This document shows, piece by piece, positions 1 through 64,000 of a stretch of 64,000 nucleotides of DNA (position 1 is its first letter; each line of letters begins with the position of its first letter). A program made the translations under genes and the position numbers. The stretch is from positions 992,001 to 1,056,000 of the forward strand of contig JARGXX010000080.1 in assembly GCA_030374765.1 (NCBI GenBank), given 5' to 3'. Source of the DNA: Agarophyton chilense (lineage: Eukaryota > Rhodophyta > Florideophyceae > Gracilariales > Gracilariaceae). The notes beneath the pieces are model-generated. The model was not told the DNA's origin, searched no databases, and saw only the letters and a program-made list of their open reading frames with translations.

Positions 1-1
1 T

Positions 2-1177
2 AATACCGAACATTTGCACGAAACACGTCTGGATGTAATCCGGCAGCATAAATATTACGATGCGAAGACACGCCAAATGCTTCAAAACGAATCCAAACGT
101 CGAAACCCCGTTTCGCAGAAAGAATTGGAACGGCGCTCGCGCAACCAAACCAAAGTGCAAGAGTTGGCACAAGAAATGGCCAACATGAATAGAAACATAT
201 ATGCTGAGATGGATGCTATTGAAGTGGAGCGACTCGCCGTTGCAGACCGTGCCCTATCTGCTATGCTTCTTTTACAACGACACTACTTTGATGCGAATCC
301 ATTGAAAAGTATTATCGCCAAGGCTGATGAAATTGGTCTCGGTCACAGAGTTTTAATGCGTTCGGAACAGCGACCATGGATATCAACGGACAACGCTACT
401 CTCCCGAACGTAGCTACCCCTCAGAGCCCTCTACCAAATTCTGCATATCCACCGTACAGCCCGAGTGCAGGAGGCGCAGCGTTTCCTCGAGTAGACACTG
501 CCCCCACAGCACCACCACCAGATGATGGGTCGTCCGGATACGGTACTTCGTACTCACCGATGCCACAGCCCCCACCTCCGCCTCCACCTCCGCCTCCGCC
601 TCCATCTTCGTCAAATGCATATGGATCCCCGCGTCATACGAATGGTCCAACGAGCTATGCTATGCCGGCCACTTCTCAAAGCGCATCACGGCCTCCAGTT
701 CCTCTCGCTTCTACGCCCCAAACATCACATGGTTATAATGCGTATGTACAGGGTGCATCCCCTGTTACCAGTACAATCAATCCGAACGCTTATCGTCCAG
801 AGACCTCTCCGACATCGAATCAAATGGGCTACACGTTCCATCCACCTCAACCCGCGGGTGCGCCTTCGAATCAAACGAATTATCATTCTTCTTCGTCTGC
901 CACAGGCTATCATCACCCGCCGAGTTCGTATCCACCGACATCGTCACCTGTAGGATTTTCTGCACCAGCACCGCCGCCACCGCCGCCACCGCCGCCACCA
1001 CCAAGGTCTCCATCCACGAGTTATTCCGCCCCATATTCGGTACAAGCACGCACGGAAAATCAGCCGTCCCCCACTCCATCTCCACCACCCGCTCCACGTT
1101 TCGCGTACGAAACACCTGCAGGGGGGACTGAAACTTCTCAGAACGCTGCAGAAAAAAAAGGCCCAAATAGCTCTTGA
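2..1177 (+). CDS. BAR-like, proline-rich protein (C-terminal part, gene enters from the left)
   Basis: The frame is open to the window edge and there is no ATG near it, so the 5' end lies outside. The first ~100 residues are a charged helix rich in Arg, Gln and Glu, ending in a segment (ADRALSAMLLLQRHYFD) that resembles the last helix of a BAR domain of the FAM92/CIBAR or amphiphysin type. Such domains dimerise and bind curved membrane. The remaining ~280 residues are low-complexity Pro/Ser/Tyr/Gly with two pure proline runs of about a dozen residues, typical of SH3- or profilin-binding tails. It ends in TGA at 1175-1177. The proline-rich tail is clear; the BAR assignment is an inference from helix pattern only, and another coiled coil is possible. 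Confidence 0.6.
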   Translation, partial: NTEHLHETRLDVIRQHKYYDAKTRQMLQNESKRRNPVSQKELERRSRNQTKVQELAQEMANMNRNIYAEMDAIEVERLAVADRALSAMLLLQRHYFDANPLKSIIAKADEIGLGHRVLMRSEQRPWISTDNATLPNVATPQSPLPNSAYPPYSPSAGGAAFPRVDTAPTAPPPDDGSSGYGTSYSPMPQPPPPPPPPPPPPSSSNAYGSPRHTNGPTSYAMPATSQSASRPPVPLASTPQTSHGYNAYVQGASPVTSTINPNAYRPETSPTSNQMGYTFHPPQPAGAPSNQTNYHSSSSATGYHHPPSSYPPTSSPVGFSAPAPPPPPPPPPPPRSPSTSYSAPYSVQARTENQPSPTPSPPPAPRFAYETPAGGTETSQNAAEKKGPNSS

Positions 1178-1470
1178 TTCTTCATATTGTCAACGCCATT
1201 TTACTTGACATTGAAATAAGAAAGAACTTTCGTCGTTGCTTCAGTAGCTCTAGTTTAAGACTATATCACGAGACTCATACTTTCGTAAGCAGTAGTACAT
1301 CCTGATTTCGCACAGCCCTAGGCATCTACTGGGCTTACATTCGACCAGCAGCGCAACAGAAGTCGAGGGCATTCCTTTGAATAAACAATTACATTCTGTT
1401 GTCTTTGTTCCCCCAAGAAAATTCCTTTTACTGAGTGCTCTGTCACGTAGTTAGCTGATCGTCTTCGTCT
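1178..1470. other. Convergent 3' intergenic region with AATAAA
   Basis: This 293-bp gap lies between two tail-to-tail genes. AATAAA at 1380-1385 on the plus strand is a plausible poly(A) signal for the upstream gene. No coding signal is seen. Confidence 0.5.
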
Positions 1471-1986
1471 TCAATCGATGACAGTTATGACAACCGGTTT
1501 TTCCCCATCCTTCATTTCCCATGGCTTCCATTCTATCATGCGAGGAATCAGTTGAAGCTCGTCTTCGGCTTGCTCGATAACCTCTTCAATCTGGCCCACA
1601 TTCAATGTTTTCTCAATCTTATTGATATCTTGATTTTCGCTTATAATTCCCATTCGATAGTTGGTTATCTTTTCAACGTTAGCTCTGTACTTTGCAGTTT
1701 CTGGAATCTCATTCACCGCATCAAGAGTTTGTTTGTAGAGCTTGACAAGTGTCTAACACATTACATTTTGGATAACCAATCGGGCAGTTTTCAACTCGGA
1801 TGACACTGTTAGGACTGGTGTTGATTTGAGATAAAGCGCCGAAGTATTGGCCATAGGTTGAAATTGAATGCTTACCGCTCGTGGATCGTCACCCGCAGAG
1901 AGACCAACAGGCCCGGGTTCCCGAATCTGGGACGCAAATCTTCGCAGTGAAGGCGTGGACGCTCGTATTGCCAGTGTTCGAAGCAT
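1471..1986 (-). CDS. NDUFA5: NADH dehydrogenase (complex I) 1 alpha subcomplex subunit 5
   Basis: This is an accessory subunit of mitochondrial complex I, in the matrix arm, with no catalytic role of its own. There are two exons: 1986-1807 (60 codons) and 1752-1471, separated by a 54-nt GT-AG intron (1806-1753). Joining gives 153 residues in frame across the junction. Exon 1 encodes a mitochondrial presequence rich in Arg, Ser and Ala. Exon 2 carries the family hallmarks: LYKQTLDAVNEIPETAKYR, then GQIEEVIEQAEDEL, then IEWKPWE, which match the human order (EIPKNAAYR, GQLEEVILQAEHEL, REWKPWE). The protein is longer than human (116 aa) because of the presequence and linker, as in plants. The start is the first ATG and is followed directly by the leader. 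Confidence 0.93.
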
Positions 1987-2986
1987 GATAAGGTTTACGG
2001 ATGCCCGAGCAACCCCGGGTTGGCAACAAGGTGGTTGGGCACAACGGTGAAAAGTAGGATGTTGGGGAGAAGCTTTGGTTTAAACTAAACGTGGCCACGG
2101 AGTGGTGTCCATTTTTTTATGCTCCTCACTTGGCGCATGTTGTGAATCGCAGCCATCGGCGTGATTTAGATATCCTCCGTACGAAGGGTGGATACGAAAG
2201 ACGTCACCGTCGCTTCCAGGACTCAGAATGTAACAGATGGCGTATTAGGATTGAAGAGATGAGTTGCCTCTTCACTTGCAGGCCTGGTGTAGCAAGGTCT
2301 GCTTATGACTGCCGACTGCGGTCACTATTGTAAAGCTGCAGTGCATCTATCAAGAAAGACAGAAGTTTCGGCTGGCATCGCTAATCGGTAAACCAAAGCT
2401 AGCGAAACCAGAAGGTGGAATGGATATCAAATTGGTGTCTGATGTGAAAATGCCTCAAAGGTTTCGGCGACATGTGTAACGGCCTCTCGCCATTGTGCAA
2501 ACCCTGCTCCTCTTACGCAACAATAACCGTTATATTGTTTGAGAACTTCCCGTGAAATCTTTCCCATGTTTATACCCTTTTTTAGACATTGTTTTGGTGC
2601 GCTTTGTTCCGCAATCTATTACAGAGTCAAGTGTTTCGATCATGCTTGGCGGTATGCAGAAAAGTTTGCGTCTAAACATTGATTGAGACGTTATCAATAG
2701 ACCTGACTGTCGAAAGAACAGCAATCCATTTCTAGTCCGCGCTCAACGTTTTTGCTCCGACGTCCCGCAAAAGGCATGGAATTTGGAACAATGGGTTTGC
2801 AAAGCTATCCAGGAATGCGGCCCACTTGTTCAAGTCACGGTAAGCTTGTGTTGCACGCTCGTGTTGTACGCGTGTGTTGGCTATCTCACCACACCGAAGG
2901 TCATGTACGAAGCCATAGAAGTGATGATCATTTACAGAAGTTGGTATTAAGAATGAAGAATGATTCGCAAAGTCAAAAAGTGTGAT
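1987..2986. other. Intergenic region upstream of NDUFA5 and downstream of YKT6
   Basis: About 1 kb with only short unsupported frames. It should contain the NDUFA5 promoter (near 2.0-2.2 kb, minus strand) and the YKT6 3' end. I see no repeat, RNA gene or conserved coding segment. Confidence 0.4.
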
Positions 2987-3865
2987 TTACATCATGCTGC
3001 AGCAACTGTTTTGCTTCTTGGCGGTCTGTTTTGCAAGAAATCACAAGAGGAGAAGGCTGCGTTAGATAGCGCAAATTCAAAACCGTGAGACGATGCAGAG
3101 GTTGATGGAGAGAACGTACCTTGTAAAACCTGTGATATTAGTCGAAACACGTACGAAGGAAACGAAATTGAGAAAGGTTAGATAAGCATGAAAGCAAAGA
3201 GTAGACAGTGACAATTGCGTGCGAAAATGAAACGTACATTTTGGACTGTGCAGAAAGGTCGGTACTCTTCTCTACCAAGTTGTCAAGCTTGACGCCTCGT
3301 TCTAATACGCTATCAATTGTGTTGTGCAAAATAATCTTTGTTTCATCAAGGTCTTTCTGAATCTTCATGATTGCATCCGCCTCATGCGGATCCTGATACT
3401 TGCGGATCATTGGTTCAAGCGGAGGAAACGGCAATGAGTCCTTGGTTGAAAGCCATGTTGCTTCAGGATGGGCTTCCATAAAATCTTGTTGCAACTTCAT
3501 CAGTAGCGTGAAAGCTACGCGCGAAGGATATTCTTTATCACAGACGGCGATGGCGGCCAACCCGTTTGAACGAACGTGCACGTGAACGAGATAGCCTTCA
3601 TGTTCGACAGAGCTTCTTTGACCAAGCTGGACGCGCTTGCCAACAGTCCTTGATATAAAAGTAGCGAATTGTTTGACGCTTCGAAACGCAAGGGCAAAAA
3701 GGTGAGCGGATGGAAGACGGAAACACACAAGAGAAAAAATGGTAGATGAACGTACCTTTCACGCTGAAAGAAGTTAAAGTCGTCGAGCATGTAGGCCGCG
3801 GCCAGAGTAGTGGCTTCAGCTTCTTGTGGCAAAGCGCGCAGCAAAATGAGCGAAAGAATCTTCAT
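2987..3865 (-). CDS. YKT6: R-SNARE YKT6 (four exons, one of 10 nt)
   Basis: YKT6 is a lipid-anchored R-SNARE acting in ER-Golgi, endosomal and autophagosomal fusion. Exons are 3865-3756, 3678-3238, 3129-3120 and 3025-2987, with GT-AG introns of 77, 108 and 94 nt. The parts sum to 600 nt, giving 199 residues. An N-terminal longin domain starts MKILSLILLRALP and reaches residue ~130 (SVKQFATFISRTV, DKEYPSRVAFTLL). The SNARE motif follows, with DETKIILHNTIDSVLERG and the zero-layer Arg in that stretch. The end is MFYKTAKKQNSCCSMM: a CCSMM tail gives the CaaX Cys for farnesylation and the preceding palmitoylated Cys, as in yeast and human. Without the 10-nt exon the conserved FYK is lost and the frame changes. 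The ATG at 3865 begins exactly where the family begins. Confidence 0.96.
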
Positions 3866-4163
3866 ATTGCGTTTCAACGAAAAACGAAACGACCAAAGTG
3901 AAGAGCATACAAAAGAGTAGAGGCGGTGTAGATAAAGTCGACGCAGACCGTGTTTAGCAACAGAAGGACGAGGGAGGGTGCGGCAGTGAGGCGGCGCACA
4001 CACACACAAGCACCAACTGTGGTGTCAGGACAGCGCGTAACAGTGGCTTACAGCCACGCCGCACACGCGACTCAGCAACCACCAATACCACAGCTTTACT
4101 CCAATGACGGCCATTGGGTGGCGATTGCTTCGTAGAGTTACCTTGGTAGCTACTAGCTAGATA
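3866..4163 (-). promoter_or_regulatory. Likely YKT6 promoter region
   Basis: 298 bp between the YKT6 start codon and the next gene's stop. It contains an inverted repeat GTGGCT-TAC-AGCCAC at 4043-4057 and a short CA run at 3996-4006. No TATA box stands out. That this is the promoter is an inference from position. Confidence 0.35.
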
Positions 4164-4673
4164 CTACAAGTCCGGCACGCTAATGATGGGCAGCGTATCC
4201 ACTCCGCCCACCGCCCATACGGCCAGCACTAGCGCCATTACGCCCAAGCTTATCCACAGAATCCAGTTCTGCGCATATGGCCGAACAACCTCCTCCCGCA
4301 GCTTGTCCTTCAACTGCTGGTCAATCTGCGATGCGTCCCGACGTTCATCAGTAGTAGCTTCAGACTGTGCCGAAGTAGCATCCATCCAGTAATCCTCGCC
4401 GGATTCTGGCGGCGCCTCTCGACGTACTAGGGGAATCGACTCTAGTCTGTCCCAGTCCACGGGGTCGTCGTCGTCGCGGCGTCTGCGTCGACGTCGCATC
4501 GGCTTCGGCGGCGAGTTTCGTCTTCGCTGCGACTCTGTGCGCAGTTTGGTGGGGTCATTCGGCGGTGTGACCGAGCAGCAAACTGTGTATGAAGCGCGGC
4601 GAGACACAGCACCCGTCCTGGTCAGAGACGGTGACCAAGGAGACGAAACAAATGCGCAATACGTGCCCAGCAT
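4164..4673 (-). CDS. Small plastid-type single-pass membrane protein
   Basis: 169 residues from an ATG. The N-terminus (residues 1-40) is rich in Ser, Thr, Arg and Ala with few acids, like a plastid transit peptide. A run of seven arginines followed by four aspartates lies near residue 60-70. The C-terminal third contains LKDKLREEVVRPYAQNW, one membrane helix (about residues 137-157) and the end DTLPIISVPDL. A charged helix, PY..NW, one TM helix and a PDL-type end resembles conserved, poorly characterised plastid proteins of plants and algae, but I cannot name the family. It is divergent from the cryptochrome gene, with a 373-bp shared upstream region. Its presence supports a photosynthetic host. 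Confidence 0.65.
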   Translation of the reverse strand: MLGTYCAFVSSPWSPSLTRTGAVSRRASYTVCCSVTPPNDPTKLRTESQRRRNSPPKPMRRRRRRRDDDDPVDWDRLESIPLVRREAPPESGEDYWMDATSAQSEATTDERRDASQIDQQLKDKLREEVVRPYAQNWILWISLGVMALVLAVWAVGGVDTLPIISVPDL

Positions 4674-5046
4674 TGTGCGGAAGGAAATCCCCCTTTTCGT
4701 ACGAGTGGTGTTAGTGGCAACTGTTTACGAAATGCGAAGCGCCAGTGTTGCTACTCTTCATGCTTTGGTAACTAGTAGATAATTATTACCCAACCGAAAT
4801 GTGCGCGCAACACGAATCGAAACGCCTCAAACACAACCGGCGCACCATGGCTTTCGCGCCACGTGTCCAGCGCATGCGTTTCGGCTCAAATCTCGCCACC
4901 CCGCATCTGTGTGCTGGCGCCATCCGTTCCCCCGATTGTCCGCCTCCTAAAAGTTCTCGCCGTCCTCGTTCGGCTCCTCGCTTCCTTTCAAAAAGACTCG
5001 CTACTCATCCCGTTGTCGTTGCGCAGGCAAACGTAAAGTGTTTCAA
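4674..5046. promoter_or_regulatory. Shared upstream region of a divergent gene pair
   Basis: 373 bp separate two divergent start codons (4673 minus, 5047 plus). A plus-strand frame from 4799 is open through this region and could hold an alternative 5' exon of the cryptochrome gene, but nothing in it is conserved that I recognise. No TATA box is evident. Confidence 0.35.
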
Positions 5047-6267
5047 ATGTCACCCTCATCTACTACCGGCTTCGTTGTCTCTACGACTACTGCGCGCGCG
5101 CGCGTATCTCTACCAGGTGCGTCGCGCACGCCCTTACCCGTTGGCCTGCCACCCTTGGCGAGTGTGAGATCTGTGCCCGTCTCGGTTGCGCCCAATTTAG
5201 CCACCAAACTCGCCCCAATTCGTCAATCTGCCGCCTTTTTTGATGATGGCGCCTTGGGGAAGGATTTGGAAAAGGTTGTTGTCTTGTTTCGTTCCGATTT
5301 GAGACTTGATGATCACCCGGCTCTCTCCTTTGCGTTGGAGGATGCCAAGGATGTGGTGCCTGTGTATTGCTTTGATCCGAGGCATTTCGGGAAGACTACT
5401 TATGGTTTTCAGAAAACTGGAAAATACAGGGCACAGTTCTTGATTGAGAGCGTGGAAGACCTGAGGAAGTCTTTGCGTGCCAAAGGCAGTGACCTTATTG
5501 TGCGCATTGGACACCCAGAAAAGCTCATTCCGGAATTGTGCCGCTCCATGAGTTGTCGCAATGTGTTTGTGCATAAGGAGGTGACTCATGAAGAGCAACA
5601 AGTTGAAGTTGCATTGGAAGAAGCCCTCAAAAAGAACGGAGCCCAATTGTCCACCTTCTGGGCGAATACCCTGTATCATGAGGATGACCTTCCTTTCCCG
5701 ATCCACGACATCCCAGATGTGTACTCCGACTTTCGCGAAGCCGTTCAGAAGTCAGGTACCATCCGCACGCCGTTGCACACGCCTGACTCTTTCCCCTCTC
5801 TCCCCAATGGGCTAAAGCCGGGAGATATTCCCACTCTTGGCCAACTTGGCATCGACGACAACCCGCTCACAAGCAAGTTCAGCCCCCACAAGACGGCCAC
5901 CAACGGAATTTCTTCCGTAACGGGAGGTGAAACCGAAGCTATGTTGCGCGTGCAGGCGTATGTAGACGAAAGCAAGCGTTATGATGCTGCGCTTTCCCCG
6001 AGAGCCCAAGTTACGTCTCATCTTGGAGCTGACTTTTCGTGTCGCATCTCTCCGTGGTTGGCACTTGGATGCATTTCGCCCCGAAGGATCTTTGATGAAA
6101 TGAAAAAGGCTTCCAAAAGACCACACACTCTGGCTTCTTCCACTACGTATTTTGAACTGGTGTGGCGGGATTTCTTTAGATATATCACTGCCAAATACTC
6201 TGGCAAGAGAAATGCCGCTACTGCACGCAGTGCTAATATGTCGCAGAGAGTTCCTGCGCGTTCATAG
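5047..6267 (+). CDS. CRY-DASH: Cryptochrome-DASH / photolyase-family protein, C-terminally truncated
   Basis: Photolyase-family flavoprotein; CRY-DASH members bind FAD and MTHF and repair CPDs in single-stranded or looped DNA, usually in plastids or mitochondria. I take the ATG at 5047. Residues 1-75 are a Ser/Thr/Ala/Pro leader, probably a plastid transit peptide. The alpha/beta photolyase domain follows: VVLFRSDLRLDDHPAL, then the DASH signature KTGKYRAQFLIESVEDLR, then VFVHKEVTHEE. The start of the FAD domain is present (RISPWLALGCISPRRIF, YFELVWRDFFRYITAKYSGK). The reading frame then ends after 21 more residues. The usual FAD-binding half (the WxxGxTGxPxVDAxMRE and SNRxRQ motifs) is absent in frame and I do not find it downstream to about 7.1 kb. 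The gene is either broken or uses an unrecognised distal exon. Confidence 0.85.
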   Translation: MSPSSTTGFVVSTTTARARVSLPGASRTPLPVGLPPLASVRSVPVSVAPNLATKLAPIRQSAAFFDDGALGKDLEKVVVLFRSDLRLDDHPALSFALEDAKDVVPVYCFDPRHFGKTTYGFQKTGKYRAQFLIESVEDLRKSLRAKGSDLIVRIGHPEKLIPELCRSMSCRNVFVHKEVTHEEQQVEVALEEALKKNGAQLSTFWANTLYHEDDLPFPIHDIPDVYSDFREAVQKSGTIRTPLHTPDSFPSLPNGLKPGDIPTLGQLGIDDNPLTSKFSPHKTATNGISSVTGGETEAMLRVQAYVDESKRYDAALSPRAQVTSHLGADFSCRISPWLALGCISPRRIFDEMKKASKRPHTLASSTTYFELVWRDFFRYITAKYSGKRNAATARSANMSQRVPARS

Positions 6268-7133
6268 ATGGTTTCTTCTTTTCGGGTTTGCATGTGTGGT
6301 GCCTTGATGCCAAGTGTGCAGATTCCTACAGTGTGTGGTTGAGCAACATGATATCTATCGATACCTATCTTCTTGTAATTGGTGAAGACGCGAGGTTCTT
6401 GTGGATTATAGTTCACCAAGCAGTTGCTCTCTTCGGAGCATTTGAGTGGTCTAGATCACGATACTACTGTACTGCGAACGTTGTGTTTAGGTGTCCAGTA
6501 GGAGTGTTGGGCACGGGCGAGATTGCTACCCTTCACCTACCTTGGCCGAGATTTGTTCACATTTCATGGCGTTCATGTGTGTTGTGGAAGGCGAGCGTCC
6601 CCTTATTAAACCAGACACACTTGCAAGATGTCTAGCACTATTTACTGTAGTACAGTAGTAGATGGTAGGATTCCTTTTTATACCGAGGCAGCAATCCACA
6701 CTGTTGGCGTAATTCGTGGTTCGCAGGCATTCCATGATCATAAGCCAAATGTTGCTGTCCACTAGGATTTCCTTCAACCAACTCCGTCGCCATCTCGGGT
6801 TCGTAACGTCGCCAACCACTCAGGTAAGAGCGACTTCCAGCTTTGCCGACACCCAGCTGCTCGATAGGGGATTCGTATCACGTTGCACTGCCTATTAAGG
6901 ATTTCGCACACTTTGTGTTTTATGGAACAGCGTATATTAACATGTTGTTACCATTGCCCGTGTAACTCGGGGGTAAAGAACAAGTCGCGAATTTGTTGTA
7001 GAGGGGTTTCAATGCAGTGACATCCTTTTGTACCAGGAGCTGCACGGACGATACACGTAGCAGCAAAATGATGTCGAAAGTACCTTCTTCCCCCCAGCTA
7101 AGTAGCTTTTGTCTTTCCCGCTATTGGCCTTAT
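6268..7133. other. Intergenic region after the truncated cryptochrome
   Basis: I read this 866-bp stretch in the plus-strand frames for the missing cryptochrome half and did not find it. Short frames only, with no repeat or RNA gene seen. The 3' ends of two convergent genes fall here. Confidence 0.4.
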
Positions 7134-8135
7134 TCATATAGATGCAGCTAGTAGAGGGTACGTTTGTGCCGAAACAAGCTTCTGCTTTCTATCCGAATCA
7201 CATCCCTCGAGCCTAAGAGATGGGTACTTGAGCGCTTTGCCGTAGAAAAGAGCTTTCTTTCTGTAAGCTTCAAGGCGAACGAGTACAGAGTCCGGTATAC
7301 ATGCAATGTAGCTGCAATAAGAAAGATCAAGAACCTGTAATTGAGGCAATCGTTCCCCCATATCAGATGGTAATACTTTTGGAATGAAACGGCTTTTTGA
7401 CAAGTCAAGGCACCGGAGTTTCTTGAGGGCGAAAATGCTTTCTGGGAAGATTTCATACGGACAAGAACTGAGGTTGAGTCTGAGCAATCCGGGACAACTA
7501 CGAAGGGCGTCGTTAAAATCACGTAGTTGAGGCTTAAATTGAGGACAAAAGTTGATGTTGAGCTGTTTCAAATCACGGAAATGCCACAAATGCTTCATGG
7601 ATGAAATGGAGCAATGGCAGGCTGCAAAGCGTTTGACAGATGTGAATTGAACCGGATCGCAAGCATATCTAAATTCTCGGCTCTTTAAACGACTGGTATT
7701 TTTCCATTCATTCCACAATGGTTGTACCTGGCTACACCTCTTTCGCATCAAGAGATGGGTTGAATGTCGAAGCTGGGGCGTTCCTCCGTCTAAACCTGCC
7801 AGACGAGCATTTTGTAGATCTGCAATGGTCATTTGCTCGAATATCTTCTGTTGAATATCGTGGCCCAAAGTAACCCAACGAAAAACACATGGAGTGCTGG
7901 TTTGACTGCTGACGAATGCTTGAATTTGGCTGAGTAAATGCTGTGGACGACGTTTTGTTTGAAAGCGCAGTGCTTGAGAGCAGGACTTTCTCACCTTCTT
8001 CAATTTCGGAATCAATTCCAAATGGCGCAGAAATTGGGTCCTTTTTTCCTTGACGTTGATCTCCATAACTTGGTTACAAATCCTGAGCAAAGCACATTCT
8101 TCGTTGGGGTTTTGACCAAAGTCCGTCGCCTTCAA
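7134..8135 (-). CDS. Leucine-rich-repeat protein, F-box-like
   Basis: About 333 residues. Residues ~85-125 (VTLGHDIQQKIFEQMTIADL) resemble an F-box helix pair. From residue ~190 come cysteine-containing leucine-rich repeats of the F-box/AMN1 style (LKQLNINFCPQFK, LLRLNLSSCPYEIF, LRCLDLSKSRFI, LQVLDLSYCSYIACIP), with a period of about 23-27 residues. Such proteins often recruit substrates to SCF ubiquitin ligases. The start is unsure: the open frame begins with TTG at 8135, the first in-frame ATG is at residue 23, and an in-frame stop lies a short way upstream, so a 5' exon ending at an AG near 8140-8155 is possible. The LRRs are clear; the F-box call is an inference. Confidence 0.7.
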   Translation of the reverse strand: MKATDFGQNPNEECALLRICNQVMEINVKEKRTQFLRHLELIPKLKKVRKSCSQALRFQTKRRPQHLLSQIQAFVSSQTSTPCVFRWVTLGHDIQQKIFEQMTIADLQNARLAGLDGGTPQLRHSTHLLMRKRCSQVQPLWNEWKNTSRLKSREFRYACDPVQFTSVKRFAACHCSISSMKHLWHFRDLKQLNINFCPQFKPQLRDFNDALRSCPGLLRLNLSSCPYEIFPESIFALKKLRCLDLSKSRFIPKVLPSDMGERLPQLQVLDLSYCSYIACIPDSVLVRLEAYRKKALFYGKALKYPSLRLEGCDSDRKQKLVSAQTYPLLAASI

Positions 8136-8193
8136 GAAACCCCTGCTCTTAGTATGGAAGAATCAGCCGCCCAAGAATATCCCGAACGTTAAT

Positions 8194-8239
8194 GTCACGC
8201 GTGACTGACGATTTGCCAACTGTTAAAAGTCACGTGACT
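8194..8239. promoter_or_regulatory. Two palindromic CACG-type motifs upstream of the LRR gene
   Basis: GTCACGCGTGAC at 8194-8205 and AGTCACGTGACT at 8228-8239 are perfect 12-bp palindromes. The second contains TCACGTGA, a classic bHLH/bZIP (E-box/G-box) site, and runs into ATAAAA. They lie 59-104 bp upstream of the LRR frame on the minus strand. Confidence 0.45.
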
Positions 8240-10232
8240 ATAAAATGAATCAAAAGCCAACTGGGCACGATTGCGCCCTGTGGATGGAAGGGGGTCAGAG
8301 CGATGCGCAGTTGGCAGGAGTCTCATGTTTTGTTTTGTATTTTCTTTTCATCGGTCGCTGAGCAATGCTTGACCGAAAAGAGATGACGACGGCAGCGTTG
8401 CTCGAAGAATTCGTGATGGTGTGCTGCCTTCTTCTAGGAGACAACATTCCACCTGTTTTGATGCGCTTTTGATCCAGGTTCATCTGAGCCAAAGCAGGTC
8501 GACGTCTGTGAGTGTGATGTCCCCAGGAAAGCTCGCCTCATCCCGGCATTCAAATGAATCTCCTTTAATCTTCGATCTCTCTCTCTCTCTTCTGTGATTT
8601 TCATAGTGTTGTGAGTCCTTCGCAAGCTAGCGATATCGATACTCATAGCGTCAACACAGCATCTTTCATCTGTCGATAGAAAAGTATATTCCTAATTGTT
8701 ATTGGCTGAGCTACAGTTGTTTCCTTACTTATTCTGAGACAGAGCGCTCTTGCTTGTTTATTCCTTGTGGGATGGAATCTATTGTCTCTCAGTAAACTAT
8801 CTATTGTTAAGCATTCGACCTGTGTCGGTGTTCCCGTTGTTTCTCGCTCGTCGCTCCTGTGAGCAGGTATTGGACCAGCATTCTTCATCCAGAGCATCAA
8901 GTGTCATGCTTCTGTCGACAGATACCCTACCTTTCGTTGAATAGAAGATGTTGATGATCAATGCATCGTTTACCAACGAAAGAGCCAAACAATATCACAA
9001 ACTTATACATCCATCATGAAACAAAAACATTCCAACCCTCCTCAATCACCCAATCCAAGATATGAAATGATTTTTCTCTTCTCCTTTTCCTTTCGAGTGC
9101 AGTAGCTTTGGTGCAACGTAGCATAGAACACTTGTCCAAAAAAAACCTTCTACTCTGTATCACTATGCAAGCCAGAGCACTATCAGACCATTTCCAAAAA
9201 AAATTCATAAAAGCACTTACCACATGTTTCTACTATGAAACATCATAATCCACCGCCAAAAACTTACAAGTCTTCAGATCCCGATGACAAGTGTCACGCT
9301 CTCTGGTGGGTTTGCTCTGGGAACAATAAGGAATTTCTGATGAAAAGAAATCACTCGTTCAATTCTGCTAGACTCGGTTCGATATTCACAAGAATTCATC
9401 TCCCGATTCACACAAGGCCTTCTTTAGTCCATCAATCCACGGTTTTCAATGAATAAAAATCATTCACGCATTGCTTCTGTCTCAAATTTCATACAGTTGT
9501 AGTGGTCTGCCAACGTCATTTTTGAGGCGCTATCATCCCCCAAGTCCATAACTCCAAATGATTTCCATCGTTTGAAAACTAAACGTTGAGCTTTTCTTCT
9601 CCCTTACTTCCGACCTTTCCTGCCCAGAACCTTACTAAACTGAAACGCAAATTCATGCTCGGTTCTACGATGACCTAGACAGTGTTGTTCCTGATTTGCT
9701 TTTGCCTCCCTGGTTAAGCGTACCCATCTTTCCGATATTGTCAATTGCATCGATGAAGATGGGAGAGATATACATCAGGAGATATTCGGAACAGTTCTTG
9801 GGTTGGAACAGCGCTCTTTGAAGCCCTATATTTTGGAGGGAATCTGGACATCGTCGCCGTCGTCCGTCAGAGTTACGAAAATGTGATATACATTTTTACT
9901 GTATTCACATTAAGCGCGAAAAAGACTGTTTTACGGCGTTTCTCTCGCAGTTTGAAAAAGGTTGGGATAACTGGGGCGTACCCGCTCAGCCACATGGCTG
10001 TCGGAAGGCCTAGCTAAACTTGCAAATATCCGTCACCTGACAATACCAAAAGACATTATTGAAAAGGTCTTCGTTTATGTTACGTTCACCTTCAAAACAT
10101 GCCACAATACTAATAAAAGCCAACCTCACTTGCGATTTGACATGACAAAAAACCACATGCGTAATTCTATATCATTCTCAATGCCACTGTATGTGTGTTT
10201 CTTCCAAAATTATTTCGGAGTTATTGATTTCT
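8240..10232. other. Long intergenic stretch, no gene supported
   Basis: Nearly 2 kb of AT-rich DNA with scattered short frames. A CT microsatellite lies at about 8577-8592. Some plus-strand segments near 9.65-9.98 kb translate for 30-50 codons without stops, but no family is recognisable. Confidence 0.4.
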
Positions 10233-10793
10233 TCAAAGAGTAGAACGCTTCTCAGATAAACCGTTCATCGCTTCTTCCATTCCAATCATTTCGGACAACC
10301 ACTTTATGCAAGTTTTCACTTCTTGGCGCAAACGCGTTGTATCCTTCCGGATACTTTTGTTTTCGCTTTCAAGATCCTTGTTCTTGGCGATAACCTGCTC
10401 TAAAATCTCCTTCATTTGACCGAATTGAACATCCATTTTTTCTCGAAGAAGGCGATTAGAGCTACACACCTTCTTCGATATAGTTCGAGAGTCAGCGCTG
10501 ATACCAACTGGGAATGGTGCGGCCTTGGTTTCACCATTTTGCTTATTTGAGTGTTGAATGTGAGATTTGGGAACCTTTACTGGCAGTTTGTCTTTAATCT
10601 GCATCGAAATGGTCTGGTTGTATGGACACGTATCGTTGCGCCTAATGTGTTGAGTTGCAGGTAGTAGCCCCAAGGAACCCCCTTTCAAGTTTGCTGCAGC
10701 GAAAGATAGTGGCCCTGACTCAGCCGGTGTGCGTCGAAATGTCTGTCGATGCTTCAGATTCCCAGAGGTATCGATTCTCTTTTTTTCGTCCAT
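10233..10793 (-). CDS. Unknown protein with C-terminal coiled coil
   Basis: 186 residues from ATG at 10793. The first ~110 residues are polar, basic and probably disordered. Residues ~115-175 form a heptad-rich helix (LLREKMDVQFGQMKEILEQV, then KDLESENKSIRKDTTRLRQE), a likely dimeric coiled coil. I do not recognise a family. The base composition resembles the neighbouring host genes. A CACGTG motif sits 34 bp upstream. It could be a chromatin or kinetochore adaptor, but nothing in the sequence shows that. Confidence 0.55.
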   Translation of the reverse strand: MDEKKRIDTSGNLKHRQTFRRTPAESGPLSFAAANLKGGSLGLLPATQHIRRNDTCPYNQTISMQIKDKLPVKVPKSHIQHSNKQNGETKAAPFPVGISADSRTISKKVCSSNRLLREKMDVQFGQMKEILEQVIAKNKDLESENKSIRKDTTRLRQEVKTCIKWLSEMIGMEEAMNGLSEKRSTL

Positions 10794-10826
10794 TTTTGGA
10801 AGAGGCGGGCCCCGTCAGACAGAAAG

Positions 10827-10837
10827 CACGTGACTAT
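10827..10837 (+). promoter_or_regulatory. CACGTGACTAT motif upstream of the coiled-coil gene
   Basis: The same 11-mer CACGTGACTAT occurs at 8231-8241 upstream of the LRR gene, in the same orientation relative to its downstream minus-strand gene. The shared core is a G-box/E-box. Confidence 0.4.
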
Positions 10838-13800
10838 CAGAAGGGAATTGTCTATGGTCAAAGTTTCTCTCGACAGAAGAATTCTGGGTTCTTTACTTGT
10901 TCACACGGTTTTTTTCTTTAGGAGACCAAGGGGGTGTAAGGCAAGATAAGGTTGAAAATGAGGGCTTGCATTGTGGAAAGAGAAAATGGCATGATCAGCT
11001 TTAATATACTGTTTCACTGAGTGATCAGAATCGTCTGTCTCTGTTCAACTGTCTTCGATATTTGTAGGGAAAAAATTACTCTATCCGAATTCTGCAAGGC
11101 GAAGAAATGCTTGCGATACGAATTATTTTCTACATGACTGTCTCTTATCTGAAAGCAGACTGGGCTCAAGATGACAGAAGTTTGCAACGTTGAAAAGTAG
11201 CCAGCCTCTGCCATGAATTACTTTGTGCGTGTGACACGATTTCAGGGTGTCTGTAGGAACGCATCACATCTGTGTATACGAAGGCCACCTCTCTAAAGCA
11301 GAAGAAAATCCTAAGGGGTCTAAGGCTTCCTTTAAAACGAACAAGCATCTCAAAAAACGAAATCGGGCAGGAACTCTGCTAATGAGAGCAAAACATCTTG
11401 TTTGGAAAAACCTCACATAGATGCCCACCGTTTGAGAAATCAACTTACGACAACTAAAAAAGGGAAAATATTGAGAGCTGCGAGTGTTGCGTCGGAACTG
11501 GGGAGATCACCTCAAAGATTTCAACATTTTTTATTCGAGAATCCATTATTGGGAACGAAGAGTTCCAAGCCAAGGCAGCACTCACAGGTCAAGATTTGTT
11601 TGTTCAATTAACCATCGTTTAATACGCTTCAACTCTATATTAGAGGCTCCGAAGCTCAAGTAAGGTATCTGAGTCTAGCTAGGTAGTCACGCAACAAGGA
11701 AAACCGATTAATCGTCATCTTTAAAACGCAAATTATACGGCGACAATCAATGGACAAAGAAGTAATCATTATTCCATACCCCACGCCGAAAAATTATGCT
11801 GTGTTTTGCTGACTGGGTCTTTCGTCAAGAAAGGGAAAATCCAGATCTCGCCCATACAAATATATCTCCCTCTTTCGCCTACGGATCTACGGGCTCGGTT
11901 TCCACATAATACAGAGTATTCCTACTCGAAGAAATACTCATACTAAAAATGCAAACCCATTTTACTTCACTGCCTGCCTGTAGAATTTTACAAAGAAAGA
12001 GTTCTGAGCACGGAACCCAAAGCGTTAAGGCCTTTCTTTCCCTACAACAGTCTAGACCTTTGCACTGACAGGTATTGCGAGATGTCCAAAAACAACATCG
12101 ATGTGTTCCAAAGTCATCTATTCGAATACTTCTGGATATCTGATTTGTTGTAGTCCTCTCTGTTCAGGAAAACCAGAACCTGTTTTGGCTACTGTCAAAT
12201 GAAATCTTCTAGCCATTCGTGTCGATCTCTTGATGCGGAGAGCTCAAAGTGGCGTGACACAATTTTAAAGAAGGATTTGAGCGCAACGTGTTCCAAGTCT
12301 TTGTGTATCGCATTTTTGGGTTGCAATAACTTTTGTTTCAACAAGAAGGTAATATTACGAACATTAACATAACAGAAATCGTCAAAAAGTTTGAACTACC
12401 ATTTTATGGAACTTGATGAGTGCCGATATCTCGACAGTACTTGGATATCACACTCCAACTAGCATGATATCTTGGTAGCTGGCTACCTGCATACTTAATA
12501 TTGGTAATTATCTCACTGCTCACAGTCCTTTTTTTGAAACTTGCCCCTCATATCATACTGGGGCAGTACAAATATGGGATATATGAACTGTGGACAGTAC
12601 ATATATGAGATATATATGTGTACTGTGGGCAGTTCGCACTGATATATGTTGTATCTGCACATTTTGTGCTCTTGTACAATTTTACAGTATATGTTCGAGA
12701 AGTGTGATATGTGGCAACGCACACACCGTGTCCAGCTTCCACACGTTTTCATAGACATCACATAAAACACCCAGGAACCGGATGCCTCCATCGTCCAGGT
12801 TCCTGGGCATCGGTCGTCACAGTCCAGAACGCTCATCCTCCACTTTGAGACTCTCCAGATTCTTGAGATGTCAAGACCGATCCGGCGAGGAGTACTATCT
12901 TTAAACCCTCCTTCACAACTGCAACGTACTTGCCAACGGATCAAACACACTCAGTTTCTTAGTCTCTGACAAATCTTCACCCACATTTTTTTTTAACAAA
13001 AAGTCTCTTTTTCAGCCCAAACTTTCCTTCATAAACTTTATAATCTGAAAAGATGCCCTTTTCATCAACAAAACAACTATTGATGCCGAGTGACTTTTTT
13101 GATGAGAGACATATCCTAAGTTTCGAAAAACGACTCAATCATATTTGTTATTATACAGACCTCTTTTTTTTAGCTAGCATTCTGAAACGTTTATGTTCCG
13201 TGATGACATTGTCAGTTTTAATTGAAGGTTTGAGAACCAGATCAAGTGTAATAAAGCCAAAGGCGAGAAAAAATGCGAAAATGGCCTCTGGTTGATCCAT
13301 CGGCCTTTATTATTTGTTTACGGACAGTCAGGTCGCTTTTAGTTTCACAGATCCGCATAGTAGTCTGGTGCATATTGCAGGCGTTTTGACGCATATAAAC
13401 ACGCAAAAGAGCACGTAAATGATAGAATAGCTGCCAATTCGGCGATGGATGGCATTAAGTCACTATGAGACATTTATTGAGAGCTTTTATCTGTTGTTGT
13501 AGCCTTTTTGCAAATTTCTATTCAATGTACGTGAAATAGGTATTAAAGAGGTGATGAAGATGGATTACATGTTGAATGTAGGATAAGATGGACGGAAAAG
13601 ATGGTGAGGCTGATGAAACAGGCAGTGATGAAGAATCTGAGAAGCTGCTGCTCGATGGAAGTTGAACAGGAGATAGATTTCTCTTGTTCTGAGCTCCTCC
13701 ATTCTGGCTGAGAGCTTGGTGGGGGTGTTTCGCGCGCCAAGTGAGCAGCGTCATTTTATTGCGACATTAACAAAATTTGGCTAAAAATTCAAGTTACTAT

Positions 13801-14326
13801 GGATTCTATTTCGTGTCCATCGAACGTTAAAGTTTACTAGCGTGATTTTTACCACGATTCGTAGTGCAACCTACGCAACTGCCCAAAAATATTACGTTTG
13901 CAACTCATTATCCTCATCTGGCGAGATGTCCTCAGAAGTACCTCTATCAAAATGCTAACGTTGACGTCATCCTCTGCAGAATCATTAGTTTCAACTCCGG
14001 AGTCTTTCTGTAGCTTCTGTACAACATTCTGTGCCAGAGACGACTCATTAAAAGGCTTTGAAACCTTTCCATCCTCAAAATTCAACAAATTTCTATTTGA
14101 AATTTCTCTTTGACTCCCGAATAAATTCTTACCATGGATGAAAATGCCAATGTGTCTGAATAATCGACGTTACTCCCTTCATCTGATGCATTTGTCCGAT
14201 TGTGGCCATCATCAAATAAACGAAAGGCATGCTAACAGTAATTAATAATTGCCGAAGTCATATCCTTTCAAACTGACTGTACGTAGCACATTCTAGTGAG
14301 TTGGTCAATTTTTAAAAATTTTTTAT
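10838..14326. other. Gene-poor stretch between the host island and the first retrotransposon
   Basis: About 3.5 kb of AT-rich DNA with no supported gene. Minus-strand frames at 13,518-13,754 (Ser-rich) and 13,849-14,088 (acidic, then basic) could be exon remnants, but I cannot link them to a family or to splice partners. Confidence 0.4.
12559..12632. repeat. Short imperfect tandem repeat, about 30-35 bp unit
   Basis: Two diverged units share the order TGGGGCAGTACA / TGTGGACAGTACA followed by AT-rich ATATGAGATATAT-like sequence, and a third partial unit begins at about 12,625. It could be a local duplication or a microsatellite-like expansion. Confidence 0.5.
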
Positions 14327-15192
14327 TGTAAGACAATGCCCCCAAGGGGGAAAACCTACGAAGACGTCAGAAACTTCCTCTCACGAGGTAACCGGTGCGG
14401 TAGAGCCCTCCCAGGGATCGAGGCGCAATGCCGGGTGTAAGCCGGAGCCGAACCGTCGCGACGGGCGCAGGGAGGCTGAAAGAAGCCGAGAATATCCGCC
14501 GAAGCGGTGCTTGCGTATCCTCTGAGGAGGCAAAACCCACGAGAGTGGCGAGCACGACAGGTGTCAGTGCGAGCCGCAAGAGCGGGAATTGCCCAATGAA
14601 GGGGAGGAAAAGGGAAGGAAAATGGGAACGGAGGCAAGAGGGCGAGGTTGACCACGAGTTGCAAGAGGGGACTCGGGAATAGCCGGCACTGCCGGGTGTA
14701 GCAAACCGTATACACGGGCGGAACCACGAAAGCGGGAATAGATACCCAACACACGAACGCTGCTTGAACGTCCAAGGGGGTTGGGAAGCCGTGCACCACG
14801 GGAAATCCCTCCGTAAGGAGTTGTATATCCGCGCAGGCGGTTCGACCCAGAGCCAAGATCTGGAAGACCAAGATCACCCTTTTTGGGGAGACTTTATTGG
14901 ACCGGCGGCCGCGAGGCCGGCGGCCTTAAGTACTGTAGTCACCGTAGAATAGAATAAATAAAGTCTATCCTAAATAGCTAAATGTCCGTCTAACAAAAGG
15001 GGCCAATCTGGCGGCCACGTGTCGCGCGGGCGCTGCGGCCACGTGTATGGCACCCGGCCCCGCCGGTGCATCATCGGCGTTCCGGTTGTCGCCGTGAAAA
15101 CGGATTACTCCTACTCATAACGAGGTTGCACGCCGGAGGCTCCGGAAAAAACTGAAGTCCCCAAAAACCTCCCTGGAGGACGTTGCTCTTCA
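14327..15192 (-). repeat. Gyp1 3' LTR (866 bp)
   Basis: Direct repeat of 23,036-23,901. Starts TGTA and ends TTCA on the plus strand. Confidence 0.93.
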
Positions 15193-15207
15193 TATCCCCC
15201 CCCCTTA
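15193..15207 (-). other. Gyp1 polypurine tract
   Basis: On the minus strand this reads AA, then nine G, then ATA, directly against the LTR end, as expected for the plus-strand primer of an LTR retrotransposon. Confidence 0.75.
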
Positions 15208-15363
15208 AGACAGGGCGAACACCTCGAAGAGGAAGTCGGCAAGGAAGCTCGTCATGATAAGAGCGCGTCCGACACCGGGTCTCCGGAAACCAACACACCT
15301 TCACCAAGGATCCCACGCCAGCTCTTCGCATCCGATTCCAACCACAGCACACCAACATGCACC

Positions 15364-17016
15364 ATGTCCAACCCCGACCGTCATAACACATCCGCGACTC
15401 CCGCCCTTGGCGGTTCCACCGGCTTCCGGTCCGAGCCCCACCCTGGGGATGTCACCAACCTCGCGTACGAAGACCGCCGTATTGGCGCCCGCTTTCGCGG
15501 ACAGGCGGACCCACCGCAGTGGCCGACCTACGACGCCTTTGTGGGTGCAAATCCGAGAACTCGGCATGGCTCCGCGATGTTGCGGTATGCGCCTTGGTTT
15601 CACCCATTGGCTGTCCGCGACGAGGATTTGATCCAATCCTACACCGATAATTCGGAGATGCTCCCGGGCGACCTGCCCGGCGTGGTGACCATGTCCTGGG
15701 ATTGGCGTAATCGCATCGCCATCCCGGTACACCACATACTCCGCCGACGCGGTGAATCCTCTGCGGAGGCTCAGGCCGCGCTTGTGCGGATCGCTTATCT
15801 CAGGCACCATCGGGCGCCTTTCCAGTTCCCGATACCGCCAAAGGTCGAATTCGACGTCCACCTTTACCGCACTCGCGGGGAAATGTCGTACTGTGACCGT
15901 CTTAACGGATTGGAAACCCTCGCTTGGAGGGGCACACCGATCGCTCGGCAAGAAGCCCTTTGCTGGGCACGACCGATTCTTCGGGCAGAGTTCCGCTATC
16001 AACCGCGGCAGTCGCGCTCGAGCTTCCTTCAGAACTTCATCCGCGATGAGCGGCGTTGGCGGGCCCGGACCGGGTATTTCGTACCGTACCAGAACACGGA
16101 GATTGAGCGCATCGCCCCTGCTCACCGACGTGGTCGGTACGTCAGTCTCCCAGACTGGTGGTCCTCCTTGGAGGCGTGCTGGGGTTGCTTTATTGAGCTG
16201 CCCCCAGTCTTCACCTATGTAGGGTCGTCGTTCTTGAACGATCCCCAGTCGGGGTGGTGGTCCGTCGTGGTAAGCGAATGGGCCGTCCGCACTGCGGCTT
16301 TTTTCCTCGCTGAGGCGTACGACCAATACCGATTGTGGTACGTGCCACCGCGTGTGCGGGCTGCGATCCGCCGTTTGGACATGCGCATCCCCCTCGGGGG
16401 CGAGGCGAACGAAGAAGAGATGCTGGGCCTCCTCGACTTTGTAGAGGGGGTCCAGTGGGATGAGGTCCCGCTGGAGAACTCCCAACGCATTCAACCGCGT
16501 CGCGGGTCTGGCCCCGGATTCGGGAGGAATACCGCGCTAGCGGGGGATTTCATCTACTTCGACCCCTGGGATTACCACGAGATCAGCCGCGAGGAAGCGG
16601 AAGCCAACCGGCATGCGCCGCGTGAAGTCCCGGCCGACCACCCGCGAGGGTATGTCGACTCGAGCGACTATTACCGCAACTATGCGGATGGTGACCCGAT
16701 GGTGGACACCAAACCGGAGGATCCGGGTTACGCTCCGATTGAGGGTGACGAGTCCGGGGAGGCCGGTGAGGAGTCCGTTGAATACGGTGGTGCGGCTCCA
16801 TCCGGGGCTGCTGATGCCGTGCGAATGGATTCTTATCCGACTCCATCGGTGGCGGGCCCGCCCGCAACTGCCGCTGGCGCGGAGCGGGGCGAGGTCATCA
16901 CGCGCTTTCTTCGGGAGGTGGGGCTTCGCCCTTCCGAGACCTCGGGTGATGTGGCCGCCATGCAGGATGCTTTAGCGAACCGCCTGGGCGGGGGTCCACC
17001 TCGTGCGGAGGAATGA
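15364..17016 (+). CDS. Antisense ORF of Gyp1 (conserved unknown protein)
   Basis: 550 residues on the strand opposite to gag-pol, between the chromodomain end and the 3' LTR. It is not a shadow: a homologous ORF in the same place and orientation exists in Gyp2 (51,659-52,768 minus), with matching blocks GYFVPYQ / GYLVPYQ, GRYVSLPDWW / GRFVALPEHW, and FTYVGSSFLNDPQSGWWSVV / ITYIGSALINDPFSGYWTVV. Those matches run over about 250 residues. The middle is rich in Trp, Tyr and Arg; the last ~130 residues are acidic and low in complexity. No signal peptide, membrane helix or known enzymatic motif is seen. Antisense ORFs between pol and the 3' LTR are known in some plant Gypsy lineages; this one's function is unknown. 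Confidence 0.8.
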   Translation: MSNPDRHNTSATPALGGSTGFRSEPHPGDVTNLAYEDRRIGARFRGQADPPQWPTYDAFVGANPRTRHGSAMLRYAPWFHPLAVRDEDLIQSYTDNSEMLPGDLPGVVTMSWDWRNRIAIPVHHILRRRGESSAEAQAALVRIAYLRHHRAPFQFPIPPKVEFDVHLYRTRGEMSYCDRLNGLETLAWRGTPIARQEALCWARPILRAEFRYQPRQSRSSFLQNFIRDERRWRARTGYFVPYQNTEIERIAPAHRRGRYVSLPDWWSSLEACWGCFIELPPVFTYVGSSFLNDPQSGWWSVVVSEWAVRTAAFFLAEAYDQYRLWYVPPRVRAAIRRLDMRIPLGGEANEEEMLGLLDFVEGVQWDEVPLENSQRIQPRRGSGPGFGRNTALAGDFIYFDPWDYHEISREEAEANRHAPREVPADHPRGYVDSSDYYRNYADGDPMVDTKPEDPGYAPIEGDESGEAGEESVEYGGAAPSGAADAVRMDSYPTPSVAGPPATAAGAERGEVITRFLREVGLRPSETSGDVAAMQDALANRLGGGPPRAEE

Positions 17017-17348
17017 CCGGAGCTTCCGGTAGAATGTAGGGCAGCGCCACTAGGGCGCCCTTGCCAGTAGTGAGAAATAAAAGAAGAGGGTCGCCTTTCC
17101 GACGCCCTTTCCGAAGTCCACTTCTTGCTTTCCAGGGTACCGGCCTTCAACCGGGGTTCCGGCGTTGCCGGGAACCAGCCTTGCTGAGAGTTCCGTGTTT
17201 AACTGTTGGCGCTTCACGCGCGGACCAGGTAACTGGCGCGACCACCAACGACGTTGGGATAGCGTGAGCGGTTGCTTCCTTCCCCGCGTTAGGGCATGGA
17301 CGGAGGTGGCGCGTGGCGCCATCAGCCATTCCATTCCGTGTTCACGTT

Positions 17349-20300
17349 TTATTCCTCTTGGGCGTTTACCAGCGTGGCTGGGAATGCGGTCCCTGCAAGG
17401 CGGTGGTATAGCATTAACGCGGAGCGCGGGAGGTGCTCGATGGGCTCCGGGGTGTCCCACTCCGGCCCGTATCCGTACCAGCGGGTCCGGTACTGGAGCA
17501 CCCCGTACTCATCGTAGCTATGTCCGACGATTCGGTCGAGGACGTACTCCTGCACGTAAACTTGCCGGCCTTGCCGGGTGGTGGTGACCCGAGCCTCAGC
17601 GCCGCGTGGTGCTGGGCTCGTCGTCGCCTGTTCCGGGTCACCCGGTTTGTCATTCCAGTCTGCGGTTGTTGCCGGGTTGCCGGGGCTGCCGTACCGCTTC
17701 GCGGAAGTTGCCGGGTTTCCGGGGCTGCCGTACCGCTTCGCGGAAGTTGCCGGCGCGGCCGGGTTGTGTTTCCGCTGGGCAGTAGGGGCTTCCCTGAAGT
17801 CCTCCCTTACCGCGAGTTTGCGGGGGTCCTCCCGTCTTGGTGACGGTTCGCCGGAGGCCTCCGCTTGATTTGCGGCATGCGGCGTTCCCATTGGTGGGCA
17901 GTTTCCGCTGTGCGGTGCGCCGTGGGCGGTGAGTGGTTCACCGTCCCGGCGATCCGCCTCCGCGGGGTGGCTGTCAGCCAATGACCGGGATGCCGGGTGC
18001 CCATTGGTCCGATCTCCCGCCCGGGTCACGTGACCTTGAGGACGGGTGGTCGGGCCGTCGCGGACGGTTGGCTCCGATTGTTCGGCAAGGAAGGCGGTTT
18101 TCGACTTGTCCTTGCGCCCCTTTTCCCCCATGGGGTTCGTACCGTTCTCAACGGAGTGGCTCGCTAGACCTGCTTGCGCAGCGCCCGCCGGAGTACCGGT
18201 ATCGACCGAAACGCTCGGTGTGCGACCACGAATGTGCGGGGAGCCCTCAGTTGCTTCCACGCGATGCGGAGCGTCCGTAGGGTCTCGCTTTCCGGCTTCG
18301 GGTCTTCCAGCGCCTTGTTTCCCCTTGCGGGGTTGCGTGGCGGTTGGGTTGACCGCCGCGTCCCGCGGGAGCGGATTGGCGTCCGGCGACGATGCCGGTT
18401 GCCCGCTCGGGGGCCCTGCCCGGGGTGTCCGGTTAAACTTCCGTTGCGACGGCGATGCTTCCGCGATTGAGCGGTTCCCCTCCCCCTCCTTAGACGGAGC
18501 GACGGGTGATGGTGGGCTAACCGCAGGGCGGGTATAAATACCGCTGCGCGGCGCCCGTAAGGGTAGCTGGCCGCGAGGGCCAGGTGTTTCCGGCATTGCC
18601 GGTGGTTCCGATAAAGTCGGTATATCGGAGAGACCCCGTGAGGGGTGCGGTACCACAACGGGGCGTGGTGCCACCTTAATCAAGGAGCGAAAAGATTCCG
18701 ACTGATCGGTGGTAAATGGCGCAAGCTTCGGTGGCTGTCCCTTCCGCAGTAGCGCGTTTAGCGGAGCGGCGATATCCGAGAAACTCGGTATAAACCGTCG
18801 ATAGACGTTGACTAGACCTAAAAAGGATCGGAGTTCCGTTTGAGTACGGGGCTCCTTCGCCTCACAGAGGGACTTGATATGAACTTGTTCGATCATTAAC
18901 CGTCCTGGACGGATGACGTGCCCGAGATACTTCACCGTGTCGGTGAAGAACTCGCACTTCCTCAACTTGAGGGTTATCCCTGCGTCTCGCAGTACGGTCA
19001 TCACGTCCCGCACGTGGGTCAGGTGATCGTCCAGATTTCTGGAAAAGACAATGATGTCGTCCAAGTAGACAAGGCACGTGCGCCACTTGAAACGCGACAT
19101 CAGTATGTCTATTGTCCTTTGAAAGGTGGCCGGTGCATTGGTTAAACCAAACGACATCCGCTTGAAGCGGTAGGAACCCGAGTGGCAAACAAACGCGGTT
19201 TTGTCTCGGTCCTCTTCCCGGACTGGGACTTGCCAGTAGCCCCAGTTAGCATCCAGAGCCGTAAACACTGTAGCGTCCCCGAGCGAGTCTATACACTCGT
19301 CCATGCGCGGAATCGGGTAGGTATCCCTCACGGTGACGGCATTGAGGCGGCGGTAGTCAACGCAAAACCGCCACGTGACGTCAGCCTTGAGGAACAGCAC
19401 CACCGGTGAAGCCCAAGGAGATTGGGCGGGCTGGATGACTCCAGCACGGAGCATCTTGTCCACCTGAAATTCTTCCTCCTCCCGAGCTTTCGGTCCCGCC
19501 CTGTAAGGGGGTTGTGCAACCGGACGTGCGTCCTGTAGCAAGTCTATCCGATGTTCGGTTGTATTGATCTCACCCAGTGAGCCGTCCCACATTGTGGTAA
19601 ACTCGCGTAGCATTCCGCATAAGCGGTCCCGGTGTGAGACCGGTACATGACTCAGGTCCAGGTCCTCGAGGGCCTTGATCGGGTCTATCTTATCGTAGCG
19701 CGTAGGCTGTGCCCTGGTGTCAGGTGTGGGAACCGACGAGGTCGGAAATGCATCCGTCTTGACGGTTTTATCGAGCGCCAACTGCTGTGCCTCCCCGGAG
19801 GTTTCTGCACCGGATACCGGGAGACCATCCTCGGTAGAGGGAGTTATTCCGAATACCTCGGCAGCCGTCACCTTTGTAGGGAGCATCGCGAGCGGGTGCG
19901 GCGTCACAGACCCAATGACTTGGTTCCTTGCCAGCGTCTGGGGAGCCTTTCCCATATTGGCAACCAACACCCTGAAAGGGGAATTCGGCGTGACTTGCAC
20001 GATTCCGTTCGCAACGGTTAACTGAAATTTCTCGTACAACGAGGGCAAGGGCTGAACAACCCGAAGACCGTGTTGACGGGAATTGACTGAAACCATAACC
20101 TGGCTCTCCGGGGGTATGGTGACTGACGAGGCAACGCGTAGCTTCGTAGAATCCCGGTTCGCCGGTGTGGGTTCCTGCGCAGCAGGTAGAGGAACGTGTT
20201 TCTTCGATGCCCGCTTCAGCGGTTGACGAACAATGGGGACGGTCGATCCGTCCTCAAGTTCCACCTGCTTAAGGCGTGGGCGGATGGCGTTGACAAACCT

Positions 20301-20765
20301 GTCGCAGTAGTCACATCCCAGTATAACTGGCGCGGCCAGCGAGCGGCACACAATAAAAGTTAGTTTAACCACCATCCGCCCTAGCCTGACGACCAGGTAT
20401 ATCACACCAACCGTTTTCAACGGGTTGTTATTGGCGTCTGAGACGTTGGGTACCGTTTCAGAACGGATGAGTGACCGCAATGGCGGGGGTAAAACCGATT
20501 CCACAATAAAGTTCGGCCCAGCACCTGTATCCAGGACAGTGAGACATCTCACCATAAACTGCGTGTGCAGACCAAGGTCAGCGTAAACCTTGTAGTTACG
20601 CTTGGCCATTACCAAGACTCTATCCGGGATCCGGTTATTTCTAATCCGTATCCACGGTCGACGCAACACAACAAGGTGTTTAGAGTCCGCGTCTGCGGTG
20701 TCCTTCCTTGTCAGGATTTTCACCCGGGAGCGAGGCATCGGCGCCTCGGGCGTCGTCAGCCTCAA
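17349..20765 (-). CDS. Gyp1 pol: protease, reverse transcriptase, linker, chromodomain
   Basis: 1,138 codons open. An aspartic protease (LTVLDTGAGPNFI, then VILGCDYCDRFV) lies at about residues 75-165. The reverse transcriptase is at about 400-640 (SPWASPVV, YPIPRMDECIDSLG, YWQVPV, YLDDIIVFS). A long Pro/Ser/Thr/Arg-rich linker follows. A chromodomain lies near the end (YVLDRIVGHSYDEYGVLQY, then W.GY.PEWDT), the mark of chromoviruses, where it directs integration to heterochromatin. The start shown is the first in-frame start after gag. Confidence 0.88.
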   Translation of the reverse strand: MRLTTPEAPMPRSRVKILTRKDTADADSKHLVVLRRPWIRIRNNRIPDRVLVMAKRNYKVYADLGLHTQFMVRCLTVLDTGAGPNFIVESVLPPPLRSLIRSETVPNVSDANNNPLKTVGVIYLVVRLGRMVVKLTFIVCRSLAAPVILGCDYCDRFVNAIRPRLKQVELEDGSTVPIVRQPLKRASKKHVPLPAAQEPTPANRDSTKLRVASSVTIPPESQVMVSVNSRQHGLRVVQPLPSLYEKFQLTVANGIVQVTPNSPFRVLVANMGKAPQTLARNQVIGSVTPHPLAMLPTKVTAAEVFGITPSTEDGLPVSGAETSGEAQQLALDKTVKTDAFPTSSVPTPDTRAQPTRYDKIDPIKALEDLDLSHVPVSHRDRLCGMLREFTTMWDGSLGEINTTEHRIDLLQDARPVAQPPYRAGPKAREEEEFQVDKMLRAGVIQPAQSPWASPVVLFLKADVTWRFCVDYRRLNAVTVRDTYPIPRMDECIDSLGDATVFTALDANWGYWQVPVREEDRDKTAFVCHSGSYRFKRMSFGLTNAPATFQRTIDILMSRFKWRTCLVYLDDIIVFSRNLDDHLTHVRDVMTVLRDAGITLKLRKCEFFTDTVKYLGHVIRPGRLMIEQVHIKSLCEAKEPRTQTELRSFLGLVNVYRRFIPSFSDIAAPLNALLRKGQPPKLAPFTTDQSESFRSLIKVAPRPVVVPHPSRGLSDIPTLSEPPAMPETPGPRGQLPLRAPRSGIYTRPAVSPPSPVAPSKEGEGNRSIAEASPSQRKFNRTPRAGPPSGQPASSPDANPLPRDAAVNPTATQPRKGKQGAGRPEAGKRDPTDAPHRVEATEGSPHIRGRTPSVSVDTGTPAGAAQAGLASHSVENGTNPMGEKGRKDKSKTAFLAEQSEPTVRDGPTTRPQGHVTRAGDRTNGHPASRSLADSHPAEADRRDGEPLTAHGAPHSGNCPPMGTPHAANQAEASGEPSPRREDPRKLAVREDFREAPTAQRKHNPAAPATSAKRYGSPGNPATSAKRYGSPGNPATTADWNDKPGDPEQATTSPAPRGAEARVTTTRQGRQVYVQEYVLDRIVGHSYDEYGVLQYRTRWYGYGPEWDTPEPIEHLPRSALMLYHRLAGTAFPATLVNAQEE

Positions 20766-20800
20766 CTCTGAGGACGCCTCTCCCGAAGGGGAGACTCCCT

Positions 20801-22921
20801 CTATTCTTTTCCCTGTACAGGGTCCTGGTCGGGCGAAGGCCCGACTTCCTCGGCAACGAGTGCATGATTCTGTTGCACGGTAGCTACCGCAGGAGCGGGT
20901 TGAGATCCACCAGCGTGGTTTGGCGCTGGTGCGGCGCGTGCCGGCTGAGCCGGTTTGTACTGAGAATTCGGAGTGTGAACCAATGCGTTGGGGAAGTCCG
21001 TCTTCGCGGGGAGATATGACGTGAGTGGCACGGAGCCCTTCTCCTGCGGGGAGAGGGCTTCGTAATTATCCACCACTTGCGCCATATCGCGTAGCGATAA
21101 AACGCATTGCGGGGAGGTGTGCCCGCGCTCGTAGCACAAGTGGCACACCAACGTCACTCCCGCGTGTCGCGGTACGGCATTCCGAGCATCGGTGTATCTT
21201 CCGGGTTCCCGGTTTCCAACCCATCCAGGGCACTGACTTCGTGTCATTCCGTTCGAGTACGGCATACGGGGGGCCAGAGTGCGGCGGTCATTAAGATAAA
21301 AGACCTGCCCGTTCTCCGTGTCCCTTGCGGTTGAGTCAACCGAGCCATCCGTCGTCGACAGTAATTCCGTTGTCGGAATAGATAAACCATCGTGATGGAT
21401 GACATTCATATGGTCATAACCCTGTTGGGGGATGCCATCCGTCGCAAATGACGGTGAAGAAGAGTCCGACTCAAGCAGCAATGCCTTAGCGGCCTTCGAC
21501 CGGGTTACCGGATTGCGTGTACGTAGTGCATCTCCCTCTGCGCGGGCAAACTGTACGAGTTCAAGGTAGGTCACCTTCGGCTCTTGTTCCCTGTAACGGG
21601 CTACAAGAGTCTTGATGGCTGCATCCAAGCCATCAATGAACATCGTACAGCGTTCTCCAGCGGGGTATACATTACCACAACGGTGGAATGCCTTATTCAG
21701 GCGTACCGAGTAATCGGTCTCGAGCTCGCCGGAGCGTTGTCGAGTGTCTCGCAAAGCGAGTATTGCCGCTTGTATCGCGGAGTTGGTTGCGTAGGAACGC
21801 AGGAGGTACTGCACGGCTTCGGGCCAGCAGGTCACACCCCCTTCGGAGGCTCGCGACGAGCCCCGAACCGACAAAAACTGATCTTCAGCGACACCCCGTA
21901 GAAAGTAGGGTAGCGCCACGTAGGCTTGTCCTTCGTTCATTCCGAGTATATCGGCTTCCGCTACAAATCGGTGTAGGAAATCCAAGACCAGAATTGGATC
22001 ATCCCCAGTAAATGACTTGTTACGAAGTGAAAGCTGCATCCACTTGATGCAGTCTTTCACTTTACCCGTGTCACGCGGTGTCCGACCTAAAGAGGAATCT
22101 TCTAGCCGGTAATACCAGAAGGACAGGAGTGTCCTGTACAGAGGGTTGGTGGGCTTCAAGGGTTTGAGGCCCGGATGTCGCCGACTCTTGGGGTGCGACT
22201 GGATGGCCCCGTAGGTGGCAGAGGACCGCTTTGAGCGGGAAGAGCGCCCATAACGATCCTGTGGTTCATTGCTCACCGACGAATCGGAACCCTCCGAGTC
22301 ACTCGGTTTACCGTGCGACTCAGATGATGAGTCGGACGGGTGTCCGTGCTTACGATTAGAATCCCGGTTCTTCCGGCTCTTCCGGTTCCGCGACTGGGTC
22401 TCTCGATGAGAGACAACCGGTCTAGCCGCGTTCGCGGGCGAGGTTAACGTCCTCTCGACCGACTCAAGTCGGCTTCGGAGACGCTCGAAGCGATTCTCCA
22501 TACCTTCTGCGAAGGAAGACGGAGCGCCAAAACACTCGAGTAGTGTATTGACGTCCGACCGCAATACGCGGATATCCTCGGCTAACTCACTTGGAGGGGG
22601 GTTAGCGAGGCTTCCTCGTAAAGAGGTGAACTCCCTCGAGAGGGTATTGTGAGCAGCCCGCAGGGAGCGGAGCTGCTCTTCCAAGCGTACAATCCGCGCT
22701 TGGTCGACCAACCGCGGAGGCGGAGAAACCACCGTGGCGACGGTCGTTAACCCGGAATCGGGCTGCGGGTCTTCAGTGCCGGTGACCTGTATCTCCCGGG
22801 AATCCGGTGTTGGAGCCAGGGCGTGTGGAACATCAGTGCCCCTGGCATCACCGCTTTTGCGGGAACGGCTGCGTGTTGTAGGACGCTCCATGCTAGGCGG
22901 TTTCCTTGGCATTGGCCACAC
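20801..22921 (-). CDS. Gyp1 gag
   Basis: 706 codons open. The N-terminus is basic and is followed by a coiled-coil region (residues ~75-165). A Ser/Arg/Lys-rich stretch and the central gag domain (residues ~260-450; FLHRFVAEADILGMNEGQAY) match Gyp2 gag. A CCHC zinc knuckle, CHLCYERGHTSPQC, lies near residue 595. The stop lies 35 bp before the pol frame. Confidence 0.87.
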   Translation of the reverse strand: MWPMPRKPPSMERPTTRSRSRKSGDARGTDVPHALAPTPDSREIQVTGTEDPQPDSGLTTVATVVSPPPRLVDQARIVRLEEQLRSLRAAHNTLSREFTSLRGSLANPPPSELAEDIRVLRSDVNTLLECFGAPSSFAEGMENRFERLRSRLESVERTLTSPANAARPVVSHRETQSRNRKSRKNRDSNRKHGHPSDSSSESHGKPSDSEGSDSSVSNEPQDRYGRSSRSKRSSATYGAIQSHPKSRRHPGLKPLKPTNPLYRTLLSFWYYRLEDSSLGRTPRDTGKVKDCIKWMQLSLRNKSFTGDDPILVLDFLHRFVAEADILGMNEGQAYVALPYFLRGVAEDQFLSVRGSSRASEGGVTCWPEAVQYLLRSYATNSAIQAAILALRDTRQRSGELETDYSVRLNKAFHRCGNVYPAGERCTMFIDGLDAAIKTLVARYREQEPKVTYLELVQFARAEGDALRTRNPVTRSKAAKALLLESDSSSPSFATDGIPQQGYDHMNVIHHDGLSIPTTELLSTTDGSVDSTARDTENGQVFYLNDRRTLAPRMPYSNGMTRSQCPGWVGNREPGRYTDARNAVPRHAGVTLVCHLCYERGHTSPQCVLSLRDMAQVVDNYEALSPQEKGSVPLTSYLPAKTDFPNALVHTPNSQYKPAQPARAAPAPNHAGGSQPAPAVATVQQNHALVAEEVGPSPDQDPVQGKE

Positions 22922-23018
22922 CGTCTCGACGGAAGAATAGAAAGCAAACCGGTGAGACCGGAGAAAACCCGTTAAACGGAAAACAACCTCAGAGAGGACA
23001 CAAGCGGTCTAGACTTCT

Positions 23019-23032
23019 AAGTCGGGAGACCA
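23019..23032 (-). other. Gyp1 primer-binding-site candidate
   Basis: TGGTCTCCCGACTT read on the minus strand, 3 nt inside the 5' LTR. The identical 14-mer is present in Gyp2 2 nt inside its LTR. The tRNA it matches is not identified. Confidence 0.7.
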
Positions 23033-23035
23033 ATT

Positions 23036-23901
23036 TGTAGGACAATGCCCCCAAGGGGGAAAACCTACGAAGACGTCCGGATCCTCCTCTCACGAGGTAA
23101 CCGGCGCGGTAGAGCCCTCCCAGGGATCGGCGCGCAATGCCGGGTGTAGGCCGGAGCCGAACCGTCGCGACGGGCGCAGGGAGGCTGAAAGAAGCCGAGA
23201 ATATCCGCCGAAGCGGTGCTTGCGTATCCTCTGAGGAGGCAAAACCCACGAGAGTGGCGAGCACGACAGGTGTCAGTGCGAGCCGCAAGAGCGGGAATTG
23301 CCCAATGAAGGGGAGGAAAAGGGAAGGAAAATGGGAACGGAGGCAAGAGGGCGAGGTTGACCACGAGTCGCAAGAGGGGACTCGGGAATGGCCGGCACTG
23401 CCGGGTGTAGCAAACCGTATACACGGGCGGAACCACGAAAGCGGGAATAGATACCCAACACACGAACGCTGCTTGAACGTCCAAGGGGGTTGGGAAGCCG
23501 TGCACCACGGGAAATCCCTCCGTAAGGAGTTGTATATCCGCGCAGGCGGTTCGACCCAGAGCCAAGATCTGGAAGACCAAGATCACCCTTTTTGGGGAGA
23601 CTTTATTGGACCGGCGGCCGCGAGGCCGGCGGCCTTAAGTACTGTAGTCACCGTAGAATAGAATAAATAAAGTCTATCCTAAATAGCTAAATGTCCGTCT
23701 AACAAAAGGGGCCAATCTGGCGGCCACGTGTCGCGCGGGCGCTGCGGCCACGTGTATGGCACCCGGCCCCGCCGGTGCATCATCGGCGTTCCGGTTGTCG
23801 CCGTGAAAACGGATTACTCCTACTCATAACGAGGTTGCACGCCGGAGGCTCCGGAAAAAACTGAAGTCCCCAAAAACCTCCCTGGAGGACGTTGCTCTTC
23901 A
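23036..23901 (-). repeat. Gyp1 5' LTR (866 bp)
   Basis: Pairs with 14,327-15,192 at equal length. It should carry the promoter for gag-pol transcription. Long ORFs inside it are repeated in the other LTR and are not genes. Confidence 0.93.
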
Positions 23902-24335
23902 ATTATCGCCATTTTAAGTATCTTAAACTCTTTTGTACTGTTGTGAGACATAATGGTTCGAGACGTAAAATTGGATACTATATGGCATTCCAGATGCAAT
24001 AAGAGCAATGAAAGGGTATCGATGCTGCAACGTATCTGCACAGAACTCAATTGAACGCGTACTCCGACGTGAGTGCAAGGACATTGTCAGCTTCAGAGAT
24101 TGTGTCCGATCGAAAGGGCACAAGAAAGACTGAAAGGTAGAGTCCTAAAGAGTAAACCAGAACGACGCAGTGAGGGGAGAGCAAGCCCTCAGCGGAGAGG
24201 GCTATCTTTTCCTGATTTAAAGTTGCCCTCCATAGTCCATCTCACAAAATCCCCTACGTAGACAATGAGCGATAACTCACAGCTTCTAAAAACGTGTAAG
24301 ATAACGGCACTTGAGACGAGCGAAGACTCCGGCAC
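23902..24335. other. Flank of Gyp1, no gene seen
   Basis: 434 bp of host or relic DNA. It contains a GC stem, GCCCTC-AGCGGA-GAGGGC, near 24,188-24,205. Nothing else is recognised. Confidence 0.35.
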
Positions 24336-24897
24336 CTATCTGTGGCAGACGAGATGTATTGTTGGCTGGGAGAATCTTAACCTAGACATTCGCCAAAGCC
24401 CATAAACCGGTGTCTGAACCGTGACCTGAAAAATTATCGAGCGGCACAATATTTTCCTGTTCGGAGTTCTTTCCATGAACGTATCCAGACGCTTCAACCA
24501 GTCAAAAAAGTGATAGTCATCCATGCCTTCTTTTTTAAAAGCTTAGTCGAAGCCCAGTTCTACCCCTGTTTTCTTTTTGAAACATCGAGGTTTTTTCGCG
24601 TTTCCAATAAACAAGAGAGGAACTTTTTCTGTATTGGATGCATTTGCACAAACTAGAAGTGTAACCTTCTTTTTGTCTTTCTTGTGTCCCTGCAACGCTG
24701 TTTTACTTATTGTGCGATCAGAAGGCATTGAAAAAGTTAGACCTGTTTCGTCAGCGTTCCACAAATCCTTTCTAGCCAATAGCGCACACGTGGCACAAAT
24801 CTCTGTCAGTTGTTCTTTCAGAGCTTACATATCGGCATCATCTGCTGTAGAGCAACGCCCAGTTAGGGGATACTTGAAGATGCAACTCATAGAATGA
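24336..24897 (-). pseudogene. Pogo/Tigger-type DDE transposase relic
   Basis: The minus strand encodes the core of a DDE_1 transposase of the Tc1/mariner superfamily (pogo/Tigger branch). NADETGL carries the first catalytic Asp; DRTIS, VTLLVCANASNTEKVPLLFI, KKPRCFKK and FFDWLKRLDTFM...NRKIL follow in the family order. The two pieces are in one frame, with a stop between GFD and AFKKEG at about 24,543. The usual second Asp stretch (LLLDN) has decayed to unrelated residues. The N-terminal HTH domains and the termini are not found. It is a dead DNA transposon fragment. Confidence 0.8.
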
Positions 24898-27134
24898 GGA
24901 TTGAACCCTCCGAGGGTTATGACTATGATCCCGTCTAAGGTGTGCTGCGGTGGCACTGTTTTCTGGTTAGAGTTCGCCTATGACGTGAAGATTCGGATGG
25001 CCCATTGTTGGATTGGCCCCGTGATACACGTGGCTTAATTTTGGCACCGATTTTTGGATATTTGTTAGAACGTTGGACTTTTGGGCCCTGACAGTGGGAT
25101 CTCCACGTGTATGGCCCTGAGCAGGTGTGCACTACTGTAGAGTTTAGTTAGTGGGCCCTACTTAGGGAGACGAGATCTGACAGTCCGAAGCTCAAAGTAA
25201 ATGGTAACCAAGGTTGGTCTTCGATACCTTTAGAGGTTCTTCGTCGCCATCGTTTCGGCCTTACAACCCGGAACGGGCTCTGGATAGCAATACCTGCGTA
25301 GGGACACGACTCCACTTGGAGAGTGCCCACGTTTGGGTTCCGTGCAACCACCCCCTTGGGACCGCTCAGACGACCTGCGTGCACGATACCCCGTGGGGGT
25401 TCTGCTTACTTGTTGCGTGCTTTTTGTGTTTTTTTTCGACGACAGGTTTTCGCCCCTGTATTGGGTTTCTTTTGTTGTTTCGCACCTTTTCTGGTTCTCG
25501 GGTCCGGTGCCTGTTAGTGCCCGACCCTCGCCCCGTTTTTCCTCTTCGCCGGATTTTCCCCATTCTTTGGGATACCCATACCCATTCCCGATCCAACTGT
25601 TTCTACCCCTCACCTCCGTCGGTACTGCCGGAATCCCCCGTGGGATTTACACCCCACACTACGGGTGGAACGGAAAGCTCTGTCTCTGAGTCTGCCTCCC
25701 CCAGGGAGCAAGGCTTCGAACACCTTGAGAGCACTTCCCGTCGCCGGGTTTTGCTCCACATCTGCCTCAAAATGCAATTTATGAGACTTCAGGTTCCACA
25801 TATTTTGAAATCTCCACAGCCAGGCGGCAGAAAATTTAAATTTGGCGCGAGACCTTCCGTAGAGCAAATTGTTGCCCTTTTTCAACAACCGAGTTCCCTC
25901 AGCACGAATGATTTCACTTGTTGAACATCTTTTTGTTGTTCTGATCAGTAACCCATTTTACAAGCTGCTTTTTCAACGCGACTTGTGCCAGTTGGCTGAG
26001 ACGTCTGGCATTGTTTGTATGAATTTCGCCAGGTTCAGAAATGGCACTGAAGAGAGGAAAAACAACAGGACGTGACGGTCTGAAAGAAAGTATGAATTGA
26101 ACACTTGCCCACTCAGTAGCTCCGGCATATAAGAGCGAGTTGATTTTCAGCGCTTTTTTATATCCACGTGGACGGCAAAATGCTGTTTATTGGCGAGGTA
26201 GTGTCTTGGCATGGTCAAGTATCTTTTCAAACGGCCGTGACGTATGTAGACCTGTAGAAAGATTATATTCCTTCAGCTCTATATAAATATGAGTGTAAGT
26301 TTCCATCGTTTACAGCGGTTGCTGTTTCAGGTTCAGTCTATTTTTCCAAACAGATGAAAGTCACTTAATCGAGGTAGCAAAGTGCTTAAATATGATTCAA
26401 TAATAAAGATTTTTAAATTCTGTTCCAGGTGGGACGTTCCTTAGGACTAGGAAGGACGCAACGGCCACTACGGTGCAATTTTGATGGTTATTATCTTCGT
26501 GGATGAAGGCCCGTTACTTAGAGCGAGGGTTTCCTTACGTGAAGGTTCCTTGTGGCAAAGGACTACTGTAATGCATGAATGCGCAAAACCACAATTTCAA
26601 AATGTATTCCTTTCATTTGAGTGACAATAGAGAAAACAGGTAAAACCATAAAATCTAAGTATTTAGTAATCACATCCCTTATGCCGACAGTGGTCGATGT
26701 GTTGATCAGCTTCAGTTTTTGGGTATTTACATCCAAGGCAACTGCTGATCGATATAATAATCACCAGAGCCGTTACGTTAGTCATCTTTGAGGCTCTACA
26801 AAGTCCTTATAATGGATTGTATCAAATCATTAATATCATACCTGGAATGTCTGCAGCTTTCCGGGCATTCTCGATGTTACAGACTGTACATACCCGGAAT
26901 TCAACAACCTGGTTGGCACATTTCAGGAAGTAAATTTTCATTGAAATTAAAATGGCAGAAATCTGCAAAGATTATTTCACTAAAGATGCTGAAATATGGT
27001 GCATTGGGGAAGCTTCAGGTGGTCGGCAGCATACCGATCATCACTGGCAGGGATTCGTTGTCTGCTCTTCTCAACGCAATTCAACACCGATATCCTTTTC
27101 CTTCGAATTCCTTCGTTTGCACTACTGAGTGACG
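24898..27134. other. No supported gene; possible decayed repeat
   Basis: About 2.2 kb. A 236-codon plus-strand frame (25,214-25,924) and a 127-codon minus frame (25,230-25,613) overlap in GC-richer DNA at 25.2-25.7 kb, but neither resembles a known protein, and the local composition shift suggests an old repeat. The rest is AT-rich. Confidence 0.35.
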
Positions 27135-27746
27135 ATGGCTGTGGTATCTGAGGATAAAGTAACAGCCTCACCAAATGAAACCGTACCTCCTGACACGAGT
27201 GCCTCCTTTAAAGCAGATTTCTCTGTCTCCGCCGAGCCGCTTGCGCATAATGGAGGTCCGCATTCGCCTTTAAAGGCAGAGGAAGACTTGATTCTTGTTC
27301 GAAATATATACGCCGCTAAGGCTCATGTTTCTTCATATGATCGAACACGCAAGCGGTCGGAGGAAGCTTGCGTCAAGATCAACGATAATCCGATGAGAGA
27401 TATCACGATCGCATCGAAAACGCATCAAGACCGATATAAGCGACTAAAAGAGTATTTCGAAAAAGGAGATGACGATACGCAGCTGTGGTCTGGTGTGGCT
27501 TTTGGGGAGATTAGCGAGCTTCACGACATTCTGTAACTAATGCGTGAAGCACGAGATGCCATACTGACTAAGAAAAAGGAGAAGAAGAGCGCTGAGAAAG
27601 AGAAAGAATACGAAAGGGAACGGATTGGAAGGGAGCTGGTTGCGATGGGACTTAAAAGGAAAGAAAACGTGGGAAGGATGATATTGAAAGGGAAGATGTA
27701 TCAAAGGAAGGTAGCGGAGAAGAAGAGAGAAAAAAAAAGAGTCTGA
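27135..27746 (+). pseudogene. Myb/SANT-like DNA-binding protein of a Harbinger element
   Basis: The ATG at 27,135 opens a frame whose residues ~50-130 (EEDLILVRNIYAAKAHV, KTHQDRYKRLKEYFEKGDDD) have the Myb/SANT-like trihelix pattern found in the second protein of PIF/Harbinger transposons, where it helps bring the transposase to DNA and to the nucleus. A TAA at 27,534-27,536 interrupts, then the same frame continues with a Lys/Glu-rich coiled coil to 27,746. Further coiled-coil-like residues continue in another frame to ~28.0 kb. It is divergent from the neighbouring transposase in the usual two-gene manner. Decayed copy. Confidence 0.6.
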
Positions 27747-28304
27747 TTAATCGAGCTTATGGTATGGGTGGGGAGCTCGCGATGTTTGGTGCTCATTTGC
27801 CAGAGGCGGAATTGCGAAGGGTGGATCTCGAGAGAGCTCAGCTGGGCTTCCAACAGAATAAGGATGCCCAAGATCGTGAATAGCGGGAGAAAGATCGATA
27901 AGAGTGGCGGGAGGAGAAGTAAGCGGCACAAGAGCTCGAGCTTGAGAAGTTTCGAATCAAGTTTCAGGCGACGGAGGGTGAAAATGAGACTTGAAGGGGC
28001 CGTCAACATGAAATGCTTTTTGTGTTTTGGGAGCGAATTTACTCATTGATTTTTGCGATGCGACTCCAGTACCTTACGATCTTCTCCTCGTAGAGGGCAC
28101 CCTTCGGGGGCCCTCCGGGGGCCGCTAAAGAGACCACTCGCTTTGCGCCCTTGCCCCGCTTGGGGCGTGGACTTTTTCCTCGCCTCCTCGGGACCCTCCG
28201 ATGACTGAGTTTAATCTTTGTGATCTATATACTCCTCTTCTAAAACAGGTGGCCAACATTTGAAGTAAAGCGCTATTTGGTTGGGCTAGATGAAATTACG
28301 GAAG

Positions 28305-29198
28305 TTACTTAGCAACATCGTCGATAGTTACAGTAAACCGACGGGCGACTCCAGGACCTTTATTTTTTCTTTTGAAGTCAACGCTAGTAAAGTACGTCCT
28401 AACTTCTTTGAATCTCCATTCCACGGTTATGCGTCCACCAGACATCGCTTTGTTAAGAGCTTTACGGCACGTGAGGAGGTTGATACCCTGAATAAGTAAC
28501 TCCAAGTATCAACGCCGATTGTACCCAGTATCTGTTGCTACCTACCTCGAGCACATCGGGTAAATTCGATTTCAGACCAATCATTACATATAACGTCCAG
28601 TCATGCCAACGCCCTTCAAGAGAGCCACGAGGGTGAATGATCAACCCCTCTGGTGTGTTCCCCGCCTGGAACTTAAGCGCATGTTTCTTTTTATGTCCGT
28701 TGAAAACCACTCTTTTTCTTTGTTGCTCGTTTCCTTTAGAGCTGGTGGGCCCTATTACGGTGGCCTCAACAAAGCCCATACAGTTTTCGTGAGCATGGGA
28801 TTGTCATGATTAGATTTAGCGTACTCTGGGGCTTGCTCTGCCATGACTTCTTTGTCATTCCGCTCCACGATTAGATGACCTCTGTTTTCCTCAAAGTGCT
28901 CTCTGCCTTCCCAGAATATTTCGGAGAGTTGGGGCTGGTATCTGCCGAACATTTCCTCAAGATCATTCCATTGTACCTGTGACGCTAACCTACGCAGTAT
29001 CACACACGCTGCTAGTGAAGTATCGACAACGTAACTATTTCGCTTCGTTATTGTCTTCTCAACTGGCCAGCCAAACGCTTTTACAACTGTTATTATGTCC
29101 TGCTTTCGAAAGCGAAAGAGCAGGAGAACTATTCGGACGTTTTCTCGGTGTAGGAACCGAAACGTCGCTGGACGCTCTGTTCCATCGCCCATTTTCAC
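28305..29198 (-). pseudogene. PIF/Harbinger (HARBI1-like) transposase relic
   Basis: Three consecutive segments on the minus strand follow the family order. The N-terminal helical domain is at 29,198-28,755 (FRKQDIITVVKAFGWP, LRRLASQVQWNDLEEMFGRY). The DDE core is at 28,779-28,462 (MGFVEATVIGP, VFNGHKKKHALKFQAGNTPE, GSLEGRWHDWTLY). The C-terminal end is at 28,505-28,305 (LNKAMSGGRITVEWRFKEV). The frame changes between segments 1 and 2 near 28.8 kb and between 2 and 3 near 28.5 kb. The first acidic residue expected in the FVDGT motif reads E here. An inactive relic, or a gene with unrecognised introns. Confidence 0.8.
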
Positions 29199-29637
29199 AT
29201 TGACAGCTTGTGTCTCTTCGATTCGAAAAAAGCGTCTAGCATATCCTGAAGAGCGGGAGATGTAGAAACATAATCCAATAAAAAAGATGCAAGTTGGAAT
29301 TCCGTTGAGTACATCTCTTTGAAGGTGAAGTAATGTAGATTTTTAATCGCCCCCTATTTTTGGGTTTCTATTAAAGAAGTCTTTTTCGGAAACCTTAATA
29401 GATGGCATGGGTATCCGACTCTGTATCCACGTGGTACACGATGTAGTATGGGAAATGTTGATTGTGATGTTGATGGTTGCACATGCGGGAATTTCACCCA
29501 GGCGCCCTAACAGTGGGTTTGCAACGTGTTTGAACTGCGTGTAGTGTGCATTCTATTCGATATTAATTATGGTTAATTTTTCGGTGGAACCTACCTATAT
29601 GATGTAAACATCGACCTGCACACGATTCAGTAAAGCG
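29199..29637. other. Spacer between Harbinger relic and MITE
   Basis: 439 bp, AT-rich, nothing recognised. It may include the unplaced right end of the Harbinger element. Confidence 0.3.
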
Positions 29638-29952
29638 TCTGTGTTTTCGAAATGCCAGTTTAAGTGCTAGTTATGCCATTTTTATGCTAGTTCGGTGCAA
29701 GTTTTTTTAATGCATATCTCGTAAACCATTATTTCTCGCATATTTGCATTTTTCATTAATAAATACATGCTTGATGTTCTAGTTTAACAGTCCAAATGCT
29801 AGTTTGCAGGATGGAGTTTCCAAACTAGCATAATGGAATGTTAAACTAGCACACAAAACACGTATTTCTTAAAGAATTCTTTAAATATGAGAAAAATTTT
29901 GGATAAATTCACAAGATATAATAGCACCAAACTAGCATTCCAAAAACTTAGA
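29638..29952. mobile_element. MITE related to the 9.5-kb TIR transposon
   Basis: The left end TCTGTGTTTTCGAAATGCC matches the left TIR of the large element (TCTGTGTTCTCGGAATGCT). The right end contains AACTAGCATTCC, the same inner right terminus. Both elements share TTGGATAAATTCAC near the right end and many CTAGTTT/AAACTAG subterminal copies. It has no coding capacity and is 315 bp long, so it is a non-autonomous derivative. No target duplication remains visible. Confidence 0.7.
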
Positions 29953-31890
29953 GGAGTTCTTTGAGTAACATTCTCTATCTAGAGCTCCGAGCCATGTTTC
30001 TCACCGTATACTTTGGTATACAACTCGATTAGGAGTGTATCAATGAATGGTCCCAATAAAATAGCCCTTCAGAGGTGATCAGAAAGTTTTCCTTGCCCTT
30101 TTCTTTGGTATAATTGGCTTCGGATTGTCAGAGGGCTATTTCAAATTTTTTTTCATTTATAGAGATATTTTATAGACGCTATTGGTTGTCGTCACTTTGC
30201 CTACGGACCTGTTTCCGCTTTTCGCACGATCTCGTGGCTCGCTTCAGTTCTCGTTGTTCTGAGCCACCTCCCTTGCTGCGGTTTCTTTATACCCGCCACT
30301 TTCATATATTCCGAGAATTTCTCTGGGTTTTTCTTATTTCATCCTAGTCCCAATTTCTGTCTCGATTCCTCTCTTCAGGTATAACTAGCAACCGTCTCCG
30401 GTGTTAAATTCGGCTTTTCTTCGCCTTTGCTCACAAAGAGAGACTTTACTGTAGAGTTCCCTTCTCAGCGAGAGGGACTTGGAAATCCCGTAAATCTTCT
30501 CCTTCGCGGGTTTCTTTATACATAAAGCACTTTTTGAAAGAAAAATTGAAAGACCCGTGGCCATTCCTGCAAAAATACTTTTTTCTCAAATTGAAACCAT
30601 TCTATGAGTTTCATAATCAGAACCGATGGATTTGCGAGGTACTGTTCTCAAAAAATTAGTTTAGAAATATTTCACGAAACAGGATTATTTCTCAAAATCC
30701 TTTGTTTTGGAGCTTTAAAAAGTCACTGCAATCGTTTTTTCATCTTTTTGTACATGGAAATACGAGATTTTAAGATGCTTGTTTAAACTACGTCTACGGT
30801 AGCACTACCATACCATCCAAATCTTGAAAATATCTACGATGGCTTCAAGAAGGCTACCTTGGTTATTTAGCGCACCTGAACTGCATCTACCACAAACCTC
30901 GCAACAACCTCCGCATAAGTCTTAGAATTTCCAAACAATCGATCATGGTTCTTCATTGACTGTCGAACCAAAATTTTGCGTCTGTACTACTTCAACCCAC
31001 ACACACCAGTCTTCGCCACAATGTGGCGAAACAGCAACAGCCCTTTTTTCTTCCGCTTTGGTTTACGTTATTTCTAAGGCCTCTCTCTTGACCGCTGGGC
31101 TTTTGTTTTTATCCTTTCTGTGCGTCAAGCACAGGTGTCTTTTGCCGAGTATTTACCTCAATCTTCGGCTCCTTAAATATATTTTCTGCTTCTTGTGAGA
31201 CATGCTCTGAAAGCCTGTCTTGAACTGTACAGTATTCTGTAGGCGCTCAGAAATCGTAAGCAGCAGACTCGGACTTAAAAGGAGCTCTTTAAACGAGTTC
31301 TTCTTTGGTTTCGAGTGCCATAAAATTCTTCAATTCGTCAGTCTTGGGTTTTCGAACAGTTGTAGTTCTGGAGGGTCTGGATTCATAAACTAATGAGGGC
31401 ACCGTGCACTTTTTCTCATTAGGAATCTTGTACCTTATGTAGAACCTGGTTGTGAAGGAAGTCAAATCCACTTCTCTAAACGAAGACTTGGTTACTAGAA
31501 CGGTTACAATGTGGTACACGCATGCAGTGTATAAAAAGTTGATGCGAGTTGTTGTTGTCTAAAGAACTGCAAGTTTGCTGAACTCATCTCGCAACTACTT
31601 CAAGAATTCTTTGAAGGTCACGTTGATCTTTCGATCACATGAGTACAAATGTATGAGGTGTTGACCAGCTTCGGGTCAGAAAAGCATTTGTTTGTCACGC
31701 ACTCTATCACACACCGTGTTTCTGTTTTAGATGGGTGGCCTTCGATAGTATGCATGTATGACTGCAGAACTCACACATGTGTTTTGACAAACGTGTTCCC
31801 ATGTCTCATGAACCCTTCTAATGTTTTCTTTTTCCATAAACCTACTCGCTATTCTCTTCTACACTTCCTCGTGTGGCGTTTAATGTGATA
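29953..31890. other. AT-rich stretch without genes
   Basis: About 1.9 kb. Short frames only. There are T-rich tracts and no repeats or RNA genes that I can support. Confidence 0.4.
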
Positions 31891-32640
31891 ATTGAAACAA
31901 GAGCAATGCTCAAAGACCGAGAAAAAAACGAAGACGTCCTGGATTTTTCTCTCGCGAGGCAATTTCAGTAGAAGAGCCGTTAGAAAGATAAAACGACGAA
32001 GTCTAGTGTAAGACCGATGTGAGCCCTTTGAAATTAGATGAAGAAGATAGGATAGACTAGCTGTCCGCAGAAGCAGTGTGTCTGTAATCTCCAAAGCGGT
32101 CAAGTTATCACGGATTAGAAAAGGCGAACTGTGTAAGTGCGAATCACGGGTATGAGGTAATAACCCTAAAAATGAAAAGAATACGGAAAGAAAAAGCAGA
32201 GATGTCATTGAAAGTGGAAAAAATATGGCAAAGCCGAGAGCAATGACTCCAAAAAATGACACCACAATAGTTGGAAAAACAATCTCAGTACGCAGCTTTT
32301 CTCGATTTTCATCGTCAAGAGATCACTCGTGGACAACGCGCAATCTCTCTAAGACGTAATCGAATATTCTTGGCGAAGAAGTTGCGGTCTGGAACCAAAA
32401 CATTGGTCTAGTTAGCCTCAATGGGTGCCACGTCGAAGTCCCCGATGGGCTGTGTACTGACACTCATTACTGAACTGCCAACTTCCTAATGGTGGTTTCT
32501 TACGACTTCAGCAATTTACCGCTTGCGCGTTGTTACGAATCTTGCAGTAACTAGCAAAGCAACATTGCCCCACTGACTGGTCGGGCGGGCAAAATTACGC
32601 GTGTGCGCTCAGCATGGCCATTAAGTTTTCATCTTGTATC
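31891..32640 (-). repeat. Diverged LTR-like fragment related to the Gyp1 LTR
   Basis: The first ~220 bp align loosely with the start of the Gyp1 LTR: shared order CAATGC..., ACGAAGACGTC, TCTCTCxCGAGG, then GAAGAAG and TCCGCxGAAGC. Beyond ~32.15 kb the match fades. It may be an old solo LTR or an end of the old Gypsy element at 33 kb. Edges are approximate. Confidence 0.35.
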
Positions 32641-33075
32641 CGCATTGTTACTATTAAAGTAAGTAGTCTACTATAGTATCTTACATTACATACCATTTCG
32701 GTGACCTCGCCTTGTAGCTCAGTAACTCTTCTGAAACGTTTGTGTCTCTATCTCTTTTCCCCTTTCGGGTGTTATTAATCTCTTCAGTGTTGACCATACG
32801 CTACCTACGGTAGACTTACCCATCCAGAGTTTTCTAGAGAACTACGTCTGCCTTGAGAGTTTGTAATTTGTTACTTGTCGTGTTATGGAAGCTTTGTACG
32901 GTTGTTTCTATTTCGTTTTCTTAGATCCAGTGCTCTAGGCTCTTTTGGCCCCACTAAATGACTCCCCTTTCCCTTTCCTCACTCTCGTAGGTGCCTAATT
33001 TATTGAACAAATACTCGTGGAACCAGCATTTTCTATTTAATCTCCACGCTTGTCGTGGATAATTTTCTCCGATTT
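32641..33075. other. Spacer, nothing recognised
   Basis: 435 bp leading into the old Gypsy integrase fragment; its 3' part may be non-coding sequence of that element. Confidence 0.3.
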
Positions 33076-33746
33076 TTACCCCAAATTGTTGGGACAGTCG
33101 GCGTACAGATCGTGTGGCTCGAAAGCCTTTCTTCTTGCTTCGTTCAAAGTGATCCTGACTTCTTTGTGCATTTCATCCAAAGTCTTCTGCAGTTCTTCAA
33201 TACACAGCTTCTGAATGAAGCGGGTTTCATTCAAAGAACGAGTCTTACGAACTTTGGCTTCAGATAAAGAAATTCTTAGAGAATTACCGGAAGGCCTACC
33301 AGAATGAACGGTGATAGAGGCTTGACTTCCTAAACGTCGAGAAAGTGAGCTGTTGATAATTCTTTGAATTGCCGATAGTTGGTTGTCCATTCAGTTTCAG
33401 CCGTCTTTAACTCCTTGTTAAAGGCTTGAAAACCCCGAAGTACTTCTTTGCAAACACACTCAACTGTTCCATTCGACCATGGAGCGTAAGCAGTCGAGAA
33501 ACGATGCTTTGCTCCAAGTGAATCACCCAATCGCTCCATAACCTTGTTGGAAAAGTGAGGTATTTGATCCGAGATCCAATTCAAGACCGCAACGAACGTT
33601 TTAAAGTACTGCATAAGAACTTCAGAGGTAGCAGCAGCGTCAGCATTCTTGAAAGCGCGCAAAAGGGCATGTAGTATTTTGCACTGTCGGAATGCCAATG
33701 GAAGATTTTTTTGGCTGAGTATAATGATACTCGTAAGTGAGTGCAA
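33076..33746 (-). pseudogene. Old Gypsy integrase, core and C-terminal part
   Basis: Features of a Gypsy integrase core are STAYAPWSNGTVE, the conserved segment around the catalytic Glu, followed by INSSLSRRLGSQASITV and GRPSG, which fit the region after the core. This is a fragment of a broken element whose other half lies beyond Gyp2 at 58.5 kb. Confidence 0.75.
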
Positions 33747-34317
33747 CGGCTAGGATGAAGTTATGAAGCGGCACCCCGTAGATGGTGCGTGAAGTGCTAT
33801 GTTACACGTGGGATCTCGGTCTGCCACGGCGCATCCGATTTGACCGTTTGCGGGGAAATGCCAGATTGGCAACGGCGCATATAGTGGATAGCCACGTGGC
33901 ATTCAGGCCTACTCTTCGTAGGCGGACGCCCATTTAGAGCTATTTTCCCGAACTGTAGAGGGGTTATTCGGCTAACCAAGTTATATCTAGATATTATTAT
34001 GTGCTGCGCTCACCCTTGTGCCCCGTACTTAAGGCACAGAGAGAAGCGCCGAATCCAAAGTGAGAGAGACAAAAAACGAGTGCCCAACGGTCTTGTTCAT
34101 TATTCAGGATTACTTACCGGAGATCCGGACAAGCTACAAGAAGTAGTTGTCTGTTGCATAGAATCAACCACCCTCATTGGCGAGTGGAGCCTTAAAACCC
34201 CATTCTGGCTCGCCAGTGTTGTGCTCTACCACGTCTCCCCCTTAGCCGCAAGCACCAATTCGACAGGCCCGAACAATGTCGCAAATGTCTGCTTTCTCCG
34301 TTAGAGCGGATACTACA
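33670..34317 (+). repeat. Gyp2 5' LTR (648 bp)
   Basis: Begins TGTAGTAT, ends ATACTACA. Homologous to 53,464-53,568 plus 57,971-58,516. Confidence 0.9.
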
Positions 34318-34319
34318 GG

Positions 34320-34333
34320 TGGTCTCCCGACTT
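34320..34333 (+). other. Gyp2 primer-binding-site candidate
   Basis: TGGTCTCCCGACTT, the same 14-mer as in Gyp1, 2 nt after the LTR. Confidence 0.7.
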
Positions 34334-34703
34334 AAAAACACTGTGGTTGGCTACTTCAAACATTTTGCATCTGGAACGTTAAATCGATACCAATCTTTAA
34401 TTAGAATGGAATACGATCTCGGGAGTGGTTTCCGACCACGTCCAGCTATTACGGAGTTCCGTAGTTAACTTCGCTGTCGTATTCAACTGAAGACCTCAAT
34501 TATTTCCTCGCCGAACATTGGATTTGTTTGGAATGACGAAAAAGAAAACCCAGTCTAGTACTAGTGCCCGGGGTCCTTCAGACTTACGTACACGACCGAG
34601 GCCGGCCTCATCTACAGAAGCCGGAGAACGACTATACCGTCCGGCGATGAAGCGCTCTCGTTCGGTAACCGATAGATGAGATCTCTCGGATGTACCCACG
34701 CCC

Positions 34704-36749
34704 GTGGAGTTAGACATTGAGCCAGCCACGGATGCAAATGGTTCCCATAATGAACATAGAGACCAACAGGTCGAAACCTCTCCTGGAGAAGTTGATTTGC
34801 GCGCTCAGGTGCTTCGTCTCAAATCTGAGTCAAACGCCTATCGTGAGCGAATCATTATATTGGAATCGCAGTTGGAGATCATAACTGAAGAAGTCGAGCG
34901 CTTGCGTAGAGAACAAGGCGTACTCGCTCCTCGAGAAGAAAGGGACCCGATGCCCGCAGTTGTGAGAACCCTGCGAGAGGATTTGAACCAAGTAATGGAA
35001 AGGAATGGTAATGATCCAGAGGCTTTACCGGGCTTTACCGTTGACGTTGAGGAAATCCTCCCTCGAGTTAACCCACGCCTGGAACGCCTGGAGGCAGTGG
35101 TGAATACGCAGACTACTGCTACCCAAGTCGTGAAAGACGAAAATGAAGTCCCTTTGAGGGAAGAGCGATCGAGGAGATCGAAGTCAAGACGTCGCAAGAA
35201 GCGAAAGTGCAATCCAGACACTAGTGATGATTCATCAGGATTGGAGGATGAGGACTCTAATGCTGATGAGTCTGACTCGTCGAATATGTCCACTGACGAT
35301 GCCAGTGATGATGATCATCGCAGTTCTCGTTCTCGGAAGAGGAACAAGTCTTCTTGGCTATTAAGGAATAAGGGTCCGAAGTACAAGCGTCCAAGGCCAC
35401 TTCCTTGTACGAATTCGTTGTATCGGAAAGTCGCGGACTACAGGTATTATCGCCTGAAGAGAGGAGGAAAGAAGAGATCGGATCGCGAAACCGCAAAGGT
35501 TGAGGACCGCATTAGGCGGTTGAAGATTGGACTGAGTGATCTAGTCTTCGATGGAAAAACTCCCATTCTCGTCATCGAGTTCCTTACTTGTTTTGTTGCA
35601 GAGGCGGACACCTTAGAAATCAATGAACCTCAAGCCTGGGTTTCATTACCACATTTCTTGACGGGTTTTGCGTCCGAGCAATATCGTTCCATTGGCGGAT
35701 CCCTGACCGCTGACGAAGGAGGTGTGACATCCTGGCCGGAGTCAGTACATTACTTACTGCAAAGCTATGTGACATCGAACGCAATCCGACAGGCTACCCT
35801 GGATCTTCGTGATGTGATCTGAAATCCTGGTGAGGAAGATGCAGAGTACAGCTCGATGCTTAACAGAATGGCCACGCGCTGTGGAAACTTTCACTCAACG
35901 GAGGATAAGATTACCTTGTTCATCGATGGACTCGATCCTAACATCAAATCTGTAGTGGCTCGGTTTCTAAAGAAGCATGAAAGAACCCCATTTCTGGAGT
36001 TGATTCAGTTCGCGCAAGCTGAAGGTGACTCGGTAAGAGTTCGCAGAGCAACGCTGAACACCCCAACGCTTGGTGCATCTAAAGCAGAGGAAAAAAGCAT
36101 ACAAGCCGTGAATCCTGCTCGAAAGGTGTTCCACCTGGAATCTCCAGTGGACTCAAGAGAGTCGTCGTTTGTTACACACGATAACCAATCGCAACACAAT
36201 GCTATTCACCTTATGGGTTATTGGCACTCATCGGGGCCCACAGAAGATCTACCTCACTCAGAATCCCAAGAGAAAGAAGCTCTAATGGCTATGGAGGGCA
36301 GACGCCCAGAATCGCGTGCATACATGAAACCCCAGGAAGGAGGATTCAGGAATGGAAAATCTGGATGGGTTGACACGCGAATAGCTTCTCGAACACAACC
36401 GTGGTCGGCAGCACGCTGTGAAGCGTTAATATGCTATCTGTGCTATGGACGTCAACATCTATCTTCAGAATGTACCCTTCTTTCAAAGGATTTAGTTCGC
36501 GTCCTCACGAATTAGGAGACTCTTTCGGAGGAGGAAAAAATCCGAGTGCCGCCTGGTACCCACTGGAAGGTAAAATCATGGCTTAGCTACCATCCTGGAC
36601 GCCAATCAGGAGCTCCAGTAATTCAGAACACTGAAGCAACACAGGCTAATCCGCAAGTTGGAAGCAACGCCCCAAAGGCGAACAACCCGCCTCAGTCGGA
36701 AAACTATGTGAGGGAACCCCTAGGGGGTCGGCCCTATTCCATTGCGTAG
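34704..36749 (+). pseudogene. Gyp2 gag
   Basis: Homologous to Gyp1 gag: an N-terminal coiled coil, an acidic/Ser stretch then a basic one, the central domain (IEFLTCFVAEADTLEINEPQ) and the zinc knuckle CYLCYGRQHLSSEC near 36,432. The gag frames are broken. Sequence to ~36,970 is the gag-pol junction region. Confidence 0.85.
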
Positions 36750-36974
36750 AGCCGACCAGGGAGTACTCGCCTCCTTGTTCCCGCGCTTGGAGACGCAAGG
36801 TCTTGATAAGGACTTATCATCATCCGTCGAGCGAATTGCATCCGTCCGTTGGAAAGCGAGTACAGTTTGACTGTGAACTAAAATGTCTTTGGAAACGTTA
36901 TACTTGTCCGTAGAAACGGGAAAATTTTAATATGATAATGCAGAAGAGGAACTATAAATTTCAAGCCGACATCG

Positions 36975-36995
36975 TCTGTGTTCTCGGAATGCTAG
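36975..36995 (+). repeat. Left terminal inverted repeat
   Basis: Mirrors 46,428-46,448. Followed by GCTAG copies at about 36,991, 37,004, 37,012 and 37,059. Confidence 0.8.
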
Positions 36996-37227
36996 ATAAG
37001 TGTGCTAGACAGCTAGTTTTGTAAATAAAAAGCCAAAAAATCTAAGAATTTTGCAGATTGCGCTAGTCCGGCACCTGAAAAAAAAAATTTTTGGAAATAA
37101 GAACTCCATGCATCTTAGTGTTTTGACCACTTAATGCAGTTTAATCTGCATTTGCAGTTTACTGGTCACTTTTGACCGCTCTAGGTGGACATCCATACCA
37201 AGGCAGTCGTCAGTACCTTCTACCTCC

Positions 37228-37887
37228 TTACTGGCCCTTTTGCTTACTAGGCTCCAGCGTTCCACCGGGAGGGTATTTGAGGTTGAAGAAGTCCACCACC
37301 GCATTCTCAACCTCGTCCACCTCCCCACTGCTCAAGTTCCTCACACCCGGCTGCCCCACCACACACACATTCCCACCCTTCGCCTCCACATCCTTACCAA
37401 CCCTCCTCTTCTTCAGCCGACTCTCTCCAACTCCTCCCCCTTTCCATTCCTCTCTCCCCTTCTTCATCCCACCCGGCTCCCCGCGTCTCCCTGGCGTCAC
37501 CGGCCACCCTTTCGATCTCCCCCTCTCCTCTCCCACCTCCTTCAACACCTTCCGCGCACCCCAAATCTCCCCCACCCTTTCCATGTGCACTTCCAACACC
37601 TTCATACGCCTCTTCAGTTCCTCATTCGCCCTCCACAGCTTCCCCATCTCCAGCCCCATGCATTCCACCATCCCTTCTATATGATCCCTGGCCATCTTTC
37701 CAGCTAGCCTCACGCCCCTCCGAGCGTTCGATATCGCCTCCAATGGCACCCCACCCTCCGACGCACTCAGCACTACCCCTCCCAACTCAGAAACAAACTC
37801 GTAAATGCAGTCATCCACCTTCTCTTTCAATCCACCTCCAAGCTCCCTGATGTCGTAATCTTGATATCTTCGACAGTTGTCATTCAC
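37228..37887 (-). CDS. Unknown basic coiled-coil protein of the TIR element
   Basis: 219 residues, uninterrupted. Residues ~15-60 are helical and mixed; residues ~75-120 (GMVECMGLEMGKLWRANEEL, then KRRMKVLEVHMERVGEIW) form a coiled coil; ~120-175 are Lys/Arg/Gly-rich and likely disordered, with a nuclear-localisation-like LKKRRVGKD. No known family. An accessory DNA-binding role for the transposon is possible but is only an inference. It is the gene nearest the left TIR and is convergent with no neighbour; the dioxygenase-like gene lies upstream on the same strand. Confidence 0.55.
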   Translation of the reverse strand: MNDNCRRYQDYDIRELGGGLKEKVDDCIYEFVSELGGVVLSASEGGVPLEAISNARRGVRLAGKMARDHIEGMVECMGLEMGKLWRANEELKRRMKVLEVHMERVGEIWGARKVLKEVGEERGRSKGWPVTPGRRGEPGGMKKGREEWKGGGVGESRLKKRRVGKDVEAKGGNVCVVGQPGVRNLSSGEVDEVENAVVDFFNLKYPPGGTLEPSKQKGQ

Positions 37888-38046
37888 TATGAGAAAGTGA
37901 AAGCAAGTGCTGCTCTCACGTGTTTCAATCCAGTTGTTCAGGAGTTTCTACTGAAAGACGACTGATCACTATTACAAGAAAAGGGGACTACTCCACATAT
38001 TACCTCAAATTGTACTCTTTATTGTTCAATAGGTAACAGATACTAT

Positions 38047-39054
38047 CTAGTCGTCGTCGTCATCCATTATCATACCGCCGTCTTCATAGTCTCCATCTGT
38101 GTTAGCCGAGTTGAGACCCATCCCAGGTTCATCATCCTCGTCCCCACTTTCAACAACTTCCATTTTATAATCTTCATCCAACTCCTCATCCTCATCTACC
38201 TGGACGTCTTCATCATCACCCTTGTTGGAATCATCCTCTTTGAACTTAGGCCGAAATGCTGGTTGCCTATGCACTGCGTCCGGTAGCTTGTACCTATCCG
38301 GTACCAAGTACATGTGATACCTCATGCAAACTTCCTTAACCAATGCATCCTCGTATCCAGCTCCAGCATGAAACACATCTCCTCTTCCAATAAAAATGGA
38401 GTACGGCGGAATCCTGAACTTCCTCACTACCATCGTCCGAGACAGCCGCTTCAAGCTCCTGTCGTCGGGCACGTACATGTTATGTGACCTCTCACAAACC
38501 CAAAGCATAAACGAACTCGCTCCCGACGCCATCATGAAGAACCCTGGAATCTCTCCGACGTTCTTCTCGGCATCGGTCAGTCCTCCAAAGTCCGTATGTA
38601 ACACCTGCCTTGGACAGCCCTCCGCCGTACACAGCACTCGCCCCCCTGTTTCAGGGGCATACATCCTCTTCTTCCCCGACCGGTTGTTGCACAACCGAAG
38701 AGCGGCCGCAATCTATCCAAACTTCGCATCCAACAATGCCCTTTTCCTCATCATTAAAACGTTGTTCTTATCCCCTTCCACAGAATCCACAATCCCCACC
38801 TTCGTCGTAATGTACCGCCCAACTCCCTTCATTCTATCTCCCGCGTCTCTCTCCTCACCAACGTTGTTTATAAGGTCCCCTTTCTTTCTATTCCCTTCAA
38901 TCGTCAAGTCCGGCTGGTTCAAGAAATCCGTCTGGAAGAACTCTAGCAAAGTCCCAGTCACATCCCCATCGAAGTTTACCCCCCTCTTCTTCGCCTCATA
39001 CGCCATCCCCTCTTCCCTGGCAAACTCTTCCAGCACACAAAATCCTTTCTCCAT
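38047..39054 (-). pseudogene. Putative Fe(II)/2-oxoglutarate dioxygenase, acidic C-terminus
   Basis: One frame runs from ATG 39,054 to 38,047 (335 codons) with a single TAG at 38,713-38,715. After it come RQVLHTDFGG (HxD, possible iron ligands), PGFFMMASGASSF, then FIGRGDVFHAGAGY (second His) and CMRYHMYLVP (Arg as possible 2-oxoglutarate contact). The order HxD...GDxxHAG...RxH fits a double-stranded beta-helix dioxygenase fold. The last ~70 residues are almost all Asp/Glu. Family members oxidise varied substrates; TET/JBP relatives act on DNA methyl groups. The substrate here is unknown. The TAG makes this copy a probable pseudogene unless readthrough occurs. The assignment rests on motif spacing only. 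Confidence 0.55.
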
Positions 39055-39346
39055 CAGCTCACTTCACTTAGTCGAGAAGTACTCGCGGGCCAAGTCCTAT
39101 CCCCACCAGCCAGATTGTTTCCCGATGTAGCTTTTCGCGGAGTGGCACGTGGAGTACCCCGCGGAGTATCCCTCGCTTTCGCTTTGCCTCGAGTCATCAT
39201 TTGAATCGGATCATAGTCATTCGAGGTTGCAAATGGTCGCAGAGCGCTTTGAACCTTTTATGGTATACAGACTAAGACGTATTGGATCGAGCTCCTTTGG
39301 TGGCGACTATCCGGAACACTCCCGAGAGCAGTTCGTTGCAATCAGC

Positions 39347-39398
39347 CTGAACTACGTCCGCTTAGTTTCAACCTGAGCTACGTCCGCTTAGTTTCAAA
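39347..39398. repeat. 26-bp tandem duplication in the divergent promoter region
   Basis: Two adjacent units, CTGAxCTACGTCCGCTTAGTTTCAAx, differing at two bases, between the divergent dioxygenase-like and methyltransferase genes (gap 39,055-39,581). They may be regulatory sites shared by both promoters. Confidence 0.7.
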
Positions 39399-39581
39399 CT
39401 CAAGAAACTCCTTGCCTCTTTCCATCGCAAACACGCCTATTGGCTTGGTAGGCGATACAAGAAAATAAAATTAAAAAATTAAAAATATCCTGACGGCCGA
39501 CACAGGTGCGCTCCGACTTCATCGGGGGTCCCGATGAAGTCCCCGCGCACTTCTGTCCTCATTTGTATTCAGTCGGTCTCT

Positions 39582-42193
39582 ATGGAGAAGAGAAGAGTCT
39601 CCCGTACGCGAAGAAAGCGGGACAAAACCTACGATACGCCATTTTCGAAGGTGGCGATTTATGACAAACCAGTAGCTCAGCGTGTGGGCTTTGGTGTGCA
39701 GCTCGTCAATAACGCGTGGGACAGCTTCGCCCAGTATTTGGAATTCCCTGGCGTGGAATTCATGGGTTTGCCCTTTATCCATCTACGATATTCTGATATG
39801 CAGTTCCAGGCAATCGGAAACAGAAGGGATGGGTTCTCGCACAAGGACATGGCCCAACGACTCCTTCCTGGTAGAAACCGTACTTTATTGGAGGAAGATG
39901 TCGTCCCATGGGCGTGGAACCTGCCGGAGTACGTTGACACTCCACTTCGTATGTTGGCCAAAGAGTTTCTCGCTGACCTACACAAAGTGGTGGTGAATGA
40001 GCAGCTTTACTCTATATCAGCTCCGGAAAGATGGGACGTTCTAAAACCGTTTACATACACTTTGCCTAGAGTGTTTGCGGAGAGATTCGACTGCTTCTCG
40101 AACTCTCTTATCTCTACCATCTCGGAATACATATCGCCACTAAAGCTGCGAGGGAGTGTGGAGGTGGAAGTGGTGGCTGCGACAAAGGCGGAACCTACTA
40201 TGGTTATGGAAGAAGACGAGATAGAAGTTGTACCCCCTGAGAAAGATTCGGAGGCTCCGGCGGTGGAGGGTGGAGAGGGAGTGGAGGGTGGAGAGGGAGT
40301 GGAGGGTGGAGAGGGAGTGGAGGGTGGGACCGGGAATGAGGAAGAGAACATGGGTGTTGGTCAGCATTCTTCCACAGCTGGACCAAGGTCGGTCGAATCT
40401 GAGTCGGTTGATATTCTGCCGCCTCACGACCTTACCTCTCTGGATGATATAATGTCTCTCCAAAAGTGCGAGTCGGAGATGGATAAGCACTGTCGAATGT
40501 ACAATTGTACTTTCGAGAACCTGGTGGTGATTGACTAGACATTGCGCAGCAATGGGGTCTCTCCGATAGGGAAAGTGCAGTTGGTTCTCACGGACCCGCC
40601 GTATAATATACGTGCGAAGAAGAACAAGAAAAACAGCTGGTACGACGTTCTTAACCGGCAAGACATGTTGAAGACGGCGAAGCTCATCTCTAAACTTCTG
40701 CGTCCGGGTGGCACTTCGTTATATTCTGCGCAATTGAGCAGGTGAACGAATGGAAAGAAGTGTTGGGTCGAATTGGTGCAAAGGATGAGAATGGACAGAA
40801 GAGCAGGTCGTTTGTCGTGGACAAGGTCCAGCTGCACTTCATTCGCTCTCAAGGCAATCCGATGCGTAATCCCGGACGTAGTTCGTGCTCCCTGTTTCCC
40901 GGAACAGAGTAAGCCATTCATGGAGTTCGCAGCGGGTTGTCCTACGCCGAACAACATGGCATGGTGAACTATGAGAACTTCAGCTGTGTACCATCGCGAT
41001 ATCCGGGTTACCATAGCGTGATTGACCAAGTGCCTCCCATGTCGAATGGTGAAACACTTCTATGGAGAAGGAAGAATGCCAAAGGAGCAGTTATGTATCA
41101 GAAAGTGCGGGCGGAACAGAAGTCACGCGCTTTGCTGAAGGAGCTCATCAGCAGGTTTTCTCAGCCGGGAGACATAGTGGTGGACCTCTTCGCCGGAACA
41201 TTTTCAACGGCCATGGCATGAATGGAACTGTAAAAGCACCGTCAGTTTCTAGAGTGTGAGCCAGATCCGCAGCGCTTTGCTCATGCGAAGCACGCCGCTA
41301 CAGTGAAATTTGCGTCATGCATGCGGAACAACGAGACGGACATTCATATAACGCAAGATGTTCGGAACGCTGTGATTCGAGTTACATGCTTGTTTCCGGA
41401 CGTCGTCATAAAGCGTTCGAAGTCCTGGAAAACACCAACCGGATTTCCCGAGCATCAGATGTTTCCACCCCATATCGTGGATTTTCTCTCCTCCATGTGG
41501 CAGGATAAGAATATATCGGAGATTGGGCGACGGCAGGCGCTGTATGAGTGGCCAAGAAGTTTTCAAGGAAAGATGTCACTGTTGGATTGGAATGCTATTC
41601 TGGCAGTGGAGGCGGTAGTATGTGGTTGTCCGATTGCAAAGTCGACGATAAGGCACCCGAATGCTGGAGTTGGTGTGTACACAACACGCCGGGTGATACA
41701 AGGTGAGACTGTTTGTTACTTTTAAGGGACTTTGGTGTACCATGATCTTTCAAAGCGGAAGGAAGTTCATAAGGCATACGGAGGGGGGCTATTATAAGCG
41801 ACTGCTGATCGTTTTCGGCAGTACGCGATGGAGATAAGCGTCTGAGGGGAAGTGTTTCACAAGCTACCAGGAAGAATTAGTGGGGTGTCTCTTATTCCGG
41901 TGTGGATTGTCCCTGCTCCATTTTGCTTTGGGGGAACAATTAACGACCCCAAGTATGTGGAAGGGGATAGGGACAGAGATGCGGTTGAAGACGGGTTAAT
42001 GAGACGCCGAACTGCAAATGTTCGGGTCATCAGAACTCCGGGGACGGGGCGGACCCCATTTCAGTTGAGAGAGTATAGATTGCTTTCTGTGCAAGCAATT
42101 CGAGATATAGAAATAGGAGAGCAGCTGTTCGCCGATTATGGGACAGAGTATATCTGGAGTATGAATAACACGCCAGTCATAGTAATCGATTAA
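39582..42193 (+). pseudogene. DNA methyltransferase (DPPY, beta class) fused to a SET domain
   Basis: ATG 39,582 (alternative 39,534). Residues 1-~200 are an unknown N-terminal domain, then an acidic stretch with an 18-bp repeat array. Motif IV, LVLTDPPYNIR, lies at ~40,573, then LLRPGGT. After a one-base frame change near 40,716 the rest is all in one frame: VQLHFIRSQGNP, then motif I, GDIVVDLFAGTFSTAMA (41,170-41,220). DPPY before FxGxx is the beta order of N6-adenine/N4-cytosine methylases. The same frame continues into a SET domain: STIRHPNAGVGVYTTRRVIQ, GTLVYHDLS, then AIRDIEIGEQLFADYGTEY. In-frame stops occur near 40,537, 40,910, 41,219, 41,231, 41,723, 41,800 and 41,843. So the copy is decayed, but the layout shows one methylase-SET polypeptide. 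Confidence 0.75.
40263..40327 (+). repeat. 18-bp in-frame tandem repeat (VEGGEG units)
   Basis: About 3.5 copies of GTGGAGGGTGGAGAGGGA encoding VEGGEG units in the acidic linker of the methyltransferase gene. Confidence 0.85.
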
Positions 42194-42517
42194 AAGTGCA
42201 TCGCTTTTGTTACTTTACTTCATTGTAGTGTACCAGATATTGTGGGCTTTTACTATGTTTGTCGCTACATATAACGTCAAAGCGTGACGTAGTACATATG
42301 CTTAAGGAAAGTCATGTACACCGAAGGAGAATTCTTTTCCAATATCTGGTGCGTTCGAGCGCATATTTAAAATTGCTGAAAAGTTTGGGGGTTTTCTGAG
42401 AACACGAAAAGGGTGGAGGTATATTTTTGGAAGCAGAATGTTTCGAAGCTTCTCTCCCATCCATCGCATTGCAACGCGTGGAAGACCATACCACGATCGC
42501 TCTCTCTCTCTTTAACC

Positions 42518-44271
42518 ATGGCTCCGAAGCGTAAATCGAGAAGCGAGAACACTAGCGGGCGCGGTATAAAATCACGGCGGCATGGAGGGGATGCGGAGGG
42601 TGGAAGGGACAAGGGGCGTAGGCTCCATGGCGCGAGTGGAGAGAAGGGAGGCGTGCGCCTGAGAGGTAGATCAAGGCAAGATGGTGGGGAAGGAGAGGCG
42701 AGTGGGGGCAAAGGAAAGGCTGTTCGCGCAAAGGAGACAGTGACGGAGGAGAGTGCGGAGCAAATCACGTCGCGTACGGAGCAAATCACGTCGCCTACGG
42801 GAGAGATGGTGCGGAGCGGCGATGGAAAGAGGGATGGCGTGCGAAGCAGCGGCACGCGTGTACCTAGAAGTGGATTGCGGGGGAGGGCGAGAAGAGCTCC
42901 AGGGAGGACAAGGAGAGGGGATGCATCCGAACGGACTCTGAGTGCTGTACTCACGTCTTCAGCTGATGTGGAGCCGGTAAATCCATGCTCTTCACCTGAA
43001 GGAGGTGAAGAGATTCCGAATGAGATGATGAAGGGGCGTAAGGAGGGAGAGAGAATGATCGGAGAACGTGGATCCCGCCTCAGAGGCGTTGAAGAAGCAG
43101 GGGCATCGTTTACGGGTATGAGGGAAGAGGACGGTGATGATGAGATACAGAAAGGGAGAATAGAGAATAGCCGTGGTGGGGAGGGTAGAATAGGTGGACC
43201 TAGTAGTGGTCTAATCGCGGGCGCAAAAGTCGTTCGAGAGAGAACAGAAGGAGAGAGTGTTGGAGTTGCCGCGGGGGAACAGGCGGAAAGATGGGAGGGG
43301 GCGAACGTGGATTACGTGGAAGAAAGGAGAGAGCGTGCAAGGGAAAGAATGGGGAGTGTTCGAGTTACAGGAAGAAGAGCGATAGACGAAAGGGAAAGCA
43401 GAGAAGTGCATGTGAGTGAGGGGGGGAGAAGGGGTTTGCTGGAGGGAGAACACGTGGTTCAGGGGAGGAAGGCGATGGAAGAGCAGCAGTTCTTTCTCAT
43501 CAGGGAGAAGATGTCGAGCGTTTGCCACCGAGGAGAGGGGTGGGTTCGGGAGTTGAAGGTTTTGAGGTGAACGCAAGGCGAAGGACGCCGGAAGGTATAC
43601 CAGTAAGGAGAAACATTGTATTCACATGGAACAATGATAACGGGGAGAATGCGAATTTAAATGTCGTGGGGAACGCCGTCCGTATAGTGGAAGATGAAGC
43701 AAATGATGATGACATAGGTTTGTTGTCGCGGTCGATGCTAATTGAGAAGATGAATGTTTTGAAGGGACAAATGGGACGTATGAAGGAAGACAGCTACAGT
43801 GTGATGGTGAGTTTGAAAATGACCCAAACGGAGCTGGATCGGGCGAGGGAGGAAATGAAGCAGCAGAATGTGCTGATTGAGAGTTTGAGGGAGGCGTTGA
43901 AAGGTAGAATCGATGGGGAAGGGAGGGGGGAGGGAGGCGTGACGCGGCGACGAAAGTATGACATTGGAGTGCAGGAATGCTTTTATGGATTTGCACGTCT
44001 TTTGTATGATAGGATTCTTCATTATGCAAAACTGGAGGCATCGGAACTTTGTTTCGATACCGAGAATGTGGGTCGAAGCTGGAAGAATAGAAGTGAGGCG
44101 GTTGGGGAGAGTAGGGAGGAAAGTATTTTTGTGGTGGGAGAGAAGGAAATGGTTCCGAGATGTCCAATTGAGGTTGCATATGAGATGAGACCGTATACGC
44201 CGATGGCGGTGAGGATGAAGTTGGAGTGCTTGAGGATGGAGGTGCGGACGGAGTGGAAGGAACGGCGGTAG
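42518..44271 (+). CDS. Basic disordered protein with C-terminal coiled coil, one intron
   Basis: Start ATG 42,518 in the context ACCATGG. Exon 1 42,518-43,411 (298 codons) joins exon 2 43,504-44,271 through a 92-nt intron with donor GTGAGT and acceptor TTTCTCATCAG; the junction keeps the frame exactly, giving 553 residues with no stop. Residues 1-~300 are Arg/Gly/Glu/Ser-rich with several nuclear-localisation-like clusters (MAPKRKSRS). Residues ~360-430 form a coiled coil (MLIEKMNVLKGQMGRMKED, TQTELDRAREEMKQQNVLIE). No known family. It is the best-preserved gene of the element. Its end overlaps the transposase end tail-to-tail by about 250 bp. The intact intron shows the element is adapted to a splicing host. 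Confidence 0.65.
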
Positions 44272-45935
44272 TTTGTGGAGCTGATGGTAGTGAAGAGGTA
44301 TTCTGATCTGAGACGTTCGATGGCGGCGAGCTTGATGAGTTTGGAAACGCCGAGGTGGAAGTTGTGGAGGGGTTCGAAGGGGAAGATGTTGTATGAGGTG
44401 AGGAGGGGGGTGATGTTAAAAAGGGGTAGGACTCGAAGAGGGAGGGGTATTTTGCGAAGGAGAGGGAGTGGAGTGCTTGGAGAGCTTGTTCCTTGAAGTT
44501 GCGCGAGACTCTTGGCTTGCGGGCGAGGAGAGCTGCTTCGGAGTCCTTGAGGAGGGAGAAGTGTTTGTTGCGGGCTGCAAGGGTGAGGGGAAGAGATCGA
44601 GGGGGATGGGCGTGAGAGTGTTGGTGGAGTTGTGAGCGAGGGACAGAGCATCTGTGGCAGGGGTGCTGGGGGCGGGTGCCGTGGGAGATGGCGAGAATAT
44701 CCTTTGCCTCGGGAATGTCTTCGCAGTAGCTGGCGATAATGGGGTGGCATTGACGAAGAACGCCGTCTGCGTCGCGGAAGGGGAAACCGGGGAGGGCGGA
44801 AGAGAAGAGAGGTTGAAGGAGGGAGGAGATGGTCTGCTGTATGAGTTCCATTTTTGTTTGGCGGGGGATGGATGAGGAATGAGTGATGATATCTGCATCT
44901 GGAGAAGGAGTGATTGGGGTGAAGGAGGTGGGAAGATAGCCGAGGAGTGTGAGATTGTCGGAGATGCATTTGCGGCGAAAGGAGTCGGAGAAGTTGAGAA
45001 GGGTGATGTGGAGGGGATAGGAGGTGATGGAAGAAGATTTGAGAGAGGTAGAGGACTTGTCGGAGTAGATTTGGACGAGGCCGATGAAGGAGTCGATACC
45101 GGTGGAGTGAGGGAGATGCCGGACGATGTTATCTTTTGTGGACTGCATGATGGCGGTCTTGAGTGCGGGGACGACTTTTGAGCCGAGGGTGGCTGCCATG
45201 GGGTGTGCGAAGGCGGGGGAGCCGGAGGCGGATGTTTGGGAGATGGGGTGGAAAAAGGTGTTCTTGAAGTGTGCGAGGGCGAGCTGTTGTTTGAGGACAT
45301 GGATTGCGTCTTTCCGGAAGAGGGTTGCGGAGAAGCGTTTGTGGTGATCGAAGATGGTGGAGGGGGCGAAACCAATGGACGTGATTCTCTGGTGGAAAAG
45401 GTCTGCCTTGAGCTCGAGGCATTGCTTTGCGGAGGAGACTGAGTTCCGGAATGTTGATTCGGAGAAGTGGGGATCATTAAGGAGAGTGATGAGTTCGTCA
45501 GCCTTTCGTTGTCCAAGCTTGGAGGCGATGGAGGAGATGTATAGGACTATTTTCTCCAGGTGGGGGTTGTCGAGGGGGGGAGTGGAAGGAGGGAGGGGGG
45601 AGACAGCGAGAGAGGAGGGGGAACCGAGAGGGGCAGTGGCAACGTGGATGGCGTCCTGGGTGTAGAGGGAGAGAGAGAGCTGGTCTTGAAGACAGGAGTC
45701 ATGGTGTGCGAGAGGGACGTTGTCGGAAGGGCGATGTGAGGGAGGAGGATGAGGGGAGAGTTGGGAGGTGGACTTGTGGCGTTTTGTGCGGGGGGGGGAA
45801 TTTGGGTTCATTTCCGCCAGGGGAGAGGAAGCGCTTGTTGGCGGAGAGGCGATGAGGGCGTCTTCTCTGGTGCCGCTGGAGGGCGGGAATTTCTTGGGCG
45901 AAGAAGGAGCAACCGTTGAAGCAGCAGGAAGGCAT
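44022..45935 (-). pseudogene. Plavaka-like DDE transposase
   Basis: ATG at 45,935 in context CCACCATGC. A zinc-finger-like start, MPSCCFNGCSFFAQEIPALQ then RHQRRRPH, is followed by a helical region (LEKIVLYISSIASKLGQRKA). The core has LVQIYSDKSSTS (first catalytic Asp), YPLHITLLNFSDSFRRK, LLGYLPTSF, PIIASYCEDIPEAKDI and a CHRC zinc pair. Then comes FNITPLLTSYNIFPFEPLHN with LGVSKLIK. This is the order of Plavaka transposases. The frame changes twice, once at a G9 run (45,790-45,798) and once by the homopolymers at 44,405-44,426, and returns to the first frame; sequencing slips there are possible. The long C-terminal region usual for Plavaka is not clear. This protein defines the element as a cut-and-paste DNA transposon. 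Confidence 0.65.
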
Positions 45936-46427
45936 GGTGGGTGGAGGAGAGGTGGTGGGAAAGAAGTTGGTAGGGGGCGTAGACGGAGAGAGAGTATGGC
46001 GCACACAGGGAACGTGACAGGGGAGGGCGGTGGAGAATAATATAGAATGCAAGGCACGTGAGGTCTGCCAGGTCGGGCTGCGATTCTATTGCGATTGATA
46101 TGGATGGTACTAAATGTTCAATTTCTATTTTGAGGTCCATTTTGGGACCGGTTTTTTGTACTAATCTTTCAATCTAGAGCGCACAAAGATTGAGTCTGTT
46201 CCTGCACGACTTCTCTACTTTTACCTTTAAACTGCGGCGACAGAAAGATTCACGCTAGTTTTACCTCCATCAAAACTAGAAAAACTGCAGATATGTGCTA
46301 GTTTTCCTTCCCATACAAACTAGCACTAATGAACGAATGAAAATATTTTCGGAAATTAACACCTCCAAATTTGGATAAATTCACGGGTTTTTGCGTCATT
46401 TCAATTCGTCCTTTTTTGACCACTGAA
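45936..46427. other. Right subterminal region of the TIR element
   Basis: About 490 bp between the transposase start and the TIR. It holds GCTAGTTTT at ~46,254 and ~46,301 and the inverse AAACTAG at ~46,277, 46,317 and 46,426, candidate transposase-binding sites, and probably the transposase promoter. Confidence 0.6.
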
Positions 46428-46448
46428 CTAGCATTCCGAGAACACTGA
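46428..46448 (-). repeat. Right terminal inverted repeat
   Basis: Reverse complement of 36,975-36,995 with one mismatch. Confidence 0.8.
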
Positions 46449-46471
46449 AGATCGGCTCGGACAAGTATTTA

Positions 46472-49400
46472 TTGACCCGCCGCCTGACAGTTCTTGATAC
46501 AGGCGCCGGACCGAACTTTATTCGAATACCCGAAGTAGGTCCCACCGATCAGGAACAAATTCGTTACGGTCGGTTGCCGGATATCCGAGATGTTAATAGT
46601 AATGCAGTGAGAACACTTGGAAAAGTGAAGTTGCTCGGTCGACCCGGATATTATTTAGTGAAGGTGACGTTTATTGTCTGCAAGTCACTGGCCGCACCAG
46701 TTGTTATTGGGTGTGATTACTGTGAGAGATTTGTCGAAGCAATCCGCACTCGGAGTCGACTAATTAAATTAGACGATGGCTCGACAGTTCCTATAGTGAG
46801 AAGACCACTAAGCAGAGTCCCTACAGCCGCTCCAATTCCAACCTCAATGGAATACGATTTGGCTCGTGTTTGTACATCACCAAAGATTCGTGTGTCGAAA
46901 CATACAGTGTCAAAGGCTCAGTCCCAAACATTGGTACAAGTGCAAAAACAACTACACGGTCTCACGATAATCCAACCTAATGCAGCTATGTACGATCATC
47001 GAGGACTTCTCGCAGCGAATGGAATTGCCCAAGTTGAAACGGACAAACCCTTCCGAATACTTAGTAGTAACTTGACCGATAATGACTATCATTTACCTAA
47101 GAATCAGATCGTTGGAGCTGCACTGCCGCACCCAACTGCTGTGGTTCCGACTCATGTCTCTACCGCAGAAGTGCTAGGGTTTTATGATGTGTCATACGAA
47201 TCAACTGGCGCAAATGAAAGTCCCAGAGAACAGTTGCAAACGACAGAAGAACAAAAAGACCCAGACAAGCTGGTAGAAGAACTAGTTCTCGAGAATGTTC
47301 CCGAAGGATATAAGGAAAAAATCAAACAAATGTTGAAAAAGCATGCCTCTATGTGGACTGGAAAACCAGGAGAGATCTCCGCTACAGGACATCATATTGA
47401 TGTTATTCCGGGATCTCGTCTCATTCCTCAGCCACCTTACAGAGCAGGACCGCGAACTCGTCAGATCAAGGAGGACAATGTTGCCAAGATGCTCGAATCA
47501 GGAGTAATACAAGCAGCAAAATCTGCTTGGGCTTCACCTATGGTGTTAGTCCCAAAACCTGATGGTTCTTTACGATTCTGAGTCGACTACCGGAAACTCA
47601 ACAGAGTTACAGTATGGGATACCTATCCACTGCCTCGCATGGACGATTTTATAGACAGCTTAGGCAATGGGAACTTGTTCAACACGCTTGACGGCAACAC
47701 TGGCTATTGGCAGGTTCCTGTAGCCGAAAAAGATCAGGATAAGACTGCATTTGTGTCACACGCTGGTCTATACCATTTCAAGCGGATGCCCTTTGGACTC
47801 CCCAATGCTCCAGCAACTTTCCAGCGCGCCCTAGACATATCTCTCTGGAAGTATAAACGGAAAACCTGTCATGTCTATTTGGACGATATCATTGTCTTCT
47901 CTCAAGATATAGGAAGTCATATGCGACATGTGGAGGAGATACTCAAAGCGTTGAAGACAGCAGGTATAACTTTGAAGTTCAAAAAACGCGAATGGTTCGC
48001 TAATACGGTAAAGTATTTGGGCCATATAATGAGGCCTTGTCAGCTTGCAATTCACGAAGCTCAGACAGCGGCAATCCGTGAATCGCAACCACCGTCCACA
48101 CAGACACAATTGCGATCTTTCCTTGGATTATGTAACGTCCACAGACGGTTCATACCGCGCTACTCGCACATTGCAGCTCCATTGAACGCATTTTTGAGTG
48201 AAGGACAGCCTCTTAAGCTCGAGGAATTCGGACCCGCCGAACACGAAGCCTTCAAGACTTCGAAGACAAAACTCGCCACAGCCCCAATCTTGGCATTACC
48301 CAAACCTAACCTACCATATTCTTTGGATATCGACTCCAGTGAGTATCAGGTAGGGTGCGCCCTTTTTCAGACTCATCTGGACGGTCAAAAGAAACCAATC
48401 GGTTACTGGTCAAGAACGCTGAACACTGCAGAGAAGAATTACTTCGTAACAGAAAAGGAAAGCCTTGCGGTAGTGTGGTCGCTGACTACTTTACGACCTT
48501 ATCTCCAGGGAGAAACGATTAACATCCCTACAGATCATTCATCCCTACGATGGTTATTATCAATAACAGACTCCTCAGGGAGATTAACATATTGGCTCTT
48601 ACACCTATCTGAACTCGATTTCGAAGTCAAATATAAGAAGGAACTTGCTAACATAAAAGCCGACGCTTTATCGCGATTGGAAACTTTAGAGGAAACCAAA
48701 GGAGAAATCGATGAAGATTTACAGTGTCTCGCAATGGAGATGAATAACGATGAAACGAAACTTGAAGATCAAGAAGATGAAGGGGATTAATCCCAATCGG
48801 ACCCTCTGATGGCAACCCATGGAACTGAATCTTTTGATCAACTGGAGTGTATCTCGATCACTGAGCTCCTCAAGGAGCAACTCACAGATATCTACTGTAC
48901 AGCGATACGCTCTCGTCTGAACGGGGGGGGAGGAGTTGCCCTTTTCGCTCGATTCACGAGGTATATAGCTCAGAAATGTCGAGAAGCATGATCAGATCGT
49001 GGTTCCACACGCTTTGAAGAGTCGTGTACTCTACTTGGCCCATTATGCGAAGCTATCTGGACACCCAGGAGGAACAAAGTTGTTTATGACACTAAGAAGG
49101 GACTTCCATTGGCCAACGTTGGCAATGGACTGCCATGCTACCGTAAACCTATGCCGAACGTGGGCGATGAATTGCGTGAAACTATATAAGAAGAGGAAAA
49201 AGACGACCGTATTCCCGGCGAAGGCGCCTCTACAATTCGTCAGCATCGACATACTTGCAGAGATAATTCGTTCCAATCAAGGATATCGCTACCTACTGGT
49301 AATTACGGATCGATAATCAAAACTTGTACAGACTGCACCGTTGAAGAGGATAACCACCTCGGTAATAGCTCAGGCTCTCATAAAACACTGGGTGTATGTG

Positions 49401-49682
49401 TACGAACCGCCGGAAGTGCTGCTATCAGATATTGGAAAACAGTTTGTCGCTGAGTTCTTTCAGAACGTATGCCGAATATTAGGAATCAAGAAAGTGTTTA
49501 TCACGACCCATCATCTACAGTGTAATGGTGAGTTGGAACGCTACAACCGTACTGTATTAGCCGCTCTTTGGCATTTCATCGCGGATCACCCAAAGGCGTG
49601 GGACGTGTTCACAGGCACACTCTGTTATGCGTACAACATGCAATTGCATACGTCTATCAAGGCGGCTTCTTTTGATCTCTAG
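46472..49682 (+). pseudogene. Gyp2 pol: protease, RT, RNase H, integrase
   Basis: Protease LTVLDTGAGPNFI at the start; RT with SAWASPMVLVPKPDG, YPLPRMDDFIDSLG, FKRMPFGLPNAPATFQ and VYLDDIIVFS; RNase H (LDIDSSEYQVGCALF, EKESLAVVWSL, DHSSLRWLL, NIKADALSRL); integrase with a zinc-binding part at ~49.0-49.2 kb and a core (FVSIDILAEI, LERYNRTVLAALW). Matches Gyp1 pol in protease and RT. The pol frames are broken; residual C-terminal integrase sequence runs to about 50.7 kb. Confidence 0.88.
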
Positions 49683-50744
49683 ATATCACGTAGCCCACCG
49701 TCACTGCCTGTGAAGTTGGATGAAGTTGCGGAAGACAAACCGACACCGACGAAGAATTATCTGAGGTGAAGAAACGACCTGAAGTTAAGAACAGAGCAGG
49801 CGGCTCGGAAATTGGCAAGAACACAAGCGCGTTACAAACATAACCCCGACGCTTGACGTCGAAGACAGTTTTCAGATCTCAGGGTAGGAGGATACGCGTT
49901 TGTTCGCATGGAACGACTTGAAAAGCAGGATGGACCACGTCACAAACTGCTACCGGTAGCATACGGACCTTTCAAGGTAATGGAGCTCACCGATGATACG
50001 GTAGCCTTGAAGACAGGAGAGGACGTTTAACGATTTTCGAGCGATCGTGTTGAAACCGCACCAGAAAACCCGAAACTTCAGGAAACTGAGAAAGAAATCG
50101 CTGTTTATCAGCAGGAACGGGAACTACCTGTCGAATCAGAAGATCCGTCTGCCGTAGCACACGGCGCTGACACGGCTCGTGATCTCCCGCTGCGCGGCAG
50201 TACAGTTGCATCCAACGGAAATTCTCCGAAATTTTTGAATAAGCCCAGTGGCAAGAGCCAGCACTCTGGTACGACCACAGTACCTGAAGACACGAAAGAT
50301 GTTTTCAAATTCGGTCCAATTAGATCCGGCCCAGAAGCGGCTGCACACACGCCATAACCCATTCAAGTTGAACCGTCATGTTGAACGCCACTTGCTGAGC
50401 GATCGCGCTTGGCCGCCGACCAAAGAGATGAATGCGAAGATGAAGCTAAACCTTAATGAGTGGTGGATGCACCTCCGGCCGAACTCTCGGTGAAGAAGCC
50501 CAGTTTGGCTCAGGCCCCTAAGAAGGACAGAGAGAACACACAGCTTGAAGAAAAACGGGTTACCGTAGACCCGACGACTGTGCAGTTAGACGCCGAGAAC
50601 CACGCTACAATGGCATCAAAAAACCCTCAACTGTCCGAACAGCCTACGTGTGAAGGAGGGATGATAGCGGTTGAGCTCTGTAAGCCGCCGGGCCCCGAAG
50701 GATCTCGCAGGTGAAAGGTGTACGGGTCGACCTCAGGTGGACTC

Positions 50745-51065
50745 ATGTAGATTATTATTATTTTTAATTAGTGTAATAGATTAGCACTACAGTGCCAGGG
50801 AGATCTCAGCGCCTCGCCAGTATTACTTACTTGGCTCGAGTGACGCTTCTCTCTTAGAGTACAGGAGGCACCGTTAGGATACTAAATAACCCCCTTCGGT
50901 ACATTAGTTCCACCCTTTGGTCTTAAAGCCATCGTTTCCGTAGCTCCAACCTGTAGGACTACGCAGTAAACGCCAGCCCATTGCACCAAGTACTCTGGGA
51001 GTGCCGCCGTCAAGGATTCGAACCTTAGGACCCTCTCTACCACGCTACCACCGGTCGAGGCACGT
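50745..51065 (-). mobile_element. tRNA-derived SINE-like element
   Basis: On the minus strand the head reads TAGCGTGGTAGAG (A-box-like), then about 12 nt later GGTTCGAATCC (perfect B box), as in a tRNA lacking its anticodon arm. The body extends ~250 bp and ends in an AT-rich tail (AATTAAAAATAATAATAAT at ~50,750-50,770). It lies between the integrase end and the chromodomain of Gyp2. No target duplication is clear. It could instead be a degenerate tRNA pseudogene. Confidence 0.5.
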
Positions 51066-51083
51066 ACGCTGACCCAACAGTCA

Positions 51084-51500
51084 TTGCGTCACACTACGCA
51101 GGTTCAACCTGAAGATATAGGGAGTTCCCGAGCGCTCTTTCGGGAGGTTCAAAGAAACGAAAACGTTGGCATATTCTGTCAGGATTCAACGCGTTCGTTT
51201 GTCAGACGGTATAAGCAGGTGAACCGTAACCTGGCGCCATCTGCAGAAACGTTGAGAAATGCCCAGGAATACGTCATGGATCGCATCATCGATCACGACG
51301 AAGACAAAGACACCCACAGACTACTGTATTGTATCTGTTGGTACGGTTTTCCTCCGGAAGCGGATACGTGGGAGCCTATACCTCATCTCCCGCTGTCACA
51401 GGTTGTGCGTTATCATTGTCGCAGTCGACTACCACTCTCTGCAGAGATCCTCACCGGGATGGTGAGCTTTCTAGAGGCGATTTCGCGGAGTGACTGCTAA
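51084..51500 (+). pseudogene. Gyp2 chromodomain
   Basis: AQEYVMDRIIDHDEDKDTH followed by W.GF.PEADTWEPIPHLP, matching the chromodomain at the end of Gyp1 pol (YVLDRIVGH, EWDTPEPIEHLP). Part of a broken pol. Confidence 0.8.
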
Positions 51501-51658
51501 ACCCCTTTCCATTCCGAAGAAGGATGTGATAGAAGAAGACGAGGAGACTCGAGAAGAAGAAGAAGAAGTACCTAGAGAAACGTAAAGTCACGGCGACAGA
51601 AGAACTTGGTTTATGTTATCGCTTCAAGGGTATTGACGACATTTAACGGTCAACGTAC

Positions 51659-53230
51659 TTACCCGCAGGTATGATTATTCAGCATAGCGGTAAGATCAGC
51701 ACCATCGCCTTGCAGCTCTGTTTCGGGGAAACCCGCGTCTAAGAGGAATTGTCTCAACGGTGCCAAAAAGGAATACTCCGCATCTCTGAGTTGTTGGGCG
51801 AACCCATGATGGTATCCCATCGACGCGTTGACACCCGTTGTCGTAGCCGTTGGTGGCGAAGCAGCCGTCACAGGCGCAGTACCGGATAGTTCGGGTTCAT
51901 CCTCGAAATCGAGTTCTGCATCAGCACCTGGAGCTTCTTCATACTCCTGATCTGCAAACTCAGTAGGTGTGGACTCGTACAAATATCCAGTACGCTGAGT
52001 TGGAGGGCACTCCTTTGGATTCGCACGAAGGTCACGAGCCTGATTAGATGTGATTATCTGGCTGGTCCAGGGATTGTACCATACAAAATATCCAGCATTA
52101 GCTGTGCGTCCCGGCGAATGATCTCGGTGGCGCACCCTTGTGCCTCTAGTTGATTGCTCCAATGGAACCCCATGCCAGTCAATACTGTCGATCAAGTCTA
52201 CCAAGAGTAGGAACTCGTCATAGTTGGCACGGGACCCCAACACAAGGGAAAGATCGAGTTGTCTCGCATATATCCGCGCTGTTGGCGACATGTACCAAAC
52301 CCGATAGGTATCCTTTGAATCCCAGAAGATATACGTTGCCATCTTGGCAATGATCTCGGAGAACACGACCGTCCAGTATCCCGAGAACGGGTCGTTGATC
52401 AACGCGGAACCGATATAGGTTATGGGAGGAGGAAGCTCCACCGGACCTCCCCGAGGGCTCTCGATATCCGCCCAGTGTTCTGGCAGCGCGACAAACCGTC
52501 CGATGCGAGCATTCCACCTAATTAGATCAATATGGATCAGTTGGTATGGAACCAGGTACCCCAATCGGGGTCTCGTATGTCGTTCCCAACGAGGATAATC
52601 CCAATAAAGAATATCTCTCACGTGGATGAAGCGGAAGTCCGCACGGAGCAAGGGCGGGCGGAAGCAGAGTGCCGAGTTGCGTACATCGCGTAAACCGCGC
52701 CAATTGTCGAAGTCGACTTCGTATAAGGTCTCGATGTACGAGTATCCTTCGCCATTCGTGCGAGCCATCTAGAGATCCAGATTCTAGTCTCCAGTGAGGA
52801 CGACTGTGCTGATGAACCGGTGCAGACGCTGGTATATCAGCTTGGTGAACCGAGTTCGGGCTTCGTCCATACTTTCTTTGGTATACCGGGCAATCGCGTT
52901 ATCTGGCAAAGCACAGTGAGTAAATTAATCGTGGCTACGGATAGCCGCATACGGAAGGCCATCGGGAAGGTAACCGCTGAAGATGTATCGGTTGATCAAC
53001 GCGTCGTGGCGAAGAACTACTGGGTCAAACCAGGGAGCCTGCGCGAAGAGGTCAGCATCGTTGAGAGGGTCTCGTCCCACGAAGTCCGCGGAATGTGGAT
53101 AGCTGCGTTGAGCCCGAAGAGACAGCGCTCGAATGATCCCAGCGGAGGATACATAAGCCGCATTCGACAGCACACCTGAAGCCGAAGGCTGTAAGGGAAA
53201 GGAGTGGAAACCCACGCGAGGAGACCGCAT
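51659..53230 (-). pseudogene. Antisense ORF of Gyp2, homologous to that of Gyp1
   Basis: A 369-codon open frame (52,768-51,659) on the strand opposite to pol, homologous to the Gyp1 antisense protein from about its residue 200 onward, including the acidic tail. Further homologous sequence upstream (to ~53,230) includes SADFVGRDP and APWFDP (Gyp1: YDAFVGANP, APWFHP), so the ORF was once longer; this copy is broken. Its position between chromodomain and 3' LTR equals that in Gyp1. Confidence 0.75.
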
Positions 53231-53451
53231 TGATCAGAAAGGCGAAGGCGCAGCAGCTTGCGAATCGAAGCCACTGCTGGCGTAAGAACCCTCGGAGGGT
53301 ACGCCTACGTTGTTGGAGTTGTGCGGCGCGCATGGGTTCATCGCTGAGCAAGTCGAAACAGATGGTACTTTCGTGGAGACGAGGAAATTTCGGAATGCCG
53401 ATGCATGCTCCGGTAAATAAAGACGTCTTGCATCGCCGGTGCATTGGGCTT

Positions 53452-53463
53452 AGCGGGGGGATG
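53452..53463 (+). other. Gyp2 polypurine tract
   Basis: A purine-rich run with GCGGGGGGATG directly before the 3' LTR start TGTAGTAT. Confidence 0.6.
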
Positions 53464-53568
53464 TGTAGTATTCTGCACTATCGGAATGCCGATGGAAGAT
53501 TTTTTTGACTAAGTATAATGATACTCATAAGTCAGTGTAACGGCTAGGATGAAGTTATGAAGCGGCAC

Positions 53569-56500
53569 TGTCAAACATTACAGTAGAAATAGCCAGTATT
53601 TAGGGAAAGCAAAGAAGAGCTCGAAGTAAAAGGTCCGGGTAGAGTCTTCCTCTCACAGGTTATGCGCCCACGCACCCGCTGTGGCAAACCCACACAGCCC
53701 TAAATCGCACACACATAACAAATCCGCATACCATACAACGCAACACGAATTCTCCAGATCCCCGACTCCTCCGCCGTCAAAGACGGCAGCACGCAGAACA
53801 CCAAAACACAAAGACATAACACAACATTACACAATGGAGCACGAAAGACAACCCAGGCTCCCAGAACTACACAAAGCCAATTATGCACCATGGTATCTCG
53901 CTCTTGAAACACACGCAACAACAATCGACGCCACAGAACATCTTTCCAGCAATCCTTCTCTTCCAACAGATCCAGCAGATCTCAGGCGACACACACAGAA
54001 CAAGTCCAAATTACTCTCCGCCATACTGAGCAGCGTACCATCCGACATCCTCGGACTGTTACTAGTTCCGGAAGACCGACGCACACCACACGACCTCGTC
54101 ACCGACATTATATCTCACATCGACCAAGCTACGAAAGACGACCACAACTTCTTGAAAATGGAAGACGAAAGTATCACTTACACTCAGGACACCACCATTG
54201 ACAATTACATCAAAGCGCACACCGACCTTCGACAAAGAATGATAGCGGCACGCTATCCCAACATCAAACAAGAAGAGACAACTGTCGACTTCATAATCAA
54301 CGGACTCAAAACGAACACAGCCCTCACTCCTATCATTGCACCCATCTTGTTACAAAAATCAACCACGATCAAAGCTTTTCTCATCAGCTTCAAACAACTT
54401 CATTCATTGTTTCAACCCTCGCACGCCCCCACTTCCCAATCTTCAGCACCCAAAACGTTCCCCGGGGACTACGGGCCCCAAAGAAGCACCGGGGACTACT
54501 ACGCCAGGAGCAGAAACCAATTCCGCCGCCCGTATCGCACATATCGCAGAACGGCATACACTCTATGACGCCTACCCCCAGGGTACTCACCGTGCAAATT
54601 CCATACCAGCCTCGGAATCCCATCGATGCACACTGACGAAGAGTGTCAAGATCGCAGGCATCCCAAAGCTCAGCCAAAAACACAAGCCCAGATGGCACAC
54701 ACCCAAACGCCACCACCGCCACATACCTATGGCCCGCCCCCAGCCTATCAGCAGCAGTATGGGGCAGTCTCCGCATCAATGCCGTACAATGCCTCACACA
54801 GGGAAGAGACGGAATCCGGAAATGGAACCCAAAGTACGTTCATCCTCGATAGCGGCGCGACACCCTCCCATATCGCACGACCAACTTCCGCAATGACGAA
54901 ACTCAAACACCCCACACTGACCACCACTGCGACCAACTCCCAGACAAGGTGCATGCATCATGGGACGATCCAGATTATCCCCAACAAGACTGAAAAAGTC
55001 ATTCAAACCAGGGCAGTGGCCAACAAACACATACAACAAAACCTACTATCAGTCCATGATCTCACAAAAAATTATGGCCTAGTAGCCTTCACACCACACA
55101 TGGGATACATCATAGACACCCATCACCGCCCGCCCCAAATACTACCACAAGCATTGTGGATTAAATCGCAATACCAAGTTAAGGGCACACTCGTAGATCA
55201 AAACCAGGCGCACACAGCCCGAACATTACCACGTAAATCACGGGCAACAAGCAAAACCAAACCCCCCCCCATCTACCGTAGCCCAGAAACGACCAACAAC
55301 AACCAAAGCGAGCAAGCCAGCATCTTCATTGCAACAAGCAGCCCCCTCCACCAACCCTGCTGCACAACCCAAAACAACCACACACTCGCTTCACCTCCTA
55401 TCCAACCCCAGAAAGCATAAACAGCAGTCATACGATCACTTGCTGGCTCACGACTGGCACATACGCATGAATCACGCTCACCCATGGAAACTAGCACTAA
55501 CGGCCAAACAAAGACTACTCCCCACAATGCCGACACCCTTCCCCACAGACATCAAACTCTCCTGCAGTGCATTTCATCACGCCCAACTAGCCCCCGCACC
55601 ACACAAACCAACAAGCCACACATATCAGGTGGGAGCATACGTCAGCTCAGACACTTGTGGACCAATCAAACCAACGTCCAAACATGGACACAACCACATA
55701 CTCCTGATCACCTGTGCGCGAAGTCGCTTTACATTTGCCCATTTTGTCAAAGACCGCAAGGACATTCCCACCTACATCAGCCAAACACTCGAACACATAC
55801 GCCATAAAATGAAACACCCGCTGACATACTTCCGTGCGGACAACGCCAAAGAGTATACATCATCAACTATGCAACAAATATACCAACAGCACACGGTGCA
55901 ACTTCACCTCCGCACCCCGCATCAACCGCAAGAAAACTCAATCGCTGAAAGGCTAAACAGAACAATTATGAACTCAGCACAATACCAATATATGCCCCCA
56001 AGAGCAAACTAAATCCAAGAGCAGATCCGGTCCGGTACATGTACCCAAGATCGCACAAACACATCGTGGTACTCAATCTCAAGACGCACCAATACCAGAG
56101 CATACGAACCAAGGACTTTCATCCATACCACAAATACAAGGACCCCACAGCCACCACCACATCAGCGTTTAAGGCCAAGACCCTACCGCGACCACACCTC
56201 CCCACGGAAATCCGAATCAATACACCCCCCCCAGCCAACCTGACACAAGCCCGACAATATCCGGACGCAGCGCAATGGCAAGAAGCACATGATCGTGAAT
56301 TGAACAACTTAGACCAACACAACAGCATCAAATGGCTCCCAAATACATTCACACCACCCAAAGAAGCTATCATCCCCCTCATGATGTTGTATCGTTACAA
56401 ACGTTCAGCAGAGGGGCACATCGTCCAACGGAAAGCCAGATGCAAACTCCGAGGCGATATCATGAAACCTGGCCTCCGATCCAAAGCATATCACCACTAA

Positions 56501-57965
56501 CACCGCCGACCGCACCACCCAGCGGATGTTAATCGCCTTACACGCACGCCCCAACATGCCATTAGAGCACTTTGACATCACATCAGCATACTTGCATGAA
56601 AAATACCAACACACCCGTCCAGTCTACGTCAGGCAGATGCAACGTTTCAGCGGTAGCTACGCCCATAACAGCAAATATGGGCAACTCTTGGGCAATTTAT
56701 ACGGATCCCCGCCGGCGGCATTCTATTACAATCACGGATTAAAGTCGTTTCTCATCCACTTGAACTTCACACCCTCCGACCACGACCCATGCCTTTACGC
56801 CCGTCACAATTCAGACGGAGTCATATTAATCAGTACCACCATTGACGACTTTTTAGTACTAGCCTCAACCCAGGATCTCATCAACACACTCTACAAAGAA
56901 CTCCTCACGAAATACAAAATCAAAAGACTAGGGAGACCCACTCGCTTCTTAAACTGGACCATAACATACGGCGACGATGGTTCGGTGCACATAGCACAAC
57001 CGGATGCCATCGAGGCCCTCCTTGCGCAGACAAAAACGAGCTCCTGCAACCCAGCTGCAACACCATACAACAATCAAAAAGCGTTAGATCAGCTACCGGA
57101 AACAGAACCACTACCAGAAGAACAAGCCGCCAGATACCGCTAGATCTTGGGAGAAATTAGGTACATAAATGACAGCACTCGCCCAGACATTACTTACGCC
57201 ACCAATAGACTGGCAAAACACATGGCACACCCCCAAGCGCACCATTGGCAAGCATTGAGGACGCTTCTAAGATATCTGAAGGGCACCAAAACCCACGAGC
57301 TGCGATACAATTCCAAACACATCACTCGAACCCCGCTCACAGTGTTTAGCGACGCGGGCTTCGCAAACGAGAACAACCGACGATCAATCACAGGAACACT
57401 TCACTCCGTCAACGGCACACCCATATCATGGCTTTCCGAACAACAGAACATCGTTGCCCTCTCGACGACGGAGGCAGAATATATAGCGGCATCCAGTGCC
57501 ACTCAACACACGCAATTCCTTAGAAATCTCCTTTGACCAACACACCTGATGAACGAAAACCCCACGCCGCACTTTATAGACAATCAATCAGCCATCCAGA
57601 TGCCAAGAATCAAGCTCCAACCAAACGACGGAAATACATAGATCTTCGACATCATCATCTCCAACACCACATCGCAGAGAACGCAATCCACCTACACAGA
57701 ATCCCAACCGCAGAGATGACCGCCGACATACTCACGAAACCCCTCCACCGAGACAGATTCAGGAAACTACGAGACCTGCTCCAAGTACACCCCAACCCGA
57801 ACAAAAATGTGACGCATCAACCGGGGACTGTCAAACATCATCATGACCGACATCTTGATGCGCCGCATTTTTCGGATGTCCAACATTACAGTAGAAATAG
57901 CCAGTATTTAGGGAAAGCAAAGAAGAGCTCGAAGTAAAAGGTCCGGGTAGAGTCTTCCTCTCACA
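53569..57965 (+). mobile_element. Copia LTR retrotransposon with very short LTRs
   Basis: LTRs of 89 bp (53,569-53,657) and 137 bp (57,829-57,965), both TGTCAAACAT...CTCACA and seemingly identical where they align, so the insertion is recent. Perfect target duplication GGCAC (53,564-53,568 and 57,966-57,970). A PBS-like GGTTATGCGCCC follows the left LTR and looks complementary to the anticodon region of initiator tRNA-Met, as in Drosophila copia. It contains gag, protease, integrase, RT and RNase H. Broken, with about six breaks. Low-GC-skew, A/C-rich coding strand unlike Gyp2. Confidence 0.9.
53681..57937 (+). pseudogene. Copia gag-pol (plus-strand element)
   Basis: Gag at 53.7-54.6 kb (WYLALETHATTIDATEHL, DFIINGLKTN). 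Protease with FILDSGATPSHIA at ~54.84 kb. Integrase at ~55.4-56.0 kb (DHLLAHDWHIRMNH, FRADNAKEYTSS, PQENSIAERLNRTI). RT at ~56.2-57.1 kb (FDITSAYLHEKY, GSPPAAFYYN, TIDDFLVLAS). RNase H to ~57.5 kb (FSDAGFANENNRRSITG, STTEAEYIAASSA). The order protease-integrase-RT is diagnostic of Copia. The reading frames are broken. Confidence 0.88.
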
Positions 57966-58511
57966 GGCACCCCGCAGATGGTGCGGGAAGTGGTATATTA
58001 CACGTGGGATCTTGGCCTGCCACGTCGCATCTGATTTGACCCTTTTGCAGGGAAATACCGGATTGGCAACGGCGCATATAGTGAATATCCCCGTGGCATT
58101 CAGGCCTACCCTTCGTAGGCGAACGCCCATTTAGAGCTATTTATCCCGTACTGTAGAGGGGTTCTTCGGCTAACCAAGTTAGATCTAGATATTATTATGT
58201 GCTGCGCTCACCCTTGTACACCGTACCTACAGCACAGAGGGGAGCGACGAATCCAAAGTGAAAAAGACAACAAACGGGTGCTCAACAGTCTTGTTCCTTG
58301 TTCAGGATTCCTTTACCGGAGATCCAGAAAAGCTACAACAAGTGGTTGTCAGTTCCATAGTATCAACCACCTTCATTGGCAAGTGGGGCCTTACAACCCC
58401 ATTCTGGCTCGCTAGTGTCGTGCTCTACCACATCTTTCCCTTAGTCGCAAGCACCCATTCGGCAGTCTCGAACACTGTCGCAGGTGTCTGCTCTCTCCAT
58501 TAGAGCTGATA

Positions 58512-58940
58512 CTACATTGCATATCCAGAGAAGTCATCCTTGAGAATTAGAACTAACTCTTGCCCGGTGCTTGAATCTCCAATGAAGAGAAAACCAAAAT
58601 GAAGAATTCCAGAAACACGTTCGGCATGAACTTGTTGTCCTAGTGGACGAAGAACTTTAGAACCAGTCGTAGATACTATGCAAACGAAACAGCTTTGAAC
58701 ATATGCTTTAACATGATATTTTATTGTTGTCCATGTAACTTTGTCCTTATTTATCTGTTGAGTTGGGCGAATGCATTGATTTCCCCCAAGACCACAATTT
58801 GCAGAAACAAAAGTGCGAAGTTGTAATTCTTGATCTTCACCAGAAATGTAAAGGTTATCATAAGAGTTGTTCCATAGATTTAAATCTTCTAATGGAACAA
58901 AATCACTTTCTTCTTGCGGATGTGATTTTCTTTGTGACAT
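58512..58940 (-). pseudogene. Old Gypsy integrase, zinc-binding part and start of core
   Basis: Contains a degenerate zinc-binding segment ending YVQSCFVC, then DSSTGQELVLILKDDFSGYA, the start of the integrase core with its first catalytic Asp region. It is continuous in type with 33,076-33,746 on the far side of Gyp2. Confidence 0.75.
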
Positions 58941-59045
58941 TACAACAACATCAAGAGATGGTACCTCCGGTAAATCTTATGTAATAAGAGTTACTTTCAG
59001 CATAAATGAACGTCGAGCAGGAGTTCTATTAAAATCAGGTGCTGC

Positions 59046-59348
59046 TCACCCGGTGAGTATATCAGCCCATATGTTCTGCTCGCCAGTAATATGTTCAGTC
59101 GTGTAGTGAAACTCAGCGAGTCGAAGTGCCCAGCGTTGCATCTTGTGCACAACATATCGGACCACATTAGAATTATATCTCGTTGGAGATAACCTGTGGA
59201 GTATGTTTTTGTGATCCGTTAACAAAGAGAAATCACCACAAGCGGCGAGCATATGAGACAGGCGGGTAACGCTTTTAATTATAGCGTAGCACTCTTGTTC
59301 CAGGGTCGACCATTGGTATGTCCTAGAAGGTCGGCCGGTTGAAAACAT
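59046..59348 (-). pseudogene. Old Gypsy RNase H fragment
   Basis: YQWSTLEQECYAIIKSVTRL, LLTDHKNILHRL, RWALRLAEFHYTTEHITGEQ and ADILTG are the late RNase H motifs of Gypsy elements. A Copia element abuts its upstream side. Confidence 0.8.
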
Positions 59349-59586
59349 GACGATGTGAGTTGAGGACTTTTGTTCTGAGTGAGGCAGAACAGAAGTCCTC
59401 TCTTTATAGGCAAGAATGATAAGAACGAGAGAGCAACTGTTCTATGATGCTCTCGTGCTGCAAATGTAAACTCAACGATGCTCTCTGATGCTCTCGTGCT
59501 GCAAATGTAAATTTAACGATGCTCTCGTGATGCAAATGTAAATAAAATACAAATGCAAATATACAGGCATTATAAGTGCGTAGTCA
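59320..59586 (-). repeat. Copia 3' LTR, minus-strand element
   Basis: Matches the sequence starting near 63,850. It has an internal repeat of GATGCTCTCGTGCTGCAAATGT-like units (three diverged copies at about 59,437-59,540). Confidence 0.75.
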
Positions 59587-59657
59587 CTGAGATTCCCCCT
59601 AGACCACTAAGGGCGCAATCCGCAATGCGTCACGGTGTGATGTAAACGCATTGCCAA

Positions 59658-61943
59658 TCAGAGATTTCGTAAAATGTCTGCTCGGTTTTTGGCAGACGAG
59701 ACATGATGAATTGAAACAAACTGGTTATGCACGGCATCCAATACATGATGATGACGAAGTTCAATGTGTTTGACCTTGCGCATTCCAAAGTCGGTCTTCG
59801 TCCAAGATAGGGCTCCTATGTTGTCCTGATAAAATGGTACAGGATTATGCAAATTGATTCCAAGTTCACAGATAATGCTCTTAAGCCAGGACAACTGTTT
59901 GATACATTCCGAAATTGCGTAGAACTCAGCTTCCGTTGTTGATAGAGCCGTAGACTTCTGCATTTTTGAGCTCCAAATCACAGGAACGTCACCAATGGTT
60001 ATAACAAAACCTTCCCTTGAACGACGTTTGTCTACATCACGACCCCAGTCTGCATCTGACCACGCGGCTACAGTAGTGGACGAAGAATGCGGAATCTCTA
60101 AACCGTACTTGACAGTCTGGATCAGATAACGCACCACCCTTTTCATACAATTCCAATGTTGAGGCAAAGGATTAGAAGCAAATTTGCCAAGCATGGAAAC
60201 TGCTGTGGCGAGATCGGGTCTTGTGCGCGTGCTCAAAAATAATAAAGATCCAAGTGCTTCTTTGTATGGTAAAATCAACATAGAGGTCTTTTCGGAGTCA
60301 GTAGGAGCTACTACTGCATCACGGAGACAATTCGTTTGCGGCAGTGGATACGATGACGGTAACGCTTCATTCAGACGACACATGTTGATGATTCGCAAAA
60401 TCAAAGGACGCTGATGAAGAATAATTCCCGTGGGCTTCTCTTCAATAGAGACTCCAAGATACAAGTCGGTTTTCCCTAGATCCAAAATGTGGTAATGTTC
60501 ACAAAGCTTCTTTTTGACCCATTTTGTCAGATGAGGAGAGCCAAAGATGTTGAGATCATCTACGTATGCCAAGACAACGGCCATATCGTCACCTTCCTTT
60601 ATTATGAAAACGCACTGTGCTGATTGCACTAGTGTAAAGCCAATGGAACATAGATAAGCAGATAAATTATCAAACCAGAGTCTTGGGGCCTCCCTTGGGC
60701 CATACAGGGACTTCACGACTTTGACAATTCGTCCATTGGCTTCGTCCCCTCCAGAAATAATAGTGAGTTTGATCCAAACTGGAATGTCCGCAGGCATGGT
60801 TGCATGAAAAAAAGCACCCTTTCCATCGATGTGTTGAAGATCCCACTTCAAAGCCGTAGCGATTACTAGTATCACACGAAAAACTTCAAATTTTAGCACA
60901 GGTGCATAAAGGCTGTTTGAATCGGAAATGTGTTGGAAACTTCCTCGAGCAACCAATCTGGCCTTAAATCGAACAGGTTTTCTAAGGTGATCTCGTTTCA
61001 AGCGGAATATAAAACCTGAAGGAATGGGTTGACCATGGTTGGAAGAGGCGTCTTCATACGTACCCAATGCACGAATTGTTTCGAGTTCTGCGCGAATGGC
61101 ATCCATCCAATGACACGCTTCAGGGGAAGAAAGTGCCTGCTTCAAGGTAAGTTCGTCTGTAGTGCTGATCGTGTCCGGAAGAGTACGGGCTGCATTAACA
61201 GTCTCGTCTGCAAAGTCAGACGGGTACCCACCTAAGTCGAGATCGTAGGTGGAAGGATTCTCGGGGTAGTGAGTGAGTCCACTCAAAGCACTGCATGTGG
61301 AGTCCTTCGAATCATTGTCAGTTTCATTGGTAGAGACAAATATGTTTCTGGGTTCTGATCCTGTATCATCCTCATTATCACTTGACTCATATCCAGCAGA
61401 AACAAATTCTGAAGTGAATCTTGAATGAGGTGATGTCTCATTGACAAGTGATAGGCCTGTAAATTCTTTTTCAAGGAAACGGACATGTTTGGTGTGCTTT
61501 ATTCCATCTCTTATGAGTGTTTTGTACATTCCACCACAGATATGTCCAAGATTGATACCTTCAAAAAGACCAGATTCCATTTTCTTCTGAGTATCTGGAT
61601 TAGATTCGACAAGCACTCTCCAGCCAAATGTGCGGAGGTGTTTTACATCATGGGGAAGCTCCCCAAATAAATAGACAAAGGGGATTTTTCCAGTGTTGTG
61701 ATGAATCTTCACGTTTTTGCAGATTACTGCGTGGCGTAGAGCCTCCTGCCAGAATGAAAGAGGAAGGTTGGCCTGTTGCAAACATGCACGAATTGGTCCC
61801 ATGGGAATGATTACGTTTCTTTCGGCCAAAGCATTGGATGACGGAGAGTATGCTGAAGTTGTAGTGATTTCGATGCCGTCGCGTTTTAAGGCCTTCTGCG
61901 CCTTGAAAAACTCTGAACCACCATCTGAATGCAAGGACAGCAC
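59658..61943 (-). pseudogene. Copia pol: integrase end, RT, RNase H
   Basis: 761 codons open: integrase end (SLHSDGGSEFFKA, SPSSNALAERNVI), linker, RT (DGKGAFFHATMPADIPVWIK, KSLYGPREAPRLWFDNL, LAYVDDLNIFGSP), and RNase H (AWSDADWGRDVDKRRSREG, ALSTTEAEFYAISE, KHIELRHHHV). The element as a whole is broken upstream of this frame. Confidence 0.87.
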
Positions 61944-62210
61944 CGAATGTTCCGAATCACGTCCAAACTATTTGACAAACTCTATGATGATAGCGGAGGC
62001 ATCAGCTTTTCTGACGAGAGGTGCAGAGAAAAGGTATCGAGTGCACTCATCAACGATGACCAAATAGTAAGCATGTCCCCTATCAGAATCAGTTCCAACG
62101 TAGACGATATCCGTGTGAAGGTGACCTGGTGGTGACGCTGAAGTGAGAGAACCATTAAAACTTCGACGAAACTTTTCTTGAACACAGGGGATACACTCCG
62201 GTGTTCGGTT

Positions 62211-63743
62211 TCAAAGAATCGGAAGTAGTTGCTTTTGAAGCAAAATCTTTACTTCTGACTTTGTTGCTGTGTGTCCAAAACGATTATGCCAAAGGGCAAC
62301 ATCTCCTGCCCGAACACTTATATTTTGGGCGTTATTAGAAATATTGATTTCCTCGGTGACATCTTTAGATGTAGAGTTGTCTTCCGTGGCTATGGAAGAA
62401 GCAGAATCTGGACCTGAAGCGCATTCCGAGTCCGAGTCAAGATCACTGTCAACAGGACTTGCTAAAATGTCCTGTACACGGGGCATCATAGCGGACGTTT
62501 GCTGAGAGAGATGAGACACAGTCGAATCAGTAGCTGTTGAGCAATCTACAGTAATGTAGTACAGCCCATCTGTACTGCGTGGAGCGCTCCCAACAATTCG
62601 TAGATCGTCCATAAGATCAATAATGTGCCCAACCTCTGGAAGGAAAAGAACAGCTAGCTTCTTCGCCGTGAGTGCGGGAATCGATAGAAGATTCATGGCA
62701 ATGTCCGGGGCGACAAGTGTGTTGCTAAGAGTAACCATGGTGGTCACCCCACCGTGTGACCAATTCACTGGCATCACACCTTTCTCTAACGCCGTGATTT
62801 CGGAGTTGTCACCCAATACTATCGGAACATTACAGTTAGAGCTTCTCTCAAGCTGGTTAGAAAAAGAAGTCAAATGAGCCGTCGAACCAGAGTCCAGCAT
62901 CAAAACATTGTTTTGGGGAGCTCTGGCAGTCATGGCATATGCTCTTGATACGGCGGCACGATTCGTGGGTTTCCGGTTACCTTTAGAGACCTCTTCTTTA
63001 CAGTTCTCATTCTGGTTTTTATCCAATAGATCGTCAGACCGTTTGAGAAGATTCTTTGGATTCAAAGGATTCAAGTAACACCGAGCAGTTGTGTGGTTCT
63101 CTTTGCTGCAAATAGCGCACTTTGGGCTGGCAGCCGTCGCTCGCTCGGAATTGTGTGTGTCCATTGTTCTGACTTCGTCAAGCAGACGAGAGGCAACACA
63201 TTCCCAAGTCGTGTTTTCCGAAGATAGGGTTTTAATTGCAGCACAAACAGGATGGAGCTCAGTTGCGGAGATGGAAGATACCAAGAGAGCTACTGAGTGT
63301 TCATCCGGAAGTTTTGTACCCATTGCTGCCAGTTGGTCGATAACGCCAGCCATTTTATCAATATGGCGGCCAATATTCTGTTGGATGTTAGAATACCGCA
63401 TGTTGAATAGCACGCACATCTTCACAATGCCAGAAGCTGCTGGTTTCGACGCAAAGCGGTCGTCTAGACGTTTCAGCATTTTGCACGGGTTTGCAATGTC
63501 GCCCTGAACGACGCGCAGAGCTTCATCCAAAAGAGCAGAGACAATCAGTCCACTAGCTCTCTTTTTACTGAACTTCCACTCGGCTTTCTTCTCTTCATGT
63601 GAGGTGAAGTGATTTCTAACCTGGCAAACAACTTCGCAGATTTTTTTTGCTTGACAAGCGGAATCGATTCTAATTCGCCACAATTTGTAATCATGTTTCT
63701 CTTCAAAGGATTGAATGCGTATCTTTAGACTTTCTGATTCCAT
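62211..63743 (-). pseudogene. Copia gag, protease and GAG-pre-integrase region
   Basis: 510 codons open from ATG 63,743: a UBN2-type gag domain (residues ~1-200), a zinc knuckle CAICSKENHTTARC, the protease MLDSGSTAHLTSF at residue ~280, and ALWHNRFGHTATKSEVKIL (pre-integrase) at the end. It belongs to the same broken element as 59,658-61,943. Confidence 0.87.
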
Positions 63744-63837
63744 TGTTGCAAATAAATTAGACTATTCACAGATGAAATTCTAATGACAGCGAGTAGAGAA
63801 ATAAAGTGTACGAGATGGGCAGATCAGCGAAATCTAG

Positions 63838-63848
63838 GCCCATAACCT
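63838..63848 (-). other. Half-tRNA primer-binding-site candidate
   Basis: GGTTATGGGCC on the minus strand at the inner edge of the right LTR, complementary to the anticodon arm of initiator tRNA-Met. Confidence 0.5.
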
Positions 63849-63849
63849 C

Positions 63850-64000
63850 CTAGATGGTCGGCGGGTTGAAAACAAGACGATGTGAGTTGAGGACTTTTGT
63901 TCTGAGTGAAACAGAACAGAAGTCTTCTCTTTATAGGCAAGAATGATACGAACGAGAGAGCAACTGTTCTATGATGCTCTCGTGCTGCAAATGTAAATTC
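63850..64000 (-). repeat. Copia 5' LTR (partial, cut by window end)
   Basis: Corresponds to 59,321-59,480 with a few differences; the rest lies beyond the window. Confidence 0.75.

What the first reader, a model, noticed from the sequence alone, without database searches (positions are those of the whole stretch)
36975..46448. A DNA transposon carrying a DNA-methylation and chromatin toolkit
Seen: matching TIRs, a worn 6-bp target duplication in a retrotransposon, and between them a Plavaka-like transposase, a beta-class DNA methyltransferase in frame with a SET domain, a dioxygenase-like protein (HxD...H...R pattern), and two basic coiled-coil proteins. Known: DNA methylases occur in some eukaryotic retrotransposons and TET/JBP oxygenases in KDZ DNA transposons. 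A Plavaka-type element with a methyl writer, a possible histone or protein methylase and a possible oxidative eraser together is not something I know as described. Inference: the cargo may mark or unmark element DNA to escape silencing or to time excision.
Basis: partly seen in the sequence, partly recalled or inferred. Interest (0 to 1): 0.88.

Follow-up and report, generated by a model that had tools for sequence, protein, structure and literature searches.

The report
Transposon carrying a DNA-marking gene module
A broken copy of a jumping gene in a photosynthetic eukaryote turns out to belong to a family of larger elements that carry genes for marking DNA and chromatin, and a related gene pair also sits near chromosome ends, which suggests that selfish DNA has its own kit for labelling itself.

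Summary
The finding is real and larger than the window shows. The window element (36973-46450; about 30-nt TIRs, 2-bp AT duplication) is a dead, internally deleted copy of an 18-19 kb Plavaka-type family with at least 40 matches to each end in this genome. A full-length copy (C10) has open genes for: a 1043-aa bacterial-type (beta-class, DPPY) DNA methyltransferase fused to a SET domain; a divergently transcribed 1247-aa protein with a ParB/Noc-like half and an HxD..H..R oxygenase-like half; and the transposase. Tandem palindromes lie between the first two. Of 21 listed methyltransferase copies of this family, 19 have Plavaka 4.7-5.0 kb downstream. The same divergent pair, with other palindromes, recurs in a second, RecQ-helicase-bearing element: 28 of 31 copies lie within 50 kb of a contig end, one shown next to telomere-type repeats. 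The pair seems linked in another organism too (P0001/P0017). Best mechanism (inferred): the ParB-like protein loads on the element's own palindromes with its oxygenase, MTase-SET writes adenine and lysine methylation, giving sequence-specific anti-silencing, as VANC does for VANDAL. Activities are untested; the oxygenase call is motif only. New variant of a known kind.

The parts
36973..46450 (.). Plavaka-type DNA transposon, internally deleted copy (9,478 bp) of an 18-19 kb family
   Evidence: TIRs; shared termini in the copies compared; co-linear alignment to 18.1-18.7 kb copies with gaps
36971..36972 (.). 2-bp target duplication AT, left
   Evidence: size of duplication from empty sites of other copies
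46451..46452 (.). 2-bp target duplication AT, right
   Evidence: size of duplication from empty sites of other copies
36973..37002 (+). left terminal inverted repeat
   Evidence: arms 36971-37002 / 46421-46452; 40 of 121 candidate matches to this end scored, all matching, window included
46421..46450 (-). right terminal inverted repeat
   Evidence: 40 of 135 candidate matches to this end scored, all matching, window included
37228..37947 (-). left coiled-coil-like ORF, 239 aa, no family
   Evidence: ORF; no Pfam match
37660..37848 (.). about 190 bp that stand where E79-type copies have a 2.9-kb segment with two ORFs of unknown kind
   Evidence: window-relative 690-878; E79 923-3842
38047..39063 (-). 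remnant (about 31%, 2 stops) of the 1247-aa ParB-like/oxygenase-like protein; the oxygenase-like half with HTD and GDVFHAG is what remains
   Evidence: ORFs 38047-38712 and 38713-39063; coverage and stops; full-length copy L037:3783-7526:-
39096..39097 (.). internal deletion junction: about 2.5 kb present in full-length copies is missing (ParB half)
   Evidence: window-relative 2126; E79 5104 to 7624
39499..39557 (.). single worn palindrome, relic of the array between the two divergent genes; the next 1.4 kb of E79 (8111-9489) is missing after it
   Evidence: inverted repeat I2, 28-nt arms, 82%; below the 14-pair threshold, which shows the arrays in other copies; gap
39483..42193 (+). broken methyltransferase-SET gene (1043 aa in the C10 copy)
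   Evidence: PF01555 9.1e-8, SET 0.013 in the window; 7 stops and 2 frameshifts against the C10 copy
40593..40604 (+). catalytic motif IV, DPPY
   Evidence: read from the sequence; DPPY in 8 of the 13 public homologues that hold the motif, DPPW in 2, DPPF in 3
41180..41209 (+). motif I, VDLFAGTFST (AdoMet binding; function of the motif recalled)
   Evidence: sequence; alignments
41639..42180 (+). SET domain region (broken)
   Evidence: below cut-off in the window; 3.3e-5 in L022
42380..44271 (+). basic coiled-coil gene, probably one gene in two frames here; 3' part deleted
   Evidence: ORFs; one frame with a single stop in E79
44200..44201 (.). internal deletion junction: about 2.6 kb missing, removes the 3' ends of the coiled-coil gene and of the transposase gene
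   Evidence: E79 14106 to 16694
44201..46117 (-). truncated Plavaka transposase (about residues 1-627 of 1137 remain)
   Evidence: PF18759 2.7e-21; full length in L038:4919-8332:-; motif positions

Best explanation
What it is (shown by sequence comparison): a Plavaka-type DNA transposon of 18-19 kb whose fuller form carries a two-gene module with a cis array: a ParB-like/oxygenase-like protein and a methyltransferase-SET protein, transcribed away from each other across tandem palindromes. The window holds a dead, deleted copy. The same module is carried by an unlike element near contig ends that has a RecQ-type helicase. How it most likely works (inferred): the ParB-like protein binds the palindromes, which are nearly confined to the element family, and loads onto or spreads along element DNA, bringing the tethered oxygenase-like domain to remove a silencing mark. 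The methyltransferase-SET protein writes N6-methyladenine and a lysine methylation on the same chromatin. The element thus keeps its own copies in a permissive state without disturbing the rest of the host genome: sequence-addressed anti-silencing.
Confidence: 0.5

Rival explanations
1. Maintenance or mobility module: ParB plus palindrome array act as a partition-like, telomere-protecting or transposition-control system, and adenine methylation times replication or excision (as hemimethylation does for some bacterial and plant transposons; recalled). The SET domain methylates an element protein or histone as part of this.
For: ParB/Noc-like fold and palindromic array; on C95 the second family lies next to telomere-type repeats, and it carries a RecQ-type helicase.
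Against: Window-family copies are dispersed, 13-884 kb from contig ends (11 of 12 looked at, those with known contig length), with no need for partition once integrated; oxygenase-like half unexplained.
Confidence: 0.2
2. Self-restraint: the module writes repressive marks on its own copies, limiting damage to the host.
For: SET similarity includes EZH2 (3.5e-5); the copies compared are mostly decayed and the family looks like one past burst.
Against: A paired eraser-like domain would be odd; no repressive mark shown; 6mA is linked to permissive chromatin in the species studied (PMC12695648, passages).
Confidence: 0.13
3. Self/non-self modification, as in phages: the methylase protects element DNA against a nuclease.
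For: Best phage-family match is a DNA methyltransferase family; phage multidomain polyvalent proteins are described (PMC5512222, title and start of abstract in the listing only).
Against: No nuclease domain matched in the proteins scanned with Pfam, several of which match nothing; does not explain SET.
Confidence: 0.07
4. Passenger genes without a role in the element's life, carried by one amplified master copy.
For: Star-like divergence among copies and neutral decay; deleted copies also exist.
Against: Both genes, their divergent order and a palindromic gap are kept in a second element family that differs at 65% of MTase-SET residues, and the pair seems linked in another organism.
Confidence: 0.1

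Closest known systems
TET-bearing Plavaka and other TET-bearing DNA transposons of fungi (Kojima 2025, PMC12730594; abstract, introduction and passages seen)
   Same: Plavaka-type transposon with 2-3 bp duplications carrying a DNA-modification enzyme thought to counter silencing
   Different: There a TET/JBP oxygenase; here a methylase of the beta class fused to SET, plus a ParB-like/oxygenase-like protein of no recognised family, plus a palindrome array; host photosynthetic by its chlorophyll-binding genes
HarbingerS and MuDR elements with SET genes (cited in the introduction of PMC12730594)
   Same: DNA transposons with a SET-domain gene
   Different: No DNA methylase fusion mentioned in the passages read; other transposase superfamilies
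VANDAL/VANC anti-silencing (PMC10398659, abstract and passages)
   Same: Element-coded protein and element-specific tandem repeats in non-coding DNA, different in each family
   Different: VANC is not described as ParB-like or as an enzyme in the passages read; no methylase-SET partner
Plavaka giant repeats of Amoebidium (PMC11244446, section 7)
   Same: Large clusters of intron-poor genes next to a Plavaka transposase
   Different: Up to 50 kb, many tyrosine recombinase genes; no methylase-SET or ParB module in the section read
Bdelloid rotifer N4CMT (PMC8885841, listing only; solved as 8s9m, 8s9n, 8s9o)
   Different: Reported for 4mC (start of abstract); here transposon-borne, DPPY motif, fused to SET
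Telomere-linked RecQ helicase elements (TLH of fungi, Y' of yeast; recalled)
   Same: Second family: near contig ends, mostly inward-reading, RecQ-type helicase gene
   Different: Carries the methylase-SET and ParB-oxygenase pair

Membership tests
Plavaka (CMCT clade) | transposase of the Plavaka family | tested here: met
   PF18759 2.7e-21 in the window, 8.7e-23 and 1.4e-22 in fuller copies; cut-off 26.3 bits passed
Plavaka (CMCT clade) | 2-3 bp target duplication (PMC12730594) | tested here: met
   empty sites of four copies: 2 bp in three, 3 bp in one
[quoted passage not shown]
   CHRC at 476 and HLLDH at 754 of the 1137-aa protein fit by eye; the catalytic D, D and E were not placed by alignment
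PlavakaA or PlavakaB (the two fungal lineages) | termini TGT..ACA or CATCA..TGATG (PMC12730594) | tested here: not met
   termini are CGTC(T/A)GTGTT..AACACTGACG, so it is filed in neither; a further Plavaka lineage is possible, no transposase tree was made
beta-class DNA amino-methyltransferase | motif IV before motif I, amino-methyltransferase fold | tested here: met
beta-class DNA amino-methyltransferase | N6-adenine product rather than N4-cytosine | not testable with these tools
SET lysine methyltransferase | SET domain over Pfam cut-off | tested here: met
   24.7 bits against 22.4 in L022; 28.5 in P0001; window copy below it, 16.4
ParB/Noc family | ParB N-domain followed by helical DNA-binding domain | tested here: inconclusive
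Fe(II)/2OG dioxygenase (TET/JBP or other) | HxD..H..R triad plus double-stranded beta-helix fold | tested here: inconclusive
   motif conserved in three sequences; no family match, fold not modelled
VANC-type anti-silencing | protein binds element-specific repeats and removes silent marks | not testable with these tools
   element-linked palindromes found; binding not testable

The most novel reading that the evidence does not exclude
A mobile, self-addressed chromatin operon: ParB-type clamps load at palindromes that the element carries, spread along it and deliver an oxidative eraser, while a fused adenine-methylase/lysine-methylase writes a permissive state on DNA and histone in one step. 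The operon is shared by unlike selfish elements, a Plavaka-type transposon and a RecQ element near telomeres, each with its own address palindrome.
Probability: 0.33. Interest if true: 0.93.

Novelty: new variant of a known kind. Interest (0 to 1): 0.82.

Why it matters
Transposons with a single anti-silencing enzyme are known. Here a writer, a possible eraser, a ParB-like protein and its likely address sequence travel together, and the pair is kept in two unlike elements of one genome. If the inferred activities hold, it would link bacterial-type adenine methylation to eukaryotic lysine methylation in one protein, and put bacterial-style ParB logic into eukaryotic chromatin. The near-identical copies at contig ends raise the question whether the host uses the kit at its chromosome ends.

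Tried and rejected
Separate nested insertions: not supported, since the four copies without the module (E1, E99, E3b, E3c) resume at different points, E79 14322, 14640, 14548 and 15751. E1, E99 and E3c share a left break at about E79 923, which is also the edge of the variable 2.9-kb segment (W, E1, E99 and E135 have about 190 bp there instead), so that left part is optional.

6-bp duplication: not supported. Of 11 candidate empty-site pairs I looked at five, for four copies; the second relative of E99 is too diverged to be clear.

Viral origin: a scan of viral contigs with the MTase-SET alignment gave 17 loci, whose best segments match 34-198 residues at 25-50% identity, all within residues 21-250 of the query, so none shows the SET part. 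Prokaryote genomes: 1 locus, a 3.5-kb contig in a Moorena bin with an open 1051-aa frame; I take it for a eukaryotic contaminant, not proved; its place in the tree is unsure (long branch).

Selection within the family: no signal for the two module genes (9 copies for methyltransferase-SET, 10 for ParB-oxygenase, 12 for the transposase, many partial, with the C10 copy as reference). The transposase ratio falls from 0.83 to 0.55 in shared changes, on 20 changes only.

First search for a homologue of the 1247-aa protein over residues 250-1240 scored 7990 candidates and found none; the conserved 161-residue part found one among 83.

Structure: the fold list for the MTase-SET model is filled by the methylase domain, so SET and the N-terminal region were not tested by fold.

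Organism: 9 chlorophyll-binding matches say photosynthetic; few copies and the look of the protein suggest a red alga, by eye and from recall. The rRNA search did not complete.

That P0001 and P0017 share a contig is inferred from the same contig count (4) and longest contig (20,528); the contig was not seen.

Literature: ten searches of open PMC text; the one that asked for Plavaka, DNA methyltransferase, SET domain and transposon together found no paper, and no listed title or abstract start described a Plavaka element with a methylase-SET or ParB gene. Most subscription papers are not held. PMC9812998 (red-algal subtelomeres, passages) has no occurrence of 'helicase'.
Full report
1. Observation. 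The same ends match at 40 places each in the genome of the window, the window included; these are capped lists (40 of 121 and 40 of 135 candidates were scored). I fetched 12 further copies, 11 of them with both ends. Aligned to them, the window element (36973-46450) is an internally deleted copy: E79 and E105a span 18.7 and 18.1 kb and contain four stretches that the window lacks. The deletions took the ParB half of one gene, most of the palindrome array and about 45% of the transposase.

2. Insertion. Unoccupied relatives of the target show a 2-bp duplication for three copies and 3 bp for one, read by eye. This agrees with 2-3 bp reported for Plavaka (PMC12730594, abstract and passages). The termini differ from both fungal Plavaka lineages of that paper. 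The window copy sits in a retrotransposon whose RT/RNase H part follows at 47639.

3. Gene content of the fuller form. In the copy at C10 (L037+L038, and L061 for one gene; its outermost left 0.1 kb was not fetched) three long frames are open: a 1247-aa protein (-), a 1043-aa methyltransferase-SET (+) and a 1137-aa Plavaka transposase (-). There is also a coiled-coil gene, in two frames in this copy, and on the left a variable segment with two ORFs of no recognised family. Genome-wide, the methyltransferase-SET search listed 55 matches (53 of 195 candidates scored). By identity 21 are the window family (11 of 21 without stops), 32 belong to a second family (26 of 32 without stops) and 2 are fragments of the second. 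The search with the 1247-aa protein listed 37 matches, 95-100% identical (37 of 337 candidates scored; 12 of 37 without stops).

4. Cargo and transposase travel together. Of the 21 methyltransferase-SET copies 19 have a Plavaka match 4,740-5,030 bp downstream on the other strand; of the 32 second-family copies none does. Of the 37 ParB-oxygenase copies 32 have Plavaka on the same strand within 12 kb. Of 13 copies compared directly, 8 keep at least 83% of the methyltransferase-SET gene, E2a keeps 25%, and E1, E99, E3b and E3c have none.

7. Palindromes. The gap between these two divergent genes holds nested tandem palindromes with the core TGTCGGCCGACAGAGGTGC: 6 hits in C10, 5 in E79, 2 in E105a, and none elsewhere in those stretches; the window retains one worn unit below that threshold. 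The core occurs 292 times in the genome and its reversed control never. The first 100 places listed form 32 clusters, of which 29 lie within 15 kb of a family marker and 3 do not. Two copies without the module (E3b, E3c) still have array units, two (E1, E99) do not.

8. The second family. Its copies lie near contig ends: 25 of 31 within 20 kb, 28 of 31 within 50 kb, 27 of 31 reading inward from the nearer end; of the 4 that do not, 3 are on contigs under 60 kb and 1 lies 664 kb inside; 1 of the 32 had no known contig length. Two compared with C103 are 98.8% (C95, 10.5 kb) and 99.9% (C4, 8.6 kb) identical. Of the 20 contig starts fetched, C95 and C76 begin with telomere-type repeat. C95 opens with 2.1 kb of AAACCCCT-type repeat, then about 1.1 kb of the 773-bp repeat, a 1335-aa ParB-oxygenase frame (-), a 4.2-fold array of the 773-bp unit, and the methyltransferase-SET gene (+). 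In C103 the array holds 5 palindromes with 36-base arms (arms read from the sequence; the script scored 21 pairs), and one further unit lies at the contig start. Downstream is an 1880-aa OrsD/RecQ-type helicase frame, seen on C103 and C4. In the C103 copy the ParB-oxygenase gene is split into frames.

9. History. In the methyltransferase-SET tree the second family joins P0001, with the window family next to them (100/100 both; five of the nine inner branches of the tree are open). The ParB-oxygenase gives the same order by identity (46.5% second family to P0017; 36.5 and 36.7% for the window family). So the two lineages of the pair look older than the split of the second family from P0001's source, and both genes stayed together. 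P0001 and P0017 have the same contig count and longest contig, which I read as linkage.

10. Within the window family differences are mostly private to single copies, with N/S ratios near 1 (ParB-oxygenase 1.08, methyltransferase-SET 1.07, transposase 0.83 for private changes; only 17, 13 and 20 shared changes). This looks like one burst from a master with open genes, then neutral decay. It does not show selection on the cargo; the case for function rests on point 9.

11. Mechanism. I favour sequence-addressed anti-silencing. Shown: genes, array, near-confinement of the array to the elements, and conservation of the pair. Inferred: ParB binding to the palindromes, spreading, oxygenase action, base and lysine methylated, and effect on silencing. 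The closest working model is VANC/VANDAL, where element-coded proteins bind tandem repeats of their own family and remove silent marks (PMC10398659, abstract and passages). A fused adenine and lysine methylase would fit the reported company of 6mA and H3K4me3 in permissive chromatin (PMC12695648, passages); that paper also found that lowering H3K4me3 hardly changes 6mA in Acanthamoeba castellanii.

12. Novelty. TET-bearing Plavaka, SET-bearing HarbingerS and MuDR (PMC12730594, introduction) and Plavaka giant repeats (PMC11244446, section 7) are known, so the kind is known. The combination, the ParB half, the palindromes and the sister element near contig ends did not appear in what my ten searches listed.

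Noticed in passing
L083-L084 (C95:1-13500), L039/L040/L059 (C103:1-26500), L062: Element family near contig ends with ParB-oxygenase, 773-bp palindromic array, methyltransferase-SET and an OrsD/RecQ-type helicase; 27 of 31 copies read inward from the nearer contig end.
   Followed up: yes
L083:1-2133 and L065:1-90: Telomere-type repeat of irregular AAACCCCT/AAAACCCC units at the starts of contigs C95 and C76.
   Followed up: partly
L034-L035 (C3:203500-222800): An 18.7-kb element with the family's ends but no module: large inverted and direct copies of the palindrome array flank a different interior, part of which resembles the flanks of other copies.
   Followed up: partly
L021:923-3818: Variable left segment in some copies with two ORFs, one with a GxGxxG start like NAD-binding proteins (by eye), one membrane-like (by eye); about 190 bp stand there in the window copy.
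   Followed up: partly
L058 (3,475 bp): A Moorena metagenome bin holds an open 1051-aa methyltransferase-SET frame, probably from a eukaryote.
   Followed up: partly
window 17349-20765 (-): GC-rich retroelement with a reverse transcriptase and a sub-threshold chromodomain match.
   Followed up: no
window 59658-63743 (-): Copia-type retroelement with gag and RVT_2 domains.
   Followed up: no
window 54000-58000: Stretch with strong GC and AT skew (GC skew down to -0.42, AT skew up to 0.38), not identified.
   Followed up: no
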